A stretch of DNA of 64,000 nt from assembly GCF_030408795.1 (NCBI RefSeq), contig NZ_CP047211.1:2232001-2296000 (forward strand), given 5' to 3'. The DNA is from Corynebacterium hansenii. GTDB taxonomy: Bacteria; Actinomycetota; Actinomycetes; Mycobacteriales; Mycobacteriaceae. A model generated the notes under the pieces. It made no database searches. It had not been told where the DNA came from and saw only the letters and a list, made by a program, of their open reading frames with translations. Position numbers and translations under genes: made by a program. This document shows, in pieces, positions 1-64,000 of the stretch (the first letter of the stretch is position 1; each line of letters begins with the position of its first letter).

Positions 1-347
1 CCTACCGCGACGGGCGCGTGTGGCTCGACGAGCTGAAGGACGTTCTGCGCAGCAACCTCGACATCATCGAGCGGCGTCTGCCGGAGGTCGCCCCGGGCGC
101 GGAGTTCACGCGCCCGCAGGCGTCGTACCTGGCATGGATCGACTTCCGGGGCGTCGACGGCATGGTCGACGGCGACGGAAATCCGGTGGAGCCGCAGGAG
201 TGGCTGCTGGACAACGCCAAGGTCGCGCTCAACCCGGGGCCCGCATTCGGCGAAGGCGGCGAGGGCCACGTACGCCTGAACTTCGCCACGTCGCCCGAGA
301 TCCTGAACGAGGCCCTCGACCGGATCGGCGCGGCGCTGGCGAAGTAG
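1..347 (+). CDS. aecD: C-S lyase / PatB-MalY type aminotransferase, 3' end only
   Basis: This is the C-terminal part of a PLP enzyme, open at the window edge and read in the frame starting at base 3. The visible part matches the small domain of the MalY/PatB cystathionine beta-lyase branch of class I/II aminotransferases: the phrase ASYLAWIDFR, a late NPGPAFGEGGEGHVRLNFA stretch with the arginine that holds the substrate carboxylate, and a short final helix. In corynebacteria this enzyme (AecD) cleaves cystathionine and other S-substituted cysteines to pyruvate, ammonia and a thiol in the cytoplasm. The PLP lysine lies outside the window. The gene symbol rests on family and genus, so it is probable rather than proven. 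Confidence 0.8.
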   Translation, partial: YRDGRVWLDELKDVLRSNLDIIERRLPEVAPGAEFTRPQASYLAWIDFRGVDGMVDGDGNPVEPQEWLLDNAKVALNPGPAFGEGGEGHVRLNFATSPEILNEALDRIGAALAK

Positions 348-727
348 GCCTGGACGCCGCTGCGGCCGGCACGGCGCCCCTCCCCCGGGCGCGCCGCACT
401 CCTCCCCTGGGCGCGCTACGGCAGCCGGCTCAGCGCACCCTCCGCCTATCCGGTCGGCGCACCGCCCCCTCACGTAAACCCACCCCGAATGCGCAACCCC
501 ACCCGCTGCAACAGGTGGGTCTGCGCATTCGGGGTGGGTTAGCCGCGAAGATTGCGCAGGCCGGGTCCGATTCGGGGTGGGTTAGCCATGGAGATCGCGC
601 AGGCCGAGTCCGATTCGGGGTGGGTCTGCGCATTCGGGGTGGGTTCGCCGATGCGTCCCGGCGAAGGTGCGGTGGCCGGGCGGGTAAACCCCGCGGAGGC
701 CGCTCACTCCCCCACGGGGCGCGACCG
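348..727. other. Convergent intergenic gap holding repeat element A
   Basis: No gene is supported here. The first 100 bases are plain GC-rich DNA; 450-649 is repeat element A (separate entry); the rest, up to the PAP2 stop codon, shows nothing recognisable. Genes on both sides end into this gap. Confidence 0.7.
450..649 (-). repeat. Repeat element A: 43-bp direct repeats plus long terminal hairpin
   Basis: The bases 477-495 and 522-540 are perfect 19-bp inverted copies around AACCCACCCCGAATGCGCA, with a smaller CCACC/GGTGG stem inside the loop. To the right the same GATTCGGGGTGGGT edge returns at exact 43-bp steps (ends at 540, 583, 626), plus a truncated 19-bp unit to 645. The left flank CCGGTCGGCGCACCGCCCC is also shared with element C in reverse complement. 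The element sits between two genes that end toward each other. Elements B (27951) and C (50378) have the same architecture in the opposite orientation. Confidence 0.85.
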
Positions 728-2047
728 CTAGACCCGAACGCCGTTGACGGTCAGGGAACCGTCCGCGTTGACCGTGACGTCGGCGGCCATCGCGGCCGCC
801 ATGTTCATGCGCATGTGCGAGCCGCGGCCATCCGTGCGGTCGAGCGGGTAACCCGAATCGATGGCGGTGGCCTCGAGGACCTTGACGCGCTGCTCGTCGG
901 TGAGGTCGGGGTGCGTCGTCGCCAGCAGGCCCGCGTAGCCCTTCGGCACCGACACCGGGGCGCCGGCCTCGCCGACGCGCTCGAAACCGTAGGACATGCG
1001 CTCGGTGTACTGCGACACCGCGGCGTCGTCGGGCAGGTACGGGGTGTCGTTGGCGACGCACTCGGCCAGCGTCGCGCCGCAGCGCCACTCCAGCTCGGCG
1101 CGTACCTCGGCGGCGGCGGCCTGGATGAGCGGGCGGAACTCCGCGTCCGCCCAGCGGTCGGCGGCGGCCTGGTTGCCCATCATGCGGCCGCCCATGACGT
1201 CGAGCGGGTAGTGGACGCCCATGACCAGGCGGGACTGGCCGGCCTCGGAGGAACGGGCCTGGATCTGCGGGGCGACCTCCGGCAGCATCATGGCCATCAG
1301 CGTCGCGGTCCAGGCGGCCTTGTTGGTGTGGCCCGACGGGTAGGACGGGGTCTCCGAGTACGGGTCGTCGTCGCCCGGGTTGTCGCGGTAGTAGCGCTCG
1401 ATGCGGTCGGGCGCGACCACGAAGGGGCGGTCGTAGTTGTACGTGTACTTCTCCGCGAACGACGACGACGCCACTCCGCCCGCACGGGCGAGGTTCCCGG
1501 ACATCAGCGCGGTCATCTTGGGCAGCCGTCCCTCCTCGACCGCGGCCCGGAAGTGGGCGCCGAGGTTCTCGCCGAACCCGGCGGAGAGGTTCACCAGCGG
1601 GTCGTCGTGATCGTCCTGCAGCGCGAGCAGCTGGGCCGCGCGGTCGTCCTTCGCGGCGTTGTTGATGCGCACGACGATCTCGAGGTTCTCGTCCATGACC
1701 TCGGGATGGTTCTGCTGCAGGTCACGGAACGGATCGACCACGGAATGGTAGAACCCGCCCTCGTCCGACGCATCGGACTTGAACGCGCGGGCGACGAGGT
1801 CGGCCGGGAACGGCTGCGGGACGGGCGCGCCGTTTTCGTCGACGGCGACGGCCTCCTGCCCCTGGAGGAAGCTCGGCGCGCCCATCGGCGGGAGGCCACC
1901 GGTGCCCTGGGCGGACTCGCGGGAGGGCAGGCCCGGGAGCTCCTGGGCGATGGCGGCCGGCGCCAACGGAAGGGTGATGGCGAGGGCGGTGACGGCGGCG
2001 GCGGAACGCAATCCGGCGCGCGCGAAACGGCGGGAACCGATCTTCAC
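728..2047 (-). CDS. Secreted PAP2 / class A-type acid phosphatase
   Basis: A 439-residue phosphatase. The GTG start at 2047 is chosen because it gives a clean signal peptide (VKIGSRRFARAGLRS, then a hydrophobic stretch ending APAAIA-Q) and has CAGGAG upstream; a longer open frame adds only an Arg-rich non-signal tail. The phosphatidic acid phosphatase 2 signature is present in order: K-x6-RP as KYTYNYDRP, PSYPSGH with the first catalytic histidine, and SRLVMGVHYPLDVMGGR with the SRx5Hx3D histidine. The family hydrolyses phosphomonoesters or lipid phosphates outside the membrane. The large region after residue 300 is unassigned. Substrate is unknown. It ends into repeat element A. Confidence 0.85.
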   Translation of the reverse strand: MKIGSRRFARAGLRSAAAVTALAITLPLAPAAIAQELPGLPSRESAQGTGGLPPMGAPSFLQGQEAVAVDENGAPVPQPFPADLVARAFKSDASDEGGFYHSVVDPFRDLQQNHPEVMDENLEIVVRINNAAKDDRAAQLLALQDDHDDPLVNLSAGFGENLGAHFRAAVEEGRLPKMTALMSGNLARAGGVASSSFAEKYTYNYDRPFVVAPDRIERYYRDNPGDDDPYSETPSYPSGHTNKAAWTATLMAMMLPEVAPQIQARSSEAGQSRLVMGVHYPLDVMGGRMMGNQAAADRWADAEFRPLIQAAAAEVRAELEWRCGATLAECVANDTPYLPDDAAVSQYTERMSYGFERVGEAGAPVSVPKGYAGLLATTHPDLTDEQRVKVLEATAIDSGYPLDRTDGRGSHMRMNMAAAMAADVTVNADGSLTVNGVRV

Positions 2048-2411
2048 GGTGCGGGTACTCCTGATGCGGGGTTCGTTAATTCGACGGCGGCGACGCACGG
2101 CGCCATCGCGGCGGCCGTCGTCGATCCGAGATCGAATGAACGCTATCCCGACCCCCTTGCCACTTGGGGGCAAATCGTCAAAGTCGGAGTAAACGATAGG
2201 TTAATTGCAGGCCATGCTTTCGGGGCCGGAAGAAATCTTCCGGCCCCGATGCGTGGATGCGGGCGCCTCGCCCCGCGATTGGTTCCCGTGGCCGGCTCTG
2301 CGCGGCCATTCACGGCGGACACTTACGGCGGCCGATTCCCGTGGCCGCCTCACCGCGGCGAACTACTGTGTCCCCCTCGCCGCGGCCCCGCCCCTGCTCC
2401 CGCTCCCGCTT
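2048..2411. other. Intergenic region between PAP2 and hbd genes
   Basis: No gene is supported. It contains the PAP2 promoter region, a perfect 12-bp stem hairpin at 2221-2248 (separate entry), and GC-rich filler with repeated GGCGGCC/CCGTGGCCG words from 2300 to 2400. Confidence 0.6.
2221..2248 (-). terminator. Candidate terminator downstream of hbd
   Basis: A perfect 12-bp stem (CGGGGCCGGAAG with its complement) closes an AAAT loop. It lies about 165 bases past the stop of the minus-strand hbd gene. There is no U-tract on either side, so it would be an I-type actinobacterial terminator if it works. Confidence 0.45.
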
Positions 2412-3281
2412 CTACTTCGAGGAGTAGTCGTAGAAGCCGATGCCGGACTTGCGGCCGAATCGGCCGGCCTCCACCATGCGCTTGAGCAGCGGCGGGGCGG
2501 CGTACATCGGGTCGGAGTACTCGTCGAACATCGCGTCGGCGATGAACTTGATGGTGTCCAGGCCCACCATGTCGGCCAGGGTCAGCGGGCCCATCGGGTG
2601 GGCGCAGCCGTTGACCATGCCGGCGTCGATGTCTTCCTTGGTGGCGACGCCGTCCTGCAGCATGCGGATCGCGCCGAGCATGTACGGCACGAGCAGCGCG
2701 TTGACGATGAAGCCGGAGCGGTCCGTCGCCTTGATGACGGTCTTGCCCAGGGCCTCGGAGGCGTAGGCGTAGGCGCGCTCGGACTGCACCTCGCCGGTGG
2801 ACAGGGTGGCCACGTGCTCGACGAGCGGCAGAACCGGCACGGGGTTGAAGAAGTGCAGGCCCATGACGCGCTCCGGGCGCTTCGTGGCCGCGGCGATCGA
2901 CTGGATCGGCAGCGAGGAGGTGTTCGACGCCAGAATCGCGTTCGGATCCTCGACGACCTCGTCGAGCTGGGCGAAGACGCTGGCCTTGACCTCGGGGTTC
3001 TCCACGATGGCCTCGATGACCAGCTGGCGGTCGGCGAAATCGGAGAAGGAGGTGGTCCAGGAGATGCGGCCGAGGATCTCGTCGCGGGCGGATTCTTCCA
3101 GCTTGCCGCGGGACACGGCCTTGTCCAGGGACTTCTCGATGCGGTCCTTGCCGCCGTCGAGGTACTCCTGCTTGGCCTCCCACACCAGCACGTCGCTGCC
3201 CGCCTTCGCGCAGACCTCGATGATGCCGGAGCCCATCTGACCGGCGCCGACGACGCCGACGCGGGTGATTTCATTCGCCAT
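2412..3281 (-). CDS. hbd: 3-hydroxybutyryl-CoA dehydrogenase
   Basis: A 289-residue NAD(P)-dependent dehydrogenase of short-chain hydroxyacyl-CoA metabolism (reversible acetoacetyl-CoA/3-hydroxybutyryl-CoA). The Rossmann start GAGQMGSG sits near residue 10, SNTSSLPI near 110, the catalytic histidine in HFFNPVPVLPLVE near 140, and the dimerising C-terminal domain with GFIVNALL and MGPLTLADMVGLD follows. The start at 3281 has GGGAG upstream. An in-frame ATG at 3392 lies 6 nt after TAACGT and could give a 37-residue Pro/Arg-rich extension. Mycobacterial homologues are called FadB2; the symbol hbd is used here for function. It stands alone. Confidence 0.9.
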   Translation of the reverse strand: MANEITRVGVVGAGQMGSGIIEVCAKAGSDVLVWEAKQEYLDGGKDRIEKSLDKAVSRGKLEESARDEILGRISWTTSFSDFADRQLVIEAIVENPEVKASVFAQLDEVVEDPNAILASNTSSLPIQSIAAATKRPERVMGLHFFNPVPVLPLVEHVATLSTGEVQSERAYAYASEALGKTVIKATDRSGFIVNALLVPYMLGAIRMLQDGVATKEDIDAGMVNGCAHPMGPLTLADMVGLDTIKFIADAMFDEYSDPMYAAPPLLKRMVEAGRFGRKSGIGFYDYSSK

Positions 3282-3589
3282 GTTTAGGTTCACTCCCGTG
3301 GATTTCGGTGCGTGGCGATCACCCGCCCGGGGGCGTTTGCGCCCCGGTCGCGGCGGCCGGCGGGCCGCCTCGGTGATCGCGCTCACTGACATTTGCCCAC
3401 GTTACCCGCCATTCACGGTTTGCGGGCCGGAACGGGCGCGCCGATGCGCCAACGCCGTCGATTTACCCGGGGCCGGCCGAACGGCCGCAACCGCCGATTG
3501 CCCCGGGCCCGCCGAACCGCCGATGCCACCGGCCGAACCGCGGATTACCCGGGGCCGGCCGAATCGCTGCCGCCGCGGGACCTTCCGGG
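3282..3589. other. Intergenic region upstream of hbd with short GC repeats
   Basis: No gene is supported. The word GATTTACCCGGGGCCGGCCG near 3458 recurs as GGATTACCCGGGGCCGGCCG near 3542. GCGATCACC (about 3317) and GGTGATCGC (about 3372) form a spaced inverted repeat. TAACGT on the minus strand at 3399-3404 is a possible -10 box for hbd. Confidence 0.5.
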
Positions 3590-4138
3590 TCAGTTCCCGG
3601 GCAGCTCCGCGAGCTTCGCCTCGAGGGCACCGAGACGCTCGACCGAGTCCCGGGCGACGCCGGCGACGTCGGGATCGCCCGCTTCCACCAGGCCCTCCCA
3701 ACCGCTCTTCAATCGGGGCACGTGGGTGCGCAGCATGGCGACGTAGGCGTCCCCGGCCTGCTGCCCCGAGACGCCGAGCACGGATTGGAGCTCGCCGTCG
3801 GTGAGCATGGATGCCCCGCCGTCGGAATCGAGCCGCCCGGTCTGCATCTCCAGCAGGCCGCGCACCTGGCCGGCCAGATCCTTGACGTCACCGGGCACCG
3901 CACCGTCGCCCTGGACGTGCTCGGTGGCGCGGAGCAGCTGCCCCGCGTCGGCGACGAGGTGGGCGGCGCGCTGCTTTGCGACGTCCACGTCCCCCACCGA
4001 CGGCGCCGAACCGGTCGGCGGTTCCTGCTCTCCGGCGGTGCTCGGATCGTATCCGCAGCCGGTCAACGCGAGAGCGGCGGCGACGCCGGCCGCCGCGAAG
4101 CCACGCCGGAACCCCGCCCGGCTTCGGCCGATGCGCAT
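3590..4138 (-). CDS. Small lipoprotein, unknown function
   Basis: A 182-residue exported lipoprotein. After an Arg-rich N-terminus comes a hydrophobic stretch ending in the lipobox LTGC, so Cys about 27 would be lipidated and the protein anchored outside the membrane. The mature part is helical and rich in Val, Ala, Asp and Gly, with no motif I can name. The ATG at 4138 shares one base with the stop of the upstream ABM gene (TGATG), so translation is probably coupled. It is the last gene of the three-gene operon that begins at 5474. No function can be given. Confidence 0.8.
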   Translation of the reverse strand: MRIGRSRAGFRRGFAAAGVAAALALTGCGYDPSTAGEQEPPTGSAPSVGDVDVAKQRAAHLVADAGQLLRATEHVQGDGAVPGDVKDLAGQVRGLLEMQTGRLDSDGGASMLTDGELQSVLGVSGQQAGDAYVAMLRTHVPRLKSGWEGLVEAGDPDVAGVARDSVERLGALEAKLAELPGN

Positions 4139-4461
4139 CAATTGACCTCCAGCTCGCCCATGCGGTCCCAGCCGTCCATGCCCTCGATCGTCTGCGAGAC
4201 GATGCACGGGGTCTCGGTGAGCAGCGGCTGCATGGTCTCCAGCGCCGCCTTGAAGTGGTCGGAGGTGACGTGCGCCTCGGCGGCGTCGTCCTCGAAGGCC
4301 TCGACCAGGACGTACTCGTTGGGGTCCTCGACCGAGCGGGACCACTCGAACCACTTGTTACCGGCCTCCGCGCGGGTGGCGGACGTGAAATCGGCGACGT
4401 GGGTCATCCACTCGTCGGCGTACTCGGGCTTCACGGGGAACTTGACGACGATGAAAATCAT
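4138..4461 (-). CDS. ABM-domain monooxygenase-like protein
   Basis: A 107-residue single-domain protein of the antibiotic biosynthesis monooxygenase (ABM) fold, a dimeric ferredoxin-like alpha/beta barrel. Typical features are the opening strand MIFIVVKFPVKPEYADEW, the central FEWSRSVEDPNEYVLVE with the conserved Asn-Glu-Tyr, and HVTSDHFKAALETMQPLL. Family members include quinol monooxygenases such as YgiN; many are uncharacterised. Start and stop overlap both neighbours: ATGA with the hydrolase upstream and TGATG with the lipoprotein downstream. The tight operon suggests a shared task, but the substrate is not evident. Confidence 0.85.
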   Translation of the reverse strand: MIFIVVKFPVKPEYADEWMTHVADFTSATRAEAGNKWFEWSRSVEDPNEYVLVEAFEDDAAEAHVTSDHFKAALETMQPLLTETPCIVSQTIEGMDGWDRMGELEVN

Positions 4462-5474
4462 GAGGCCAGCATACGCGCGCGGCGCACCTTCGCGAGGGGT
4501 TCGGCGGGCTCCGGAACGGGCGCCGGCACCGCGTCGAGGAAGGGCCGGTACAACGCCAGATTCCGGGTCCGCGAGCGCCTGAGCTGCCGGAATCCGACTC
4601 CGCCGAGTTCCACGCGGCTGCGCTTGCGGTGCTTGGCCACGAACCCGCCGGCTTCGCCGTCGGCGATCAACGCGCAGAGGAAATCGACGTAGCGGTCGAA
4701 GGGCGTGCCCGGGATCGCGCGCGGCGGGACGTGCCGGATTCCGTGGATCGGGATGTGCAGGCAGGAGGACAGCTCGTCGACGTGCGGATCGTGGCCCAGC
4801 ACCCCGCACCCGCACACGTCGTTGGCGCTGCGGTGGGCGAAGACCCGCTCGACGGGCATGCCCAGCTGGGCGACGTCGTCGTAGGGCACCCCCGGGCACC
4901 CGCCCATGATCAACGCATCGACGGGCGCCTCGCCGCGCGCGTGGAGCACCATCGCCGCCATCGCGGCGATCGACGCCCCCAGGCTGAACCCGTCGACGAT
5001 GATGCGGTGCCCCTCGCCCTCCTCGGCCCGGATGGCGGCGACGAAATCGGCCAGCGCCACGCCGCCGGTGCACACCCGCATGCCGTCGTGGGTCCACATG
5101 AACGACGTCCCCGGCACGTCATGGCCCGCCCACACGATGGTGCGGACACCCGGCCCGGCGTCGCGGCGCAGTGAGCGGCGCACGGAAAAGATGTTCTCCG
5201 AATAGCGGTCGATGTCCGAGATGAACGCCCGCGCCCCCGGCACGAACACGACCGTGGCATCGGCCTTCCGGCCAATCAGGTCCATCGCCGCATATCGGTG
5301 CCCCGGCCCCACCAGGACCGGCCGCAGGCCCTCGGAATCACGCGCGTGCCGCTTGATCTGGGCGAACCGCGCCGTGTCCGGCAACCGCGCGATCATGCCC
5401 GCGGCTACGCGAGCCCGGACGTCGAACGGTACGCCGTCGGCAAGCAGGGGTTCGGTCGCGGTGATCGTGCGCAC
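4458..5474 (-). CDS. Alpha/beta hydrolase (DUF1023-like)
   Basis: A 338-residue alpha/beta hydrolase-fold protein. A strand-rich core with TVVFVPGARAF and the nucleophile elbow GFSLG (in IIVDGFSLGAS) is followed by ALIMGGCPGVPYDD and ANDVCGCGVLGHDPH, whose Asp and His could complete the triad. This arrangement resembles DUF1023 proteins of actinobacteria, which are predicted serine hydrolases. The GTG start at 5474 avoids overlap with the BCCT gene; an upstream extension would be Arg-rich and unlikely. It is the first gene of the hydrolase-ABM-lipoprotein operon, overlapping the next gene by ATGA. No substrate is known. Confidence 0.8.
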   Translation of the reverse strand: MRTITATEPLLADGVPFDVRARVAAGMIARLPDTARFAQIKRHARDSEGLRPVLVGPGHRYAAMDLIGRKADATVVFVPGARAFISDIDRYSENIFSVRRSLRRDAGPGVRTIVWAGHDVPGTSFMWTHDGMRVCTGGVALADFVAAIRAEEGEGHRIIVDGFSLGASIAAMAAMVLHARGEAPVDALIMGGCPGVPYDDVAQLGMPVERVFAHRSANDVCGCGVLGHDPHVDELSSCLHIPIHGIRHVPPRAIPGTPFDRYVDFLCALIADGEAGGFVAKHRKRSRVELGGVGFRQLRRSRTRNLALYRPFLDAVPAPVPEPAEPLAKVRRARMLAS

Positions 5475-5529
5475 GCAACGCAACGTAACCGGGAATCCGG
5501 CCTCCCGCTCGCCGAGCGGCCCGCGAAAT

Positions 5530-7458
5530 CTACTTCCGGGGGCCCTCATTCGTCCCCGACGGCGGCGTGCCGCGGTCATCGGCGGGCATCGTGGCGGACG
5601 CTCCCGACGATGCATCGCCCTCGCGGTCGTCGTCGATGAACTCGCCGTCGACGCGGACGTCACCGGAGATGACCAGCGTCCCGTCCTCGTCGTAGGAGTA
5701 CTCGATCGGCGGCAGCTCGTTGCCTTCCTCGTCGTACCCCGGCGCCGGGGCGGCCTCGTGGGCGGCGAGCTTCTCGGGCGTATCGGTCTTCTCCCACGAG
5801 CGGGTCCGCGGCCGGCGCACGGCCATGTGGTCGTCGCTCATGCCCTTGATCAGCGACCACATCATCACGAAGTGCATGAAGAAGAACGGCACGCCGATGA
5901 GGATCACCACCTCCTGCAGCGCGAGGATGCCCGACTCGCCGGAGATCACCAGCATGGCGCCGGCGACCGCGCCGATCATCACGCCCCACAGGATCCGGTA
6001 GGACGTGGGCGCCTTGTTCTCCTCGCCGGTCGACATCATGTCGGTGACCATCGCCGCGGAGTCGATGGACGTGACGAAGAAGATCATGATCACCAGCAGC
6101 GCGATCACGCTCATCGCGGTGGCCAGCGGGTACTGCTCCAGCAGGATGAACAGGGCGGGCGACGGGTCGCCGCCCTTCACCACGGGCTCCGACAGGACAC
6201 CCGGGTCGGCGGCCTCCAGCTCGAAGCCGGCGCGCCCGAAGATCGAGAACCAGATGATGACGAAGATCGTCGGCAACGCGATGACGCCCGCGATGAACTG
6301 GCGCACCGTCCGGCCGCGGGAGATGCGGGCGACGAACATGCCCACGAACGGCGACCAGCAGATGGTCCACGCCCAGTAGAACACCGTCCACGTGCCCTGC
6401 GACCACTCCGGGTTGAGGTTGTAGGAGTCGGTCCAGAACATGATGCGCGGCAGCTCGCCGGCGTAGATGCCGACGGTGTCCACGACCTGCTTGAGCAGCG
6501 TCAGCGTCGGGCCCATCAGCAGCACGAAGACCATCAGCGCCACGGCCATCCAGATGTTGATGTTGGACAGCAGCTTGATGCCCTTGTCCAGGCCGCGCGC
6601 CACGGAAATCGACGCGACGATGATGATCGCCGCGATGAGCAGCAGCTGGACCATCGAATTCTCCGCCAGGCCCAGGACGCGGGAGGCGCCGGAGTTGATC
6701 TGCATGGCGCCCATGCCCACCGACACCGCGATGCCGAAGACGGTGCCGATGATCGCCACCGCGTCGATGAGCTTGCCCGGCCAGGCGTAGATCTTCTCGC
6801 CCAGCAGCGGCGCGAAAATCGACGACACGCGCGGCGGCAGCTTGCGCTTGTAGATGAAGTACCCCAGCGCCAGCCCCGGCAGCGCCATGATCACCCACAT
6901 GTGGATGCCCAGGTGGTAGGTGGTGAAGGCCATCGCCTCCTGGCGCGCCTCGATGCTCATCGGCTCGAAGTTGCGGGGCGAATTGATGGCGTGGTTCATG
7001 GGCTCGGCGACGCCCCAGAACATCAGCATCGAGCCGGTGCCGCCGGCGAAGAGCATGCCGAACCACTCGGCGACGGTGAACTCGGGGTCCTCGTCGTCAT
7101 CGCCGAGCTTGAGGTTGCCGTACCTCGACACGAAGACGCCGATCAGGAAGATCAGGGCCGCGGACACGCCTCCGATGAACAGCCAGCCGAGGTTGCCGGT
7201 CACCCAGGTCGAGGCGGTGGAGTACGCCTGGCGGGCGGTGTCGCCCATGAAGACCGTGAATGCGACGAAAACCAGGATGAAACCGACCGAGGCGAAGAAA
7301 ATGAGGGGGTCGGTCTTCAGCCAGCGGAATCGGGTCCTCTTCTTCCCGTCTGCGCCGACTTCCGTGATGGACCGCGGTTTCTCGTCGGCGTCCGCGCCCG
7401 TGGAGCCGTCCGCGGTGCCGGTAGATTGCTTTTCGGGAATCGAATCCTGGGGATTCAT
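5530..7458 (-). CDS. BCCT family transporter (betaine/choline/carnitine type)
   Basis: A 642-residue transporter with twelve hydrophobic segments and charged cytoplasmic ends, as in BetP/LcoP-type carriers that import quaternary amines for osmoprotection. Signature stretches are LMFWGVAEPMNHA in TM3-4 and WSPFVGMFVARISRGRTVRQF after TM8. Two substrate-site motifs differ from BetP as I recall it: the glycine-rich TM3 loop reads GGTGSM instead of GMGIG, and the TM8 aromatic motif reads WAWTICW instead of WAWWISW, so one cage Trp is Thr. The substrate may therefore not be betaine. The acidic C-terminal tail of about 90 residues lacks the basic clusters described for the BetP osmosensor. Confidence 0.9.
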   Translation of the reverse strand: MNPQDSIPEKQSTGTADGSTGADADEKPRSITEVGADGKKRTRFRWLKTDPLIFFASVGFILVFVAFTVFMGDTARQAYSTASTWVTGNLGWLFIGGVSAALIFLIGVFVSRYGNLKLGDDDEDPEFTVAEWFGMLFAGGTGSMLMFWGVAEPMNHAINSPRNFEPMSIEARQEAMAFTTYHLGIHMWVIMALPGLALGYFIYKRKLPPRVSSIFAPLLGEKIYAWPGKLIDAVAIIGTVFGIAVSVGMGAMQINSGASRVLGLAENSMVQLLLIAAIIIVASISVARGLDKGIKLLSNINIWMAVALMVFVLLMGPTLTLLKQVVDTVGIYAGELPRIMFWTDSYNLNPEWSQGTWTVFYWAWTICWSPFVGMFVARISRGRTVRQFIAGVIALPTIFVIIWFSIFGRAGFELEAADPGVLSEPVVKGGDPSPALFILLEQYPLATAMSVIALLVIMIFFVTSIDSAAMVTDMMSTGEENKAPTSYRILWGVMIGAVAGAMLVISGESGILALQEVVILIGVPFFFMHFVMMWSLIKGMSDDHMAVRRPRTRSWEKTDTPEKLAAHEAAPAPGYDEEGNELPPIEYSYDEDGTLVISGDVRVDGEFIDDDREGDASSGASATMPADDRGTPPSGTNEGPRK

Positions 7459-7485
7459 CCTGAGTGCCTTCCGTGTCTGGTTGAC

Positions 7486-7502
7486 GCTGACATAATCATA
7501 AT
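7486..7502 (-). promoter_or_regulatory. AT-rich promoter core for the BCCT gene (tentative)
   Basis: The divergent gap contains the only AT-rich stretch nearby; on the minus strand it reads TATTATGATTATG, with TATTAT and TATGAT as -10 choices. No good -35 is visible (GTGAAC at 16 nt is the best). Low certainty. Confidence 0.35.
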
Positions 7503-7563
7503 AGCGCCTGGGCAACCTCGTTCACTTGCGTGGCCTGGCCAAACGGTGTTCGAGGAGGTTCGA

Positions 7564-8241
7564 GTGGAGGGTTACCGCCCGGGCGAGCGCGCGCTCGCCG
7601 TGTACCTGTCATCCATCACGGGGTTCATCGACGCCCTGGGGTTCCTGTACCTCGGCGGCTTCTTCCTGTCCTTCATGTCGGGCAACACCACGCGCCTGAC
7701 CGCCGCGTTCGCCGAGGGCGCCTGGGACGTCGCCGGCAAGGCCGCCGGCGTGATGGCGCTCTTCCTGGTCGGGGTGATGATCGGCGCGCTGATCAGCCGC
7801 CTCGGCCACCGCCACCTGCCGCCGACGCGGCCGCGCGAAGCGGTGCTGCTGTTCACGTGCCTCACCGCCACCATCGCCTCGATCTGGGTGGTCACGGGTT
7901 CGGAGCTGCCGGCGGTGCTCAGCCTGTCCTTCACCGTCGGCGCGATGAACAGCATCTTCGAGCGCGACGGCGAAGTCTCCATCTCGCTGACCTACATGAC
8001 CGGCACCCTGGTGAAGATGTCCCAGCGCTTCGTCGGCGCCTTCTTCGGCGGATCCCACCGCGACTGGATCAACTACTTCCTGCTGTGGGCGTCGCTCGCG
8101 CTCGGCGCGGTCTTCGGCGGCTGGTGCTTCACGACGGTCGGCCTCAAGGCGGTGTGGGTGGTCACCGCGATGATCGTCGCGGGCACCGCCGTGGCGCTGG
8201 CCAATCGGGAACGCCGCCGGAAAGCCGGCCTGCACGTGTGA
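7564..8241 (+). CDS. YoaK/DUF1275 family membrane protein
   Basis: A 225-residue protein with six hydrophobic segments. The N-terminal GFIDALGFLYLGGFFLSFMSGNTT is typical of the YoaK (DUF1275) family, and a related SLTYMTGTLVKM motif occurs in the second half, giving the internal pseudo-repeat of the family. The function of the family is unknown. The GTG start at 7564 is chosen because GAGGAGG lies 5 nt upstream. It diverges from the BCCT gene across 105 bases. Confidence 0.85.
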   Translation: MEGYRPGERALAVYLSSITGFIDALGFLYLGGFFLSFMSGNTTRLTAAFAEGAWDVAGKAAGVMALFLVGVMIGALISRLGHRHLPPTRPREAVLLFTCLTATIASIWVVTGSELPAVLSLSFTVGAMNSIFERDGEVSISLTYMTGTLVKMSQRFVGAFFGGSHRDWINYFLLWASLALGAVFGGWCFTTVGLKAVWVVTAMIVAGTAVALANRERRRKAGLHV

Positions 8242-8326
8242 TGCGGGGACGCGGGCCGTCGCAAAGCAGGGGCCCGGAACGGGCGTTCGGCCCCGTGCCG
8301 ACGCGTTCTTGGGCAAAATGGTCCGC

Positions 8327-8896
8327 ATGGACGCGAACCCAATCAATCTGGCCCCGCTGATCTTCCCCTGCAACGGAAAGACTCCCCGCATCCACCGGTC
8401 GGCGTGGATCGCCCCCGGCGCGGTGATCATCGGCGACGTGGAGATCGGCCCCGACTCCTCGGTGTTCTACGGGTCCGTGCTGCGCGCCGACGTCAACTCC
8501 ATCACCATCGGCGCGCGGACGAACATCCAGGACAACTCCACCATCCACGTCGACTCCGACGCCGAAACCGTGCTCGGCGACGACGTCACCGTCGGCCACA
8601 TGGCGCTGATCCACGGAACCCGGGTCGGCGACGGCACCCTGGTGGGCATGAAGTCGGCGCTGCTGTCGCACTCCGTCATCGGCGAGGGCTGCCTCATCGC
8701 CGCCGGCGCCGTGGTCCTGGAGAACCAGGAGATCCCCGCGCGTTCCCTGGCCGCCGGCGTGCCCGCGAAGGTGCGCCGCGAGCTCGACGACGAGACCGTG
8801 CGGGGCTTCGTCCACCACGCCGCAAAGTACGTGGACACCGCGCGCATGCACGACGGCATCTCGCCCGTCCCGCTGTCGGACGTGCTGTTCGACTAG
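8327..8896 (+). CDS. Gamma-class carbonic anhydrase-like hexapeptide protein
   Basis: A 189-residue left-handed beta-helix protein. Repeated hexapeptide turns run from IAPGAVIIGDVEIGPDSSV to VGMKSALLSHSVIGEG. The three zinc histidines of gamma carbonic anhydrases are visible in NSTIHVD, VGHMALIHG (two). These trimeric proteins hydrate CO2 or serve as acyltransferase-like scaffolds; activity varies within the family. The start at 8327 is preferred over ATG 8318 because CAAAAT at 8314-8319 would act as a -10 box 7 nt before it. It is followed by a perfect bidirectional hairpin at 8900-8929. Confidence 0.88.
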   Translation: MDANPINLAPLIFPCNGKTPRIHRSAWIAPGAVIIGDVEIGPDSSVFYGSVLRADVNSITIGARTNIQDNSTIHVDSDAETVLGDDVTVGHMALIHGTRVGDGTLVGMKSALLSHSVIGEGCLIAAGAVVLENQEIPARSLAAGVPAKVRRELDDETVRGFVHHAAKYVDTARMHDGISPVPLSDVLFD

Positions 8897-8899
8897 GAG

Positions 8900-8929
8900 T
8901 CGCGCCCCCGTGACGTTGCGGGGGCGCGA
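8900..8929. terminator. Bidirectional terminator hairpin
   Basis: A perfect 11-bp stem TCGCGCCCCCG/CGGGGGCGCGA closes the loop TGACGTTG four bases after the carbonic anhydrase stop. The gene on the other side (DUF2752) also ends toward it. Confidence 0.7.
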
Positions 8930-8990
8930 TGCTGGACGGGCGGTCGGAGGGGTGCGGGATACCGACCGGATGGACGGCGGGTGCGGCCGA

Positions 8991-9536
8991 CTACACGTGC
9001 AGGGCGGTGAAGGGCGCGAAGGGCAGCAGGCGGATGACCGTCCACGCCACCAGCACCCCGACGACGACGCGCGGCAGCCACCGCCACGTCGTCCACGTGG
9101 GCAGGCGCTTGCCGACGGTCCGGCCCAACCAGACCACCCAGAGCCACGCGAGCATGACCACCGCCACCAGGGCGACGGCGTTGTAGCGGATCGCACCGGT
9201 GAGGTCGAAGTGGGACAGCGAGTACAGCATCCGCGTCGTGCCGCAGACGGGGCAGGTGACCCCCAACAGGGCCTTCGTCGGGCACACCGGAATCGGACCA
9301 CCCGGGGCCGTGGGGTCGGCGACGGCCAGTACCGCGCACCCGCAGGCCGCGCCACCGGCCACGAGCAGCGGCCCGGCGGGCGTGGTGGCCAGCCAGGACG
9401 CGGCCCGCTCGCTCACGCCCGCATGGGCCCCGTCGCCGATGTGGGGCCCGCCGCACGCGCAGGCAGCATCGTCCGCATGAGAACCGCCGCACGCGCAGGC
9501 CGCGTCTCCCCCGTGGACCCCGCCGCCCGCGCTCAT
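8991..9536 (-). CDS. DUF2752 membrane protein with Cys/His-rich N-terminal repeats
   Basis: A 181-residue protein. The C-terminal 130 residues are a DUF2752 domain: PVCPTKALLGVTCPVCGTTR carries the conserved Cys pair motif CPxCGxTR, with three hydrophobic segments around it. The family is widespread and uncharacterised; the cysteines may bind metal. The first 40 residues are unusual: two near-identical copies of DAACACGGSH plus further His and Asp. The ATG at 9536 overlaps the pncA stop by ATGA, so the two are co-translated. A later start near residue 40 would remove the repeats, but no ribosome site favours it. Confidence 0.82.
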   Translation of the reverse strand: MSAGGGVHGGDAACACGGSHADDAACACGGPHIGDGAHAGVSERAASWLATTPAGPLLVAGGAACGCAVLAVADPTAPGGPIPVCPTKALLGVTCPVCGTTRMLYSLSHFDLTGAIRYNAVALVAVVMLAWLWVVWLGRTVGKRLPTWTTWRWLPRVVVGVLVAWTVIRLLPFAPFTALHV

Positions 9537-10357
9537 TTCGCCGAGACGATCTCGGCCCCGGCGTCCGCCATCTCCCGCAGGGCCTTCGCCCCGCGATCCG
9601 CGTCGACGGCGGCGATCTGGTTGGCGTGCACGGTGACCTCGAACCCTTCGCGCAGCGCGTCGAGCACCGTGGCCCGCACGCAGTGGTCGGTGGCCACGCC
9701 GACGACCTCGAGGTGCGTCACGTCGGCGGCGCGCAGGGCGTCGGCGAGCAGGACCCCGGCCTCCGTCTTGCCCTCGAAGCCGGAGTAGGCGGCCTCGAAC
9801 TCGCCCTTGGTGACGTCGATGCGCACCGCCTGCGGGTTGGTCGCGGCGAAGTAATCCAGGGCGCGGACCATCTCGGGGTGGAGTTCCGAGCCGGGCTCCC
9901 CCGCCGCGCAGTGCCGGGGCCACGTGTCCGCGTAATCGGGGTTCTCGGACCAGTGGTCGCCCGGGTCGATGTGGTTGTCGCGGGTGGTCACCAGCACGGC
10001 GTACTTCCCGGCGCGGCCGGCCAGGTGCATGTACGTGGCGCGGTAGGCGGCGATGGCGCCGTCGACGGCCAGCGAGCCGCCCTCGGAAAAGTCGTTTTGC
10101 GCGTCGACGACCACGAACGCCGTGGTGGGGCGCTCTTCCGGGTCCTCGACCGCCTGCTCCTCGTTGGCCGTCCGCACGGATCGGTAGGTGTCGGCGAACG
10201 ACGGCCGGCGCGAGGTCATCTGCGACGGATCATTCGGGATCTGCGACGGGTCGGCCTGCGGGGACGCCGCGGGATCGCCCGCCGGGTCGGGCTGCCGGCC
10301 GGGCTGCAGATCGAGCCGCTCCGGGCGGCGTCCGGGCTGGTTCTCCTGCTCGTTCAT
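9533..10357 (-). CDS. pncA: Nicotinamidase / isochorismatase-family hydrolase
   Basis: A 274-residue cysteine hydrolase that converts nicotinamide to nicotinate in NAD salvage. Visible motifs are FVVVDAQNDF (catalytic Asp), TTRDNHIDPGDHW and TWPRHC (metal-binding Asp and His), KGEFEAAYSGFEG (catalytic Lys) and VVGVATDHCVRATVLDA (catalytic Cys). The enzyme core starts near residue 78. The preceding 77 residues are Pro/Gln/Arg-rich and look disordered, with a repeated PSQ element; typical PncA proteins lack this. An internal Met at residue 47 (base 10219) is an alternative start. It forms an operon with the DUF2752 gene. Confidence 0.88.
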   Translation of the reverse strand: MNEQENQPGRRPERLDLQPGRQPDPAGDPAASPQADPSQIPNDPSQMTSRRPSFADTYRSVRTANEEQAVEDPEERPTTAFVVVDAQNDFSEGGSLAVDGAIAAYRATYMHLAGRAGKYAVLVTTRDNHIDPGDHWSENPDYADTWPRHCAAGEPGSELHPEMVRALDYFAATNPQAVRIDVTKGEFEAAYSGFEGKTEAGVLLADALRAADVTHLEVVGVATDHCVRATVLDALREGFEVTVHANQIAAVDADRGAKALREMADAGAEIVSAK

Positions 10358-10410
10358 GGTTCCCGATCATGCCATGGCCCGCGGACGGCGGAGCACCGCG
10401 GCCGCCGGGG

Positions 10411-10869
10411 TCAGGCCTTCGGCTTCGCCTTGCGGAAATACAGGCGCTTGCGGACCTTCGCCACCACGTCGCCGTCCTCGTCGACGATGTCGCATTCGAA
10501 CCAGCGCAGGTGCTTGTCGCCGCCGGCCGTTTCGGCGCGGATTTCCTCGATGACCTCGGCCGGCATCCTGATCTCCGCGGTGACCGCGCCCCGGCCCGGC
10601 TTGATGAACTCGATCGACGCCTCGGTGTCCCACACGCGGTAACCGCGGCCGAGCTGGTGCATCGCGAGGATCATGAAGAACGGGTCCGTCATCGACTGCA
10701 GTGTGCCGCCGAAGACGGTCCCGACGGCGTTGGCGTTCCACGGGCGCAGGCGGTGCTTGACGACGACCCGCGTGCCATCGTCGTCGGCCTCCGCCACGCG
10801 CACGCCGGCGCCGAGGAACGGCGGCCACATCCACATGAACCTGGTGAGTCGTCGGGGGGTCATTCGCAT
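10411..10869 (-). CDS. DUF4442 hotdog-fold thioesterase-like protein
   Basis: A 152-residue protein of the DUF4442/PaaI hotdog-fold group. It shows a central GTVFGGTLQSMTDPFFMI, which matches the helix of hotdog acyl-CoA thioesterases, and alternating strands before and after. Activity on acyl-CoA is likely but not proven. The ATG at 10869 follows TAACGT by 8 nt (leaderless type); a second ATG lies six bases on. It is transcribed away from the DUF808 gene. Confidence 0.8.
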   Translation of the reverse strand: MRMTPRRLTRFMWMWPPFLGAGVRVAEADDDGTRVVVKHRLRPWNANAVGTVFGGTLQSMTDPFFMILAMHQLGRGYRVWDTEASIEFIKPGRGAVTAEIRMPAEVIEEIRAETAGGDKHLRWFECDIVDEDGDVVAKVRKRLYFRKAKPKA

Positions 10870-10936
10870 GCCCGGAAACGTTACCGCCGGGCACCGCGCC
10901 ACGCGCCGATATCGGGAAGATGCCGGTGCACCCGCC

Positions 10937-10942
10937 TAGAAT
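10937..10942 (+). promoter_or_regulatory. -10 box TAGAAT for the leader ORF/DUF808 unit
   Basis: TAGAAT lies 7 nt before the ATG at 10950, the spacing expected if transcription starts at the A of the start codon (leaderless mRNA). Confidence 0.6.
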
Positions 10943-10949
10943 CCGTTCC

Positions 10950-11003
10950 ATGGATCAACGCACGAGCACCGGCCCCACCGAGTACCGGGGGGCGGCCCGA
11001 TGA
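10950..11003 (+). CDS. 17-residue leader peptide upstream of DUF808 gene
   Basis: A short open frame encodes MDQRTSTGPTEYRGAAR. Its ATG is 7 nt after TAGAAT and its TGA overlaps the ATG of the DUF808 gene as ATGA. If the mRNA is leaderless, ribosomes load on this ORF and re-initiate on the membrane protein, which itself has only GGGGGGCGG upstream. No amino-acid run suggests attenuation. It could also be a chance frame. Confidence 0.5.
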   Translation: MDQRTSTGPTEYRGAAR

Positions 11004-12148
11004 GCGGCGGTCTCGCGGCCCTGCTCGACGACGTCGCCGCGCTGGCCCGCGCGGCCGCCGCCTCGACGGACGACATCGCCGCGGCGACGGGCAAGGCGGG
11101 CGCGAAGGCCGCCGGCGTCGTCATCGACGACGCCGCGGTGACCCCGCAGTACGTCACGGGCATCCAGCCCAAGCGCGAGCTGCCCATGATCTGGCGCATC
11201 GCGAAGGGATCGCTGGTCAACAAGCTCGTGATCATCCTGCCGATCGCCCTGCTGCTGTCGCAGTTCCTGCCGTGGCTGCTCACGCCGATTCTCATGCTCG
11301 GCGGCTCCTACCTGTGCTTCGAGGGCATGGAGAAGGTGTGGGAGAAGATCTCGCACAAGCTGTCCCGCGAAACCGACGAGGAACGCGCCGCCCGCGAGTC
11401 CGCCGTCGTCGACCGGGAGCCCGCGGACGAGGACTCCCTGGTGAAATCCGCGATCTTCACCGACCTCATCCTCTCGGCCGAGATCATGGTCATCAGCCTC
11501 AACGAGGTGGCGAATCAGCCGTTCCTGCGCCGCGCGCTGATCCTGGTCGTCGTCGGGCTGGCCATCACGCTGCTGGTCTACGGCGTCGTGGGGCTGCTGG
11601 TGAAGATCGACGACATCGGCATGGCCATGGCCGACCGCAGCGACGGGTTCGCGGGGAAGTTCGGCATGGGCATGGTCAAGGCGATGCCCATCGTGCTGAC
11701 CGTCATCGGCGTCATCGGCACCTTCGCCATGCTCTGGGTCGGCGGCCACATCCTCCTCGTCGGCGTCAACGAACTGGGCTGGCACGCGCCGCATGACTTC
11801 GTCCACCACCTGGAGACCATGGTCCCCGCGGGCTTCCTGGCCTGGGTGGTCAACACCGTGTGCTCGCTGATCATCGGCGCCATCTGGGGCGCGATCCTCG
11901 TCGCCGTGCTGCACGTCCTGCCCTTCGGGCACGGCGACGACCACGGTGCGGACCGCGACGGAGAACATGGCGCGGACGGGGACGAGGGCGCGGATCACGG
12001 AGCGGATCATGGCGCGGTTGCCGGGGAAAAGCACGCGGGCGACGCCCACGCCACCGGCGCGCGCACCTCGCACATCCGCGCGTCGGCGGGCTCGGCCACG
12101 CCGGGCGGCTTCATGGCCGACCGCGACGCGAAGAAGACCCGCCGCTGA
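11000..12148 (+). CDS. DUF808 (YedI-like) inner membrane protein
   Basis: A 382-residue membrane protein. The N-terminus MSGGLAALLDDVAALARAAA and the phrase SLVNKLVIILPIALLLS are typical of the DUF808/YedI family. I see about seven hydrophobic segments, and a soluble stretch after FEGMEKVWEKI. The last 70 residues are rich in His, Asp and Gly (HGDDHGADRDGEHGADG), which could bind divalent metals or may simply be disordered. Family function is unknown. Translation is probably coupled to a 17-residue leader ORF by an ATGA overlap. Confidence 0.85.
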   Translation: MSGGLAALLDDVAALARAAAASTDDIAAATGKAGAKAAGVVIDDAAVTPQYVTGIQPKRELPMIWRIAKGSLVNKLVIILPIALLLSQFLPWLLTPILMLGGSYLCFEGMEKVWEKISHKLSRETDEERAARESAVVDREPADEDSLVKSAIFTDLILSAEIMVISLNEVANQPFLRRALILVVVGLAITLLVYGVVGLLVKIDDIGMAMADRSDGFAGKFGMGMVKAMPIVLTVIGVIGTFAMLWVGGHILLVGVNELGWHAPHDFVHHLETMVPAGFLAWVVNTVCSLIIGAIWGAILVAVLHVLPFGHGDDHGADRDGEHGADGDEGADHGADHGAVAGEKHAGDAHATGARTSHIRASAGSATPGGFMADRDAKKTRR

Positions 12149-12174
12149 GGCTCCCCGCCTCCGGGCGAAGGCCC

Positions 12175-12618
12175 CTACTTGAACTCGCCGTCGACGTACA
12201 TCCAGCGCCGCGAGCGCAGCATGAACGTCGACCGTTCCCACAGTTCCCCGCGGCCGTCCGCGTCACGGTAGCGGGCCCGGAACTCGACGATCCCCTCGCG
12301 GTCGCCCTCGGCGCCGTCGACGACGTCGATGATCTCCAGGCCCAGCCATTCCACGTCCGGGTCGAAGGTGACCGCATCCGGGCGGCGGCGCGGGTGCCAC
12401 GTCATCCAGATGAAGTCCGCCTCATGCGCCGCGTAGGCGCTGTAGCGCGCGGCCATCAGCTCCGCCGCGTTCTCCGGCAGACGTTCGCGCCGATGCAGGG
12501 GCGCGCAGCAGTCCCCGTAGCGCGGCGGTTCCGCCCCTTGCCCGCGAGCCGCGCCGCCGCACGGGCACGGAGCGGCGTCGTCAAGCCGGATGCGGGTGAA
12601 AAGCGCCCCACCCTTCAT
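12175..12618 (-). CDS. ychJ: YchJ family (UPF0225) protein
   Basis: A 147-residue soluble protein of the YchJ family. The N-terminal cysteine cluster CPCGG ... YGDCCAPLH is a SEC-C-like zinc motif, and the rest has the NTF2-like fold signature: AAELMAARYSAYAAHEADFI, then TWHP, EWLGLEIIDV and VEFRARYRD. Family function is unknown. ATG 12618 is the natural start. It converges with the DUF808 gene (26 bases between stops). Confidence 0.87.
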   Translation of the reverse strand: MKGGALFTRIRLDDAAPCPCGGAARGQGAEPPRYGDCCAPLHRRERLPENAAELMAARYSAYAAHEADFIWMTWHPRRRPDAVTFDPDVEWLGLEIIDVVDGAEGDREGIVEFRARYRDADGRGELWERSTFMLRSRRWMYVDGEFK

Positions 12619-12676
12619 CGTCCTTCTCCCCTCCCCGGGCTCCCCGGGCCCGGTTCCTCCCGGTCACGGTAACGCA

Positions 12677-13474
12677 TCACAGGAAAAGCAGCAGGCTCAC
12701 GGCCATGGTGGCCATGCCCGCGATGAGGCCGTAGACCGACGTGTGGTGGCGGCCCGTCGCCTCCGCCGCGGGCAGCAGCTCATCGAGCGAGATGAAGACC
12801 ATGACGCCCGCGACCATCCCGAACGCGACGCCCATGGTGACCGGGCCGAGGAAAGGCATGAGCACCAGGAACCCGACCAGCGCGCCCGCGGGCTCGGCCA
12901 GGCCGGACAGGAACGTCCAGCTCAGGGCTTTGCGACGGCTTCCCGTGGCCTGGTGGATGGGCACGGCGACGGCGATGCCCTCCGGGATGTTGTGGATCGC
13001 GATGGCCACGGCCACCGGGATGGCCAGCTGCGGGTCTTCCATCGCGGAGATGAAGGTGGCGAAGCCCTCCGGGAAATTGTGGATGCCGATGGCCAGGGCC
13101 GTCATCGTGCCCATCTTCATCATCCGGCGGCGCTGCGCGGAGACCTCCGGGTCGTCGATGGTGCCCGGCTCATGCGGGTTGATCGGCTCCGGGACCAGGC
13201 GGTCGATGATCGCGATCAGCGCGATGCCGGCGAAAAAGGCCCCGACCGCCGCCCAGTTCCCGTTGACCTTGCCCCACGCCTCGGTGAGCTGATCGACGCC
13301 CTTGGGCAGGATCTCCATCATGGAGACGTAGAGCATGACGCCCGCGGAAAAGCCGAGCGCCCCGGCCATGAACCGGGGGCCAGGATTGCGGCGGCGAACG
13401 GAGATCAAGCCGCCGATGCCGGTCGACAGGCCCGCGGCCATGGTCAGGCCGAAGGCGAACCACAGGTTATCCAC
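12677..13474 (-). CDS. zupT: ZIP family zinc transporter
   Basis: A 265-residue ZIP carrier with eight hydrophobic segments. The metal-binding helices are clear: HNFPEG (in ALAIGIHNFPEGFATF) and HNIPEGIAVAVP, the paired motifs of TM4 and TM5 in ZupT. It imports Zn2+ and related divalent ions across the cytoplasmic membrane. A cytoplasmic loop with PEPINPHEPG precedes TM4. The GTG start at 13474 is the only suitable one. No Zur-like palindrome was recognised upstream. Confidence 0.9.
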   Translation of the reverse strand: MDNLWFAFGLTMAAGLSTGIGGLISVRRRNPGPRFMAGALGFSAGVMLYVSMMEILPKGVDQLTEAWGKVNGNWAAVGAFFAGIALIAIIDRLVPEPINPHEPGTIDDPEVSAQRRRMMKMGTMTALAIGIHNFPEGFATFISAMEDPQLAIPVAVAIAIHNIPEGIAVAVPIHQATGSRRKALSWTFLSGLAEPAGALVGFLVLMPFLGPVTMGVAFGMVAGVMVFISLDELLPAAEATGRHHTSVYGLIAGMATMAVSLLLFL

Positions 13475-13614
13475 GTCGGGTCAGCCGCCTCCTCGCTCGC
13501 ATCGTCCGGCCCGGCCGATGCCGCCGGCGCCCCCGAAAACGATACCCCGGCGCCTCGGCGGCGGAGTCGGAGTGGGCGTCGGAGTCGGTGTCGTTGCCGG
13601 CGCCGGGTTCGGTC

Positions 13615-15078
<1,464 letters not shown>

Positions 15079-15126
15079 TCAACCGCGCGCCACCGGCCGC
15101 GCGAGGTGCCGCGGCGGCCCCGCGGC

Positions 15127-16470
15127 CTACTCGCCGGAGCCCTTGATCGCCGACTTGGACAGGCGCACCGACACGATCCGCGTGCCCTCCACCCCGACGG
15201 CCTCCAACCGGTAGAAGACGCCGCCGGCGATGTCGTCGTCCTCCACGTCCTCGGTGCATTCGTGGGGGATCTCCACCACGTCGCCGGCGCGCCCCAGGCG
15301 GCCCAGGCGGGCGAGCATCCAGCCGGCGACGGTCTCGTACGGCCCCTCGGGCAGGTGGATCCCGGTGCGGGCGGCGAAGTCCTGCAGGTTCGTCGCCCCA
15401 TCCAGGATGCGGCTTTCGTGCAGGCCCAGGTAGGTGCGGCGCTCCTCGTCGTCGTACTCGTCCCAGATCTCGCCGACCAGTTCCTCGATGAGATCCTCGA
15501 GCGTCACCATGCCGTCGGTGCCGCCGTATTCGTCGACGACGATGGCGATGTGCTGCCCCGATTGCCGCATGCGCCGCAACGCCGCGGGCAGGCCGAGCGA
15601 GCTGGGCAGGTGCGGGATGTCGCGGCAGATCGACGGGATGGGTTCCTCCGCGCGCCCGGAGACCACGGCCTCCAGCAGGTCGCGGACGTGGAAGAACCCG
15701 ATCATCTGGTCGACCGTGCCGCGGTAGATCGGGTAGCGCGAGTACGGCCCCTCGACGACGTCGGGAAGCACGTCGCCGATGGTGCGGTCGGCGGAAAACG
15801 CCTGCATCTCGCTGCGGTGGCGCATCAGCTCCGCCAGCGTGTGCGCGCCGGCCTCGAAGACCTCGGTGACCAGTTCGCGCTCGCCGAGCCCGAAGCCCTT
15901 GTGGGAGCTGACGATTTCCCGGATCTCCTCGGTGGTCATCGCCGAGGTACGCATTTTCGGGTCGAAGCCGAGGCCCCGCAGGATGAGGCTCGATGAGGTG
16001 TCGATGACCCAGATGACGGGCGTCATCAGTTTCGCGAACAGGTCCAGCGGCGGCGCGACGATGACCGCCACCCGCTTGGCCTTCTGCATGGCGATGCGCT
16101 TGGGCACGAGTTCGCCGAACACCAGGCTCAGGTAGGACACCAGCACGGTCATGGCCACCAGCGACACGCCCGCGGCCAGGCCGTCGGGCATCCCCCACCG
16201 CTCCAGGACGGGCGCGATCTGCGGCGCGATCGCCGAGGCGCCGAACGCCGAGGACAGGAAGCCGGCGAAGGTGACGCCGATCTGCACCGCCGACAGGAAC
16301 CGCCCGGAATCCTTCGCCAGCGCCGCGACCTTCTTGCCCGCCCCGCGCCCGCGGGACAGCTGCGAGATCTGTGATTCGCGCAGGCTGACCAGGGCCATCT
16401 CCGTGGCGGCGAAGGTTCCGCCGACCAGGATGAAGGCCATGACCCAGGCGAAGCTCGCGAAGATGCTCAC
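15127..16470 (-). CDS. CNNM/HlyC-CorC family membrane protein
   Basis: A 447-residue protein with a DUF21/CNNM transmembrane domain (residues 1-200), a CBS pair (about 215-335, with VDEYGGTDGMVTLEDL at its end) and a C-terminal CorC/HlyC domain (about 350-435). The sequence LVFGELVPKRIA in the membrane part is the family mark. Such proteins are linked to Mg2+ or Co2+ transport and resistance. The GTG start at 16470 lies 6 nt after TAATCT, suggesting a leaderless message. It probably runs with guaB1. Confidence 0.88.
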   Translation of the reverse strand: MSIFASFAWVMAFILVGGTFAATEMALVSLRESQISQLSRGRGAGKKVAALAKDSGRFLSAVQIGVTFAGFLSSAFGASAIAPQIAPVLERWGMPDGLAAGVSLVAMTVLVSYLSLVFGELVPKRIAMQKAKRVAVIVAPPLDLFAKLMTPVIWVIDTSSSLILRGLGFDPKMRTSAMTTEEIREIVSSHKGFGLGERELVTEVFEAGAHTLAELMRHRSEMQAFSADRTIGDVLPDVVEGPYSRYPIYRGTVDQMIGFFHVRDLLEAVVSGRAEEPIPSICRDIPHLPSSLGLPAALRRMRQSGQHIAIVVDEYGGTDGMVTLEDLIEELVGEIWDEYDDEERRTYLGLHESRILDGATNLQDFAARTGIHLPEGPYETVAGWMLARLGRLGRAGDVVEIPHECTEDVEDDDIAGGVFYRLEAVGVEGTRIVSVRLSKSAIKGSGE

Positions 16471-16476
16471 GCATCC

Positions 16477-16482
16477 AGATTA
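16477..16482 (-). promoter_or_regulatory. -10 box TAATCT for the CNNM gene
   Basis: TAATCT on the minus strand ends 6 nt before the GTG at 16470, leaderless spacing. Confidence 0.55.
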
Positions 16483-16556
16483 GCCCAGGTCACGGGCCGT
16501 TCGTCGGGGCTTTCCCGCGCCCCTGCCGGCACTTGCGCTTTACGACGCCCGCCGAA

Positions 16557-17174
16557 TCACCTGAGCGGCACGAACACGTAGGCGCCGTGGGAGGTGATCA
16601 CCGGGGCGTCGTCACGCGGAACGCCGTCCGCCGGATCGGCGACTCCCCTTCGCACGCGGTGCATCTGCCCGTCCGCCGGCGCGACCATGATCCCGCCGGG
16701 CCCGAGCTGGGCGATGAGCTCCTCCGGCAGCGTCTCCGCCATGGCGGAGACGAGGATCCGGTCGAAGGGCGCGAGGCCCGGCAAGCCCAGCACCCCGGGT
16801 TCGGCCGGGTGGATGACGGCCCACGGCACGTCGAACGCGGCGACGTTGCGGCGGCCGCGCTCCACCAGCTCCGGCACGAGCTCGACGCCGTGGACCTCGC
16901 CGCCCGGCCCGACGAGGTCGGCCAGGATCGCCGTCGACCACCCCGACCCGGAACCGACGTCGAGGACCCGCGCGCCCTCGGGGACGTCGAGGAGCTCCAT
17001 CATCGCGGCAACCGTCGAGGGCTGCGAGTTCGTCTGGCCGAATCCGATGGGCAACGCGGAATCCATGCGCGCCAGGCGTTTGACGTCGCCGGGCAAGAAC
17101 TCCGTGCGCCGCATCCGCCCCATCGCCTCGCGGATGCGCTCCCGCGACGCCCCCGCTCCACCGTCGCCCGCCAT
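16557..17174 (-). CDS. pcm: Protein-L-isoaspartate O-methyltransferase-like protein
   Basis: A 205-residue SAM methyltransferase of the PCMT family, which repairs isoaspartyl residues in damaged proteins. The family phrases are GFGQTNSQPSTVAAMMELL, the SAM loop VLDVGSGSGWSTAILADLVG, VHGVELVPELVERGRRN, and ILVSAMAETLPEELIAQLGPGG. The start at 17174 is chosen because GGAGGGAG lies 6 nt upstream and it removes an Arg-rich stretch that a longer frame would add. A CGTCGTAAAGC motif sits between its stop and the CNNM start. Confidence 0.87.
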   Translation of the reverse strand: MAGDGGAGASRERIREAMGRMRRTEFLPGDVKRLARMDSALPIGFGQTNSQPSTVAAMMELLDVPEGARVLDVGSGSGWSTAILADLVGPGGEVHGVELVPELVERGRRNVAAFDVPWAVIHPAEPGVLGLPGLAPFDRILVSAMAETLPEELIAQLGPGGIMVAPADGQMHRVRRGVADPADGVPRDDAPVITSHGAYVFVPLR

Positions 17175-17361
17175 CGGCCGCTCCCTCCGGATCCACCGCC
17201 GGCGCGATTCGCCGGCGGATCGCACCTCCAGGCTACGGGCGGACAGGGCCGGGGCGGCGGTGATCGCGGCCAAGCCGACCACCCTGCTGTGACCCACGCG
17301 ACACTGGCGTAACGTTTCCCCCGATCACCGTGCCCGAAAACACCGGAAGGGAGCACGCCCG

Positions 17362-18633
17362 ATGAACGACGCCGTGGCCCGACGCACGACGGACGGGCAC
17401 GCCCCGACGGGGCTGGTTTTCGCCACCGTCGCGGCGCTGCTGCTCAGCTCCGGGTGGGCCGCCAACCATTTCGCGTCCGTCCTCGTGGTCCTGCGCGACC
17501 AGCAGAACTACTCCCCCGTCCTGGTCAACGCCGCCTTCGGCATCTACGCGCTGGGGCTCGTGCCGTGCCTGCTCTTCGGCGGCGCCCTCGCCGACCGCGT
17601 CGGCGCACGGCCCGTGGTCCTCGTCGGCGGCGTGGTCGCGGCGCTGGGCAACCTCGCCCTGCTGCTGTGGCACGGCGCTGCGGGGCTGATGATCGGCCGT
17701 TTCATCGTCGGCCTCGGCGTCGGCCTGGCCATGAGCGCGGGCACCGCCTGGGCGGGCAAGCTGCGCGGCGCGAGCGGCGTGACCCTGGCCGGCATCATGC
17801 TCACCTCCGGATTCGCCACCGGGCCGATCGCCTCGGGCCTGCTGGCCTTCGCGTTGCCGGAGTCCGCCACCATCGCCGTCCCGTTCATCGTCACCGTGGT
17901 CTTCTCCCTGGCCGCGGTGGCCGCGTCCGCCGCCATCGGCGACGCACGCCATGAACCCGTGCGGCTGAGCCCCGCCACGGCCGAAGACGGGGCCGCCAAT
18001 GAAGGGGTGGCCTCCGACGGGGCGGCGGGCGTCGCAAAGCAACCGGGCCCGGGCCACGACCACCCGCGCGGGATGGGCATCGCGCTGATGACCTCCCTGC
18101 CCATGGCGCTGTGGGTGTTCGCGTGCGTGACCACCGCGTTCCTGGTGCTGGCGGGGCGGGTCAGCGCGCACTTCGAATCCGGCGTGCTGCTGCCCGGCGT
18201 CGCGGCGGTGTTCGCGTTCGGCTCCGGGCTCACCGCGCAGGCCCTCGGCCGCAAGCACGGCTTCGGCCCGAAATCCGGCATCGCCGGCGCCCTGTTCGCC
18301 GCCGCCGGCATGACGCTGGCGGGACTCGGCGCGCAGACCCCTCCCGTGTGGCTGTTCATCGCCGCATCAATGGCGTTGGGCACCGCCTACGGGCTGTGCC
18401 TGCGCGAAGGGCTGCTGGACATCGAGACGTTCTCGCCGCCCGAGCACCGCGGCACGGCGATCGGCATCTATTACGTGTTCACGTACCTGGGTTTCGGGCT
18501 GCCCGTGCTGTTGGAGGCCCTGCTGCACATCGCGGGGCCGACCATCCCGCTGCTCGTCCTCGCGGCGGTGGCCGTCGGGTCGGCGCTGGTGCGGTCCGTC
18601 CAGTTGCGCGCGGGCGTCTTCGCCGGGCGGTGA
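17362..18633 (+). CDS. Major facilitator superfamily transporter
   Basis: A 423-residue transporter with about twelve hydrophobic segments. Motif A is GGALADRVGARP after TM2, and MIGRFIVGLGVGLAMS follows in TM4. A central loop of about 40 residues (around residue 205-235, EDGAANEGVASDGAAG) separates the halves. GAAGGGAG lies 8 nt before the ATG. No neighbour points to a substrate. The stop codon lies inside the first unit of a 24-bp tandem repeat. Confidence 0.85.
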   Translation: MNDAVARRTTDGHAPTGLVFATVAALLLSSGWAANHFASVLVVLRDQQNYSPVLVNAAFGIYALGLVPCLLFGGALADRVGARPVVLVGGVVAALGNLALLLWHGAAGLMIGRFIVGLGVGLAMSAGTAWAGKLRGASGVTLAGIMLTSGFATGPIASGLLAFALPESATIAVPFIVTVVFSLAAVAASAAIGDARHEPVRLSPATAEDGAANEGVASDGAAGVAKQPGPGHDHPRGMGIALMTSLPMALWVFACVTTAFLVLAGRVSAHFESGVLLPGVAAVFAFGSGLTAQALGRKHGFGPKSGIAGALFAAAGMTLAGLGAQTPPVWLFIAASMALGTAYGLCLREGLLDIETFSPPEHRGTAIGIYYVFTYLGFGLPVLLEALLHIAGPTIPLLVLAAVAVGSALVRSVQLRAGVFAGR

Positions 18634-18708
18634 CCGTCGGTTTTCGCCGGACGGTGACCGCCCAGCGGCACCGGCAGGTGACCGCCTGTCTTCGCGCGAC
18701 GGTGACCC
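18613..18708 (+). repeat. Four 24-bp tandem repeats at the 3' end of the MFS gene
   Basis: Units end in CGGTGACCG or a close variant at 18636, 18660, 18684 and 18708, an exact 24-bp period. Units 1, 2 and 4 share TCTTCGCCGG-like starts; unit 3 is more divergent. The MFS stop codon is in unit 1. Confidence 0.7.
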
Positions 18709-18807
18709 CTCGTCAACGCCAGGCATTACTCCCTTATGCCCTGTTCAACGGCACTTATTCATGAGATGATGGAGACAAAGAGCCACATCGAATGAAAGGA
18801 GAACGCC

Positions 18808-19125
18808 ATGAAACAGGCACCGAAGGCGCCGAGGAAAAACGAGAAGCTGGTCAAGAGCAAAGCCACCTTCGGCTCCGACGAACTCGCCGGGCTGCTGGAG
18901 AACCTCGCCGAACGCATCCGCGCCGGAGAGATGACGCTCGGCACCGGCGACGCAGCCGTGACCATGCCCATGCCGCCGTCGTTCCGCACGACGATGGAGG
19001 TCACCGACTCCGCCAAGCGCGCCGGCATCGAACGGGAACTGGAGCTGGAGATCAAGTGGAACGTCGACGGTGACGGCAATCCCGTCGACAAGCCGGGACC
19101 GGCCGCCGGGTTCAGCATTTCGTAG
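18808..19125 (+). CDS. Amphi-Trp domain protein
   Basis: A 105-residue protein. The body from about residue 23 (ELAGLLENLAERIRAGEMTL) through the strand FRTTMEVTD to the end ELELEIKWNVDGDG matches amphi-Trp domain proteins, small soluble proteins of unknown function common in actinobacteria and archaea. GAAAGGAGA lies 5-8 nt before the ATG. It heads a run of small co-oriented genes, but without overlap. Confidence 0.8.
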   Translation: MKQAPKAPRKNEKLVKSKATFGSDELAGLLENLAERIRAGEMTLGTGDAAVTMPMPPSFRTTMEVTDSAKRAGIERELELEIKWNVDGDGNPVDKPGPAAGFSIS

Positions 19126-19173
19126 CCGGCCGGTGGGCGGCGGTAGCGTGGTCACCACCTGGAGGTGATCGGG

Positions 19174-19584
19174 ATGCTCGTGGCGTCCATCTTCATCGCG
19201 ATCGGCGCGCTGGCCATCGCCGCCGCCATCGCATGGTTCGCGCTGCGCCAACGGAGGGCGGGGCGGCGATACCGCACCGACGCCGTCGTCGTCGGCTCGA
19301 TGGGCCGACCCGACGACGACCTGCGGGCGATGGTGCTGAAGGTCACCGACCGCGACGGCACCACCCGCACCATCACCGACACCTTCTACAGCAACTTCGC
19401 CGCCGGCCGGGTGGGGCAGCTCGTCGAGGTGGAGATCGAGCGCCCCGCCGGCGACGGCGAACCGGGCCGCGTCCGCGTGCCCCGGCAGACCAACCCCACG
19501 TTCATCCTCAACGCGCTCCTCGCCGCCGCGGGCGTGGCGTTCGTGCTGGCCGGGATGTTCGTGCTGATGCAGGCGACGTACTGA
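19174..19584 (+). CDS. DUF3592-like membrane protein
   Basis: A 136-residue protein with one hydrophobic segment at each end and a soluble beta-rich middle (VVVGSMG ... MVLKVTDRDG ... VGQLVEVEIERP), the layout of DUF3592 proteins, whose function is unknown. The start at 19174 is chosen over GTG 19165 because GGAGGTGATC lies just upstream at the right distance. It resembles the 27427 protein in layout. Confidence 0.72.
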   Translation: MLVASIFIAIGALAIAAAIAWFALRQRRAGRRYRTDAVVVGSMGRPDDDLRAMVLKVTDRDGTTRTITDTFYSNFAAGRVGQLVEVEIERPAGDGEPGRVRVPRQTNPTFILNALLAAAGVAFVLAGMFVLMQATY

Positions 19585-19603
19585 GTTCGAGGCGGGCGGG
19601 CCG

Positions 19604-19609
19604 TAGTCT
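19604..19609 (+). promoter_or_regulatory. -10 box TAGTCT
   Basis: TAGTCT lies 6 nt before ATG 19616, leaderless spacing. Confidence 0.5.
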
Positions 19610-19615
19610 GTTCGC

Positions 19616-20239
19616 ATGAAAAAGATCGCCGAGAAACGCCTCGGGCAGTTGCGAACGACGGGGCGCGTCGACATTCCCCTCTCCGTCATGGTCTACAGCG
19701 TCGCGTTGGTCGTGCTCGTGCTGTTGGCGGGGCTCGGTGTGGCGGTGATCGCCACGGTGATCTTCGAGTCCGACGACTGGACGGATGTCGTCACCGAGCC
19801 GTACGCGTGGCTTGGCCTGGGATTCGCCCTGGTCTTCGGGGGTGTGCTCGTTCCGATGGTGGTCCAGATTCTCTTGCATACCTCGGCCCTGGTCATTACC
19901 TGGGATGGCATCGGCGAATACCACGTGAAAGACGGCAAACGCACCATGCTCTGGGAGTTCTCCTGGAGCGACATCGAGTCCGTCTCCGGCCGGTACTTGG
20001 GCGAGCGTTGGCCTCACAGGGGCTTCTACAACGTGTTCCTGGCCCTGACCCCCGATCGCTATGCCCGGTACGTGGACACGCTCCCTCCGGCGAATCGCCG
20101 AGTGTTGCAGAACCTGTACGGAAAACGCGACGTGCCCATGCGGAGTTTCACCGGGGGCCCGAAAGCGCTCCATCAACTCCTCGATCGCGCGCACCGCGAA
20201 TTCGGGTCACCGCTTCACGAACACCGTGCCCGGCGCTGA
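19616..20239 (+). CDS. Two-helix membrane protein with PH-like domain, unknown
   Basis: A 207-residue protein. Two hydrophobic segments (about 22-50 and 66-90) are followed by a soluble part beginning VITWDGIGEYHVKDGKRTMLWEFSWSDIESV; this strand-rich, Trp-Ser-Asp pattern resembles bacterial PH-like domains. The C-terminus is basic. A similar pattern occurs in the 21902 protein. I cannot assign a function. Confidence 0.7.
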   Translation: MKKIAEKRLGQLRTTGRVDIPLSVMVYSVALVVLVLLAGLGVAVIATVIFESDDWTDVVTEPYAWLGLGFALVFGGVLVPMVVQILLHTSALVITWDGIGEYHVKDGKRTMLWEFSWSDIESVSGRYLGERWPHRGFYNVFLALTPDRYARYVDTLPPANRRVLQNLYGKRDVPMRSFTGGPKALHQLLDRAHREFGSPLHEHRARR

Positions 20240-20304
20240 CGAGGCTGCGGGCGGCTTCCCCGTCGCCCGCCCCTCGAATCCGCCGGCTGTGTTTCACTGG
20301 CCGC

Positions 20305-21357
20305 ATGAGCATCCTGCGCCGATACCGTTCCACCGGAGCCGATCCCTTTTTCGGCGATCCCCGGCGCGCGCACCGCGGCGTCGCGATGGAGGGCTACTTC
20401 TGGCGGATCACGGATCCGGCGACGGGCCGGGTGGTCATCGCGTTGTGCGGCGCGAACGAAGGACCGGAAGGCACGTGGTCGACGATTGGCCTGGCGTCGT
20501 GGCCCAATGGATTCGTGCGCACGGAGGCCCTCGACGGTTCGTGGACCGACCCGGACGGGCTCGGCGTCCGGGGCGGAACCGAGGGCCGCTCGACTCCGGC
20601 GTTCCGGGGCGACGACCGCGAGTTGCACGTCGACCTCGGCGCCGACGCGAAACTCGACGTCACCTTCCATGACCTCGCCCCGTGGCCGCACCGCGCGGTC
20701 GGCGGGTCGAGCATCTTCCAGACCATCCCCGCCCTCAACCAGTATTGGCACCCGTGGCTGCCGGGCGGCCGTGCGTCGGGGACCGCGACGGTCGGCGGCG
20801 AGACGTGGGAGTTCGACGGCGCACAGGTGTATTCGGAGAAGAACTGGGGCCGCGAGGGTTTCCCCGAAGCGTGGTGGTGGGGCCAGGCCCAGGGCTTCGC
20901 GGAGCCCGGGGCGTCGCTGGCCTTCGCGGGCGGCCTGGTCACCTCCGGCCCGTTGCGCGTGGAGGTCACGGCCCTGGTGGTCATGCTTCCCGACGGCCGC
21001 GTCATCAGGCTCGGCGATCCCGTCGTCAGCCCCGTGAGCACGACCACGTCGGACGAAGAATGGCGGCTCTCGGGCCGCGGCTTCGGGTGGCGCATCGAGG
21101 TGGAGGCTTCGGCGCCGCTGGATCAGGCGTTCGTGCTGCCGGTGCCGCTGCCCAGCGAGCACCGGAACACGCCGGGCGATCTCGAGCACCTGGTCGGCGA
21201 CCTGAAGGTGACGGTGTCCCGGTTCGGCCGGCACGTCTGGACGGGCACGACGTCGCTGGCGGCACTCGAGCACGGGGGCCTGGAGCGCGCACGCGCCGAG
21301 CTGCGGCGACGCGGGTTGGACGACACCCTGACCCACGCGCCGCCGTTTCGGGGGTAG
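20305..21357 (+). CDS. Tocopherol cyclase-like protein
   Basis: A 350-residue protein that resembles the tocopherol cyclase family in its strongest stretch, VYSEKNWGREGFPEAWWWGQAQGF, and in the earlier MEGYFWRITDPATGRVV and YWHPWLPGG. In plants the family closes the chromanol ring; bacterial members outside cyanobacteria have unknown substrates, perhaps lipids. There is no signal peptide. The ATG at 20305 is the natural start. The gene stands alone between two small membrane-protein genes. Confidence 0.75.
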   Translation: MSILRRYRSTGADPFFGDPRRAHRGVAMEGYFWRITDPATGRVVIALCGANEGPEGTWSTIGLASWPNGFVRTEALDGSWTDPDGLGVRGGTEGRSTPAFRGDDRELHVDLGADAKLDVTFHDLAPWPHRAVGGSSIFQTIPALNQYWHPWLPGGRASGTATVGGETWEFDGAQVYSEKNWGREGFPEAWWWGQAQGFAEPGASLAFAGGLVTSGPLRVEVTALVVMLPDGRVIRLGDPVVSPVSTTTSDEEWRLSGRGFGWRIEVEASAPLDQAFVLPVPLPSEHRNTPGDLEHLVGDLKVTVSRFGRHVWTGTTSLAALEHGGLERARAELRRRGLDDTLTHAPPFRG

Positions 21358-21391
21358 GCGCGGACCCGTCGCGAAGCAGCGGCGCCGTTGC

Positions 21392-21397
21392 TACGGT
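21392..21397 (+). promoter_or_regulatory. -10 box TACGGT
   Basis: TACGGT lies 7 nt before ATG 21405, leaderless spacing. Confidence 0.5.
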
Positions 21398-21404
21398 CGA
21401 CCGC

Positions 21405-21902
21405 ATGAGACGACGCTCACACGCCGCCGCACTGCTCGCCGCCGGGATTCTGGGGGCCACGGCTCTGGCCGGGTGCGGCGGCGAGCCCGGGGGCGACGGC
21501 GAACCCGGGGGCGACGTGGGGCGCGAGACGTCGACGACCGTGCGTGACGACGCCGGCGCGGGCACGTCCGGCGCAGCCGAGGCCGGCGACCGGAAGTTCC
21601 CCGATGGCCTCGAGGCGGAACTGACGGCGGACGGCGACGGGTACCGGATCGCCGTGACCATCTCCTCTCCGTACGACACCCCGGAGCGATACGCCGCCGG
21701 GTGGCGCGTGAAGACGCCGGACGGCGACGTCCTGGCCGAACACGACCTCGCCCACGACCACGCGAACGAGCAGCCCTTCACCCGCTCCCGCGGACCGTTC
21801 AAGATCCCGGAGGGCGTCACCGAAGTCGTCGTCGAAGGGCGCGACCTGGCCAACGGGTACGGCGGCGACACGGTGACCGTCGCGGTGCCGGGGAGGGCGT
21901 GA
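21405..21902 (+). CDS. Small lipoprotein, unknown function
   Basis: A 165-residue lipoprotein. The signal runs MRRRSHAAALLAAGILGA to the lipobox LAGC, with lipidated Cys near residue 24. A Gly/Glu/Asp-rich linker (GGEPGGDGEPGGD, a short repeat) leads to a beta-rich domain with YRIAVTISSPYDTPERYAAGWRV and GVTEVVVEGRDLANGYGG. It overlaps the next gene as TGATG. No function can be named. Confidence 0.8.
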   Translation: MRRRSHAAALLAAGILGATALAGCGGEPGGDGEPGGDVGRETSTTVRDDAGAGTSGAAEAGDRKFPDGLEAELTADGDGYRIAVTISSPYDTPERYAAGWRVKTPDGDVLAEHDLAHDHANEQPFTRSRGPFKIPEGVTEVVVEGRDLANGYGGDTVTVAVPGRA

Positions 21903-22564
21903 TGGGCCGCGGAAACCGACGGACCGCCGAGGCCGGAACCGGGCGGCGGGACAGGACCCCGGAAGATCTGTGGCACGAACTGCGTACGCGCGGGAGCGTG
22001 ACGCTCGAGGCCAGAATCCCGGGCCACACCGTCGCGGGCATGGCGGTGTTGGCGATTGCCGTGCTGGTCATGATCTCCACCACCATGGTGTTCGCCAATC
22101 ACACCACGTCGGTTTTCGCCGACCGGAAGTCGGTGATCGGCCCCGGCTTCATCGCGACCGTCATCTTCGGCCTCGGACTCGTCGCCGTGGCGGTGGTGCG
22201 TCAGTCCCGCCGGCGGGCGCGGGGGTCGTGGTGGACGATCGATCGGCGAGGCATCACCGTCGACGGCGTCGGGCCGGTGCCCTGGTCCGACGTCGAGCCG
22301 ACGACGCGGCGGATGGAACGCGCGCTTCACGACGAAGGGCGCACGCTCACCCTGGTCATGCCGCTCAACGAGGCGGGAATGCGGCGCGCCGCGGCACTGC
22401 CTCCGGAGGCCGGGAGAGCCCTGGATCCGGGTCTCCGGCAGACGGTTTTCGGCAAGGACAAGCCGACCATGATCCGCGTCCCCGTCATGAAGGAAATGAA
22501 GAGGGCGGAGTTCGCCAGGTTCCTCGACGGCGCGCTGGAGATGGCGTGGCGGGGCCGGTTCTGA
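21902..22564 (+). CDS. Two-helix membrane protein with PH-like domain, unknown
   Basis: A 220-residue protein with two hydrophobic segments (about 48-68 and 80-101), then WWTIDRRGITVDGVGPVPWSDVEP, which parallels the WDGIGEYH...WSDIESV stretch of the 19616 protein, so both may carry the same PH-like fold. It is translationally coupled to the lipoprotein gene by TGATG. Function is unknown. Confidence 0.72.
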   Translation: MGRGNRRTAEAGTGRRDRTPEDLWHELRTRGSVTLEARIPGHTVAGMAVLAIAVLVMISTTMVFANHTTSVFADRKSVIGPGFIATVIFGLGLVAVAVVRQSRRRARGSWWTIDRRGITVDGVGPVPWSDVEPTTRRMERALHDEGRTLTLVMPLNEAGMRRAAALPPEAGRALDPGLRQTVFGKDKPTMIRVPVMKEMKRAEFARFLDGALEMAWRGRF

Positions 22565-22597
22565 GGCCGCGCGCGGGCGCGTTCCGGCGATCCGGCG

Positions 22598-22603
22598 CAT
22601 AAT
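22598..22603 (+). promoter_or_regulatory. -10 box CATAAT for the AraC-type gene
   Basis: CATAAT lies exactly 7 nt before ATG 22611, leaderless spacing. Confidence 0.6.
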
Positions 22604-22610
22604 GTGACCC

Positions 22611-23453
22611 ATGTCACCACCGACGGACCCGCGGGGCGAGGACCTCGACCGGTTGTTGGAGGCCGCCCGCCGCGGCGAGGCCCGATCGCTCGAAGACTTG
22701 GCGGCCGCGGCGCACTTCAGCCGTTTTCACCTGTCCCGGCTGCTGAAGAAGCACCTGGGTTTCCCTCTGCGGGATTTCATCGCCGCGGCGAAGGTCGACC
22801 GGAGCATCGAAGGGCTGGTCGCCGGCCACACGGTGACGCGGTCCCAGACCGATGCCGGGCATGACTCGCCGTCGAGTTTCCACCGCGCTTTCCGGCGGCA
22901 CACTGGCGTCGCCCCGTCGCGGTACCGCTCCGAAATGCGGGCCTTGGCGGCCCATGTGATGCGCCACCAGGACGTGCGGCGGCCGACGATCGTCCTGCAC
23001 CGGGACTTCGAGCCGGAACCGCACGCCCAGCCGCACCCGCTGAACCTCCGCGTCTCGGGTGCGCGCCCGGGCAGCGCACTTTTCGCCGCGCTCCACCCGG
23101 ATCCGCTGGTCAAGGGCTCGCCGGTGCTGGGTATCGCGATGTTCGGGACGTGCGAGCATTCAGTCTCCGCCATCCCGGACGGCGACTATTACCCGATGGT
23201 CGTCGAAGTCCCCCGGTCGGGCGACGTGCGCGGGTACTTCCACATGGGCGGCAATCGCCGGCAGTTGCTGCGCGAACCGGTGTCCTTCCCGCTCGATGCC
23301 CCGGCGGAGGTGACGCTGGAGTTGCGCGGCGCGGTGCCGTCGGACCCGCCGATCACGCTGAACCTGCCGAAGCTCCTCGTCGACGCGGCGGCGGGAAACC
23401 TGGACATCGAAGTGGGCAATCCGGGACAAGCGCCGGAGGGGGCCGCCGAATAG
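22611..23453 (+). CDS. AraC family transcriptional regulator with N-terminal HTH
   Basis: A 280-residue regulator. The double helix-turn-helix is at the N-terminus (about residues 8-105: SLEDLAAAAHFSRFHLSRLLKKHLG, then SFHRAFRRHTGVAPSRYR), the reverse of AraC itself but common in this group. The C-terminal 150 residues would bind a ligand; I see no clear subfamily. The VOC gene begins 81 bases downstream on the same strand and may be its target or partner. Confidence 0.82.
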   Translation: MSPPTDPRGEDLDRLLEAARRGEARSLEDLAAAAHFSRFHLSRLLKKHLGFPLRDFIAAAKVDRSIEGLVAGHTVTRSQTDAGHDSPSSFHRAFRRHTGVAPSRYRSEMRALAAHVMRHQDVRRPTIVLHRDFEPEPHAQPHPLNLRVSGARPGSALFAALHPDPLVKGSPVLGIAMFGTCEHSVSAIPDGDYYPMVVEVPRSGDVRGYFHMGGNRRQLLREPVSFPLDAPAEVTLELRGAVPSDPPITLNLPKLLVDAAAGNLDIEVGNPGQAPEGAAE

Positions 23454-23534
23454 CGTCGTGGGTACCCGCAATCGTCGTGGTGCGGGCCCACCGAGACCGG
23501 CGTCCGCCGGCCCCACCCCTAGGAGCTGACCGTC

Positions 23535-23960
23535 ATGGCCAACCTGTCCACCTACATCGCTTTTCCCGGCAACGCCGCCGAGGCGTTCGCCTACTACGCC
23601 GACGTTTTCGGCGGTTCGCTGAACATGATGAAGTACGGCGACATGCCTCCGATGGAGGGCATGCCCTTCGAGCCGGATCCCGCGCAGGTGGCGCATGCGA
23701 CCCTCGATCTGCCAGGCGGCACCATCACGGGCGGCGACGCAATGCCCGGCGAGGACTTCCCCATCCGCGGCAGCGCGTACTCGCTGCTGTACCAGCTTGA
23801 CGACGTCGGACGGGCGAAGGAATTGATCGCCCGTCTCGCCGAGGACGGCGGTTCCGTGGCCATGCCGTTCGAGGAAGCCCCGTGGGGCGACCACTATGGC
23901 CAGGCGTTCGACAAGTTCGGGGTCATGTGGGCGTTCGACGTGCCGGGCAGCGCGTCGTAA
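23535..23960 (+). CDS. VOC family (PhnB/YjdN-like) protein
   Basis: A 141-residue protein of the vicinal oxygen chelate fold. The opening TYIAFPGNAAEAFAYYADVFGG and the closing PFEEAPWGDHYGQAFDKFGVMWAF are typical of PhnB/YjdN proteins, which are dimeric and usually of unknown activity. TAGGAG lies upstream at a fitting distance. It follows the AraC gene. Confidence 0.87.
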   Translation: MANLSTYIAFPGNAAEAFAYYADVFGGSLNMMKYGDMPPMEGMPFEPDPAQVAHATLDLPGGTITGGDAMPGEDFPIRGSAYSLLYQLDDVGRAKELIARLAEDGGSVAMPFEEAPWGDHYGQAFDKFGVMWAFDVPGSAS

Positions 23961-24079
23961 CCGGTGTCTCCGCCACGTGCGGGGCTCCCGTGGCCCCGCA
24001 CGTGCGGTGCGTCCCCGCACGTTGATCGCTGCGACGCCGCACGTAGATCGCTGCGGCGCCCGCCAGGGAAGGGGGTGGG

Positions 24080-25216
24080 CTACTCCCCCGCCGCCCCAGT
24101 TTCCGCCGTGGCCGTTTCCGCCGTGCCGACTTCCGTGGCTCCCATTCCGGCGGTGCCCAACTCCCAGGCACCGACGACGCACGTCGGCACGTACCCGAGC
24201 TCGCGGTTGATCGCGAGCATCCACTCGTTCTCCCCGGCGTTCCAGGTGTGCACCCTGGCCACCTGCGGGCGCACGCGGCGGAGTTGCCGCAGGTTGGCGG
24301 CTTTCACTGCCATGCCGAGACCGTGTCCCCGATCATCGCGGCGAACGAACGTGTCCTGCTGGAACGCGACGTCGGGCCGGAAACCCGGACATTCGAGGCA
24401 CGTGTACGCGACGGGTTCATCGGATTCGTCGAGGGCGACCGCCCACAACGCCGTCCGCCCGGCCTCGGCGATCTGCGCATCGACCCGGCGGACGCGGTCG
24501 GCGTCCCAGTTGCCTTCTTCCTGGGTTCGGCTGCCGTGCGGCGCATCGACGTACATGCGGGCCCGCAGCCGCACCAGGCCATCCACGAGGTCCGGCGGCG
24601 TGGGCCCGTCCCAGGTGCGCACGCGATAGCCGTCCGCGATCCCGGCGCCGGAGGCAGTGTCGGGCTCACCGTCGAGCGCGGCAATCGGCGCGGAATCGAC
24701 CGTCGCCGTACTGGCCACCTCGACCTGGTCCAGGAAGAAGCCGCGGGCGGCCAACCATTCCGTCACGGGAGTCGGCGCCACCGCCCCGTCGCCGTTGGCC
24801 GCCCGGATCGTCGCCCCATCCATGCCCGACAACTCCCAGAAGGTGATCGCCGTGCGCCGCTTCTCCCGGCAGAACGCCGCGAACTCGGGCCATGCGGCAT
24901 CGAGGACCTCCACGGCGTCGACGTCGGGCATGGCGCGCAGTTCGACGTGCGTCAGGTGCACGTTGTCGCGCAGCGGAAGATCGGCGTGCAAGAACCCGAC
25001 GCAGCGATCGCCGTCGCGGACCAGGAAGAGCACCATCGCCTCGTCGGCGTCCTCCGCGGCGTAAGCGGCGATCTCGCCGGCACCGTAGGAGAAGTCGGCG
25101 TGGCCGAGCATCGCCGACTCCGCCGCCTCCCACACGCGGGCGGCGTCGATGGCCGCCGGCGACGGATCGGATGGCGTTCCCAGGTGTTCGTGCTTCTCCA
25201 CGCGCAGTCGTTTCAC
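24080..25216 (-). CDS. Two-domain GNAT N-acetyltransferase-like protein
   Basis: A 378-residue protein with two GNAT-like halves. The C-terminal half has the acetyl-CoA loop RRDDRGHGLGMAVKAANL near residue 310 and NAGENEWMLAINRELGYV after it; the N-terminal half keeps strands (MVLFLVRDGDRCVGFLHADLP) but no clear CoA loop. The C-terminus has a run of TAETATAET-like residues. Tandem-GNAT proteins of actinobacteria often have unknown substrates. The GTG at 25216 follows TATCGT by 7 nt and diverges from the serine hydrolase gene 48 bases away. Confidence 0.8.
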   Translation of the reverse strand: MKRLRVEKHEHLGTPSDPSPAAIDAARVWEAAESAMLGHADFSYGAGEIAAYAAEDADEAMVLFLVRDGDRCVGFLHADLPLRDNVHLTHVELRAMPDVDAVEVLDAAWPEFAAFCREKRRTAITFWELSGMDGATIRAANGDGAVAPTPVTEWLAARGFFLDQVEVASTATVDSAPIAALDGEPDTASGAGIADGYRVRTWDGPTPPDLVDGLVRLRARMYVDAPHGSRTQEEGNWDADRVRRVDAQIAEAGRTALWAVALDESDEPVAYTCLECPGFRPDVAFQQDTFVRRDDRGHGLGMAVKAANLRQLRRVRPQVARVHTWNAGENEWMLAINRELGYVPTCVVGAWELGTAGMGATEVGTAETATAETGAAGE

Positions 25217-25223
25217 CGTGCCG

Positions 25224-25229
25224 ACGATA
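25224..25229 (-). promoter_or_regulatory. -10 box TATCGT for the GNAT gene
   Basis: TATCGT on the minus strand lies 7 nt before GTG 25216, leaderless spacing. It is only 22 bases from the divergent -10 box at 25252. Confidence 0.55.
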
Positions 25230-25251
25230 GCGGTGCCCCCGGGCCGTGCCG

Positions 25252-25257
25252 TATAAA
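25252..25257 (+). promoter_or_regulatory. -10 box TATAAA for the serine hydrolase gene
   Basis: TATAAA lies 7 nt before ATG 25265, leaderless spacing. The two divergent promoters share one short region. Confidence 0.6.
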
Positions 25258-25264
25258 AAACACC

Positions 25265-26680
25265 ATGGAGGCACGTTCGCCAGCGAAACCATCCGCCTCG
25301 ACCCTGATCGTCCTGATCCTGCTCGCCGTCGCACGGATCCACGTCGCCGATCCCGCCCACGTCTCGCACGCCGTCCCCGTCGCCCAGGCCGCCCACTCCG
25401 CCGACATCGCCCACGCCGCCGACGGGGACTCCCGCTTCGCCGCCGAGGCCACCGAACTCGGCGTGCCCGGCGGCGCGGTCGCCCGCATAAAAGACGGCGT
25501 CGCCCGCACGGAAACCTTCGGCCACGACGGCGACGGCGAACCGATCGACGACACCACGCCGATGCTGTGGGGTTCGGTGTCGAAACCGGTGGCGGCGGCC
25601 GTCGTCAAGCGGCTCGCCGAGGAAAAGGCGCTCGACCTCGACGCGCCCGCGAGCCGGTACGTCGACGGCGCGCCCGACGTGCCGGTGCGGTCCCTGCTCG
25701 ACCACACGGCGGGCCTGGGTTTCGGGGCGGAGCTTCTCGACGTCGACCGGCCCGGCGCCACCGCCACCGAGGTCGTCGCCGACGCCGCCGGCGAGATCGC
25801 CGCCGCCGACGGCGAACGCGGCGCCCACCGGTACTCGAGCCTGGGCTATCTGGTCCTGCAGGCCGTCGTCGAATCCGCCGCGGGCGGCACGTACCAGGAC
25901 GCGGTGCGGGCGACGCCCGGCGCGGCCGGCGTTGGCGCGTCGGCGGGCGAATGCGCCGGAGTGCCCCGGGGCCACCGGTTCGCCGGCCCCTTCGCGTGGC
26001 CGATGGACACGGGTTACGACGGCGCCGGCCCCGCCTACGGGTACTCCTGCGGCGGCATCGACGACCTCGCCGAGTTCGCGGTGTCGCAGTTGGACGCGGC
26101 CGAAGAAATCGCCGCGAAACAAGCGGACGCGCAACCGACGTCGCAGCCGCGGCAACGGTACGGGCCGGGGTGGCGCATCACCGAAGAATCGGACGGCCGA
26201 ACCACCGTGTGGCACACCGGCACCGTGCCCGGCTACTTCTCGGCCGTCTACCTCGACCCCTCCCGCCGCGACGGGGTTGCGGTGCTGCTCAACGCCTCGG
26301 GGTACCTGAGCGAGGAGCAGCTCGCGGGGCTGACGCGGCTGGCGTTCGACGAGGTCACCGGGGCTACATCGCGCGACTCGGGGGCTAGCGATTTCGGCGC
26401 GGGACGGTTGGCGGTCATCGTGCCCGCCGCGCTGCTCGGGCTGGCGCTGGCGGTCCTTGTCGCCGGGTGGTTCGCGCGGCGGACCGTCCGGCCCGTGGTG
26501 TGGGCGGTGATCGCCGTATCGGTGACGACCGTGGCGGTCGTCGGGGCTCCGCTGCTGATGGGCGTGCCGCCGCCGTACTTCTGGCTGTGGGAACCGGGCG
26601 CGGTGATCGCGGCGGCGGCGGTGCCCGCGGCGATGCTCGCCGCGGCCGTGATGTCCCGGCGAGCGCCGAACAGGTGGTAG
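25265..26680 (+). CDS. Beta-lactamase-family serine hydrolase with C-terminal membrane anchor
   Basis: A 471-residue protein. The N-terminal hydrophobic stretch (about 11-24) is a signal or anchor. The serine beta-lactamase/D-alanyl-D-alanine carboxypeptidase fold follows: SxxK as SVSK near residue 104, YSS near residue 189 where class C enzymes have YxN, and a late HTG (WHTGTVPGYFSAVYLDP). The last 90 residues hold three hydrophobic segments. The active site would face outside the membrane. Such proteins are esterases or peptidases of unknown substrate; the YSS variant argues against a true beta-lactamase. Confidence 0.85.
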   Translation: MEARSPAKPSASTLIVLILLAVARIHVADPAHVSHAVPVAQAAHSADIAHAADGDSRFAAEATELGVPGGAVARIKDGVARTETFGHDGDGEPIDDTTPMLWGSVSKPVAAAVVKRLAEEKALDLDAPASRYVDGAPDVPVRSLLDHTAGLGFGAELLDVDRPGATATEVVADAAGEIAAADGERGAHRYSSLGYLVLQAVVESAAGGTYQDAVRATPGAAGVGASAGECAGVPRGHRFAGPFAWPMDTGYDGAGPAYGYSCGGIDDLAEFAVSQLDAAEEIAAKQADAQPTSQPRQRYGPGWRITEESDGRTTVWHTGTVPGYFSAVYLDPSRRDGVAVLLNASGYLSEEQLAGLTRLAFDEVTGATSRDSGASDFGAGRLAVIVPAALLGLALAVLVAGWFARRTVRPVVWAVIAVSVTTVAVVGAPLLMGVPPPYFWLWEPGAVIAAAAVPAAMLAAAVMSRRAPNRW

Positions 26681-26691
26681 CTAGTCCGGCC

Positions 26692-26733
26692 CGATCCAGA
26701 CGCGCCCGATCAACACGATCCAGACGCGCCCGA
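26692..26733 (+). repeat. Two 18-bp direct repeats at 24-bp spacing
   Basis: CGATCCAGACGCGCCCGA occurs at 26692-26709 and 26716-26733, just upstream of arfB. No function is evident. Confidence 0.7.
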
Positions 26734-26749
26734 CCAGGACAGGCCCGAT

Positions 26750-26755
26750 TAGGGT
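26750..26755 (+). promoter_or_regulatory. -10 box TAGGGT for arfB
   Basis: TAGGGT lies 7 nt before ATG 26763, leaderless spacing. Confidence 0.58.
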
Positions 26756-26762
26756 TGTCGCC

Positions 26763-27206
26763 ATGGACGGATTGACCATCGCACCGGGCCCGGGGATCCC
26801 CGGCGGTCTGGTCATTCCCGCGGGTGATCTGACGGAGCGGTTCGCGCGGTCGTCCGGCCCCGGCGGCCAGGGCGTCAACGCGACGGACAGCAAGGTTCAG
26901 CTCTCCATCGACATCGCCGCCGTCGGCGCGCTTTCCGACGCCCAGCGCCGCCGTGTCCTGCGCAACCTCCGGAGCCGGCTGGATGGCACGGTGCTCACGG
27001 TGGCCGTGACCACCCGGAGGTCGCAGATCCGCAACCGCGCCGAAGCACGCGAGCGGATGGCCGCCATGCTGCGGGAGGCGCTCGCCCCGCCGCCGCCACC
27101 CCGGCGCGCCACCAAACCGACCCGGGGTTCGGTGCGGCGCCGGCTCGCGGCGAAGAAGCGGCGCTCGGAGATCAAGTCGGCGAGGCGGCGCCCCGATCCG
27201 ATGTGA
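26763..27206 (+). CDS. arfB: Alternative ribosome-rescue factor / peptidyl-tRNA hydrolase ArfB
   Basis: A 147-residue class I release-factor-like protein. The catalytic GGQ is in ARSSGPGGQGVNATDSKVQL near residue 37. The C-terminal tail is long and basic (RRLAAKKRRSEIKSARRRP), as needed to enter the mRNA channel of stalled ribosomes. It releases peptides from non-stop complexes in a codon-independent way. The length agrees with the family. It stands alone. Confidence 0.9.
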   Translation: MDGLTIAPGPGIPGGLVIPAGDLTERFARSSGPGGQGVNATDSKVQLSIDIAAVGALSDAQRRRVLRNLRSRLDGTVLTVAVTTRRSQIRNRAEARERMAAMLREALAPPPPPRRATKPTRGSVRRRLAAKKRRSEIKSARRRPDPM

Positions 27207-27426
27207 CGGGGCGAGGGTACGCGCATAGGGGCCCAGGCCCAAGTGACGGGCAGAGGTGCCAGGCCCAGGTGACCAGCAGGAGTTGCGGACGCAGCGCGCG
27301 CGGATCCGTGATCGGTAGCCGTCGGCGGCGTCTACATTGAGCGATCATCGCCCCTTCGGAGGCGCCCACCTCCCACCGGATCCGTCGGCTCGCGGCCTCG
27401 GATTCCCGCACCCGTTAGGCACTCCA

Positions 27427-27915
27427 ATGTTCGACATGTCCGATCCGATGCCGCTCATCTTTTCCACGTTCATTTTCATGTCCGCGGTGACCGGATTATC
27501 CGGGTTGGTCAGCACGATTCTCGCCACCCGGAAAATCCGGCTCTCCGCGCGCCTCGTGGAAAGAGGGCAGCGGACAACGGGACAGGTCGTTGCCGTGGAC
27601 ACGTACAGTTCCGTCGACGACAGCAATCGGGTCCGCGACCATCTGATCGAAACCATCAAGTTCACCACCCTGCGCGGCGAAGAATGCCTGGCCACGCCGG
27701 CCCACTCCGACATCGGGATGGCCAACCGGCAGGGCCATTCGGTCACCGTCTACTACGACCCCGATCACCCCGAGATCTTCGTCGCCCCCGTCAACGGCCG
27801 GGAGATGTCCCGGAAGAGCACGAATCTGGCCGTCCTCGGTGGCGCCATCGCGGCCATCTCGGGTTTCGGCACGTCGGCCGCCCTCCTTGTGGCGAAGGGG
27901 TATTTCGGCTGGTAA
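27427..27915 (+). CDS. DUF3592-like membrane protein
   Basis: A 162-residue protein with a hydrophobic segment at each end and a beta-rich middle: TTGQVVAVDTYSS, IKFTTLRGEECLA and GHSVTVYYDPDHPEIF, the last typical of DUF3592 proteins. The ATG at 27427 is chosen because upstream residues are Pro/Gly-rich and not conserved in type. Function is unknown. It ends into repeat element B. Confidence 0.75.
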   Translation: MFDMSDPMPLIFSTFIFMSAVTGLSGLVSTILATRKIRLSARLVERGQRTTGQVVAVDTYSSVDDSNRVRDHLIETIKFTTLRGEECLATPAHSDIGMANRQGHSVTVYYDPDHPEIFVAPVNGREMSRKSTNLAVLGGAIAAISGFGTSAALLVAKGYFGW

Positions 27916-27950
27916 GGGCGCGGCCGCCGGTCCAGCACCCCTCTCACGCT

Positions 27951-28107
27951 TACCCACCCCGAATCGGTCCCGGCCTGCACAACCACCGCGGCAAACCCAC
28001 CCCGAATCGGGCCGGGCCTGCGCACCCTTCGCCGCTAACCCACCCTGAATGCGCAGACCCACCCGTTACAGCGGGTGGGGTTGCGCATTCGGGGTGGGTT
28101 TACGTCA
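27951..28107 (+). repeat. Repeat element B: 43-bp direct repeats plus long terminal hairpin
   Basis: Units beginning (A)ACCCACCC(C/T)GAAT start at 27951, 27994 and 28037, an exact 43-bp period. The last one opens a hairpin: AACCCACCCTGAATGCGCA at 28037-28055 pairs with 28082-28100 (one G-T), with a smaller CCACCCG/CGGGTGG stem inside. It ends TTTACGT as in element A. Confidence 0.85.
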
Positions 28108-28120
28108 GGGCTCGGCGCCA

Positions 28121-28222
28121 GCCCCAATGTGCAGCCACTCGATTTCGCCACCTGGGCATTTATTGCCGTTCACGCGGCCAGTGGCCGCGTTTTGCGCCTA
28201 ACGCCAAGCAACCTTCGGCTCC
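28121..28222 (+). repeat. Repeat D1
   Basis: The stretch GCAGCCACTCGATTTCGCC and the following CACCTGGGC-TTTAT-GCCGTTCAC-GGCCAGTGGC pattern recur at 53962-54089 with roughly four in five bases alike by eye. It lies directly beside element B. Confidence 0.7.
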
Positions 28223-28412
28223 AAGCGCCGTGGGCGGTGAATCGCGTGCCCGCGCGGCGGAATCGGTCACCCAATGGATGCCGTGCGCCCGGTGCGACAA
28301 CTCTCCCTGTGCAGCGATTCTCCCCGTGCGTCCGGCACGGCCATTCTCCCGGTGCGGTCGCCCCGTTAGCCGGCGTCCGCAACCTCATGGGACTCGACGA
28401 TTGGCCGGACGT

Positions 28413-28853
28413 TTACCCCTGGAGCACGTAGCGCAGGATTTCCACGACCTGATCGGTGGTGGTGCACCACGCCTGCGCCGCCGCGTCGACCTCCTTGAGG
28501 GGGTGGACGATCCCTTCGTCGTGAAGCGTCACGTACTGCTTGCCCAACGCGGCGCAGTACCCGGCGTCGAAGGCGGCGTTCCACTGCTTGTACTGGTCGC
28601 CGAAACGCACGACCACCATGTCCGCCTTCTCGATCAGCGTGCGGGTGCGAATGGAATTGACCTTCGACGACTGATGGTCGCGCCAGAACTGGCTCGACGT
28701 CTCGGCCAGGTGATCTCCGGCGGCGTCGCTCGCGGGGTGGTCCGTCACCGGGGCGGTGAACACCACGTCCAGCCCGGCGGCTTCCGCGCCCCGCTGGATC
28801 TCCTCGCGCCAATCGGTGTGGATTTCACCCGAAAGGTAGACGTTGAAGCTCAT
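28413..28853 (-). CDS. ytoQ: YtoQ family protein
   Basis: A 146-residue protein of the YtoQ family. It begins MSFNVYLSGEIHTDWREEI, a nucleoside 2-deoxyribosyltransferase-like start, and has KADMVVVRFGDQYKQWNAAFDAGYCAALGK in the middle, the pattern of that fold (position of the catalytic Glu uncertain). The activity of YtoQ is not established. AAGGAG lies at a good distance before the ATG at 28853. Confidence 0.85.
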   Translation of the reverse strand: MSFNVYLSGEIHTDWREEIQRGAEAAGLDVVFTAPVTDHPASDAAGDHLAETSSQFWRDHQSSKVNSIRTRTLIEKADMVVVRFGDQYKQWNAAFDAGYCAALGKQYVTLHDEGIVHPLKEVDAAAQAWCTTTDQVVEILRYVLQG

Positions 28854-29089
28854 GGCCGATTACTCCTTCACTGAAACTTGGATGTGCCCCCGCACCTCCC
28901 CCGTTCATCGGCGCACCATACCCGAGTGGCCCTCATCGATCGCGTTCAGCGGCGGTTGCGCGTTCGGGCCGCGAGAGCGCCGAGGAGACTCCGGGCAAAC
29001 TCGCGACGTCGCCCGAAATTCCACGCGACGGAAACTCCCGCACCTGAGTAGGCTCCGATTCACATTCATCAGGACGAAGGAGTTTTGAC

Positions 29090-29794
29090 ATGTCGATGGC
29101 GACGGAACTGCGGGACATCGCGGCCAAGCATTCGCTCACATGGCCCGAGGAGTATCTGGCTCTCGCCGAAGCAGGGTTGCAGACCGTTTCGCCGGGTTCG
29201 GAGCCTCAGCCCGACGGCGATTCCCAAGAGCCTCCGCACCATCCGCTGCTCCACTTCAGCACGTCGTTCGAGACCCTCGGTCCCGCGCAGATCGCCGACC
29301 ATTTGGCGCGTCTCGCCGAACCCGATGACATGTGGCGCATCGATCCGGCCGCCGGGCTGCTGCCTTTCGGGATGCAGGCCGACGGCAACCTCTACTGCTT
29401 CCACACCGGCGCCGCCGAGGGCGGTTCCATTCCGGTGGTTCTCCTGCAGAACGACGATGACGAAGACCTGCGCCTGGCCCCGGACCTGGCGGGCTTCGTT
29501 TTCGCCGACATGATCGAGTCGGCCGCCGAGTTCTACGACGACGACTTCCTGGGCGAGGACGACCCCGAACGCAACGCCGCGGACTGGCTGCGCTCGCACG
29601 AGCACCTGCTCACCGACGAGCAGGCCGCCACGGTGCGCGACGTGTTCGGTCGGCCGCTCATCGAACGCGACGACGACTCGATGGGCTTCCTCGAGTTCGA
29701 CGACGTCGACGAAGTCGTCGACCCGGTGCTCCGGTACCCGGCGCGCAACGAGCCCATCCAGCTGTGGGATCGAAGCAACTGGCATCAGGGGTGA
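29090..29794 (+). CDS. SMI1/KNR4 (SUKH)-like protein
   Basis: A 234-residue acidic protein. The opening helix LTWPEEYLALAEAG, the central RIDPAAGLLPFGMQADGNLYCFH and IPVVLLQNDDDEDLRLAPDLAGFVFADM match the SMI1/KNR4 superfamily. Many bacterial SUKH proteins are immunity proteins of contact-dependent toxins, but no toxin gene is adjacent. GAAGGAG lies upstream of the ATG. A second, shorter SUKH-like protein is at 37554. Confidence 0.72.
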   Translation: MSMATELRDIAAKHSLTWPEEYLALAEAGLQTVSPGSEPQPDGDSQEPPHHPLLHFSTSFETLGPAQIADHLARLAEPDDMWRIDPAAGLLPFGMQADGNLYCFHTGAAEGGSIPVVLLQNDDDEDLRLAPDLAGFVFADMIESAAEFYDDDFLGEDDPERNAADWLRSHEHLLTDEQAATVRDVFGRPLIERDDDSMGFLEFDDVDEVVDPVLRYPARNEPIQLWDRSNWHQG

Positions 29795-29999
29795 TCTCGG
29801 CGGCCCCGCAGTGCCCGAGGACCGATGGCCGAAGCGCTTGGGCGCTGCCCGGCGGTGGCTTTCACGGCTGCTTCGGCATGGGGCGCATGCCCGGAAGGCG
29901 TCATCCGTCCTTCGATGCGAGGTGTCCGCCCGTCGGCAATGCGAAAGCCGGCGATGTCAATCGGGACCGGACGAGTCCCGAGCCGGACAGCCGAATCAC

Positions 30000-30683
30000 T
30001 TAGTCGGGGATCATCCGGTACTGCTGCGCGCCATCCCGATCACGAACTGCGATGCCAAGCGATCGCAGCTCATCCAGTGCCTCGGCGGCGGCACCGCTCC
30101 GCTCGTCCGCGAGGGCACGTGATCGCGCCCTCAAAAGGTCGTTGATTCGGTCGTCGACTCCAACCGCGCCATCTACCCAGCTGATGTAGGACTTCTCGTG
30201 GGGATCATCGTTTCCCTGCCACGGGTAATCGAACCGTTCAAAGGCACGTCGTAGGCGAGAAACGAGCACGACATCCGTTTTGCTCCGGGAAATCTCGTTG
30301 GTCTTCGGATCGGTTATCACGAGATCTTTCCCGTCGGTGAACACACCGCCCACCCGCTCTCCGGCAACGAATTGGCTCGCGGTTGAACCCTCAATTGTTA
30401 CGCCACGTGCGGAAACCGTCACAGTGCCCACGTCCGTTCGCCATTCGTGCGTGATCATCAAACCGACGATCACGCCCAGGAACGCAAGGATGGGGATGGC
30501 CCAGACAAGAGGCAGACGGGCGGCGATGCGAAGCGGGCCCGGGGCATCCCCGGCCAACGAGAGCAGCCAATCGACCACCGGGCCGACCATGAATGCGGCG
30601 CCGACGCCGATTGCCGCGCCCGCGAGGCAAATCCCGACGATCCACCACCTTGGGATCGTCACCGTTGCTTCATCGTCAGTCAT
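30000..30683 (-). CDS. YqeB-like membrane protein
   Basis: A 227-residue protein with two hydrophobic segments (about 12-45 and 60-80), then a soluble domain: VTVSARGVTIEGSTASQFVAGE, DLVITDPKTNEISRSKTDV. The layout matches actinobacterial YqeB-family proteins with a PH-like domain and a C-terminal helix. Function is unknown. Its ATG lies inside the end of the TetR gene (8-base overlap), so the regulator and this protein are co-translated. Confidence 0.75.
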   Translation of the reverse strand: MTDDEATVTIPRWWIVGICLAGAAIGVGAAFMVGPVVDWLLSLAGDAPGPLRIAARLPLVWAIPILAFLGVIVGLMITHEWRTDVGTVTVSARGVTIEGSTASQFVAGERVGGVFTDGKDLVITDPKTNEISRSKTDVVLVSRLRRAFERFDYPWQGNDDPHEKSYISWVDGAVGVDDRINDLLRARSRALADERSGAAAEALDELRSLGIAVRDRDGAQQYRMIPD

Positions 30684-31287
30684 GTGATTCCTCTCCTTGG
30701 TGCGCGGGTGGAGCGAGATAACCGAGGGCGGTGCGGCGGAGTTCCGCCGTCGGCGAATACCCGGGCCTCGCGTTCAAGTAGGTTGCATCCACGATTGCCT
30801 GCAGCCACATTGCCGTTTCGACGGGATCGAGATCCTCCGCGATGCTCCCGTCCGATATGCCGCGCGAGATCAACTCGGCCAGCCCGTCCGTGAGAATCTC
30901 CGTGGTGCGCGCGACCACCGTGACCAGTTCCGGATCGTGTTCGACCCGTCTGAGCAATTCGACGACCATCCCCGAAGCTCCGGGGTCGGCGGCCTCTTTC
31001 CCGAGTTCGTCCAGAACATTCAAGATGGCGGGCACCGGCTGGGCGGCTTCTGCGTGGCGTGCGATCAGCCGCTCGGCCGCGGGAAGATCGCGTTCGAAGA
31101 TCGACCGGAAGAGCGCCGCTTTATCTGTGAAGTAGTAGAAGACGCTTGCTTGGCTGATGCCGGCTGCTCGGGCGATGTCGGCCACGCTCGTGTTCTCGTA
31201 TCCCCGCGTGGAGAAGAGCTTGGTCGCCGCGACCGTGATCTGCTCCCGCTTTCGTGCGACCCGCTTTGGGTCGACTCGCCTCGCCAC
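30676..31287 (-). CDS. TetR family transcriptional regulator
   Basis: A 203-residue regulator. The HTH is standard: QITVAATKLFSTRGYENTSVADIARAAG and SQASVFYYFTDKAALF (about residues 18-62), followed by a variable helical ligand domain. The GTG at 31287 is chosen because AAAGAGG lies 8 nt upstream; GTG 31296 is an alternative. A palindrome next to a TATAAT box upstream suggests self-repression, and YqeB is in the same operon. Confidence 0.85.
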   Translation of the reverse strand: MARRVDPKRVARKREQITVAATKLFSTRGYENTSVADIARAAGISQASVFYYFTDKAALFRSIFERDLPAAERLIARHAEAAQPVPAILNVLDELGKEAADPGASGMVVELLRRVEHDPELVTVVARTTEILTDGLAELISRGISDGSIAEDLDPVETAMWLQAIVDATYLNARPGYSPTAELRRTALGYLAPPAHQGEESHD

Positions 31288-31310
31288 TTCGAGCACCTCT
31301 TTGATTTATC

Positions 31311-31330
31311 TGAGTACTCACTCAATTATA
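31311..31330 (-). promoter_or_regulatory. Promoter -10 TATAAT with adjoining TetR-type operator
   Basis: On the minus strand TATAAT (31330-31325) is followed by TGAGTGAGTACTCA (31324-31311), whose last ten bases are a perfect palindrome. A repressor bound there would cover the transcription start. TetR itself is the likely binder. Confidence 0.6.
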
Positions 31331-31392
31331 GACGACGCGTCCGCCCCGCGGAAATGACGCAGTGGGGCTCGCCGTGACGAGGATGCGGAAAC

Positions 31393-31905
31393 TCAGCCGC
31401 CGACGACCTTCGCCGTCTCCGCGTCCCGCGCCGACGCACGGCGGGAAACGGCACCGACCCTCGCCCTGACCACGGCGAACCAGGAAGCGGCGACCGCGGT
31501 CAGGGCGGCGGCGAAGAGGAACAGCGCGACCGGATTGGTGACGGCCGTGGTCCAGATGAGTCGGTTGGGCAGCAGCGCGGCGAACCCGAAGGCGACCACG
31601 GTGCCGATGTACGAGCCGATCATGTTGCCCGCGTGCGCCCGCCGGTTCCCGCGCACGATGCCGAGCACGCCGAGGCTGACGGTGATGATGGTGAACACGG
31701 ACAGGCCATGCAGGAGCGTGAATCCGTCCTCCAGGCCGAAGAAGAAGCTGGAGCCGCACGTGATGTACATGAGCGCCACCCAGGTGCGGCCGAGCGTGCG
31801 GTGCACGGCGTCGCGTCGCGGACGGAAGATGTTGATGGGGCCAATGAGAAGGACGAGGAATGCGGCGCCGGCGTGAACCAGGATGACCGCTGGAATGGTT
31901 CCCAT
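31393..31905 (-). CDS. DUF2306-like membrane protein
   Basis: A 170-residue protein with about four or five hydrophobic segments. VHAGAAFLVLLIGPINIF, RRDAVHRTLGRTWVALMY and HGLSVFTIITVSLGV, with conserved His, match DUF2306 proteins of unknown function. The start at 31905 is chosen because TATCTT lies 7 nt upstream; a TTG 27 bases earlier is less likely. Confidence 0.75.
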   Translation of the reverse strand: MGTIPAVILVHAGAAFLVLLIGPINIFRPRRDAVHRTLGRTWVALMYITCGSSFFFGLEDGFTLLHGLSVFTIITVSLGVLGIVRGNRRAHAGNMIGSYIGTVVAFGFAALLPNRLIWTTAVTNPVALFLFAAALTAVAASWFAVVRARVGAVSRRASARDAETAKVVGG

Positions 31906-31912
31906 GGGCGCC

Positions 31913-31918
31913 AAGATA
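31913..31918 (-). promoter_or_regulatory. -10 box TATCTT for the DUF2306 gene
   Basis: TATCTT on the minus strand lies 7 nt before ATG 31905, leaderless spacing. Confidence 0.5.
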
Positions 31919-32162
31919 GTGCGGCTGTCCAACGTGCCTCAACGTGGATAGCGGCGCCGATTTCCACTATCCGACGGCCCCTCGATGCTTTACGACGTCC
32001 CGTCGTCACGCAACCGACCGGCAGCCGGGCCTGCCACCGGCCCGGGCCCCGGGACCGCCACCGGCCGACGCGTACCGGTCCCGGGGCCAACCAGGACCCG
32101 GACCCGTCACCCGCCGGCTCATGCCGGCAGCCGGGACCGCCACCGTCGGGAACCTGCGGCCG

Positions 32163-33884
32163 CTACCCGCCGACGCTCTGCGCCTCGCCGACCCCCCACG
32201 TCGCCGCTTCCCGCCACTGCTCCGCGATGCGGGCAAAGGGACCATCGGCCCTTTCGAGCTCGTCGATGGGGCCGGCTTCCACCACGCGCCCCGACTCCAT
32301 GACGATGACGCGATCGGCGATCTCCACCATCGCCGGTCGGTGGGCGACGACCACGGTCGTGTACGAGCCGCGCAGCCCGGACAGGGCATCGGTCACCGTC
32401 CGCTCATTGCGCCCGTCCAGGGCCGATGTTCCTTCGTCGACGAGCAGGACCGATGCCGGCTTGGCGAGGGCCCGGGCCAGGCCCAGCCGCTGCCGCTCGC
32501 CCCCGGACAGCCGATTGCCCAGCTCGCCGACGGGAGTGTCCCAGCCTTCGGGCAATCGCTCGATCGCCTCGGCCAGACCGCAATTGACGGCGATCGCATC
32601 CAATTCCGGCTGCGTCAGATCCGGGTTCACGGCGAGCAGGTTCTCGCGGATCGACCCCGTGTGCAGGACGGTGCGCTGGAACACCATCGCGGCGCGGCCG
32701 CGCAGGTCGCCGGGGGAAGCCGGCTTCCCGTCGACGTCGACCGTGCCCGCGTCGGGGACGGTCAGCCCCGCCAACAGCGACACCAGCGTCGACTTGCCGC
32801 TGCCGGACGGGCCGACGACGGCCGTGATCGTGCCCGGCGCGAAGTCGACGTCGATGCCGTCGAGCCCCGTGGAGCCGTCGGGGAACGTGACGTCCACGCC
32901 CCGGAGCTCCACCGTGGCCGGGCCCTCGCCCGGGCCGCCGGCGCGGACCCGCTCGACTTCCATCAACTCGCGCACCTCGGTCAAGGAACGCCGCAGATCG
33001 ACGACTGCACCCACCGATCCCGCCTGGACGTTGGCCTGCTCGACGACGCGCAGCAGCACCACGATCGACGCGGCGGCCGCGGCCCCGGTCAACGCCGAAC
33101 GATCGTAGGACCACCACACCGTGAACCCGAACGCCAGCAGCACCAGCTGCACCACGACCGTGAACACCTGCTGCCCGGGGATCTGCCACAGCAGGACCCG
33201 GCGCGTCTTCCGCCGCGCTTCGGCGATGGCCCGGTCGACCAACCGAGTGCTCGCGTCCACCCGGCGCGCGGTGCGCAAGGTCGGCTGCACGAGCGCGAAC
33301 TCGAAAAGCCTGTCATCGAGGGAGGCATTGGCCGCCGCGTATTCCGCCGTGGACCTGTCCTCCAGCTTCGCCGACGCCCACAGCGAACCCAGGCACGCGA
33401 TGCCGCCGAGGAACGTCACCGCGCCGAGGGCGGGCGAGACGAGCAGCAGCCCGACGCCAAGCCCGAAGATGAACACGATGGAGGTGATCAGGGGCCCGAT
33501 CAGCAGGATCACCGCTGAAGTGACCGTGCTGGCCTTGGTGATCAAATCGCGGATCGCACCTTCCTTTTCGGAAGTCAGGCGAGCATCCGGCCACGAGAGC
33601 ACGGCGCCCGGGGCGTTGCCGTGGATCTCGCGCATGACGGCGATGCCCAGATCGAGCCCCCGGTGGGCAGCGAAGATGTCGACGCCCCAGCTGCAGACCA
33701 CGAACAGCAGCAACAGCGCCAGCCACGGCAGCGCGGCCCCCGGATCCGCCGAGAACAGCTCACCCAGCAGCGGGTAGAGGGTGACGACGGCCGCCACCTG
33801 AAGCAGCGCCGACACGGCGACCGCACCAAAGAAGGACCACAGGGGACGACCGCCCCCGACGACGAAGTGCAGATCCCGCAACAT
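32163..33884 (-). CDS. irtB: ABC transporter permease/ATPase, IrtB-like
   Basis: A 573-residue half-transporter: six hydrophobic segments (about 15-310), then a nucleotide-binding domain with Walker A GPSGSGKST, signature LSGGERQRLGLARAL and Walker B VLLVDEGTS. With the preceding gene it forms an IrtAB-like heterodimer. In mycobacteria IrtAB imports and reduces ferric carboxymycobactin; here the siderophore is not known. The ATG at 33884 shares one base with the irtA stop (TGATG). Confidence 0.85.
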   Translation of the reverse strand: MLRDLHFVVGGGRPLWSFFGAVAVSALLQVAAVVTLYPLLGELFSADPGAALPWLALLLLFVVCSWGVDIFAAHRGLDLGIAVMREIHGNAPGAVLSWPDARLTSEKEGAIRDLITKASTVTSAVILLIGPLITSIVFIFGLGVGLLLVSPALGAVTFLGGIACLGSLWASAKLEDRSTAEYAAANASLDDRLFEFALVQPTLRTARRVDASTRLVDRAIAEARRKTRRVLLWQIPGQQVFTVVVQLVLLAFGFTVWWSYDRSALTGAAAAASIVVLLRVVEQANVQAGSVGAVVDLRRSLTEVRELMEVERVRAGGPGEGPATVELRGVDVTFPDGSTGLDGIDVDFAPGTITAVVGPSGSGKSTLVSLLAGLTVPDAGTVDVDGKPASPGDLRGRAAMVFQRTVLHTGSIRENLLAVNPDLTQPELDAIAVNCGLAEAIERLPEGWDTPVGELGNRLSGGERQRLGLARALAKPASVLLVDEGTSALDGRNERTVTDALSGLRGSYTTVVVAHRPAMVEIADRVIVMESGRVVEAGPIDELERADGPFARIAEQWREAATWGVGEAQSVGG

Positions 33885-36577
33885 CAGTTCTCCTCCGATT
33901 CAACGGCGACGGCCACGGGTGCGCCGCAATGCGCATCCCACATCCGCCGATAAGCCCCACCCGCCGCGACGAGCCGGGAATGCGTGCCCTCTTCCACCAC
34001 TTTCCCCTCGTCCAGGACGAGGATCCGCGATGCGTTCCTGATCGTGTGCAACCGATGGGCGATCATCAGCACCGTCTTGCCCGCCAGCAGGCGTTCGAGC
34101 CCCCGGTGGATCGCGGCCTCGGAGTCCGGGTCGGCCGCGGCAGTGGCCTCGTCCAACACGACGATCGGGGTATTCGCCAGCAGCGCGCGGGCGCTGGCCA
34201 CCCTCTGGCGCTCACCGCCGGAAAGACGGTTCGGTTCGACCACGGTGTCGTAGCCGTCGGGAAGCGCTTCGATGACCCGGTGCACGTCCGCCGCCTCCGC
34301 AGCCTCGCGGATCTGGGCGTCGGTCGCTTCGGGGCGGTTCAGCGCGATGTTGTCGCGGATGCTCGCGTGCACCAGCTGGGCATCCTGCAGCAGCACCGAC
34401 ACCGAGGAATACAGCTGCTCCTGGGTGAGATCGCGCACGTCGACGCCGTCGATGCTGACGGAACCGCCGGTGACGTCCCACAGCCGGGCCAGCAACGCCG
34501 CCACCGTCGACTTGCCCGCCCCCGACGGGCCCACCAGCGCGGTGACGCTGCCGGGCTCCAGGGTGAGGGAAAGGTCGTCGATGACCTTCCGGCCGCCGCC
34601 GTAGGAGAAATCGACGTGGTCGAAGCGCACGTGGCCCGGGGGCGCGGGCCGGTCCACCGGCGGCGCGAGCTCCGGCGTCGCCAGGAACAGCTCGACTCCG
34701 GCCTTCGCCTCGAGTCCGCCCGACAGGCTCGCCGCCCCCAACCCGAGGTTCAGCAGCCGGCCGCCGAACGACGTGCCCAGGATGAGGAAGGGGATCAGAT
34801 CCGTCGCCGGCATCCAGCCCGCCACGACCATGGCGAATCCCGCCACCAGAAGCACGCCCAGCACCGTGGTGGGGCGGTTGGTCATCACCGCGATGATCTT
34901 GCGGGGGCCGGTGTCGCGCTGCCAATCCGCCATGAAGTCACCGGATTCCCGCAGCGTGCCCTCGAGGTCGACGACCGCCTTCGGCCCGAAGACCGCGGAG
35001 GTCCCGCGCGAGCCGATGAAGGCCTGCGTCTGGCCCGCCGCCAGCACCTCGTACCTCTGGTTCTGCAGCACCTTTTCCTTGTCGCGGCGCTGGATCCCCT
35101 TGAGGACGTAGATGTACGCGACGATCGGCAGGAGCAGGACCAGCCCCAATCGCCATTGGACGGCGAACAGGTAGATCAGGCTGCCCAGTGCCGCGACGAC
35201 GGCGCCGACGATGTCGGGCACCGCGTGGGTGACCAGGTAGTGCAGCGACCTGACGTCGTCGCCGGCGATCTTCTTGACGTCGGCCGCCCGGCCGCGCATG
35301 AACCAGCCCAGCGGCAGCCGGGAGAATTTCGCCATGAGGCGATGCCGCAGCGCCGTGGCGAAGTTGGCGTCCAGGTGGTGCAGCCACAGCACCAGCAGCG
35401 ACGTTCCCACGGCCGAGATGGCCATCGCGACCACGGCCCAGATCGCCGGCCGGGCGAAGGCTTCCGCCGGGGCCCCTCCGACGAACAGCCGCGCCAGCTC
35501 CGCGAACAGGATGAAGGGGATCAGCTGCAGCAGGGACAGCGCCCCCTCGACGATGCCGGCGGCGATGAGCGGGCGCTTGAGCGGCCGGAGCACACCGTCC
35601 TCGGAGGCGTCGGATGCAGTTGCCGTGGCGTTGACATCGGAGCCAGCGCCGTCGGCAGCGGCAGCGGCCGCGCCACCGACGTTGCCGGAACCGCCCGCTC
35701 CATTCGGGCCCGCAGATGCCCGACTCTCCCCGACGGTCGCGGACTCAGCCGACGCAGCCGACGCAGCTGACGCAGCCGGCGCAGCCGACGCGCCCTTCGC
35801 CGCGGGCGCCTCCGGACCCGCCGAATCGATGGTCTGCGTCTTGCCCATCTGGCGTCCGCGGACCCAGTAGGCGTGCGCGTGCAAGGTCGCTCGGTTGAGG
35901 CCGAATTTCCTCTGCAGCAGTGTCTTCGCGTGCCGGGTCGACGCGGTTTCCGCGGTCACCCAGGCGTACCAGCCGGCCCAGTCCCCGTCGCTGATCGCCT
36001 GGACCAGCGCCTGCCCGTCGGGAAGCTCGTCGACCCAGGACGCGGTGATGTTCGGGCCCTCGGGCAGGGCGATGTGGTCGTCGTCGGGGCTGTGCCGCTC
36101 CAGGTAGACGACCACGGGGCTCTCCTCGGGGATGGCGGCGACCAGAGCGCGGATCGCCGGATAGCCGGCGAGGTCCCCGAGCAGCAGGTACCCCGCCGGG
36201 GGCGGCTCGGGCGGGGCGAAGGGCTGCTCGCCGTAGCGCATGGCGACGATCCGGTCGCCCTCCTCGCAGTTCACCGCCCAGTGCGAGGCGGGCCCGGCGG
36301 GCTCGTGGATGACGAAATCGATGGAGAACTCGCCGGTCGCCGGATCGGGATCGACGAGCGTGTAGCCGCGCTGGAACTCCTTCGGGCCGCCGTCGGGGTC
36401 GGGGAACCAGAGGCGCAGCCAGTTCGCCGGCGCTTCCCCCTTCGGATCGAGCAGCCCTTCCGAGCGGCACGTGACCCGGATGAAGTGCGGCGCGAGCCGG
36501 CGTTTCCCGATCACGGTCACCGCATGTTCCTTGGCGCCCAGGCCACGGAGTACGACGGCCTCAAACCCCTTCGCCAT
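33884..36577 (-). CDS. irtA: Siderophore-interacting domain fused to ABC transporter, IrtA-like
   Basis: An 897-residue fusion. Residues 1-260 are a siderophore-interacting (FAD-binding ferric reductase) domain: FIRVTCRSEGLL, FQRGYTLVDPDPATGEFSIDFV, ASHWAVNCEEGDRI and LLGDLAGYPAIRALVAAIP, ending AYWVRGRQMGKT. Residues 265-340 are an Ala/Ser/Gly-rich linker with a 9-bp DNA repeat. Residues 350-640 hold the six membrane helices and the rest is the ATPase (GPSGAGKST, LSGGERQRVASARAL, VVLDEATAAADP). It brings in a ferric siderophore and reduces it at the inner face. The start at 36577 has AAAGGTGAG upstream. A DtxR-like box lies 63 bases before the start. Confidence 0.88.
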   Translation of the reverse strand: MAKGFEAVVLRGLGAKEHAVTVIGKRRLAPHFIRVTCRSEGLLDPKGEAPANWLRLWFPDPDGGPKEFQRGYTLVDPDPATGEFSIDFVIHEPAGPASHWAVNCEEGDRIVAMRYGEQPFAPPEPPPAGYLLLGDLAGYPAIRALVAAIPEESPVVVYLERHSPDDDHIALPEGPNITASWVDELPDGQALVQAISDGDWAGWYAWVTAETASTRHAKTLLQRKFGLNRATLHAHAYWVRGRQMGKTQTIDSAGPEAPAAKGASAAPAASAASAASAESATVGESRASAGPNGAGGSGNVGGAAAAAADGAGSDVNATATASDASEDGVLRPLKRPLIAAGIVEGALSLLQLIPFILFAELARLFVGGAPAEAFARPAIWAVVAMAISAVGTSLLVLWLHHLDANFATALRHRLMAKFSRLPLGWFMRGRAADVKKIAGDDVRSLHYLVTHAVPDIVGAVVAALGSLIYLFAVQWRLGLVLLLPIVAYIYVLKGIQRRDKEKVLQNQRYEVLAAGQTQAFIGSRGTSAVFGPKAVVDLEGTLRESGDFMADWQRDTGPRKIIAVMTNRPTTVLGVLLVAGFAMVVAGWMPATDLIPFLILGTSFGGRLLNLGLGAASLSGGLEAKAGVELFLATPELAPPVDRPAPPGHVRFDHVDFSYGGGRKVIDDLSLTLEPGSVTALVGPSGAGKSTVAALLARLWDVTGGSVSIDGVDVRDLTQEQLYSSVSVLLQDAQLVHASIRDNIALNRPEATDAQIREAAEAADVHRVIEALPDGYDTVVEPNRLSGGERQRVASARALLANTPIVVLDEATAAADPDSEAAIHRGLERLLAGKTVLMIAHRLHTIRNASRILVLDEGKVVEEGTHSRLVAAGGAYRRMWDAHCGAPVAVAVESEEN
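35746..35796 (-). repeat. 9-bp tandem repeat in the irtA linker
   Basis: On the plus strand the unit GACGCAGCC is repeated about five times with small changes. It keeps the reading frame and encodes an Ala/Ser run in the linker. Slippage would change linker length by three residues. Confidence 0.6.
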
Positions 36578-36639
36578 CGACCACTCACCTTTCGAGGATG
36601 GGTCCCGTCGCAAAGCGCACGGGACCGACGTAGACAGTT

Positions 36640-36658
36640 GAAGGGCAGCCTAGCCTAA
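36640..36658. promoter_or_regulatory. DtxR-type iron box upstream of irtA
   Basis: The 19-mer GAAGGGCAGCCTAGCCTAA matches the DtxR consensus TTAGGTTAGCCTAACCTAA at 14 of 19 positions, including the whole right half but one. It lies between the divergent irtA and MerR genes. DtxR would repress irtAB when iron is plentiful. Confidence 0.7.
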
Positions 36659-36743
36659 GTATGTGAAGGGTTCCATCGGGCCCGGCCATCGGTAAGATAG
36701 CGCCACTGCCCAATGCGGCCATCCACGATCGAAAGGGCGACGG

Positions 36744-37385
36744 ATGAAGCTCGGCGAGCTGGCGGCGGCCACGGACACGTCGACCGCGACCATCAAGTAC
36801 TACATCCGCGAGGGCCTGCTTCCGCCCGGGGCGAAGAAGAACCAGACCACGTCCGTCTACGGCCCCGCGCACCGCGGGCGCCTCGAATTGATTTCCGCTT
36901 TACGACGCCTCGTCGGCCTCTCGATCAACCAGATCCGCACCTTGACCACCGCAATCGACGACCCGGGCACCGGGATTCTGACGATCATGCAGACCGCCCA
37001 GGTCCTCGGCGGCGGCCTGATGCCCGATGCCGACGGTTTGCCCGAGGTCGAGAATCCGGCGGCCGAGGCGCTGATCGACGGCGTCGTCGCCGGGCAAAAG
37101 TGGCCCGACTCCCCCAGCATCGCCCGGAACGCGGCGGTGGCCGTCGTCGATGAGCTGATGAGCCTCGGCCTAGACGTCGACGACGACCACCTCGCCGTCA
37201 TCGCCAGCGCCGTCGATGCGATCTCAGGGTCGGCCATCGACATGGACGACTCCCGCGACCGGATTGCGATGAACGTAGCCGTCGGCACGCACCGGTACTC
37301 GCGATTGGTGCTGGCTCTGCTGCAGATGGGGCACACGTCGCACAGCATCGCCCGGGCGCGGCGCGATGCCCTCGACCACCCCTAG
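36744..37385 (+). CDS. MerR family transcriptional regulator
   Basis: A 213-residue regulator. The N-terminal winged HTH reads KLGELAAATDTSTATIKYYIREGLLP, followed by the helix VGLSINQIRTLTTAI. The C-terminal half is helical and lacks a metal-binding Cys pattern, so it is not a metal sensor of the usual kind. GAAAGGGCGA precedes the ATG. It is divergent from irtAB, and TAAGAT near 36693 may be its -10 box; a role in the same regulation is possible but unproven. Confidence 0.82.
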   Translation: MKLGELAAATDTSTATIKYYIREGLLPPGAKKNQTTSVYGPAHRGRLELISALRRLVGLSINQIRTLTTAIDDPGTGILTIMQTAQVLGGGLMPDADGLPEVENPAAEALIDGVVAGQKWPDSPSIARNAAVAVVDELMSLGLDVDDDHLAVIASAVDAISGSAIDMDDSRDRIAMNVAVGTHRYSRLVLALLQMGHTSHSIARARRDALDHP

Positions 37386-37453
37386 CCGCAGCGCCCCTCT
37401 CCCACCGCAACGCCCGGAGCAGTGGTACGGAGCCGACTTCACCCCCTCCCCGC

Positions 37454-37521
37454 CAGATGCGCCAGTTCCAGGCAGATGCGCCCGTTGCAACGGGTGTATC
37501 TGCACGGAAATGGCGCATCTG
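37454..37521. repeat. Hairpin repeat E1
   Basis: CAGATGCGCCAGTTCC at 37454-37469 pairs with 37506-37521 (one mismatch); inside it, GCAGATGCGCCCGTT pairs imperfectly with AACGGGTGTATCTGC. The whole 68 bases fold into one long stem. It lies between the convergent MerR and SMI1 genes. Copies E2 and E3 are at 38027 and 43684. Confidence 0.8.
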
Positions 37522-37553
37522 AGCCGCGGATCCGCCCCGGATTCGGACGAGCG

Positions 37554-37928
37554 TCACTCGTCGAAGATCAGCTCGATCGGCTCCGGTTCCGGCTGTTCGT
37601 GGTCCCAGAGGTAAAAGCGGTCGTCGCCGGGCAGGAGAATGATCGCGTTGCCCGCCTGATCGTCGGCGACGGCGACGGCGTCCTGCGGGAATCCGTGGGC
37701 CCAGGAGCGCCACGTTTCGGTTTCCTTCACCACGTGATTCGCCGAGCGGGCGAGACGGCGGCGGTCGGAATCGTCATACACCGGGTAGAGGAACCAGTAT
37801 CCCTCGTAGGCGTCGTCGATTTCGCCGCCGTTCTCCGACATCAAGCGCTGCCGCAAAGCGTCCGGGAAGGTGCGCCCCAATGCTTCCTCAGCAGCGCGGA
37901 TACGTGATTCATCGACTGGAAAGGCCAT
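37554..37928 (-). CDS. Short SMI1/KNR4 (SUKH) protein
   Basis: A 124-residue acidic protein. The order RIRAAEEALGRTFPDALRQRLMSENGGEI, WFLYPVYDD, DAVAVADDQAGNAIILLPGDDRFYLWDHE is the classic SMI1/KNR4 pattern: N-terminal helix, then two beta units with Asp-Gly turns. SUKH proteins often serve as immunity proteins, but no toxin is adjacent. The ATG at 37928 follows TAACCT by 6 nt. Confidence 0.85.
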   Translation of the reverse strand: MAFPVDESRIRAAEEALGRTFPDALRQRLMSENGGEIDDAYEGYWFLYPVYDDSDRRRLARSANHVVKETETWRSWAHGFPQDAVAVADDQAGNAIILLPGDDRFYLWDHEQPEPEPIELIFDE

Positions 37929-37934
37929 GGGAGA

Positions 37935-37940
37935 AGGTTA
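37935..37940 (-). promoter_or_regulatory. -10 box TAACCT for the SMI1 gene
   Basis: TAACCT on the minus strand lies 6 nt before ATG 37928, leaderless spacing. Confidence 0.5.
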
Positions 37941-38026
37941 CTCGACGCCCCAGCCCTCGGCACCAGGAATCAATGCTCTGATGCCGGCCCTGCCGCCGGC
38001 TCACGCCGCCCCCGACATCATCCCTC

Positions 38027-38094
38027 CAGATGCGCCAGCTCCAGGCAGATGCGCCCGTTGCAACGGGTGTATCTGCCTGGAACTGGCGCACCTG
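38027..38094. repeat. Hairpin repeat E2 (left island edge)
   Basis: CAGATGCGCCAGCTCC and GGAACTGGCGCACCTG form the ends of a 68-base stem like E1. It is followed by three tandem 31-bp units. Confidence 0.8.
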
Positions 38095-38105
38095 AGTGGG
38101 GGTGG

Positions 38106-38187
38106 AACCCAAAACTGGCGCATCTCGGTGGGGCGGAACCCAAAACTGGCGCATCTCGGTGGGGCGGAACCCAAAACTGGCGCATCC
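38106..38187 (+). repeat. 31-bp tandem repeat, three copies
   Basis: AACCCAAAACTGGCGCATC begins at 38106, 38137 and 38168, an exact 31-bp period; the third copy is cut after 20 bases. The ACTGGCGCATC part equals the right arm of the E hairpin. One further copy lies behind E3 at 43762. Confidence 0.8.
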
Positions 38188-38224
38188 ACGACGGCGAACC
38201 CGAAGCCGAAGCAGCCCCGCCGGG

Positions 38225-38252
38225 CTACACGGTGAACTTGAACTCCCCACGT
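38225..38252 (-). pseudogene. Duplicated 3' end of ychF
   Basis: The plus-strand bases CTACACGGTGAACTTGAACT and following CC repeat the ychF 3' end at 43810-43831 with a single mismatch in 22 bases, then CCACGT follows in both with one base shift. On the minus strand it reads EFKFTV then TAG, against EFKFNV TAG in the intact gene. It sits behind an E repeat exactly as the real ychF end does. This is the left edge of the island. Confidence 0.7.
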
Positions 38253-38380
38253 GCCCAAAACACAGGGCGGTCTCAATGCATGTTGGGGTATTCTCGCGCA
38301 AGGTGATGTAGACCGAGCGGCGGCATGTTCGCAACCTGGATCGCATCTATCCGACGACCGGATCGTGCCAGCACGGATCA

Positions 38381-38640
38381 TCATCGGTCCTCCTGCAGCC
38401 ATCCCAGTCGCTGCTCGGCGTAGGCCAGCGCGACGGTGACCTGCCGGAGGTCGTTGTCCGCCTCCTGGATGCGGTCGCAAAGGCAGGGCACCGGCAGTGC
38501 ATCGGCCTTCCCGGTCAGCCAACTCGCCGAGCTCACGCCGCTCTTCATGAGCAGCCTGCAGCTGGTCCTCGAGGGGCGCGCAACTGGCGCGCGCCCCTCG
38601 GGCGACCTTGGCGTGATGGTCGGGATTGGTCGCCGTGAGA
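38381..38640 (-). pseudogene. Broken coiled-coil gene remnant
   Basis: Two minus-strand frames look like pieces of one protein: PLEDQLQAAHEERRELGELA in one, then CDRIQEADNDLRQVTVALAY and AEQRLGWLQEDR in another, ending at TGA 38381. One frameshift near 38500 would join them. Both pieces are charged helices. It may be a leftover of a mobility gene, but I cannot name it. Confidence 0.35.
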
Positions 38641-38811
38641 GGGCGGGCCGGGCGGAAAGCCCGGACAGATTCAGGTTGCGGAACTGCTGCGGAAACCCCT
38701 CGGAACTTCCGCGACGGTGTTCGAGGTTCTTGTGCGTCGGCGCGCACGGACCAAGGCTGGAGCAGCGGGTACGGCCTGCGATCATCGAAGGGCACTGGCT
38801 TGGAGGTATGG

Positions 38812-40209
38812 ATGAATAGGGTTTTCGCGGAGGAAACCACTCTCGTGGACAACCGCCTCACGCTCGCACTCGCGCCCGGGCTGGGGCCGGACGGACTCAA
38901 CGCGTCCCCCAGCTTCTTCCACGGCTTCGCCACCCACCCGCAGGTGCTCGCCCGCGGACTCGTGACACTCGCCGACATCACCGCCACCCGCTATTACAAC
39001 TTCACTCCGATGTCGGAGCGCGACCCGATCCTTTCCGCACACGGCGATCGGCTGCGGGCCGAGTGTTTCTCGGGGTGCAACGCCGTCTATGCGTGCTTCG
39101 AGTTGATGGGCTCGGGCCTGGACGGCGGGGACATCGGACGCGGCACCACCAACGTCGACATCGGCCCCGCGTCCAGGGTGATGCTGTCCAACCTGCCGCG
39201 CAATGAACTGCTGCACGTCGACGTCGGCGCAGAGGGGCTGCGGGCGGCGACGCCGGCGGCTTCCACGATTGAGCGTCCCGTGACGATGCCGCCGCGCTGG
39301 GTGCGCGCGCTGGGCAACGCGGCACAGTCGCAACAAGGCTTCGTCGAGGCGTTCCGGGTGCCGGCCTCGGGTGCGCGCCGGTTCCTTGCCGGATTGCCGC
39401 CCGCAAGCGTGTCCGGACGCTCGGCCTGGCTGTCCGCGGCCCGCGGCGCGGTGAAAACCAGCGCGGTGGCGACGCCGGGAGCGGTGTTGGTCAGCGGTCT
39501 GCAGCGGCTGAGCGCGCTGAAACGGCTGATGCCGCACGTGCAAGGACTCATCGTCCACGGCCCCGCCGACGAGCACACCGTCGGTGCGATGATCACTCTG
39601 CAGCTTCCGGACGCCCGACTCACCCTCGGGCTGACCGACAAGGAGTGGCGCGGCTACTCCGGCGAAGGCTCCTTGCTGGCCTCGCTGGCAGCACCGACCG
39701 TCACGGAGGACGCCGACCTGGTCAGCGCCATGTTGGCCTTTGAGCCGATCATCGACGTCGCCCGGCTCACCAAGAACACCGCGCTTCCCGAGGCTCGGGT
39801 GAAGGCGGCGCTCGCGGTGCTCGCGGCCTCTGGCCGTGTGGGTTGGGACGTCAACGACCGGGCCTATTTCCACCGGGAACTGCCCGACTCGCCGGAGCGG
39901 GTCGAAAAGGACAACCCACGGTTGACTGCAGCGCAGAAGCTCGTGGCCGCCGACGCGGTGCGGAGCGCCGGCTCGGATGCCTGGATCGTCAAGTCGGGCG
40001 ACGCCGAATACGGCGTGCGGCTCGGTCCCGACGCTGACGTCCCCGAGAAGGGCGCCACCTGCAGTTGCACCTGGTACCTCTCACACGCCGGTGACCGTGG
40101 GCCGTGCAAGCACGTTCTCGCAGTGATGCTGACGCACAACAAATCAGCGGCGACACCGCGGTCATCGAATGCGCCGGCAGAAGAATCGACCAGACCCACC
40201 GAGCGTTAG
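38812..40209 (+). CDS. SWIM zinc-finger protein
   Basis: A 465-residue protein. The only recognisable domain is a SWIM zinc finger near residues 417-434: CSCTWYLSHAGDRGPCKH, with the CxC...CxH ligands intact. The earlier part is alpha/beta and unassigned (SLPHVQG-like stretches, LTLGLTDKEWRGYSGEG near 275). SWIM fingers bind DNA or proteins. GGAGG lies 5 nt before ATG 38812. The next gene starts 8 bases after the stop, so the two form an operon. SWIM genes of this type are often seen with large HEAT-like partners and, elsewhere, with MoxR ATPase and VWA genes; those are absent here. Confidence 0.82.
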   Translation: MNRVFAEETTLVDNRLTLALAPGLGPDGLNASPSFFHGFATHPQVLARGLVTLADITATRYYNFTPMSERDPILSAHGDRLRAECFSGCNAVYACFELMGSGLDGGDIGRGTTNVDIGPASRVMLSNLPRNELLHVDVGAEGLRAATPAASTIERPVTMPPRWVRALGNAAQSQQGFVEAFRVPASGARRFLAGLPPASVSGRSAWLSAARGAVKTSAVATPGAVLVSGLQRLSALKRLMPHVQGLIVHGPADEHTVGAMITLQLPDARLTLGLTDKEWRGYSGEGSLLASLAAPTVTEDADLVSAMLAFEPIIDVARLTKNTALPEARVKAALAVLAASGRVGWDVNDRAYFHRELPDSPERVEKDNPRLTAAQKLVAADAVRSAGSDAWIVKSGDAEYGVRLGPDADVPEKGATCSCTWYLSHAGDRGPCKHVLAVMLTHNKSAATPRSSNAPAEESTRPTER

Positions 40210-40217
40210 GCACCCGA

Positions 40218-43200
40218 ATGAAACTCAACCCGAGGCTGAATGAGGCCGTCGAGATCTTTCGTGAATTAGGTTGGGACGAGGCTGATGTTGCCGATGCACC
40301 AACCCTGCCGCTGGGCACGGAGGAGCAACGGAAGGCGGCACTGGCTGGGCTGAAGACCGGCGACTGGGGCGAGTACGGGAAGGTTGATCCGATCTCTTAC
40401 GGCTGGATCAGCGCGGTTGACGTCGACCGCAACATGCTCGCCCTGTTTGCGCTGCGCCTCGGTGTGAGCGCGAGAAGGGCAGAGTCGCTGCTCTCGCTCA
40501 CCGACGACGTTGCTTTGGCCAGGTGTGTTGCCCAGCGCGGCGAGGCTTACGCCGCCCAGTTCATCGGGCGGGTGTGCCGCTCCAGCCGGAGGGGGACTGA
40601 GCACTCTCTGTCCGTCTATGGAGCGGCGGCCGTCCGGTTGGTGTGCGAGCTGGGGCTGGCCGTCCCGGAAAATGCCGAGTACCTCAAGGACTGGGCGGTG
40701 GTAGCGCTCGCGGCACTCACCGGGGACGTCGCCGAGGTCTCGTGGCCTGAAGATCGCACGCTCCCGACCCTCGAAGAATTGCGTCCGTCAATTGACGAGC
40801 ACTGGCGGACAGCACTGCGTTCGGGTGTGCCGATGACGGGGCCTTTCGGCAAGGTGCTTTCCGCTGCAGTCAAGGCGGGGATGATCGAGCGTGACGCCGG
40901 CCTGGAGCAGCTCTTCGTGTCTCTGGACACGGCGGTGCGTCCAGGCGATCGCAAAGAACTCACGTCGTTGATCGTGAACGACTTCGCGGTGACCGACGAT
41001 GAACTGGTCGCCCGCGCCGACGCGCTGATCCCCGTGCTGAGTCATGGTGAGGCGCCGATCGTCGAGGGCTTCGGGCCTCGGCTGATCGCGAATGTAGCGG
41101 ACGCCCTGGTGGGCGAAGTGGCTCTGGCGTGCCTGTATGCCAAGACGCAGAAGGCGCTGCGGCAGGTGCTGACGGCCTTGAAGCAGCGGGCGTTCCCCGG
41201 GCAGGCGAGTGCTGAACTGCTCGCGGATCGGCTAGGCGAGCTCGCTCAGTCCCGCGACAAAGCCACGGTGAAGCTGGCCGAGGCCGTGCTGGCGAGTTGG
41301 AACGTGAGCCCCGAGGTCCCAAGCGAAGAGCCCGAGGTCGCCGGGTTGTGGCAGCCGACCCCGCCGCTGTGGAGCGTCCCAAGGTTTGAACTGGGTGAGG
41401 TTACCCCGGAGGCGTTGACCGAAGCGCTTCGGGTGTTGCTGTCTCGTGGTGACGTGGATGTGGTCGACCTGGGCGAAGACCGGTTCCTGGCACTTGCGGT
41501 CGCACTGGCCAACCAGAGTGTGGACGACACTCGAAGGGCGTTGAGTGGGGTTTCGTCGAGTTACTACTGGTCTGGCCCCATCCACTACTGGCTGGCAGAT
41601 GAGCCGGTGCATACGTCTCGGCAGGAGCCAAGCCCCTTGTGGGACATGCGTGTGGGGAGCGTGTTTGAGCATCTCGGGCAGATCCCTTGTCTGCTGTCGC
41701 AGCCGTCGCGGGTTGATCTGAGTATTGAATTCGACGATCTGGTTGCGTCCTTGGAAAAGTATGCGGCCGCGGGTGTGCCGGTGTTGCAGGCAGACCTGGT
41801 GATGGCGCTGGCCCGGCTGGATGTGACCACGGCAGACGCCAATGCGAACCTGCCCGAGGTCGCGGTGAGGCTGGCAGTCGGCACGCTGCTCGACCGTGAC
41901 ACCGCCGAGGTGGTGGCCGAGTACCTGGCAGACCCGTTCGTAGAGATTGATGCTCGATCTGCCTTGTCGGCCCAATTCGACGGTGTGGGTTGGCTGGATT
42001 CGTTGGGCGGGTTGAGCAGCAATCTGTACTTCGAAAAGTGGATCGCGAGATATTTCGGGGTGTTCCCCCACTGGGGCGACGCCCTGAACGTCCGCCTTCA
42101 TCGACTCGAGCCGGACGTGGCGTCGGTCATCGCCCGGCAGTTGGCTCGCAGCGCCAAGCCACTTGGGCCCGGCGGGGCGGTGAACCTGCTGGCAGTGCAG
42201 CGTCAGGGCCGTCCCGAGCATGCCACCGAGTCGGCGTTGGCGCTGCAGGAAGCCTGGGAGCACGGGCTGTTGGTGCCGGGTGTCGCCGACATCGGCTACC
42301 TCGACTGGGATGGCGAGCTGCGCAACATCGCGTCCTTCGTCGAGTCCCTGCGCGACGCGGCCGATGGCGGCATGTTGTCGGTGGTCTGGCCCATTTTGGA
42401 CGACGTGCTCGTCGCCTCTCTCAAAGCCCCGCGGCTGTTGGCCGGCACGGCCGAGGCGGCTCAGGCGATGCAGGATTACGTCGGCGAGGTGCTGGCCGCA
42501 GTCGCCTCGGGGGTTGCGCCGGCGTCAGCGTGTGACGTCCCGGGCGTGCGGGCTCTGGCGGCTCGGAGCGGGTCGTCCAAGGCGGTTGTGGCGGCCAAGG
42601 CTGTTGTCCGGCAATTGCCCGACCGAGCGGCGGAACCCGCGAAGCCTGCCAAGCCCTCGCTCGACCCGGCGCAATTCGACCAGATCTGGCCGGCCGAGGC
42701 CGGGACCAAGCCGAACGTCCCGGATGGGGTGACGTACTCGCTGCGCTGGTCGAGTTCGAACACGAAGCAGACGCACCTGCAACTCGACATGGTTGTGCCC
42801 GGCTACCCGGGGGCCGTGTTCGAGATCAATAGTCCGACCAGATGGCTCTACGACATCGCGGAGGAGGGGCAGGCCATCTCCAGGCGGGTGAGCCAGGACG
42901 AGCCGGAAGGCAAGGAAAGCTGGCTGCATTGGGACGGCAAAGCCCTGGTCTCAGACGATTTCAGGAACTGGCGCAAGGGCACGGACCGCCGACTGAGCAG
43001 GGCTGCAACTGAGCTTTCCGACGCGCTGGTTGCGGTATTGATCGCTTACCTGGCAGTCCGCGCCGACGACGTCTATATGACGCGGGAACGGGCGACGGAA
43101 CGGGTACAACGCTTGGCCGAAAAGGGGGCGTACGGCTCCGCTGCCGTGAAGGCCGCCGCGATCGGGTTGCTGCCGTACCACGAGGTGTGGAGCCCGGCGC

Positions 43201-43496
43201 GAGTGGTGTACGTCCTGGAGAAGCAGCCCGAGTTGCTGCCGTTCCTGTGGCCGCTGTTGAGCGAACCCCTGCGGTTTGCCGGGGACCAGGACTCCGTACC
43301 GAAGTGGGCCAACCGCGTCCTCGACGTCGTGACGCTGCACGCCGGGATCCTGCTCGAAGCCACCCGCCGCGGCTACGTCCCGGCTGATGCGTGGGACGGC
43401 ATCGGCGCGTTGGCGGCGAAGAAGGGTTCGTCCGTGGCGCTGAAGAAAGCTCGGGCGCTGGCCGCGGACTTCGGCAGAGCCAAGTCCCTGAGCTGA
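40218..43496 (+). CDS. Large HEAT-like protein, partner of the SWIM protein (DUF6493-like)
   Basis: A 1092-residue soluble protein. Most of it is built of paired helices with Leu/Ala spacing, suggesting HEAT- or ARM-like repeats; no enzyme motif was found. The last third begins with a strand-rich part (GVTYSLRWSSSNTKQTHLQLDM region) and ends in helices (EKGAYGSAAVKAAAIGLLPY). The size and pairing with a SWIM protein recall DUF6493-type proteins, an uncharacterised group; this match is from memory and moderate. It starts 8 bases after the SWIM stop. No membrane segment or signal is seen. Confidence 0.75.
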   Translation: MKLNPRLNEAVEIFRELGWDEADVADAPTLPLGTEEQRKAALAGLKTGDWGEYGKVDPISYGWISAVDVDRNMLALFALRLGVSARRAESLLSLTDDVALARCVAQRGEAYAAQFIGRVCRSSRRGTEHSLSVYGAAAVRLVCELGLAVPENAEYLKDWAVVALAALTGDVAEVSWPEDRTLPTLEELRPSIDEHWRTALRSGVPMTGPFGKVLSAAVKAGMIERDAGLEQLFVSLDTAVRPGDRKELTSLIVNDFAVTDDELVARADALIPVLSHGEAPIVEGFGPRLIANVADALVGEVALACLYAKTQKALRQVLTALKQRAFPGQASAELLADRLGELAQSRDKATVKLAEAVLASWNVSPEVPSEEPEVAGLWQPTPPLWSVPRFELGEVTPEALTEALRVLLSRGDVDVVDLGEDRFLALAVALANQSVDDTRRALSGVSSSYYWSGPIHYWLADEPVHTSRQEPSPLWDMRVGSVFEHLGQIPCLLSQPSRVDLSIEFDDLVASLEKYAAAGVPVLQADLVMALARLDVTTADANANLPEVAVRLAVGTLLDRDTAEVVAEYLADPFVEIDARSALSAQFDGVGWLDSLGGLSSNLYFEKWIARYFGVFPHWGDALNVRLHRLEPDVASVIARQLARSAKPLGPGGAVNLLAVQRQGRPEHATESALALQEAWEHGLLVPGVADIGYLDWDGELRNIASFVESLRDAADGGMLSVVWPILDDVLVASLKAPRLLAGTAEAAQAMQDYVGEVLAAVASGVAPASACDVPGVRALAARSGSSKAVVAAKAVVRQLPDRAAEPAKPAKPSLDPAQFDQIWPAEAGTKPNVPDGVTYSLRWSSSNTKQTHLQLDMVVPGYPGAVFEINSPTRWLYDIAEEGQAISRRVSQDEPEGKESWLHWDGKALVSDDFRNWRKGTDRRLSRAATELSDALVAVLIAYLAVRADDVYMTRERATERVQRLAEKGAYGSAAVKAAAIGLLPYHEVWSPARVVYVLEKQPELLPFLWPLLSEPLRFAGDQDSVPKWANRVLDVVTLHAGILLEATRRGYVPADAWDGIGALAAKKGSSVALKKARALAADFGRAKSLS

Positions 43497-43561
43497 CTGA
43501 GGACGTCTACGAGGCGATCACCGTGGAGGTCGAACGGCTCTCGACGCAGCGACGAGGCGAC

Positions 43562-43654
43562 TCACGCGGTCTGCAACGGCTGGATGCTGTCGGGCGAATC
43601 GCCAAGCATCGGCTCGATCAGCTCACCCTCGGTGGCAGTCGACGAGTTCGGCAT
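43562..43654 (-). CDS. Possible 30-residue protein or gene fragment
   Basis: A minus-strand frame encodes MPNSSTATEGELIEPMLGDS and ten more residues. GGAGG lies 8 nt before the ATG, a perfect ribosome site, and the codons are ordinary for the organism. It may be a true small protein or the N-terminus of a gene cut when the island formed. No homology is recognised. Confidence 0.35.
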   Translation of the reverse strand: MPNSSTATEGELIEPMLGDSPDSIQPLQTA

Positions 43655-43683
43655 CTTCTGCACCTCCATCTCTCCAGACGAAA

Positions 43684-43751
43684 CAGATGCGCCAGTTCCA
43701 GGCAGATGCGCCCGTTGCAACGGGAGTATCTGCACGGAACTGGCGCATCTG
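43684..43751. repeat. Hairpin repeat E3 (right island edge)
   Basis: CAGATGCGCCAGTTCC at 43684-43699 pairs perfectly with 43736-43751 (16 bp); the inner stem matches E1 and E2. A further AACCCAAAACTGGCGCATC copy starts at 43762. It lies between the convergent HEAT-like gene and ychF and could end both. Confidence 0.82.
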
Positions 43752-43809
43752 CGAGGGGCGGAACCCAAAACTGGCGCATCTGCGAGGGGTGGGCGGTGCG
43801 CCCGCCGCC

Positions 43810-44889
43810 CTACACGTTGAACTTGAACTCCACCACGTCGCCGTCGTGCATGATGTAGTCCTTGCCCTCCTGGCGGACCTTGCCCTTCGCCTTCGCCTCG
43901 GCCATGGAGCCGCACTCGACGAGGTCGTTGAACGACACGATCTCCGCCTTGATGAAGCCACGCTCGAAGTCCGTGTGGATCACGCCGGCGGCCTGCGGGG
44001 CGGTGGCGCCCTTCGGGATCGTCCACGCGCGGGATTCCTTCGGCCCGGCGGTCAGGTAGGTCTGCAGGCCCAGGGTGCGGAAACCGGCGCGGGCCAGGGA
44101 GTTCAGGCCGGGCTCGGTCTGGCCGATCTCGGCGAGCAGCTCGTTGCGGGACTCCTCATCCAGCTCCAGCAGGTCGGACTCGGCCTTCGCGTCGAGGAAC
44201 ACGCAGTCGGCGGGCTCGACGGCGGACGCCAGTTCGGCGCGCTTGTCCTCGTCGGCCAGCACCTCCTCATCGGCGTTGAACACGTAGAGGAACGGCTTGG
44301 CGGTGAGCAGGTGCAGTTCGCGCAGCGCCGCCATGTTTACGTCGCCCTTGGCGGCGAAGAGGGTGCGCCCCTCCTCCAGCACGGCCAGCGCGTTCTTGAC
44401 GGCCTCGACCTCGCCGGCCTTCTCCTTGTCCTTCTTGGCTTCCTTCTCCAGGCGCGGGATGGCCTTTTCGATGGTCTGGATGTCGGCGAGGATCAGCTCG
44501 GTTTCGATGACGCCGATGTCGCTGGCGGGATCGACCTTGCCGTCGACGTGCACGACGTCGTCGTCGGCGAAGACGCGCACGACCTGGCAGATCGCGTCGG
44601 CTTCGCGGATGTTGGCCAGGAATTTGTTGCCCAGGCCCTCGCCTTCCGACGCGCCCTTGACGATGCCGGCGATGTCCACGAAGGACACCGTCGCCGGCAG
44701 GATCCGCTCGGAGCCGAAGATCTCGGCGAGCTTCTCCAGCCGCGGGTCCGGCAGCTCGACCACACCGACGTTGGGCTCGATGGTGGCGAACGGGTAGTTC
44801 GCGGCGAGCACGTCATTGCGGGTCAGCGCATTGAACAGGGTTGACTTGCCGACGTTGGGCAGACCGACGATTCCAAGAGTAAGGCTCAC
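43810..44889 (-). CDS. ychF: Redox-regulated ribosome-binding ATPase YchF
   Basis: A 359-residue Obg-family P-loop protein, an ATPase despite its GTPase fold. G1 is GLPNVGKST near residue 8, G3 is DIAG near 68, and the N-A-D-E motif is FNADEE near 205 in place of NKxD, as in YchF. The central coiled coil (EKAIPRLEKEAKKDKEKAGE) and the C-terminal TGS-like domain (FERGFIKAEIVSFND, then DGDVVEFKFNV) are complete. The GTG at 44889 follows TAGGAT by 7 nt. An ATG at 44898 overlaps that -10 box and is less likely. Confidence 0.92.
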   Translation of the reverse strand: MSLTLGIVGLPNVGKSTLFNALTRNDVLAANYPFATIEPNVGVVELPDPRLEKLAEIFGSERILPATVSFVDIAGIVKGASEGEGLGNKFLANIREADAICQVVRVFADDDVVHVDGKVDPASDIGVIETELILADIQTIEKAIPRLEKEAKKDKEKAGEVEAVKNALAVLEEGRTLFAAKGDVNMAALRELHLLTAKPFLYVFNADEEVLADEDKRAELASAVEPADCVFLDAKAESDLLELDEESRNELLAEIGQTEPGLNSLARAGFRTLGLQTYLTAGPKESRAWTIPKGATAPQAAGVIHTDFERGFIKAEIVSFNDLVECGSMAEAKAKGKVRQEGKDYIMHDGDVVEFKFNV

Positions 44890-44896
44890 GCGCCCC

Positions 44897-44902
44897 ATCC
44901 TA
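44897..44902 (-). promoter_or_regulatory. -10 box TAGGAT for ychF
   Basis: TAGGAT on the minus strand lies 7 nt before GTG 44889, leaderless spacing. Confidence 0.55.
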
Positions 44903-45062
44903 CGGCCCCGGTTTCGCTTTACGACGATCCGGTCTCCCCCACCCACTCCGGATCCCGGTTGCGGGGTGGCGCGTGGGCGTCGTCAAGCGAAAGCCGACGC
45001 CGGGGACGACGCACGGATGGACGCAAACGCACCGCCAGATGAACGGAAAGTGTGACGGGGGT

Positions 45063-45155
45063 TACAATATGGCCGCCGAAACCATATGCTGTCCTTACCC
45101 GGGCGACCGGGCAAAAGGTCAGCAACCTTAAGTCTGGCTGATAAAATCACAGCCA
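45063..45155 (+). promoter_or_regulatory. metPS promoter region with two inverted repeats
   Basis: Two -10 choices exist: TACAAT at 45063 and TAAAAT at 45142. AAGGT-cagca-ACCTT (45115-45129) and TGGCTG-N9-CAGCCA (45135-45155) are inverted repeats; the second encloses TAAAAT, so a bound regulator would block the promoter. The regulator is unknown; I see no McbR-type TAGAC-N6-GTCTA. Confidence 0.45.
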
Positions 45156-45183
45156 ACTATCCCCCTTGGCAAATGGAGACACC

Positions 45184-46917
45184 ATGAGCAACCAGAAGAC
45201 CGGCCACGCCGGCACGAAGCAGGGTCGGGAGGTGTTTTCCACCCGGGCGGCGTTCATCTTCGCCGCGATCGGCTCCGCCGTCGGGCTGGGCAACATCTGG
45301 CGATTCCCCTACGTCGCCTACGAATCCGGCGGCGGCGCCTTCCTGATCCCCTACATCGTCGCGCTGATGTCCGCCGGCATCCCGCTGCTGTTCCTCGACT
45401 ACGCGCTGGGCCACCGCTACCGCGGCTCCGCCCCCAAGGTTTTCCGCCGCATCAAGCCGTGGGCGGAGACGATCGGCTGGATCCAGGTCGGCGTCGCATT
45501 CTTCATCACCATCTACTACGCGGTGATCATCGCCTACGCGGCCATTTACGCGTTCAAGTCGATCGACAAGGCGTGGGGCGACGACCCCGAGACCCACTTC
45601 ATGGGCGACTTCCTGCAGCTCGACGCCAACGCGCTGTCGTCCTTCGACTTCGTGGTGCCCATCACGATCATGCTGGCCGTGGTGTGGCTGATCGTCATCG
45701 GGATCCTGGCGCTGGGCGTGGACAAGGGCATCGGCCGCACCGCGCTGGTCTTCATCCCCCTGCTCGCCGTGCTGTTCGTCGGCGTGGTCGTTTACACCCT
45801 GACCCTCGACGGCGCGACCGCCGGCCTCGACGCCTTCTTCACGCCGAACTGGGCCGCCCTTAAGGACACCTCGGTGTGGATCGCCGCCTACGGCCAGATC
45901 TTCTTCTCGCTGTCCATCGCCTTCGGCATCATGCTCACCTACGCCTCCTACCTGAAGCCGCGCTCGAACCTGACCGGCTCGGCGCTGGTGGCCGGCTTCG
46001 CCAACTCCTCCTTCGAGGTCCTCGCCGGCGTCGGCGTCTTCGCCGCCCTCGGCTTCATGGCCGCCCAGACCGGAGTCGGGGTCGGAGAGGTCGTCACCGG
46101 CGGCATCGGCCTGGCGTTCATCGCGTTCCCCGCGGTCATCTCGCAGATGCCCGACGCCATCGGCCCGATCTTCGGCGTGGCGTTCTTCCTCTCGCTGGCC
46201 ATCGCCGGCCTGACTTCGCTGGTCTCGCTGGTGGAGGTCGTCATCTCCGCCGTGCAGGACAAGCTGCACCTGCCGCGCGTGCCCGCGGTGCTCGCCGTCG
46301 GCGGCGTCATGGCGGTCGTGTCGGTGCTCCTGTTCCCGACCACCTCGGGCCTGGTGACCCTGGACGTCATGGACAAATTCACCAACAACGTCGGCATCGT
46401 CGGCGTGGCCATCATCTCGCTGATCTCGCTGGGGTGGGTCCTCCGCCGCGGCGACGAGCTGGCGCTGCACATCAACGCCGTCTCGTCGTTCCGCGTCGGC
46501 GTCCTGTGGAAGGTCTGCACGTTCATCATCACGCCGATCGTGCTCGCCATCACCCTGTTCAACGAGCTGAAGGGCCTGCTCGCCGAGAACTACGAGGGCT
46601 ACTCGGACATCCAGATCAACGTCTTCGGCTGGGGCGTCATCGGCTTCATCCTGGTGTCGTCGGTCATCATGGCGGTCGCCCCCTGGCGCGGCACCCACTC
46701 CCTGTCCGGCCCGCCCGGCTCGGACTTCGGCGTGCCGGTCGGTTTCTCCTCCCGAGAGAAGGACCGCTCCAACGGCAACACGATCGTCAACGGCAACTCG
46801 CCCGCCGACGGCAATTCCCACGCCGACGGTGCCCCCGTCACCGTCGGCGGCTCCCCCGGAACGGCGACCGCCGCGTCATCGCCGGATTCCCCCATCGACC
46901 GCGGCGGGAAGGTGTAG
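45184..46917 (+). CDS. metP: Sodium-dependent methionine/alanine transporter, large subunit
   Basis: A 577-residue neurotransmitter:sodium symporter-type carrier with about twelve hydrophobic segments. The N-terminal GSAVGLGNIWRFPYVAYESG is the family signature with the sodium-site residues. In Corynebacterium glutamicum MetP with the small MetS imports methionine and alanine with Na+. The small subunit gene follows at once, which supports the same role here. The C-terminal tail of about 60 residues is Asn/Gly/Ser/Pro-rich and looks disordered. GGAG precedes the ATG. Confidence 0.9.
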   Translation: MSNQKTGHAGTKQGREVFSTRAAFIFAAIGSAVGLGNIWRFPYVAYESGGGAFLIPYIVALMSAGIPLLFLDYALGHRYRGSAPKVFRRIKPWAETIGWIQVGVAFFITIYYAVIIAYAAIYAFKSIDKAWGDDPETHFMGDFLQLDANALSSFDFVVPITIMLAVVWLIVIGILALGVDKGIGRTALVFIPLLAVLFVGVVVYTLTLDGATAGLDAFFTPNWAALKDTSVWIAAYGQIFFSLSIAFGIMLTYASYLKPRSNLTGSALVAGFANSSFEVLAGVGVFAALGFMAAQTGVGVGEVVTGGIGLAFIAFPAVISQMPDAIGPIFGVAFFLSLAIAGLTSLVSLVEVVISAVQDKLHLPRVPAVLAVGGVMAVVSVLLFPTTSGLVTLDVMDKFTNNVGIVGVAIISLISLGWVLRRGDELALHINAVSSFRVGVLWKVCTFIITPIVLAITLFNELKGLLAENYEGYSDIQINVFGWGVIGFILVSSVIMAVAPWRGTHSLSGPPGSDFGVPVGFSSREKDRSNGNTIVNGNSPADGNSHADGAPVTVGGSPGTATAASSPDSPIDRGGKV

Positions 46918-46921
46918 CGCA

Positions 46922-47089
46922 ATGTCCGGAATCGCAATCATCATGATGGTCCTGTTCATCGTGATCATCTGGGGAGGCTTCGTCACCGCCCTGGTCAACC
47001 TGTCCAACAACCCCGATGAATCCGCCGGCGAACTCGGCCAGTACGCCGCCACGAGCAACGAGGAACTCGCCGCGCTCGAGCAGCAGTAA
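46922..47089 (+). CDS. metS: Methionine/alanine transporter small subunit
   Basis: A 55-residue protein: one membrane helix (AIIMMVLFIVIIWGGFVTAL) and a short acidic tail ending ALEQQ. It matches MetS-type small subunits of NSS transporters, which are needed for transport by MetP. It starts four bases after the metP stop. The ATG at 46922 is the only suitable start. Confidence 0.9.
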   Translation: MSGIAIIMMVLFIVIIWGGFVTALVNLSNNPDESAGELGQYAATSNEELAALEQQ

Positions 47090-47165
47090 CCGAGGACACC
47101 GGACCGCCGACGGAGTGTCGGCCCCGATTCGCCGAACCGCCGGCGGAAGCGCCGGCCACGGTCCC

Positions 47166-47214
47166 CGAAAGGGCCGCCGGAGCATGCGCGATGCATGCGC
47201 CGGCGGCCCTTTCG
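47166..47214 (+). terminator. Terminator of metPS
   Basis: A perfect 15-bp stem CGAAAGGGCCGCCGG/CCGGCGGCCCTTTCG encloses 19 bases that contain GCATGC twice. It lies 77 bases past metS; no U-tract follows. Confidence 0.75.
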
Positions 47215-47301
47215 CCGTCACCCGGCCCCGTGCGGGGTGAATTTTGCTCAACGAGCGAGTGAAACGTCGCGATGCGCCCGACACTGACGTTCGAATTGCC
47301 C

Positions 47302-47307
47302 CATAAT
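47302..47307 (+). promoter_or_regulatory. -10 box CATAAT for the AI-2E-type gene
   Basis: CATAAT lies 6 nt before GTG 47314, leaderless spacing. This supports GTG 47314 over an ATG 42 bases upstream. Confidence 0.58.
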
Positions 47308-47313
47308 GGAAGA

Positions 47314-48861
47314 GTGAACAAAGACGAAGGAACCCGCGGCGACAATCACGCCCGAGACGATCGCGACATGATCGACGAGGTCCTGGGCACCGAACCCATG
47401 CGCGTGGACCAGGCGCTGTCCGTGCCTGACGACGCGCACGAGCAGCGCGCCTCCACCCCGGACCTCAAGGAGGGCGGGAAGGAGCTCGGCGACCTGATCG
47501 AGGAGTCGGAGAGCGAGACCATCGACCGCGCCGACGTCATCGGCGAAGGCGCCCGCTGGTTCGCCGGCTGGTGCCTGCGTTTCCTCATCGTCTGCGCCGC
47601 CCTGTTCGTCGCCTTCACGGCGCTGGGCAAGGTGTGGGCCGGGCTCCTGCCCGTGCTGCTGGCGCTGATCGTCGCGACCGTCCTCGGGCCGCCCGCGGCG
47701 TACCTCATCCGCCACAAGTGGCCGGATGCCGCCGCCGCGGCGGTGTCGCTGCTCGGCGCGGTGGCCATCGTCAGCGGCGTCATCGCCATCATCGCCCCGA
47801 CCGTGCGCTCCCAGCTGCCCCACCTGAAGGACCAGTTCACCCAGGGCATCATGGAGCTGCAGAAGGTGCTGCAGGGCCCGCCCTTCAACGTCAAGGACGA
47901 GCAGCTGCTCGATTTGCTCGACCAGGCCACCTCGTGGGTGCAGCGCCGCTCCGGCGACATCGCCAACACCGTGTTGCAGGGCATCACGGTCGTCGGCAAC
48001 GTCACGGTGACCCTGCTCGTCATGCTGGTGCTCACGTTCTTCTTCATCAAGGACGGCCGCAAGTTCCTGCCGTGGCTGCGCTCCATCGCCGGCCGCCGCC
48101 TGGGCTGGCACCTCACCGAGGTCCTGACCCGCTCGTGGGACACCCTGGGCGGATTCATCCGCACCCAGGCGCTGGTGTCCTTCATCGACGCGATCTTCAT
48201 CGGCCTGGGCCTGTGGCTGCTCAACGTTCCGCTGGCGTTGGTGCTGGCCGTGATCACGTTCTTCGCGGGCTTCATCCCGATCATCGGTGCGGTTTCCGCC
48301 GGCTTCATCGCCGTCGTCGTGGCGCTGATGGCCAACGGCCTGACCACCGCGCTGCTGGTTCTGGCGCTGATCGTCGTGGTCCAGCAGGTCGAGGGCAACA
48401 TCCTCTCCCCGATGCTGCAGTCCCGCGCCATGAACCTCCATGCCGCGATCGTGCTGCTGGCCGTGACGCTGGGCGGCACGCTGTTCGGCATCGTCGGTGC
48501 GTTCCTCGCGGTGCCGGTCGCCGCGGTGCTCGCGGTGTGGCTGCGCTACCTGGGCGATCTGACGGATCTGCGCACGGGCGACAAGACCGCCGCGGACATC
48601 AAGTTCGCCACCGAAGCCGGGTCGATCTCCGGCCTGCAGACCGAGGCCGCCGGCCGCGCCATGCGCGATCGCCTGGCGTCGCTGCGGTTGGGCGGCAAGC
48701 GCGACGATGACGACGCCGAGGGCCCGAAGGACGGCGACGCTCCCGCGCCCACTACCGCGACGGCGAACGATCCGCTGGCCGGCAAGCCGGGCGACGGGCC
48801 GACGACGACCGCCTTCGGCCGCCTCGGTGACGCGGTGACGGGACGTTTCCGCCGCCGCTGA
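47314..48861 (+). CDS. AI-2E/PerM family transporter-like protein
   Basis: A 515-residue protein. An acidic N-terminal region of about 75 residues precedes two hydrophobic segments, a soluble loop (TVRSQLPHLKDQFTQGI ... LLDQATSW), then five or six more segments with FFIKDGRKFLPWL, GGFIRTQALVSFIDAIFIG and VQQVEGNILSPMLQSRAMNLHAA, the family signature. The C-terminal 80 residues are charged. The family includes exporters of AI-2 and ion antiporters; the role here is unknown. Confidence 0.87.
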   Translation: MNKDEGTRGDNHARDDRDMIDEVLGTEPMRVDQALSVPDDAHEQRASTPDLKEGGKELGDLIEESESETIDRADVIGEGARWFAGWCLRFLIVCAALFVAFTALGKVWAGLLPVLLALIVATVLGPPAAYLIRHKWPDAAAAAVSLLGAVAIVSGVIAIIAPTVRSQLPHLKDQFTQGIMELQKVLQGPPFNVKDEQLLDLLDQATSWVQRRSGDIANTVLQGITVVGNVTVTLLVMLVLTFFFIKDGRKFLPWLRSIAGRRLGWHLTEVLTRSWDTLGGFIRTQALVSFIDAIFIGLGLWLLNVPLALVLAVITFFAGFIPIIGAVSAGFIAVVVALMANGLTTALLVLALIVVVQQVEGNILSPMLQSRAMNLHAAIVLLAVTLGGTLFGIVGAFLAVPVAAVLAVWLRYLGDLTDLRTGDKTAADIKFATEAGSISGLQTEAAGRAMRDRLASLRLGGKRDDDDAEGPKDGDAPAPTTATANDPLAGKPGDGPTTTAFGRLGDAVTGRFRRR

Positions 48862-48942
48862 CCGCAGCCGGGGGCGATTCCCGCGGCGCGCCTCTCGCCC
48901 ATTGCCGGTCGCGGGGGACGGCAGGCGGTAAGGTCTGGAGGC

Positions 48943-50295
48943 GTGTCCGATACCGCAACCTCCGCTCACCCGAACGCCGCGCGACGTTCCGGGCCACGGC
49001 GGCTGCCCATTTGGGCGCCGCCGTTGCTGTATGTGGTGGCCGCGATCATCGGCATCGTCGCGGCGCTGCCCACCGGCAACATCGGCCTGCCGTACCTCCT
49101 CGCCTTCGCCGCTGCCGCGGTGATCGGCACGATGCTGGTCGATCCCCGGGGCCTGGTCGTCACCGTCGCGCAGCAGCCGCTGATGTTCACCATCTTCACG
49201 CCGATCGTCGCGTGGTTGATCGGCTCCTGGTCGGATCCGTCCGTGGGAGGCGCCCTCGATTCGACGCCGACGAAGACCAGGTTGATCACCGCCGCGTATC
49301 CCATCGTCCAGTATTTCCCCTGGATGGCGGCGATCCCGGTGGTGTGCACGGCCATCGCCATCTGGCGGTACCTGGACATCACGCGCGTCAACGCCAAGAC
49401 GGAGAAGGAAAACCGCCGCGGCAACGCCCGCCTGCAGAAGGCCGAGGAGTCCACGAAGGTTTCCGCCACGCGCGCCCGCAAGCGGGTCGCGGAGTCCGAT
49501 GCGCGGGTGAGGAATGCCCGGGGTGCTGAATCGGAAACTCGAGTGTCGGAAGCTCGAGCGCCGGAAGCTCGCGTGCGCCACGCACGAGACGCGGAGGCGG
49601 AAGCCCGAGTGCGCCACGCCCGTGACGCGGAGACCGAAGCGCGCGTGCGCCATGCGCGGGGCGAGGGTGCTTCACGACGGCCCGCGTCCGAGATCATCCA
49701 GGCCGCCGAGGAGAGGCGCCGTCGCGCCGCCGAGCGGGCCCGCGCCGCACAGGAGGCCCGCCGCACGCAGGAACACCGGCGTGCACCGGAGCCGCCGCCG
49801 CGTCGGGCCGCCGAGGAGCGCCGCCGCCCCGAACGCGAACCGGCGCAGGCACCCGAGCGGCCGGTCCGGCGGCGCGATCCCCGTGCCGAGCAGCGGATGA
49901 TGGAGCAGCGCGCGGCCGCCGGTCGCCCGCCCCAGCGCCGTCGGGAGGACCCGCGGCGCATCGACGATCGCCGGGATTTCGGCCGATCCGATCACCGCGA
50001 CGTGCATCGTGATGCGCGCCGCCGCGAGGACCCGCGCCGCGGCCGCGCCGATGACCGGGGCATGCGCGATTACCGCTTCGATGACCGCCGTGCCGTCCGC
50101 CGCGAAGATCCGCGGGCGGACCGCCGGATGGATCCGCGCGATCGCCCCGGCCGGGAAGACATGCGCCGCGACGACCGGTACCGGCAGGCGGAACGGCGCG
50201 ATGGGCGTCGTGAAGCGGCGCCCCGCCGCCGGCCCGTGCAGGAATGGCCGCCGCGCCACGAACGCCCGCGCCACACGCGCGGCGAGCGCGACTAG
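48943..50295 (+). CDS. DUF6542-like membrane protein with very long Arg/Asp-rich tail
   Basis: A 450-residue protein. The first 150 residues hold four hydrophobic segments (LPIWAPPLLYVVAAIIGIVA, LPYLLAFAAAAVIGTML, others) and match the DUF6542 type found near ispH in corynebacteria. The remaining 300 residues have no membrane segment and are made of Arg, Glu, Asp, Ala and Pro, including three copies of EARVRHARDAE and many RRDxRR steps. The tail would lie in the cytoplasm and is probably disordered; RNA or ribosome contact is a guess. GTG 48943 is preceded by TAAGGT and GGAGG. Confidence 0.78.
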   Translation: MSDTATSAHPNAARRSGPRRLPIWAPPLLYVVAAIIGIVAALPTGNIGLPYLLAFAAAAVIGTMLVDPRGLVVTVAQQPLMFTIFTPIVAWLIGSWSDPSVGGALDSTPTKTRLITAAYPIVQYFPWMAAIPVVCTAIAIWRYLDITRVNAKTEKENRRGNARLQKAEESTKVSATRARKRVAESDARVRNARGAESETRVSEARAPEARVRHARDAEAEARVRHARDAETEARVRHARGEGASRRPASEIIQAAEERRRRAAERARAAQEARRTQEHRRAPEPPPRRAAEERRRPEREPAQAPERPVRRRDPRAEQRMMEQRAAAGRPPQRRREDPRRIDDRRDFGRSDHRDVHRDARRREDPRRGRADDRGMRDYRFDDRRAVRREDPRADRRMDPRDRPGREDMRRDDRYRQAERRDGRREAAPRRRPVQEWPPRHERPRHTRGERD

Positions 50296-50377
50296 CCGTC
50301 GTGATCCGTGACGTTGCGACTGGCTTCTGCGGCGGTTGAGCCGCCCTGCCACCGCTACCCGCCTGGACGCACCGTTT

Positions 50378-50600
50378 AACCCACCCCGAATCGGGCCCGG
50401 CCTGCGCAACCTTCGCAGCTAACCCACCCCGAATGGGGCCCGGCCGGCGCAACCTTCGCAGCTAACCCACCCCGAATGGGGCCCGGCCGGCGCGACCTTC
50501 GCAGCTAACCCACCCCGAATGGGCAGACCCACCCGCTGTAACAGGTGGGTCTGCGCATTCGGGGTGGGTCTACGTGAAGGGGCGGTGCACCGACCGGCAC
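50378..50600 (+). repeat. Repeat element C: 43-bp direct repeats plus long terminal hairpin
   Basis: AACCCACCCCGAAT begins at 50378, 50421, 50464 and 50507, an exact 43-bp period with almost identical units. The last unit opens a hairpin: CAGACCCACC...GGTGGGTCTG around a short loop, and AACCCACCCCGAATG against CATTCGGGGTGGGT (50559-50569 region). The right flank TACGTGAAGGGGCGGTGCAC and CGACCGG repeats the left flank of element A in reverse complement. Confidence 0.88.
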
Positions 50601-50625
50601 TGGACCGCCCCAGGACCCGCGATGC

Positions 50626-50655
50626 CCCGGTAGGCAGCGTTCGCAACCTACCGGG
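50626..50655 (-). terminator. Terminator of ispH
   Basis: A perfect 9-bp stem CCCGGTAGG/CCTACCGGG encloses a 12-base loop, ten bases past the ispH stop on the minus strand. No clear U-tract. Confidence 0.65.
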
Positions 50656-50664
50656 ACATAACAA

Positions 50665-51642
50665 CTAGCGCTGGACGCGGGCCTCGCGCAGCTCGCGGGG
50701 CAGGGAGAACACGATCTTCTCGCTGGCGGTGCGGACTTCCCGCACGTCGGCGTAGCCGCGCTCGGCGAGGTGATCGAGGGCGCCCTTGACCAGGATCTCC
50801 GGCACCGAGGCACCCGAGGTCAGGCCGACGGTGGTGACGCCGTCGAACCACTCCTCCTGGATCTGGTGCGCGTAATCCACCAGGTGCGCGTCGCGGGCGC
50901 CGGCCTGCAGCGCGACCTCGACCAGGCGCTTGGAGTTCGAGGAGTTCTGCGAGCCGACCACGATGACCAGGTCGCACTCGGGGGCCAGGGCCTTAACGGC
51001 GACCTGGCGGTTCTGGGTGGCGTAGCAGATGTCGTCGCTCGGCGGGTCCTGGATGTGGGGGAACTTCCGCTTGAGCAGGTCGACCATCTCCATGGTCTCG
51101 TCCACCGACAGGGTGGTCTGCGACAGCCACACGAGCTTGTCGTCGGGGCCGAAGTCGAGGGCCTCGACCGACTCGGCGCCGTCGATGAGGTGCACGCGCT
51201 CCGGGGCCTCGCCCGCGGTGCCCTCGACCTCCTCGTGGCCCTCGTGGCCGATGAGGAGGATCTGGTAGCCGTCGCGGGCGAAGCGCTTGACTTCGTTGTG
51301 GACCTTCGTCACCAGCGGGCAGGTCGCGTCGAAGGTGTGCAGGTCCAGCGCCTTGGCCTGGGCGTGCACCGCGGGCGAGACGCCGTGGGCGGAAAACACC
51401 AGGTTGGCGCCGTGGGGGACCTCGTCGGTCTCGTCCACGAAGATGACTCCCTGGTCCTCCAGGGTCTCGACCACGTACTTGTTGTGCACGATTTCCTTGC
51501 GCACGTACAGAGGGGCGCCGTGCATGGCGAGCGCCTTTTCCACGGTCTCGACGGCGCGGTCGACGCCGGCGCAGTACCCGCGCGGGGCGGCCAGCAGCAC
51601 CTTCTTCTCGGCGGCGGTTGCGTCGGTTGAGGTTGTCGTCAT
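50665..51642 (-). CDS. ispH: 4-hydroxy-3-methylbut-2-enyl diphosphate reductase
   Basis: A 325-residue [4Fe-4S] enzyme, the last step of the MEP isoprenoid pathway, producing IPP and DMAPP from HMBPP. The cluster cysteines are visible: [13 protein letters not shown] near residue 24, [13 protein letters not shown] near 108, and [12 protein letters not shown] near 208. VFSAHGVSP and the [11 protein letters not shown] stretch bind substrate. The start at 51642 lies 7 nt after TAGGGT; a longer frame adds eight residues. It is divergent from the xse genes, as in other corynebacteria and mycobacteria. Confidence 0.94.
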
Positions 51643-51649
51643 GCGCACC

Positions 51650-51655
51650 ACCCTA
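51650..51655 (-). promoter_or_regulatory. -10 box TAGGGT for ispH
   Basis: TAGGGT on the minus strand lies 7 nt before ATG 51642, leaderless spacing. Confidence 0.58.
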
Positions 51656-51714
51656 GCCAAAGGCACCTACAATCTACGAACAGCGATCCTTTCCCGTACA
51701 GCAGGAGTGTTGAC

Positions 51715-52218
51715 ATGCCCGCACCGTTGCCCATCCGCCTGGCGGCGGGCATCGCCGCCGCCACCGTGGAAGAGGCGTTCCGCCTCCCCTACCGCCTTCG
51801 CCGCCTGCCGGGCCAGTTGGCGGGCCAGGCGCTGACGTCGGCCGCCGGGTCGGCGATGCGGGCGCGCCAGAACGTCACGGACTTGGTGGCGCGCGGCGAC
51901 ATGGTGCTGGAGGAATTGTCCACGCCCGTGGAAGAGCAGCCCGCGTGGGCGACGTTCGACGAGGACGTCGAGCCGGGCGCGGCGGCCGGCCGGTCGGCGT
52001 CGGCCGCGGCGGATGCCAGGGCGGCGCATGCCGACGATTTGCCGACGCCCGCCCAGGTCGCCGCCGACGTCGGTTACGCCGAGATGGACGCGGAGGACCT
52101 GGAGGATCTGATCCCGACGCTCGACGCCGTCCAGTTGTCGGCGCTGAGCCGCCACGAGCGGACTCTCGGCGACCGCCCGGCGTTCCGCACGTTCCTCGAC
52201 AACGCGCTGCGCGGCTGA
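51715..52218 (+). CDS. Lipid-droplet-associated-like protein upstream of xseA
   Basis: A 167-residue protein. The first half is an amphipathic helical stretch ([41 protein letters not shown]), the second half is acidic with [21 protein letters not shown]. Its place between ispH and xseA and its layout match the small actinobacterial protein annotated as lipid droplet-associated. Function is not known in detail. AGCAGGAG precedes the ATG. Confidence 0.72.
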
Positions 52219-52243
52219 CGGGATCCGGGGGCACGATCACCGC

Positions 52244-53479
52244 ATGTCGAAGTTGACCACCACGCCGGAGGCTCCGGTCCAGGTCCGCCGCCTGAACCAG
52301 ATGATCAAGGACTGGATCGAGCAGCTCGGCCAGATCTGGGTCGAGGGCGAGATCGCGCAGATCAGTTCCAAGCCGACCTGGAAGCTGTCCTATCTGACGC
52401 TCCGCGACACCCAGGCCGACGCCTCGGTGTCGGTGACGTGTTCCACCGCGTCGCTGCGGGCGCATCCGCTGAGCACCGGCGACCGGGTGGTCATGCTGGG
52501 CAAGCCGGCGTTCTACGCCGGGCGCGGTTCCTTTTCCCTGTGGGCGACGCAGTGGCGGCCGGTGGGCGTGGGCGAACTGCTCGCGCGCATCGAGCGGTTG
52601 CGGGTGGTCCTGGCCGCGGAGGGGCTTTTCGACGCCCGCCTGAAACGTCCTCTGCCGTTCCTGCCGCGCAGGATCGGGTTGATCACCGGCCGCGGTTCCG
52701 CCGCCGAGCGCGATGTGCTGTCGGTGTCGCAGGCCCGCTGGCCCGAGGTGGATTTCGAGGTGGTCAACACCATCGTCCAGGGCGGCAAGGCGGTGTCCGA
52801 GATCATCCCGGCGCTGGAGCGGCTGGATGCGGACCCGACCATCGACGTCATCATCATCGCTCGCGGCGGCGGGTCCGTGGAGGATCTGCTGCCGTTTTCG
52901 GACGAGGCCCTGGTCCGCGCGGTCAGCCGGGCGACCACGCCGGTGGTGTCGGCAATCGGCCACGAGCCGGACAATCCGCTGCTCGATCACGTGGCCGACC
53001 TGCGTGCCGCGACCCCGACGGACGCGGCGAAGCGGGTGGTGCCGGACGTGAAGGAGGAGCGCCACCGGCTAGACGAGCTGCGGGCGCGCTCCGCCGCCGC
53101 GTTGCGCAGGTGGGTCGACCGGGAGGCTCGGATCATTTCCGACCTGCGCTCGCGCCCGGTGCTGGCGGACCCGATGACCCCGATCCGGGCCCGGGCCGAG
53201 GACATCGGGCGGGGCCGCGATCGCCTGCGCGGCGCCATTTCCCGGCGCCTCGAGCGCGAGGAATCCATGGTCGCGGGATTGCGGGGCAAGGTCTCCGCGT
53301 TGGGGCCGGCGGCGACCCTCGCCCGCGGGTATTCCGTGGTGCAGGTCCAGCCGCGCGACGGCTCCGGGGACCAGGTGGTCACGACCATCGCGCAGGCTCC
53401 CCCGGGTTCGCAGTTGCGCATCCGCGTCGCCGACGGTTCCATTACTGCGGCGGCCATGGGCGTAAAGCCCGCCGACTGA
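52244..53479 (+). CDS. xseA: Exodeoxyribonuclease VII large subunit
   Basis: A 411-residue nuclease subunit. The N-terminal OB-fold reads [20 protein letters not shown]; the catalytic domain has [18 protein letters not shown] and [19 protein letters not shown] near residues 140-230, then [29 protein letters not shown] coiled coil follows, and [11 protein letters not shown] closes the chain. With XseB it degrades single-stranded DNA from both ends. CACGAT lies 6 nt before the ATG. Confidence 0.94.
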
Positions 53480-53495
53480 CCGTCCCCGAACGCGG

Positions 53496-53546
53496 CGGCA
53501 CCATTTCGGTCGCGGCACGATTTCAATCACGGCACCATTTCCATCG
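53496..53546 (+). repeat. Three 17-bp tandem repeats between xseA and xseB
   Basis: CGGCAC(C/G)ATTTC begins at 53496, 53513 and 53530, an exact 17-bp period. It lies in the gap between two genes that are usually adjacent or overlapping. Confidence 0.7.
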
Positions 53547-53612
53547 GGCCCGGCTACCGGCCGGACCATGGACCAACCCCGGCTCCCCGCCGGAACATGA
53601 GAGGGAACGCAC

Positions 53613-53891
53613 ATGAACCAGGACGTTTTCGGCGCAGGTGACGGCCGTGCCAACGAGCAGGTGCCCGTCGAAAAGCTCGGCTACGAAGAGGCCCGCGACG
53701 AGCTGGTGGAAACCGTGAAGCTGCTCGAGCTGGGGCAGATGGGCCTGGACGACTCGCTGGCCCTCTGGGAGCGCGGCGAGGCGCTGGCGCGGCGCTGCGA
53801 GGAGCATCTCGACGGCGCGAAGGCGAAGGTGGAGGCGGCGCTGGCGCGCGGCGCGGCCGATGGCGCCGACGGCGGGGACGCCGCGGAATAG
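53613..53891 (+). CDS. xseB: Exodeoxyribonuclease VII small subunit
   Basis: A 92-residue helical protein. [45 protein letters not shown] is the XseB signature: two helices with the GxxxLxxSxxLWERG pattern. It binds the long coiled coil of XseA. GAGAGGG precedes the ATG at 53613. The gap of 133 bases to xseA holds a tandem repeat. Confidence 0.93.
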
Positions 53892-54231
53892 GCCGGTTGG
53901 GGCGGGGACTCGCCCGAGACGTTCTCCTCCTCCCCGCCCCAGCCGGTGCATGGGCTGCGGTAGCCCCGAACTGCAGCCACTCGATTTGGCCACCTGGGCT
54001 TTTATCGCCGTTCACCTGGCCAGTGGCTGCATTTTCGGCCTAACTCCGAGCGGCATTTAGCTTCCAGTGGCATGCGGCTCCAAGCTGCATTCAACTTCCA
54101 GCGACTTCGAGGTCGAGCCACGTGCCCACGAAGCGCACCGAGTTGCGGAGCGGGTGCGTTGCGCCCGGCACCGCGATGCCCCGGCCACCGGGCGACTCCG
54201 GCGGCTGTGAACCGGAAGGCGCCGCCATGTT
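53892..54231. other. Convergent intergenic gap with repeat D2
   Basis: No gene is supported. 53962-54089 is repeat D2. The words GCACCGCGATGCCCCGG (about 54168) resemble the flank of element C near 50614. The rest is unassigned. xseB and the DUF4245 gene end toward each other here. Confidence 0.65.
53962..54089 (+). repeat. Repeat D2
   Basis: GCAGCCACTCGATTTGGCC, CACCTGGGCTTTTATCGCCG and TTCACCTGGCCAGTGGCTGC follow the same order as D1 at 28121. In one plus frame both copies read QPLD(F/L)ATWAFIAVH, with several differences at third codon positions. Confidence 0.7.
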
Positions 54232-54801
54232 CTAGTTGGTCCGCTTCTCCAGGATCTTCGCGTCCTGCATGGCCTTCGCCAGCGTGCGGTACTCGTCGTC
54301 GTTGGCAGAGCCCTCGAGCAGCACACGGGAATCACCGAAGTCGGCCACCCAGGTGCGGCGGGTGTTGGCGTCTGCGCCGACCTTCTTGACCCACGTCACG
54401 CCATCGACGTCGACCGTGCCGTCGCTGAGCCGGGCCTTGCCGTCCGCGGGCAGCGCATCGGCCGGGGCGCTGGTCTGCAGCGCGTGGACGTAGTCGCCGT
54501 TGGCCGTGACGAACCCGAGGATGGTCGTCGTGTGGCCGCCCGCGTTTCCGGCGCGCACCGAGTTCGGCTTCCAGCCCTCGGGAGTCGCCGGCTCGCGCAC
54601 CGGGTAATCGGCGCGCTGGGTCTCCATCTGCAGGAAGGCCGCGGAATCGACCTCCCGGACCAGCCCATTTTCCGGCTCACCCGGATTAAAACTGCACAGG
54701 CCGGTGAAACCGATGGTGAGGAGCATCGCGAACCCCATGACCAAAAGCGTCATGGTCATGTCGCGGCCATCTTGCAGGATCCTGGGCTTCTCGGATTTCA
54801 C
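54232..54801 (-). CDS. DUF4245 membrane-anchored protein
   Basis: A 189-residue protein. After a short cytoplasmic start ([15 protein letters not shown]) comes one membrane helix ([19 protein letters not shown]) and an extracytoplasmic domain with [14 protein letters not shown] and [13 protein letters not shown], the DUF4245 pattern. Its function is unknown; it commonly lies next to glpX in corynebacteria and mycobacteria. The GTG at 54801 follows CATACT by 7 nt. Confidence 0.85.
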
Positions 54802-54808
54802 GCGATCG

Positions 54809-54814
54809 AGTATG
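54809..54814 (-). promoter_or_regulatory. -10 box CATACT for the DUF4245 gene
   Basis: CATACT on the minus strand lies 7 nt before GTG 54801, leaderless spacing. Confidence 0.5.
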
Positions 54815-54857
54815 CCACCAGGGGCCGCCACCCCCGAACACGAGTGCCCCACCCACC

Positions 54858-54916
54858 GTGTTCCCCGAAAAAATGGAACACTTGGGGGGAGACCGTGCGG
54901 GGCGCGTCCCGCACGG
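54858..54916 (+). promoter_or_regulatory. glpX upstream region: palindrome and hairpin
   Basis: GTGTTCC-N10-GGAACAC (54858-54881) is a perfect 7-bp inverted repeat with an A-rich centre, suited to a dimeric regulator. It is followed by a perfect 9-bp hairpin CCGTGCGGG/CCCGCACGG (54893-54916). Both lie 90-145 bases before glpX. Confidence 0.5.
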
Positions 54917-55002
54917 CCGCCGGACCCCGGAACCGGGGTGCGGCGATCCCCCACGCGACGATCCTCAGACGCTTCATCATCACAGACGGAGGCCCCCCGA
55001 AC

Positions 55003-56028
55003 ATGAACGCTGCCAACCCCGAAATCCCCGACCGGAACCTCGCCATGGAGCTGGTCCGCGTCACCGAGGCAGCGGCACTCGCCGCCGGCCAGTGGGTGGG
55101 ACGCGGTCAGAAGGAAAAGGGCGACGGCGCCGCCGTCGACGCGATGCGGAAGCTCATCAACACGGTGGCCATGAACGGCGTCGTCGTGATCGGCGAGGGC
55201 GAGAAGGACGAAGCCCCGATGCTGTTCAACGGCGAGAAGGTCGGCAACGGCCAGGGCCCGGACATCGACATCGCCGTCGACCCGATCGACGGCACCACGC
55301 TGATGGCCGAGGGCCGCCCGAACTCCATCGCCGTGCTGGCCGCCGCCGAGCGCGGCACCATGTACGACCCGTCGGCGGTGTTCTACATGGACAAGCTCGC
55401 CGTGGGCCCCGAAGCCGCGGGCAAGATCGACATCGAGGCGCCCGTCGACCACAACATCGGCGTCGTCGCCAAGGCCAAGGGCCTGCGCAAGGAAGACGTC
55501 ACCGTCGTCGTGCTGGACCGCCCGCGCCACGAGGAGATGATCCGCCAGATCCGCGAGTCCGGCGCGAAGATCCGCCTGATCGGCGACGGCGACGTCGCCG
55601 GTGCCGTCGCCGCCGCCCAGAACTCCAACTCCGTCGACATCATGATGGGCATCGGCGGCACGCCCGAGGGCGTCATCACCGCCTGCGCCATGAAGTGCAT
55701 GGGCGGCGAGATCCAGGGCAAGCTGCACCCGCGCGACGAGGCCGAGATCAAGAAGGCCCTCGACGCCGGCCTGGTGCTGGACACCGTCCTGACCACAGAC
55801 GACCTGGTGCGCTCGGACAACTGCTACTTCGTCGCCACCGGCGTCACCAACGGCGACATGCTGCGCGGCGTCGCCTACCGCGGCAAGGGCGCCTGGACCC
55901 GCTCGCTGGTCATGCGCTCGAAGTCCGGCACCATCCGCAACATCGAGGCCTTCCACTCGATGGAGAAGCTGCGCGAGTTCTCCTCCGTGGACTACGGCAA
56001 GGACGGCTTCCCGGACATGGATCTCTAG
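55003..56028 (+). CDS. glpX: Class II fructose-1,6-bisphosphatase
   Basis: A 341-residue enzyme of the GlpX class, which removes the 1-phosphate of fructose 1,6-bisphosphate in gluconeogenesis. Metal and substrate motifs are [16 protein letters not shown] near residue 60, [17 protein letters not shown] near 87, and [17 protein letters not shown] near 205. Length fits the corynebacterial enzyme. GGAGG lies ten bases before the ATG. It is divergent from the DUF4245 gene and followed by fumC. Confidence 0.94.
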
Positions 56029-56046
56029 GACCCGCTCAACGCCGTT

Positions 56047-56074
56047 CGGCGGCCCGGGAAGGCCCGGGCCGCCG
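56047..56074 (+). terminator. Terminator of glpX
   Basis: A perfect 12-bp stem CGGCGGCCCGGG/CCCGGGCCGCCG closes the loop AAGG, 18 bases past the glpX stop. AAAACTT follows rather than a U-tract. Confidence 0.7.
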
Positions 56075-56235
56075 CCGGAAAACTTCGGGGTCGGCTGTGG
56101 TGGCCCGGCCACGAGGATCACGCGCACCCGCCGGGGGTGGCGGTCGCCACGGACCCCCGGCGGGTGCGCCATACTTGTCGGTGGAATCCATCCACCTTTC
56201 ACACCTCAGATGGACCCGAGACGAAAGAGGAATAC

Positions 56236-57636
56236 ATGACCGAGCAGCAGTACCGCATCGAGCACGACACCATGGGCGAGGTCAAGGTGCCCGTCGACGC
56301 CCTGTGGCGCGCCCAGACCCAGCGTGCCGTCGAGAACTTCCCGATCTCCGGCCGCGGCCTCGAGTCCGCCCAGATCCGCGCGATGGGCCTGCTGAAGGCC
56401 GCGTGCGCGATCGTGAACAAGGACCGCGGTCTCCTGCCGGCCGAGCAGGCCGACGCCATCGTCGCCGCCGCGAAGGAGATCGCGGACGGCAAGCACGACG
56501 CCGAGTTCCCCATCGACGTGTTCCAGACCGGCTCGGGCACGTCCTCCAACATGAACACCAACGAGGTCATCGCGTCCATCGCGAAGGCCAACGGCGTCGA
56601 GGTCCACCCGAACGACCACGTCAACATGGGCCAGTCGTCGAACGACACGTTCCCGACCGCCACCCACGTCGCCGCCACCGAGGCCGCCGTCAACGACCTG
56701 ATCCCGGGCCTGAAGGTCCTGCAGGAGTCGCTGGCCAAGAAGGCCGCCGAGTGGAAGACCGTGGTCAAGTCCGGCCGCACCCACCTGATGGACGCCGTCC
56801 CGGTGACCCTGGGCCAGGAGTTCGGCGGCTACGCCCGCCAGATCGAGCTGGGCATCGAGCGCATCGAGGCCACCGTCGGCCGCCTGGGCGAGCTGCCCAT
56901 CGGCGGCACCGCCGTCGGCACCGGCCTGAACACCCCGGCCGACTTCGGCGCGAAGGTCACCGACGAGCTGAAGAAGCTGACGGGCGTCGAGCAGCTGTCC
57001 GAGGCCGCCAACCACTTCGAGGCACAGGCCAACCGCGACGCGCTGGTCGAGTTCTCGGGCGCCATGCGCGGCGTCGCCGTGTCGCTGTACAAGATCGCCA
57101 ACGACATCCGCCTGATGGGCTCCGGCCCGCTGACCGGCCTGGGCGAGATCCGCCTGCCGGACCTGCAGCCGGGTTCGTCCATCATGCCGGGCAAGGTCAA
57201 CCCGGTCCTGTGCGAGACCGCCACGCAGGTTTCCGCGCAGGTCATCGGCAACGACGCCGCCGTCGCCTTCGCCGGCACCCAGGGCCAGTTCGAGCTGAAC
57301 GTGTTCATCCCGGTCATGGCCCGCAACGTGCTGGAGTCCTCGCGCCTGCTGGCCAACACCGCCCGCGTGTTCGCCGAGAAGCTGGTCGACGGCATCGAGC
57401 CGAACGAGGAGCACATGCGCACCCTGGCCGAGTCCTCGCCGTCCATCGTGACGCCGCTGAACTCCGCCATCGGCTACGAGAACGCCGCCAAGGTGGCCAA
57501 GACCGCCCTCAAGGAGGGCAAGACCATCCGCCAGACCGTCATCGACATGGGCTTCGTCGACGGCGAGAAGCTGACGGAGGAGGAGCTGGACAAGCGCCTC
57601 GACGTGCTGGCCATGGCCAACACCGATCGCGACTAG
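56236..57636 (+). CDS. fumC: Class II fumarate hydratase
   Basis: A 466-residue tetrameric enzyme that interconverts fumarate and malate in the TCA cycle. The three conserved regions are present: [15 protein letters not shown] near residue 100, the active-site histidine region [17 protein letters not shown] near 180, and the signature [11 protein letters not shown] near 315. GAAAGAGG precedes the ATG. A CATACT box about 65 bases upstream may be the promoter. A strong terminator follows. Confidence 0.95.
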
Positions 57637-57659
57637 TCTCCGGTCCCCGTTTCACCTGC

Positions 57660-57696
57660 GGCGCCCCGTCCCCGGTCATCCCGGGGGCGGGGCGCC
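57660..57696 (+). terminator. Terminator of fumC
   Basis: GGCGCCCCG and CGGGGCGCC form the base of a hairpin, continued by CCCCGG/CCGGGG around a TCAT loop (one wobble). It starts 23 bases past the fumC stop. Confidence 0.75.
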
Positions 57697-57751
57697 GCGC
57701 CCATAGTGCCCCGAAAGATCCCCGCCACGCCCCCGCGAGAGAGGACGCCCC

Positions 57752-59125
57752 ATGGCCTGGCCGATGCCCGCACCATCCACCGACCGCTTCACCCACCTGC
57801 TGTTCCATCCGCGCGAGCGGGTCGCCGAGTGGTTCGCGCGGCCCGGCGCGGTGCGGCGCCTGACGCCCGGACTGTTGCCGCTGATGCCGGTGCGGGAAGC
57901 GGACAATCTCGCGGACGGGACGACGGTGTTCTCCATGCCGGCGGGCGCGAAGTGGGTGGCGCGGCACGACCGCGGGGAGTACGTTCCGGGCCACCGCTTC
58001 GCCGATTACGTGGCCAACCAGCCGTTCCGCCGCACTTTGGCATGGCGCCACATCCACCGGTTCGAGGATGTCCGCGGCCCCGGCGAAGACCATCCCGCCT
58101 GGTGGACGAACGTCATCGACGAGGTCACCTCCCGCCTGCCCCGGCGCTCCATCGCGGGCGTCTTCGCCTACCGGGCGGCGATCCTCGAGGGCGACATGTC
58201 GGCCGCCGCCCGGTTGGCGGACCATCCCCGAAAGACCATCGCGGTCACCGGCGCCACGGGCACGGTGGGTTCCATGCTCTGCGCGCTGCTGTCGACGTCG
58301 GGCCATGACGTCGTCAAGCTCACCCGCTCGCCCTCCGCCGAGCCGGGCACCCGCACGTGGAGCCCCGGGGCGCCCGCGCCGGGACTGCTCGACGGGATCG
58401 ACGTGCTCATTCACCTGGCCGGCGCGCCGATCGCCGGCCGGTTCACCGACCGGCACCTGGCCAAGGTCCGCGATTCGCGCGTGGGCCCCAGCCGCGCGCT
58501 CGCCGAGCTCGCGGCCGGCTCCGGGGTGGAGGCCATCGTGTCGGCGTCGGCGGTCGGCTACTACGGGGCGGATCGGGGCTCGGAGCTTCTCGACGAGGAC
58601 GCGTCTTCCGGGGACGGCCCCCTCGCCGACATCGTCCGGGACTGGGAGGCGGCGTGGGATCCGGCTCGGGAGGCGGGCATCCGCGTCGCGTGCATCCGCA
58701 CCGGCATCGTCCAGGCCGGGGGCGGCGGCGTGCTGCCCCTCCTGGCGCGCCTGACCGCCACGGGACTGGGCGGCAGGCTCGGCGACGGCGACCAGTGGTT
58801 CCCGTGGATCGCCCTCGACGACCTGCTGGACATCTACCACCGGGCGGCGCTGGAGCCCGCGTGGTCGGGGCCGGTCAACGCCGTGTCGCCCGGCGGCGTG
58901 GACAACGCCGAGTTCACGGAGACGCTGGCGGCGGTGCTGCGCCGCCCGGCGGTCATCCCGGTGCCCAAGGCCGCGCCGTCGATCCTGCTCGGCGGCCGGG
59001 GCGCGGAGGAGCTCGCATTCGCCAACCAGCGCGTGGTCCCCCGCGCGCTGGAGGACGCCGGCCACGTGTTCCGATTCCCGGACCTCGGGTCGGCGCTGCG
59101 GCACGAACTGCTGCGCAACGGCTGA
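57752..59125 (+). CDS. TIGR01777 family epimerase with N-terminal SRPBCC-like domain
   Basis: A 457-residue two-domain protein. Residues 1-160 resemble an SRPBCC/cyclase-like domain (FVANQPFRRTLAWRHIHRFE region, WWTNVIDEVTSRLP). Residues 163-457 are a short-chain dehydrogenase of the TIGR01777/YfcH type: IAVTGATGTVGSMLCALL, VLIHLAGAPIAG, VSASAVGYYGADRG, and a C-terminal DUF1731 part with VPVPKAAPSILLGGRGAEEL. The substrate is unknown. GAGAGAGGA precedes the ATG. Confidence 0.87.
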   Translation: MAWPMPAPSTDRFTHLLFHPRERVAEWFARPGAVRRLTPGLLPLMPVREADNLADGTTVFSMPAGAKWVARHDRGEYVPGHRFADYVANQPFRRTLAWRHIHRFEDVRGPGEDHPAWWTNVIDEVTSRLPRRSIAGVFAYRAAILEGDMSAAARLADHPRKTIAVTGATGTVGSMLCALLSTSGHDVVKLTRSPSAEPGTRTWSPGAPAPGLLDGIDVLIHLAGAPIAGRFTDRHLAKVRDSRVGPSRALAELAAGSGVEAIVSASAVGYYGADRGSELLDEDASSGDGPLADIVRDWEAAWDPAREAGIRVACIRTGIVQAGGGGVLPLLARLTATGLGGRLGDGDQWFPWIALDDLLDIYHRAALEPAWSGPVNAVSPGGVDNAEFTETLAAVLRRPAVIPVPKAAPSILLGGRGAEELAFANQRVVPRALEDAGHVFRFPDLGSALRHELLRNG

Positions 59126-59156
59126 CGGAGACGGGGAACCGTGCCACAGTGGGGGC

Positions 59157-61310
59157 ATGAGCACGAGCCGGATTTCATCGCGTCTCCCCGTAAAGCACAT
59201 CACGTCCAAAGCCGTCGCGGCCGTGGTCATCTTGGCCGGCCTGCTGCTCGTCGGCGGGCTGACGGCGCTGACGGCGAACCTCGAGCCCGGAGCCTCCGCA
59301 CCGGCCACGCTGCCGAAGGACTCCGAGTCGGCGAAGGTCCGCGACCTCGAATCCGAGTTCCCCGGCGGCGACCAGCTCACCGCCATCGCCGTGTTCTCGC
59401 GGGAGGACGGCAAACCGCTGGGACCGCCCGACATCGGCGCCGCCCAAGCCTCCGCGAAGGCGATGGCCGGCATCGAACTGCCCGAATCCGCGCTCGAGCA
59501 GCTCGGCGACTGGGAAGGCGACAAGGCCGTCCGGCAGCTCTCCCCCGCCGTCCCGCTGGCCCCCGAGGCCGCGCAGACCGTGTTCACGTTGCCGGGGGAC
59601 CTCAACGGAACGGGCCTGGCCGACGCCATCAAGGAGATGCGCGAGGCCGGCAGGGAAAGCCTGCCGGACGGCCTGAAGCTCCAGGTCACCGGCCCCGCCG
59701 GATTCGCCGCCGACACCGCCTCGGCCTTCGACGGCGCGAACTTCGCGCTGCTGGGCATCTCCGCGCTCGTGGTCGCCGTGCTGCTGATCCTGACCTACCG
59801 CTCCCCGATCCTGTGGCTGGTGCCGCTGCTGACGGTGGTCGTCGCCGACCGCGCCGCCTCGCTGCTGGTCGAGCTCATCGCGGCGAAGACGCCGCTGGAG
59901 TTCGACGGCTCGACCTCCGGCATCATGTCCGTGCTCGTCTTCGGCGCCGGCACCAACTACGCGCTGCTGCTGATCAGCCGCTACCGCGAGGAACTGCGGC
60001 GTTACGACGACCACCGGGAGGCCCTGTCCGTGGCCACCCGGGCATCGACGTCGGCGATCGTGTCGTCGAACTTCACCGTCGTCTTCGCCCTGCTGTCGCT
60101 GGCGCTGGCCGTCGTGCCCGCCTACCGCTACCTGGGCATCTCCCTGTCCATCGGCCTGCTGCTCGTGCTGGCCTTCGCCCTGTTCGTCCTGCCCGCCGCG
60201 CTGTCGCTGTGCGGCCGCGGCCTGTTCTGGCCGAAGATCCCGCGGGTGGAGGATGAATCGCGGACCGCCAAGTCCTCCGGCTGGTACCGCGTCGCCGACG
60301 TCGTGTCCAAGCGCCCCGCCGCCTACCTGGCCGGCATGCTAGTGCTGCTCATCGGGCTGGGCACCGGCCTGTTCGGCACGAACATCGGGCTGTCCACCAC
60401 CGCGCAGTTCCGCACCGAGTCCGAGGCCGTCGACGGCCTGGCCACCATCTCCGAGTACACCTCCGCGGGCGCCGCCGCACCGCTGTCGGTGATGGCGCCG
60501 ACGGAATCCGCCGACCGCGTGGCCGAGGCCATCGGCACCGTCGAGGGCGCGGAGATCCAGGGACCGCCGACCGAATCCACCGACGGAGCGCTCACCCGCT
60601 TCACCGTGGTCACCGATTCCGAGCCCGCCGGCGACGAGTCCTTCCGCGACATCAGGGCGCTGAGGGAAGCCACTCACGGCGCCGACGCGAACGCGCTGGT
60701 CGGCGGCCAGTCCGCCGAGACGCTGGACACCCGGGAAGGCACGGCGCGCGACACCCTGCTGATCATCCCGATCATCCTGGTGGTCATCCTGGTCCTGCTC
60801 ATGCTCGTCATCCGAGCCGTGGTCGCGCCGATTTTCCTGCTCATGGCCACCACGCTGTCCGCCGGGGCCGCCCTCGGCGCCGGGGCACTGGCCTCCGAGC
60901 ACATCTTCGGGTTCCCGGCCCTCGACGTCTCCGTGCCGCTGTACTCGCTGATCTTCCTCATCGCGCTCGGCATCGACTACACGGTGTTCCTGGTGCTGCG
61001 CGCCAAGGAAGAAGCCGCCGGGCACGGCACCGCCGAAGGCATGTCCCGCGCGGTCGGGTTGACCGGCGGCGTGATCACCGCGGCCGGCATCGTGCTCGCG
61101 GCCGTCTTCGCCGTCCTCGGCGTGCTGCCGCTGATCACGCTCGGCCAGATCGGCATCGTCGTCGGCCTCGGCATCCTGCTGGACACCTTCCTGGTGCGCA
61201 CCCTCGTCGTCCCCGCCCTGTTCAACGTGCTCGGCGACCGCATGTGGTGGCCGTCGAAGCCGCCGAACGAGCGCGCCGACGCCGAAAAGCGGGCCACGGT
61301 TTCGTCGTAA
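59157..61310 (+). CDS. MMPL/RND family transporter
   Basis: A 717-residue exporter with two repeated halves: a first helix, an extracytoplasmic domain, then five helices; the pattern then recurs. The two key membrane motifs are VLVFGAGTNYALLLISRYREEL in the first half and ALGIDYTVFLVLRAKEEA in the second. MMPL proteins of corynebacteria carry lipids such as trehalose monomycolate, or drugs; at 717 residues this one is shorter than CmpL/MmpL3 types and more like the smaller MMPL group. The stop codon lies inside a CGTCGTAAAG motif. Confidence 0.87.
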   Translation: MSTSRISSRLPVKHITSKAVAAVVILAGLLLVGGLTALTANLEPGASAPATLPKDSESAKVRDLESEFPGGDQLTAIAVFSREDGKPLGPPDIGAAQASAKAMAGIELPESALEQLGDWEGDKAVRQLSPAVPLAPEAAQTVFTLPGDLNGTGLADAIKEMREAGRESLPDGLKLQVTGPAGFAADTASAFDGANFALLGISALVVAVLLILTYRSPILWLVPLLTVVVADRAASLLVELIAAKTPLEFDGSTSGIMSVLVFGAGTNYALLLISRYREELRRYDDHREALSVATRASTSAIVSSNFTVVFALLSLALAVVPAYRYLGISLSIGLLLVLAFALFVLPAALSLCGRGLFWPKIPRVEDESRTAKSSGWYRVADVVSKRPAAYLAGMLVLLIGLGTGLFGTNIGLSTTAQFRTESEAVDGLATISEYTSAGAAAPLSVMAPTESADRVAEAIGTVEGAEIQGPPTESTDGALTRFTVVTDSEPAGDESFRDIRALREATHGADANALVGGQSAETLDTREGTARDTLLIIPIILVVILVLLMLVIRAVVAPIFLLMATTLSAGAALGAGALASEHIFGFPALDVSVPLYSLIFLIALGIDYTVFLVLRAKEEAAGHGTAEGMSRAVGLTGGVITAAGIVLAAVFAVLGVLPLITLGQIGIVVGLGILLDTFLVRTLVVPALFNVLGDRMWWPSKPPNERADAEKRATVSS

Positions 61311-61393
61311 AGTTCGTCGCAAAGCACCCGCTCACGCCGCCCGGCAGGGCCCGCGCCCGGCCGGGACGGTGGCGAAGCCGCACCGAACGGGCG

Positions 61394-61399
61394 CATGCT
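61394..61399 (+). promoter_or_regulatory. -10 box CATGCT for the aldo/keto reductase gene
   Basis: CATGCT lies 7 nt before ATG 61407, which is why that ATG is chosen over the one at 61395. Confidence 0.42.
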
Positions 61400-61406
61400 G
61401 GTTGAC

Positions 61407-62498
<1,092 letters not shown>

Positions 62499-62514
62499 AA
62501 ATCCTGCATTGCGC

Positions 62515-62541
62515 GCAAAGTTGCACGGGGTGTACGTTTGC
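62515..62541. promoter_or_regulatory. Operator and -10 box upstream of the TetR-MFS pair
   Basis: GCAAAGTTGCAC-GGG-GTGTACGTTTGC is an inverted repeat with nine of twelve pairs matching. Its right arm contains TACGTT (62533-62538), a -10 box 8 nt before GTG 62547. A TetR dimer bound here would block transcription. Confidence 0.55.
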
Positions 62542-62546
62542 ACCTC

Positions 62547-63224
62547 GTGGAACCAAACGTGAACCCAGACTGCGGCCTGCGCGAACTCAAGCGCCGGCGC
62601 ACCCGGCGCGGAATCGAGGACGCGGCGATCACCCTCATCGCCGACCGCGGTTTCGACGACGTCACCATCGAGGACATCTGCGCCGCCGCCGAAATCAGCC
62701 GCCGCACCTTCTTCAACTACTTTTCGACGAAGGACGACGCGATCTTCGGCCGCGGCATGCTGTCTTTCGGCGACGCCGAAGCCGAGGCGTTCTCCGAGGC
62801 CGCGTCACGCCCGGGCGCGAGCCCGCATTCGGCGCTGCTCGACATCATCGAAGCCGGGGTCGCCAGCCCGTCGCAGGAAGACGATGACCTGCCCGCGGCG
62901 GAACGCTCCGCGCGGCACCGCCGCCTGCGCGCGCTGCGCCGGGAGATCATCAACGCCACCCCGAGCCTGCTGACCATCTCCATGACCAGCCAGGCCGCGG
63001 CCCTGCGCCGCATGCGCGCCGTCGTCGCCGACCACCTGTCCGCCCACGACGACGCCCGCGTCATGCCCGAGCTGACCGTCGACGAGGAAGCCGGGCTGAT
63101 CACCGGCCTCGTCCGCGAGGCCCTGTGGTTCGCCGTCTTCCACGACCGCGTCGACGTCGACGGCACCCCGATCCACGACGCAGCAGACCTCATCACCCGA
63201 TTCTCGAAGGAGTTGAACAAGTGA
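62547..63224 (+). CDS. TetR family transcriptional regulator
   Basis: A 225-residue regulator. The HTH is at residues 20-65: RGIEDAAITLIADRGFDDVT, then AEISRRTFFNYFSTKDDAIF. The rest is a helical ligand domain. The GTG at 62547 is chosen from the -10 spacing; TTG 62538 is an alternative. It overlaps the MFS gene by GTGA, so it very likely controls that exporter and itself. Confidence 0.87.
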   Translation: MEPNVNPDCGLRELKRRRTRRGIEDAAITLIADRGFDDVTIEDICAAAEISRRTFFNYFSTKDDAIFGRGMLSFGDAEAEAFSEAASRPGASPHSALLDIIEAGVASPSQEDDDLPAAERSARHRRLRALRREIINATPSLLTISMTSQAAALRRMRAVVADHLSAHDDARVMPELTVDEEAGLITGLVREALWFAVFHDRVDVDGTPIHDAADLITRFSKELNK

Positions 63225-64000
63225 CCGCGACGCCCGAATCCGCGAACACCGCCACCACCATGGGCGGCGACGCCGGGACCACCACCGCCGCCCCGGGCAC
63301 CACCGCCACCGCCGCCTCCGCCGCGGTCTCCGAACACACCAGGACCGTCGAAGACAACCGCGGCAACCTGGGGCTCATCCTCACTTCCCTGATCCTGGCC
63401 ATGCTCATGAGCTCGCTGGGCCAGATGATCTTCTCCTCCGCCCTGCCGACCATCGTCGGCGAACTCGGCGGCGTGGAGCACATGTCGTGGGTGATCACCG
63501 CCTTCCTGCTCATGCAGACGATCGCGCTGCCCATCGCCGGCAAGCTCGGCGACATGATCGGCCGCAAGGGCCTGTTCCTCTTCGGCATCGCCGCGTTCAT
63601 CGCCGGCTCGATCATCGGCGCGCTGGCGCAGGACATGACGCTGCTCATCGTCGCCCGCGGCGCCCAGGGCCTGGCCGGCGGCACGCTGATGGTGACCTCG
63701 CAGGCGATCATGGCCGAGGTCGTCTCCGCCCGCGAACGCGGCAAGTACATGGGCCTGTTCGGCGCGGTCTTCGGGCTGAGCTCCGTCCTCGGCCCGGTGC
63801 TCGGCGGCTGGTTCACCGACGGCCCCGGCTGGCGCTGGGGCCTGTGGATCAACGTCCCGCTGGGCCTCATCGCCCTGGCCACCGCCTGGCGCTACCTGCA
63901 CCTGACCAAGCGCCCCGCCACCGGCGACTTCGACTGGGCGGGCACCGCGCTGATGGTCGTCGCCACTTCGACGCTCATCCTCACCGCCACGTGGGGCGGC
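63221..64000 (+). CDS. DHA2 (EmrB/QacA-type) MFS drug exporter, 5' part
   Basis: The first 260 residues of an exporter cut by the window end. After a Thr/Ala-rich N-terminus of about 45 residues come the usual helices: SSALPTIVGELGG at the end of TM1, WVITAFLLMQTIALPIAGKL in TM2, motif A GKLGDMIGRKG, and motif C-like LSSVLGPVLGGWFTD in TM5, the mark of DHA antiporters. It starts with GTG 63221 overlapping the TetR stop; GAAGGAG lies upstream. It should expel a toxic compound sensed by the TetR protein. Confidence 0.9.
   Translation, partial: MTATPESANTATTMGGDAGTTTAAPGTTATAASAAVSEHTRTVEDNRGNLGLILTSLILAMLMSSLGQMIFSSALPTIVGELGGVEHMSWVITAFLLMQTIALPIAGKLGDMIGRKGLFLFGIAAFIAGSIIGALAQDMTLLIVARGAQGLAGGTLMVTSQAIMAEVVSARERGKYMGLFGAVFGLSSVLGPVLGGWFTDGPGWRWGLWINVPLGLIALATAWRYLHLTKRPATGDFDWAGTALMVVATSTLILTATWGG

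Follow-up and report, generated by a model that had tools for sequence, protein, structure and literature searches.

The cassettes SCC and SCCmec are defined by an rlmH attachment site and a serine recombinase of the Ccr type. We take this site to be the 3' end of rlmH, also named orfX, and the enzyme to be a large serine recombinase (LSR). Direct repeats of the 3' end of a gene are typical of islands inserted by tyrosine integrases. According to excerpts of PMC5704250, IMEs with site-specific serine recombinases disrupt dispensable genes. Moreover, a satellite prophage of Streptococcus pneumoniae lies near ychF (see also PMC6375853) and is placed upstream of the gene, in an intergenic region, in an excerpt of PMC10383233.

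In the window, which is the whole stretch of 64,000 nucleotides of Corynebacterium hansenii DNA that was analysed, a piece of foreign DNA of about 5 kb is positioned exactly at the end of ychF. Judging from sequence comparisons, we put at roughly 80% the probability that a family of LSR elements in Actinomycetes attaches to the chromosome at the 3' end of ychF and that the window island (38247-43809) is a decayed cassette of this system. These elements would resemble SCC and SCCmec in the LSR, in the use of the 3' end of a conserved house-keeping gene without disrupting it, and in having tandem composites, recombinase-less remnants and metal-resistance cargo. Unlike in SCC, the site here is ychF rather than rlmH, a single LSR gene abuts the target, the hosts are Actinomycetota and the C-terminal residues of the host protein are exchanged. 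Integron arrays also consist of cargo modules that each end in a recombination site and enter at one fixed place, but they depend on a tyrosine recombinase and an attC hairpin instead of a serine recombinase and a gene tail. A published parallel is the tandem accretion of CIMEs, ICEs and IMEs, in which decayed elements with retained att sites gather at one target and are moved by another element (excerpts of PMC5704250). In contrast to the serine-recombinase IMEs in the same excerpts, the 3' end is replaced here and ychF stays readable. The pneumococcal satellite prophage likewise uses the ychF neighbourhood as integration site, albeit in another phylum and upstream of the gene (excerpt of PMC10383233). 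The features of the locus are as follows.

37554..37928, minus strand: SUKH (SMI1/KNR4) gene, immediately beyond the distal edge (Pfam SMI1_KNR4, E=2e-14)
38027..38094, no strand: E palindrome at the distal edge, putative passenger repeat, absent at the G181 cassette edges
38104..38186, plus strand: three 31-bp repeats at the distal edge
38225..38246, minus strand: displaced copy of the ychF tail (EFKFTV stop), distal island boundary, 21/22 bases
38381..38785, minus strand: broken ORF, no homologue
38812..40209, plus strand: SWIM zinc-finger protein gene, 465 aa, island cargo (Pfam SWIM 4e-6; PADLOC SWIM_XIII 2e-41)
40218..43496, plus strand: large partner gene, 1092 aa, island cargo, DUF7824/HEAT-repeat family by its relatives
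43608..43690, minus strand: HigBA toxin-antitoxin remnant (end of higB, start of higA)
43684..43751, no strand: proximal-edge copy of the E palindrome, directly beside the higB remnant
43760..43780, plus strand: 31-bp repeat core at the proximal edge (genome search for the repeat core)
43810..43831, minus strand: ychF 3' end (EFKFNV stop), putative attachment core, with the predicted GT crossover dinucleotide at 43832-43833 on the minus strand
43813..44892, minus strand: ychF coding region, 360 aa (Pfam YchF-GTPase_C 1e-40; genus search)

The initial annotation had described an island at the 3' end of ychF with the gene's tail and the E repeat duplicated at both edges. An edge-to-edge alignment bears this out, as 21 of 22 bases are identical in the tail and 63 of 68 in E, and the 31-bp repeat core is identical. 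The claimed order of E, 31-bp repeat, spacer and tail also recurs at both edges; the spacers themselves are mostly dissimilar. The tail copy had been given as 28 bases (38225-38252), but the clean match covers 22 bases (38225-38246). Its translation confirmed the proposed EFKFTV-stop in place of the EFKFNV-stop of the true ychF end. With CTACACGTTGAACTTGAACTCC as the query and up to three mismatches allowed, the window contains only two matches, at 43810-43831 (no mismatch) and 38225-38246 (one mismatch), both on the plus strand, and 100 shuffles gave none. The island has ychF tails at both ends; it has no recombinase of its own, and its distal site is degenerate. At the position expected for the GT in the distal copy (38247-38248) the minus strand reads GG; a GT is present at ychF itself (43832-43833), so that the presumed crossover dinucleotide is kept at one island end only. 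The outward arm of the displaced tail differs by 13 mismatches from the nearest reference arm and does not match the common arm described below.

The cargo proposed initially, a SWIM gene and its large partner, was recovered, and the possible small ORF near the proximal end turned out to be a HigBA remnant, which matches modules located directly 3' of ychF in some other species. The large partner has no direct Pfam match, and some of its relatives are annotated as PF25148, DUF7824 or HEAT repeat. The PADLOC model name SWIM_XIII presumably refers to retron type XIII, in which a reverse transcriptase and an ncRNA would be expected beside the SWIM gene; a Pfam scan of six window proteins, both cargo genes included, revealed no reverse transcriptase, and Rfam at gathering scores gave no match between 36500 and 45500. 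For the broken ORF (38381-38785), neither the Pfam, NCBIfam and PADLOC models nor a protein search yielded a homologue. Its interpretation as an LSR relic was rejected, as eight LSRs gave no match in the window at E<=0.1 and the ORF lacks homologues. The SWIM/DUF7824 pair also occurs downstream of ychF in G060 and G055, both of which carry broken LSR copies at ychF, too. In the ychF arrays of these two genomes, SWIM is adjoined by a relative of the SUKH gene that lies just outside the window island (DNA identity of the window gene 89% to G060 and 84% to G055). In G060, SUKH and SWIM are directly adjacent, with about 127 bp between the matched blocks, whereas a ychF tail separates them in the window, an arrangement that was counted against the LSR route.

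The E palindrome occurs three times in the window (37454-37521, 38027-38094 and 43684-43751), and with up to two mismatches allowed, its centre is found at 32 genomic places. When 24 distinct E copies were compared with their flanks, most shared nothing obvious outside E; exceptions are the two island edges and two other neighbouring pairs, in L014 and L019, whose flanks agree. The core of the 31-bp repeat, GGAACCCAAAACTGGCGCATC, was searched with up to three mismatches: the genome of 3.10 Mb has four copies (38104, 38135, 38166 and 43760), which are all confined to the two island edges, and there is no match in G181, G001, G056 or G099. Two candidate roles for E were rejected: that of a REP/RAYT element, because no Y1 transposase (PF01797) was found in the genome, and that of an integration site, because its centre occurs in 32 genome places and the cassette edges in G181 lack E.

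The island could have entered by homologous (RecA) recombination via E, the 31-bp repeat or the ychF tail, for example from a conspecific circle or linear DNA, and without a site-specific recombinase. The shared order of the three elements at both edges, the absence of the 31-bp repeat from the rest of the genome and the local duplication of E plus flank in L014 and L019 are all in line with this route, as is the lack of an LSR of the family in both same-species genomes (G000, which contains the window, and G181). Against it stand the other cassette in G181, which has ychF tails at both edges and neither E nor the 31-bp repeat, the genus-wide occurrence of displaced tails, 33/53 of them with a common arm and many near LSR genes, and the dissimilar repeat-to-tail spacers of the two island edges. 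We regard entry by RecA as possible, yet rather unlikely. With respect to an LSR-dependent entry, E and the 31-bp repeat at both edges are not predicted by plain insertion unless the donor circle already had them. The missing LSR in G000, G181 and the window, the unmatched arm and the GT read as GG likewise speak against this route for the window island.

The comparison with G181, a genome flagged as the same species, bears directly on the site. Homology between G181 and the window stops at the ychF stop codon (43810). A search with the SWIM gene gave no match in G181, which in the same place carries an SDR (dehydrogenase) gene between two ychF-tail copies. Different cargo at this place in other strains had been predicted, and so had a ychF that is not always followed by the SWIM pair: a SWIM match is present in 23/242 genomes of the genus, in some only as fragments, while a YchF match was obtained in 151/151 genomes (weak in G083, G113 and G119, where it could be another GTPase). 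As to the initial proposal that a segment integrated at, or recombined through, the ychF terminus, this part is supported; E and the 31-bp repeat as a requirement are not. Insertion does not require them, since both are missing at the G181 cassette edges and a query spanning E found no copy of it in nine other genomes, of which six have displaced tails.

Displaced tails are widespread in the genus. Of 83 genomes, 29 have such copies downstream of ychF, 53 in total, every one in the orientation of ychF and none in the opposite direction, and shuffled tails gave a mean of 0.05 and a maximum of 1. The set comprises 77 genomes with at most five contigs, selected by a hand-made rule among 151, and G001, G034, G102, G000, G181 and G055, which were added as already of interest; among the 77 alone, 24 have displaced tails. 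About 19.6 kb downstream of ychF were read in most genomes, with longer arrays partly outside this stretch, 10.3 kb in G181 and about 18.5 kb in G055. Successive tails are spaced by about 0.7 to 10 kb. Moreover, 33/53 displaced tails lie within six mismatches of a 19-nt outward arm, compared to 2/20,000 random windows, a control that used three of the four reference arms, all four having been drawn from these same copies; the remaining 20/53 lack the common arm. A shorter core gave 41 forward and no reverse matches at two mismatches, and 55 and 1 at three. As genomes of one genus are not independent, the genus-wide figures are indicative. A tail copy arising by chance similarity or local tandem duplication, unlinked to mobility, would fit the lack of a recognisable arm at the distal site of the window and the broken ORF without homologue. 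Given the shuffle result, the other cargo in the same species and the strict genus-wide orientation, such an origin is hardly credible and, barring an assembly error in G181, excluded by the comparison with this genome.

The agent acting at ychF is most likely an LSR family, as judged by what adjoins the gene. An intact LSR of 503 aa (PF00239 and PF07508) is located 26 bp past the last FNV codon of ychF in G034 and G069, and at 98-100% identity LSR genes lie 24-26 bp past this codon in nine named genomes, which include Actinotignum, Varibaculum and Arcanobacterium. The named and the genus sets are not independent (L239 is G034, L265 is G055, L255 is G050 and L251 is G078). Within Corynebacterium, several species have an intact LSR gene that starts about 25 bp past the last FNV codon. 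Furthermore, modules with a broken LSR that are 97.7-99.7% identical are present at ychF in Helcobacillus, Gleimia, C. haemomassiliense and C. stercoris. This spread between orders suggests movement in trans. Searches for phages or plasmids carrying the same LSR found only relatives, all below 60% identity. An LSR match was obtained in the stretch read in 14/17 genomes with non-FNV YchF tails vs 5/52 with FNV tails, six of the eight LSR queries having come from genomes within the tested set. Genomes whose YchF ends in DFKIGG have neither a displaced tail nor an LSR match (0/14), and this clade may be naturally immune to insertion at ychF. Of the 29 genomes with displaced tails, 15 lack an LSR match in the stretch read, G000 and G181 included. 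At E<=1e-30, the LSR family adjoining ychF was not found in the whole of G000 or G181, in line with the earlier remark that no integrase is visible.

The direct repeats of a gene end might also have been made by a tyrosine integrase or a prophage, as such repeats are typical of tyrosine-integrase islands (compare excerpts of PMC5704250). This origin is very improbable: in 11 genomes, a comparison of coordinates showed no PF00589 match within 50 kb of ychF, and LSR genes lie directly at ychF instead. The junctions at ychF are reciprocal. The base that follows GT differs among the 33 arm-bearing copies; the 13 LSR-side junctions share a constant GTG and differ in the base preceding it. The predicted crossover point was placed at GT for this reason.

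For insertion at ychF by an LSR, we propose that a circular element recombines with the gene at the GT in the Val codon before the final EF(K/R)FNV-stop. The gene would take over the element's version of the last codons, and the old tail would end up at the distal end of the insert. Further insertions at ychF would produce stacked cassettes, each closed by a displaced ychF tail, and cassettes with a broken or missing recombinase could be moved in trans. We infer that an LSR catalyses the exchange and mobilises such cassettes in trans, and that the window island arrived by this route. It carries the SWIM/DUF7824-like pair and the HigBA remnant and has no recombinase and a degenerated distal site; the E palindromes and 31-bp repeats would be later or donor-borne passengers. 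The most fitting reading of the island is a decayed cassette without recombinase, whose last exchange could have been homologous.

The ychF cassette system may perhaps be novel, and no description of cassette insertion at ychF was found in the openly accessible literature searched, of which the top-ranked papers were covered for the broader topics. Publications on ychF, attB and integrase were, by title, only pneumococcal, and the main text of PMC8304765, on mobile elements of C. striatum, does not mention ychF.

In a wider sense, an SCC-like cassette system that attaches at ychF is probably, though with considerable reserve, common to three or more actinobacterial orders, among which that of Corynebacterium is presumably to be counted. 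Metal-resistance, defence-like and toxin-antitoxin cassettes would be stacked there by an LSR, would spread even with their own recombinase broken, and would change the C-terminal end of a conserved ATPase at every insertion. In Corynebacterium and further actinobacteria, a docking site together with the enzyme that probably acts on it would explain the strain-specific islands at ychF, and the ychF tail could serve as a marker sequence for finding island ends. An LSR with defined attB and attP sites would moreover be a candidate integration tool for Actinomycetes. The finding also raises the question of whether the exchange of the last residues of YchF affects the host.

The window covers positions 2232001-2296000 of the single 3.10-Mb contig of the Corynebacterium hansenii genome, and in it an island (38247-43809) lies directly downstream of ychF. 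When the final 22 bases of ychF (43810-43831) were searched with up to three mismatches, the window showed a single further match, which is located at 38225-38246 in the same orientation, and shuffled sequences revealed that no second tail is expected by chance. The palindrome E is present at both island edges and the core of a 31-bp repeat (GGAACCCAAAACTGGCGCATC) occurs four times genome-wide, always at these two edges. Alignment of the edges with each other showed 63 of 68 identical positions in E, conservation of the repeat core and of the ychF tail, and a mostly dissimilar spacer. The island contains the following features:

Features of the island (window coordinates)
38812-43496 (pair), between the island edges: SWIM zinc-finger gene, PADLOC SWIM_XIII match
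38812-43496 (pair), between the island edges: 1092-aa partner of the SWIM gene, relatives annotated as DUF7824/HEAT-repeat proteins
Between the island edges: broken ORF, no homologues in the search
Inside the island, adjoining the proximal E: 80-bp remnant of a HigBA toxin-antitoxin module

The SWIM gene and its partner possibly have a role in defence. Relatives of the large partner were found in Gulosibacter, Pseudoglutamicibacter, Brevibacterium and Corynebacterium riegelii.

For an insertion site, the initial annotation had predicted that other strains should carry different cargo at the same place, and this was confirmed by G181, a genome flagged as the same species. The SWIM gene has no match in G181 and the distance between ychF and the SUKH gene is about 1.5 kb. 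When G181 is aligned to positions 34001-48000 of the window, similarity extends from 48000 as far as the stop codon of ychF at 43810 and picks up again only at 37949 beside the SUKH gene. In G181, the gap is filled by a short-chain dehydrogenase gene located between its own ychF tail and a second tail copy; E and the 31-bp repeat were not found at this cassette.

E is a 68-bp near-perfect palindrome that occurs at 32 places in the window's genome and many times in G181, often with C-rich left and G-rich right flanks, and no Y1 (RAYT-type) transposase was found in the window's genome. The E copy at 37454 (L116; 37397-37521) is intact in the window, whereas G181 retains only its right arm, which suggests that the species both gains and loses E copies. 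Moreover, two other neighbouring E pairs (L014 and L019) have common flanking sequences, which suggests a local duplication of E plus flank.

Displaced ychF tails, i.e. extra copies of the ychF 3' end, were surveyed in 83 genomes (80 genomes with about 19.6 kb of sequence read beyond ychF, plus the window's genome, G181 with 10.3 kb and G055 with about 18.5 kb). With a 21-base tail and up to four mismatches, 53 extra tails were identified in 29 of the 83 genomes, all oriented like ychF and none in the opposite orientation, while 40 shuffled tails matched 0.05 times on average and at most once. An 18-base core with three mismatches yielded 55 forward matches and one reverse match, and queries with each genome's own tail detected a copy in 15 of 83 genomes in the same and in none in the opposite orientation. 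Displaced tails are also present in 24 of the 77 genomes that were chosen solely for few contigs. A common 19-nt arm on the outward side, allowing six mismatches, accompanies 33 of the 53 tails (random windows: 2 of 20,000). Since several tails occur per array (five within 18 kb in G009, four each in G060, G054 and G099), the modules lie in tandem. E does not accompany the displaced tails: a query spanning E had no match in G099, G069, G001, G056, G034, G102, G039, G060 and G055.

In G034 and G069, an intact large serine recombinase (LSR) of 503 aa begins 26 bp past the last FNV codon of ychF; the G034 enzyme contains the Resolvase (PF00239) and Recombinase (PF07508) domains. Relatives of the LSR (E ≤ 1e-30) exist in 41 of 242 genomes of the genus, with none in the window's genome or G181. 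By coordinates, none of 11 genomes checked has a tyrosine integrase (PF00589) closer than 50 kb to ychF. A search of named genomes uncovered 29 LSR loci, nine of which (L239-L247) carry a full-length LSR directly at ychF. Their hosts are four Corynebacterium genomes, one of which evidently corresponds to the G034 contig, and five genomes of Actinotignum (Actinomycetales), Varibaculum and Arcanobacterium. The LSRs of these loci are 98-100% identical while YchF identity to the window's protein is 66-92%. Across L239-L267, near-identical LSR modules at ychF occur in several actinobacterial orders, including modules with stop-broken recombinases. One such broken module of about 2.3 kb lies directly at ychF and is 97.7-99.7% identical in Helcobacillus (Micrococcales), Gleimia, C. 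haemomassiliense and C. stercoris, of which YchF shares only 68-77% identity with that of the window. A second broken module (3.3 kb, 99.3-99.8% identical) is shared by C. jeikeium, a further Corynebacterium and Pseudoglutamicibacter, and ychF was not present in the 3 kb around these copies. Most likely, the broken modules would have been moved by a recombinase supplied in trans.

The junctions indicate where the recombinase may act. The ychF end reads GAC GTS GTS GAG TTC, the second GTS being the Val codon directly preceding the final EF(K/R)FNV. In the 33 arm-bearing tails, the arm changes very little as far as GT, the GT itself is kept in 31, and the position that follows is variable (C 15, G 16, A 1, T 1). 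The 13 LSR-side junctions, of which nine lie at ychF, vary in the base preceding GT and are constant in GTG and the downstream sequence. These reciprocal junctions are the trace expected of a serine recombinase that would cross over at the GT dinucleotide. Because such a crossover swaps the last codons of ychF, it would account for altered YchF C-termini. In the 83 regions, the C-termini fall into discrete types (FNV, FNVT, TGLTSGSKK-like and DFKIGG), and 17 genomes have neither an FNV nor a DFKIGG tail, e.g. EFRFNVT or EFRTGLTSGSKK. Within the sequence read, 14 of these 17 genomes contain an LSR match versus 5 of 52 with FNV tails, a comparison for which P values are indicative only, given the relatedness of the genomes and the fact that the set itself supplied six of the eight LSR queries. 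A displaced FNV-type tail was detected in 11 of the 17. None of the 14 DFKIGG genomes showed an LSR match, and neither the FNV tail nor their own tails as queries detected a tail copy in them.

Two arrays with 10 ORFs each were scanned for cargo. Among the encoded products are P-type ATPases, HigBA, an N6 methylase whose N-terminus is HsdR-like, a multicopper oxidase, a DyP peroxidase, and a response regulator and kinase; an nSTAND match was weak and below the cut-off. Furthermore, six genomes share the conserved end of one module, which carries what we take to be merA-like reductase and MerR-like genes (the Pfam scan covered one reductase, and ORFs were listed for five of the genomes).

From sequence comparison, the window's island is read as a decayed cassette of the ychF system, because a ychF tail forms its boundary and its cargo alternates within the species, but an LSR was not found in the island, the common outward arm is not recognisable at the distal tail copy, and GG stands where the crossover GT is expected. 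Also in favour of this reading, the proximal HigBA remnant resembles modules that come after ychF in G139, G111 and G001, and G060 and G055, both with broken LSR copies at ychF, possess the SWIM/DUF7824 pair at about 81% DNA identity some 11-22 kb downstream of the gene. In G034 and G069, SWIM remnants are found at a distance of 35-38 kb from ychF. Besides the missing LSR, arm and GT, two further observations count against the cassette reading. First, E and the 31-bp repeat are common to both edges. The island may have come from a strain with both repeats already beside ychF, either via the LSR or via homologous recombination; later local copying of E plus flank is also possible, as the two other E pairs have common flanks. 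Second, the ychF tail separates SUKH and SWIM in the window but both genes are neighbours in G060. In G055, SWIM and SUKH are separated by an additional stretch of about 1.2 kb (L119, about 17680-18870) that G060 lacks. In genomes with both positions known, the SWIM gene is usually not near ychF, so that transfer of the pair also takes place in other ways.

The staphylococcal cassette chromosome (SCC) integrates at rlmH. Its mechanism is among the closest to the ychF system, which differs in the target gene; with ychF instead of rlmH, the elements fall outside SCC. LSR elements at ychF are not described among the literature matches listed, and the ychF-linked element described there is pneumococcal and located upstream of ychF (PMC10383233). 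Tandem accretion of CIMEs (PMC5704250) is likewise among the closest mechanisms, and the island of C. hansenii could plausibly be a CIME, although its distal site is degenerate.
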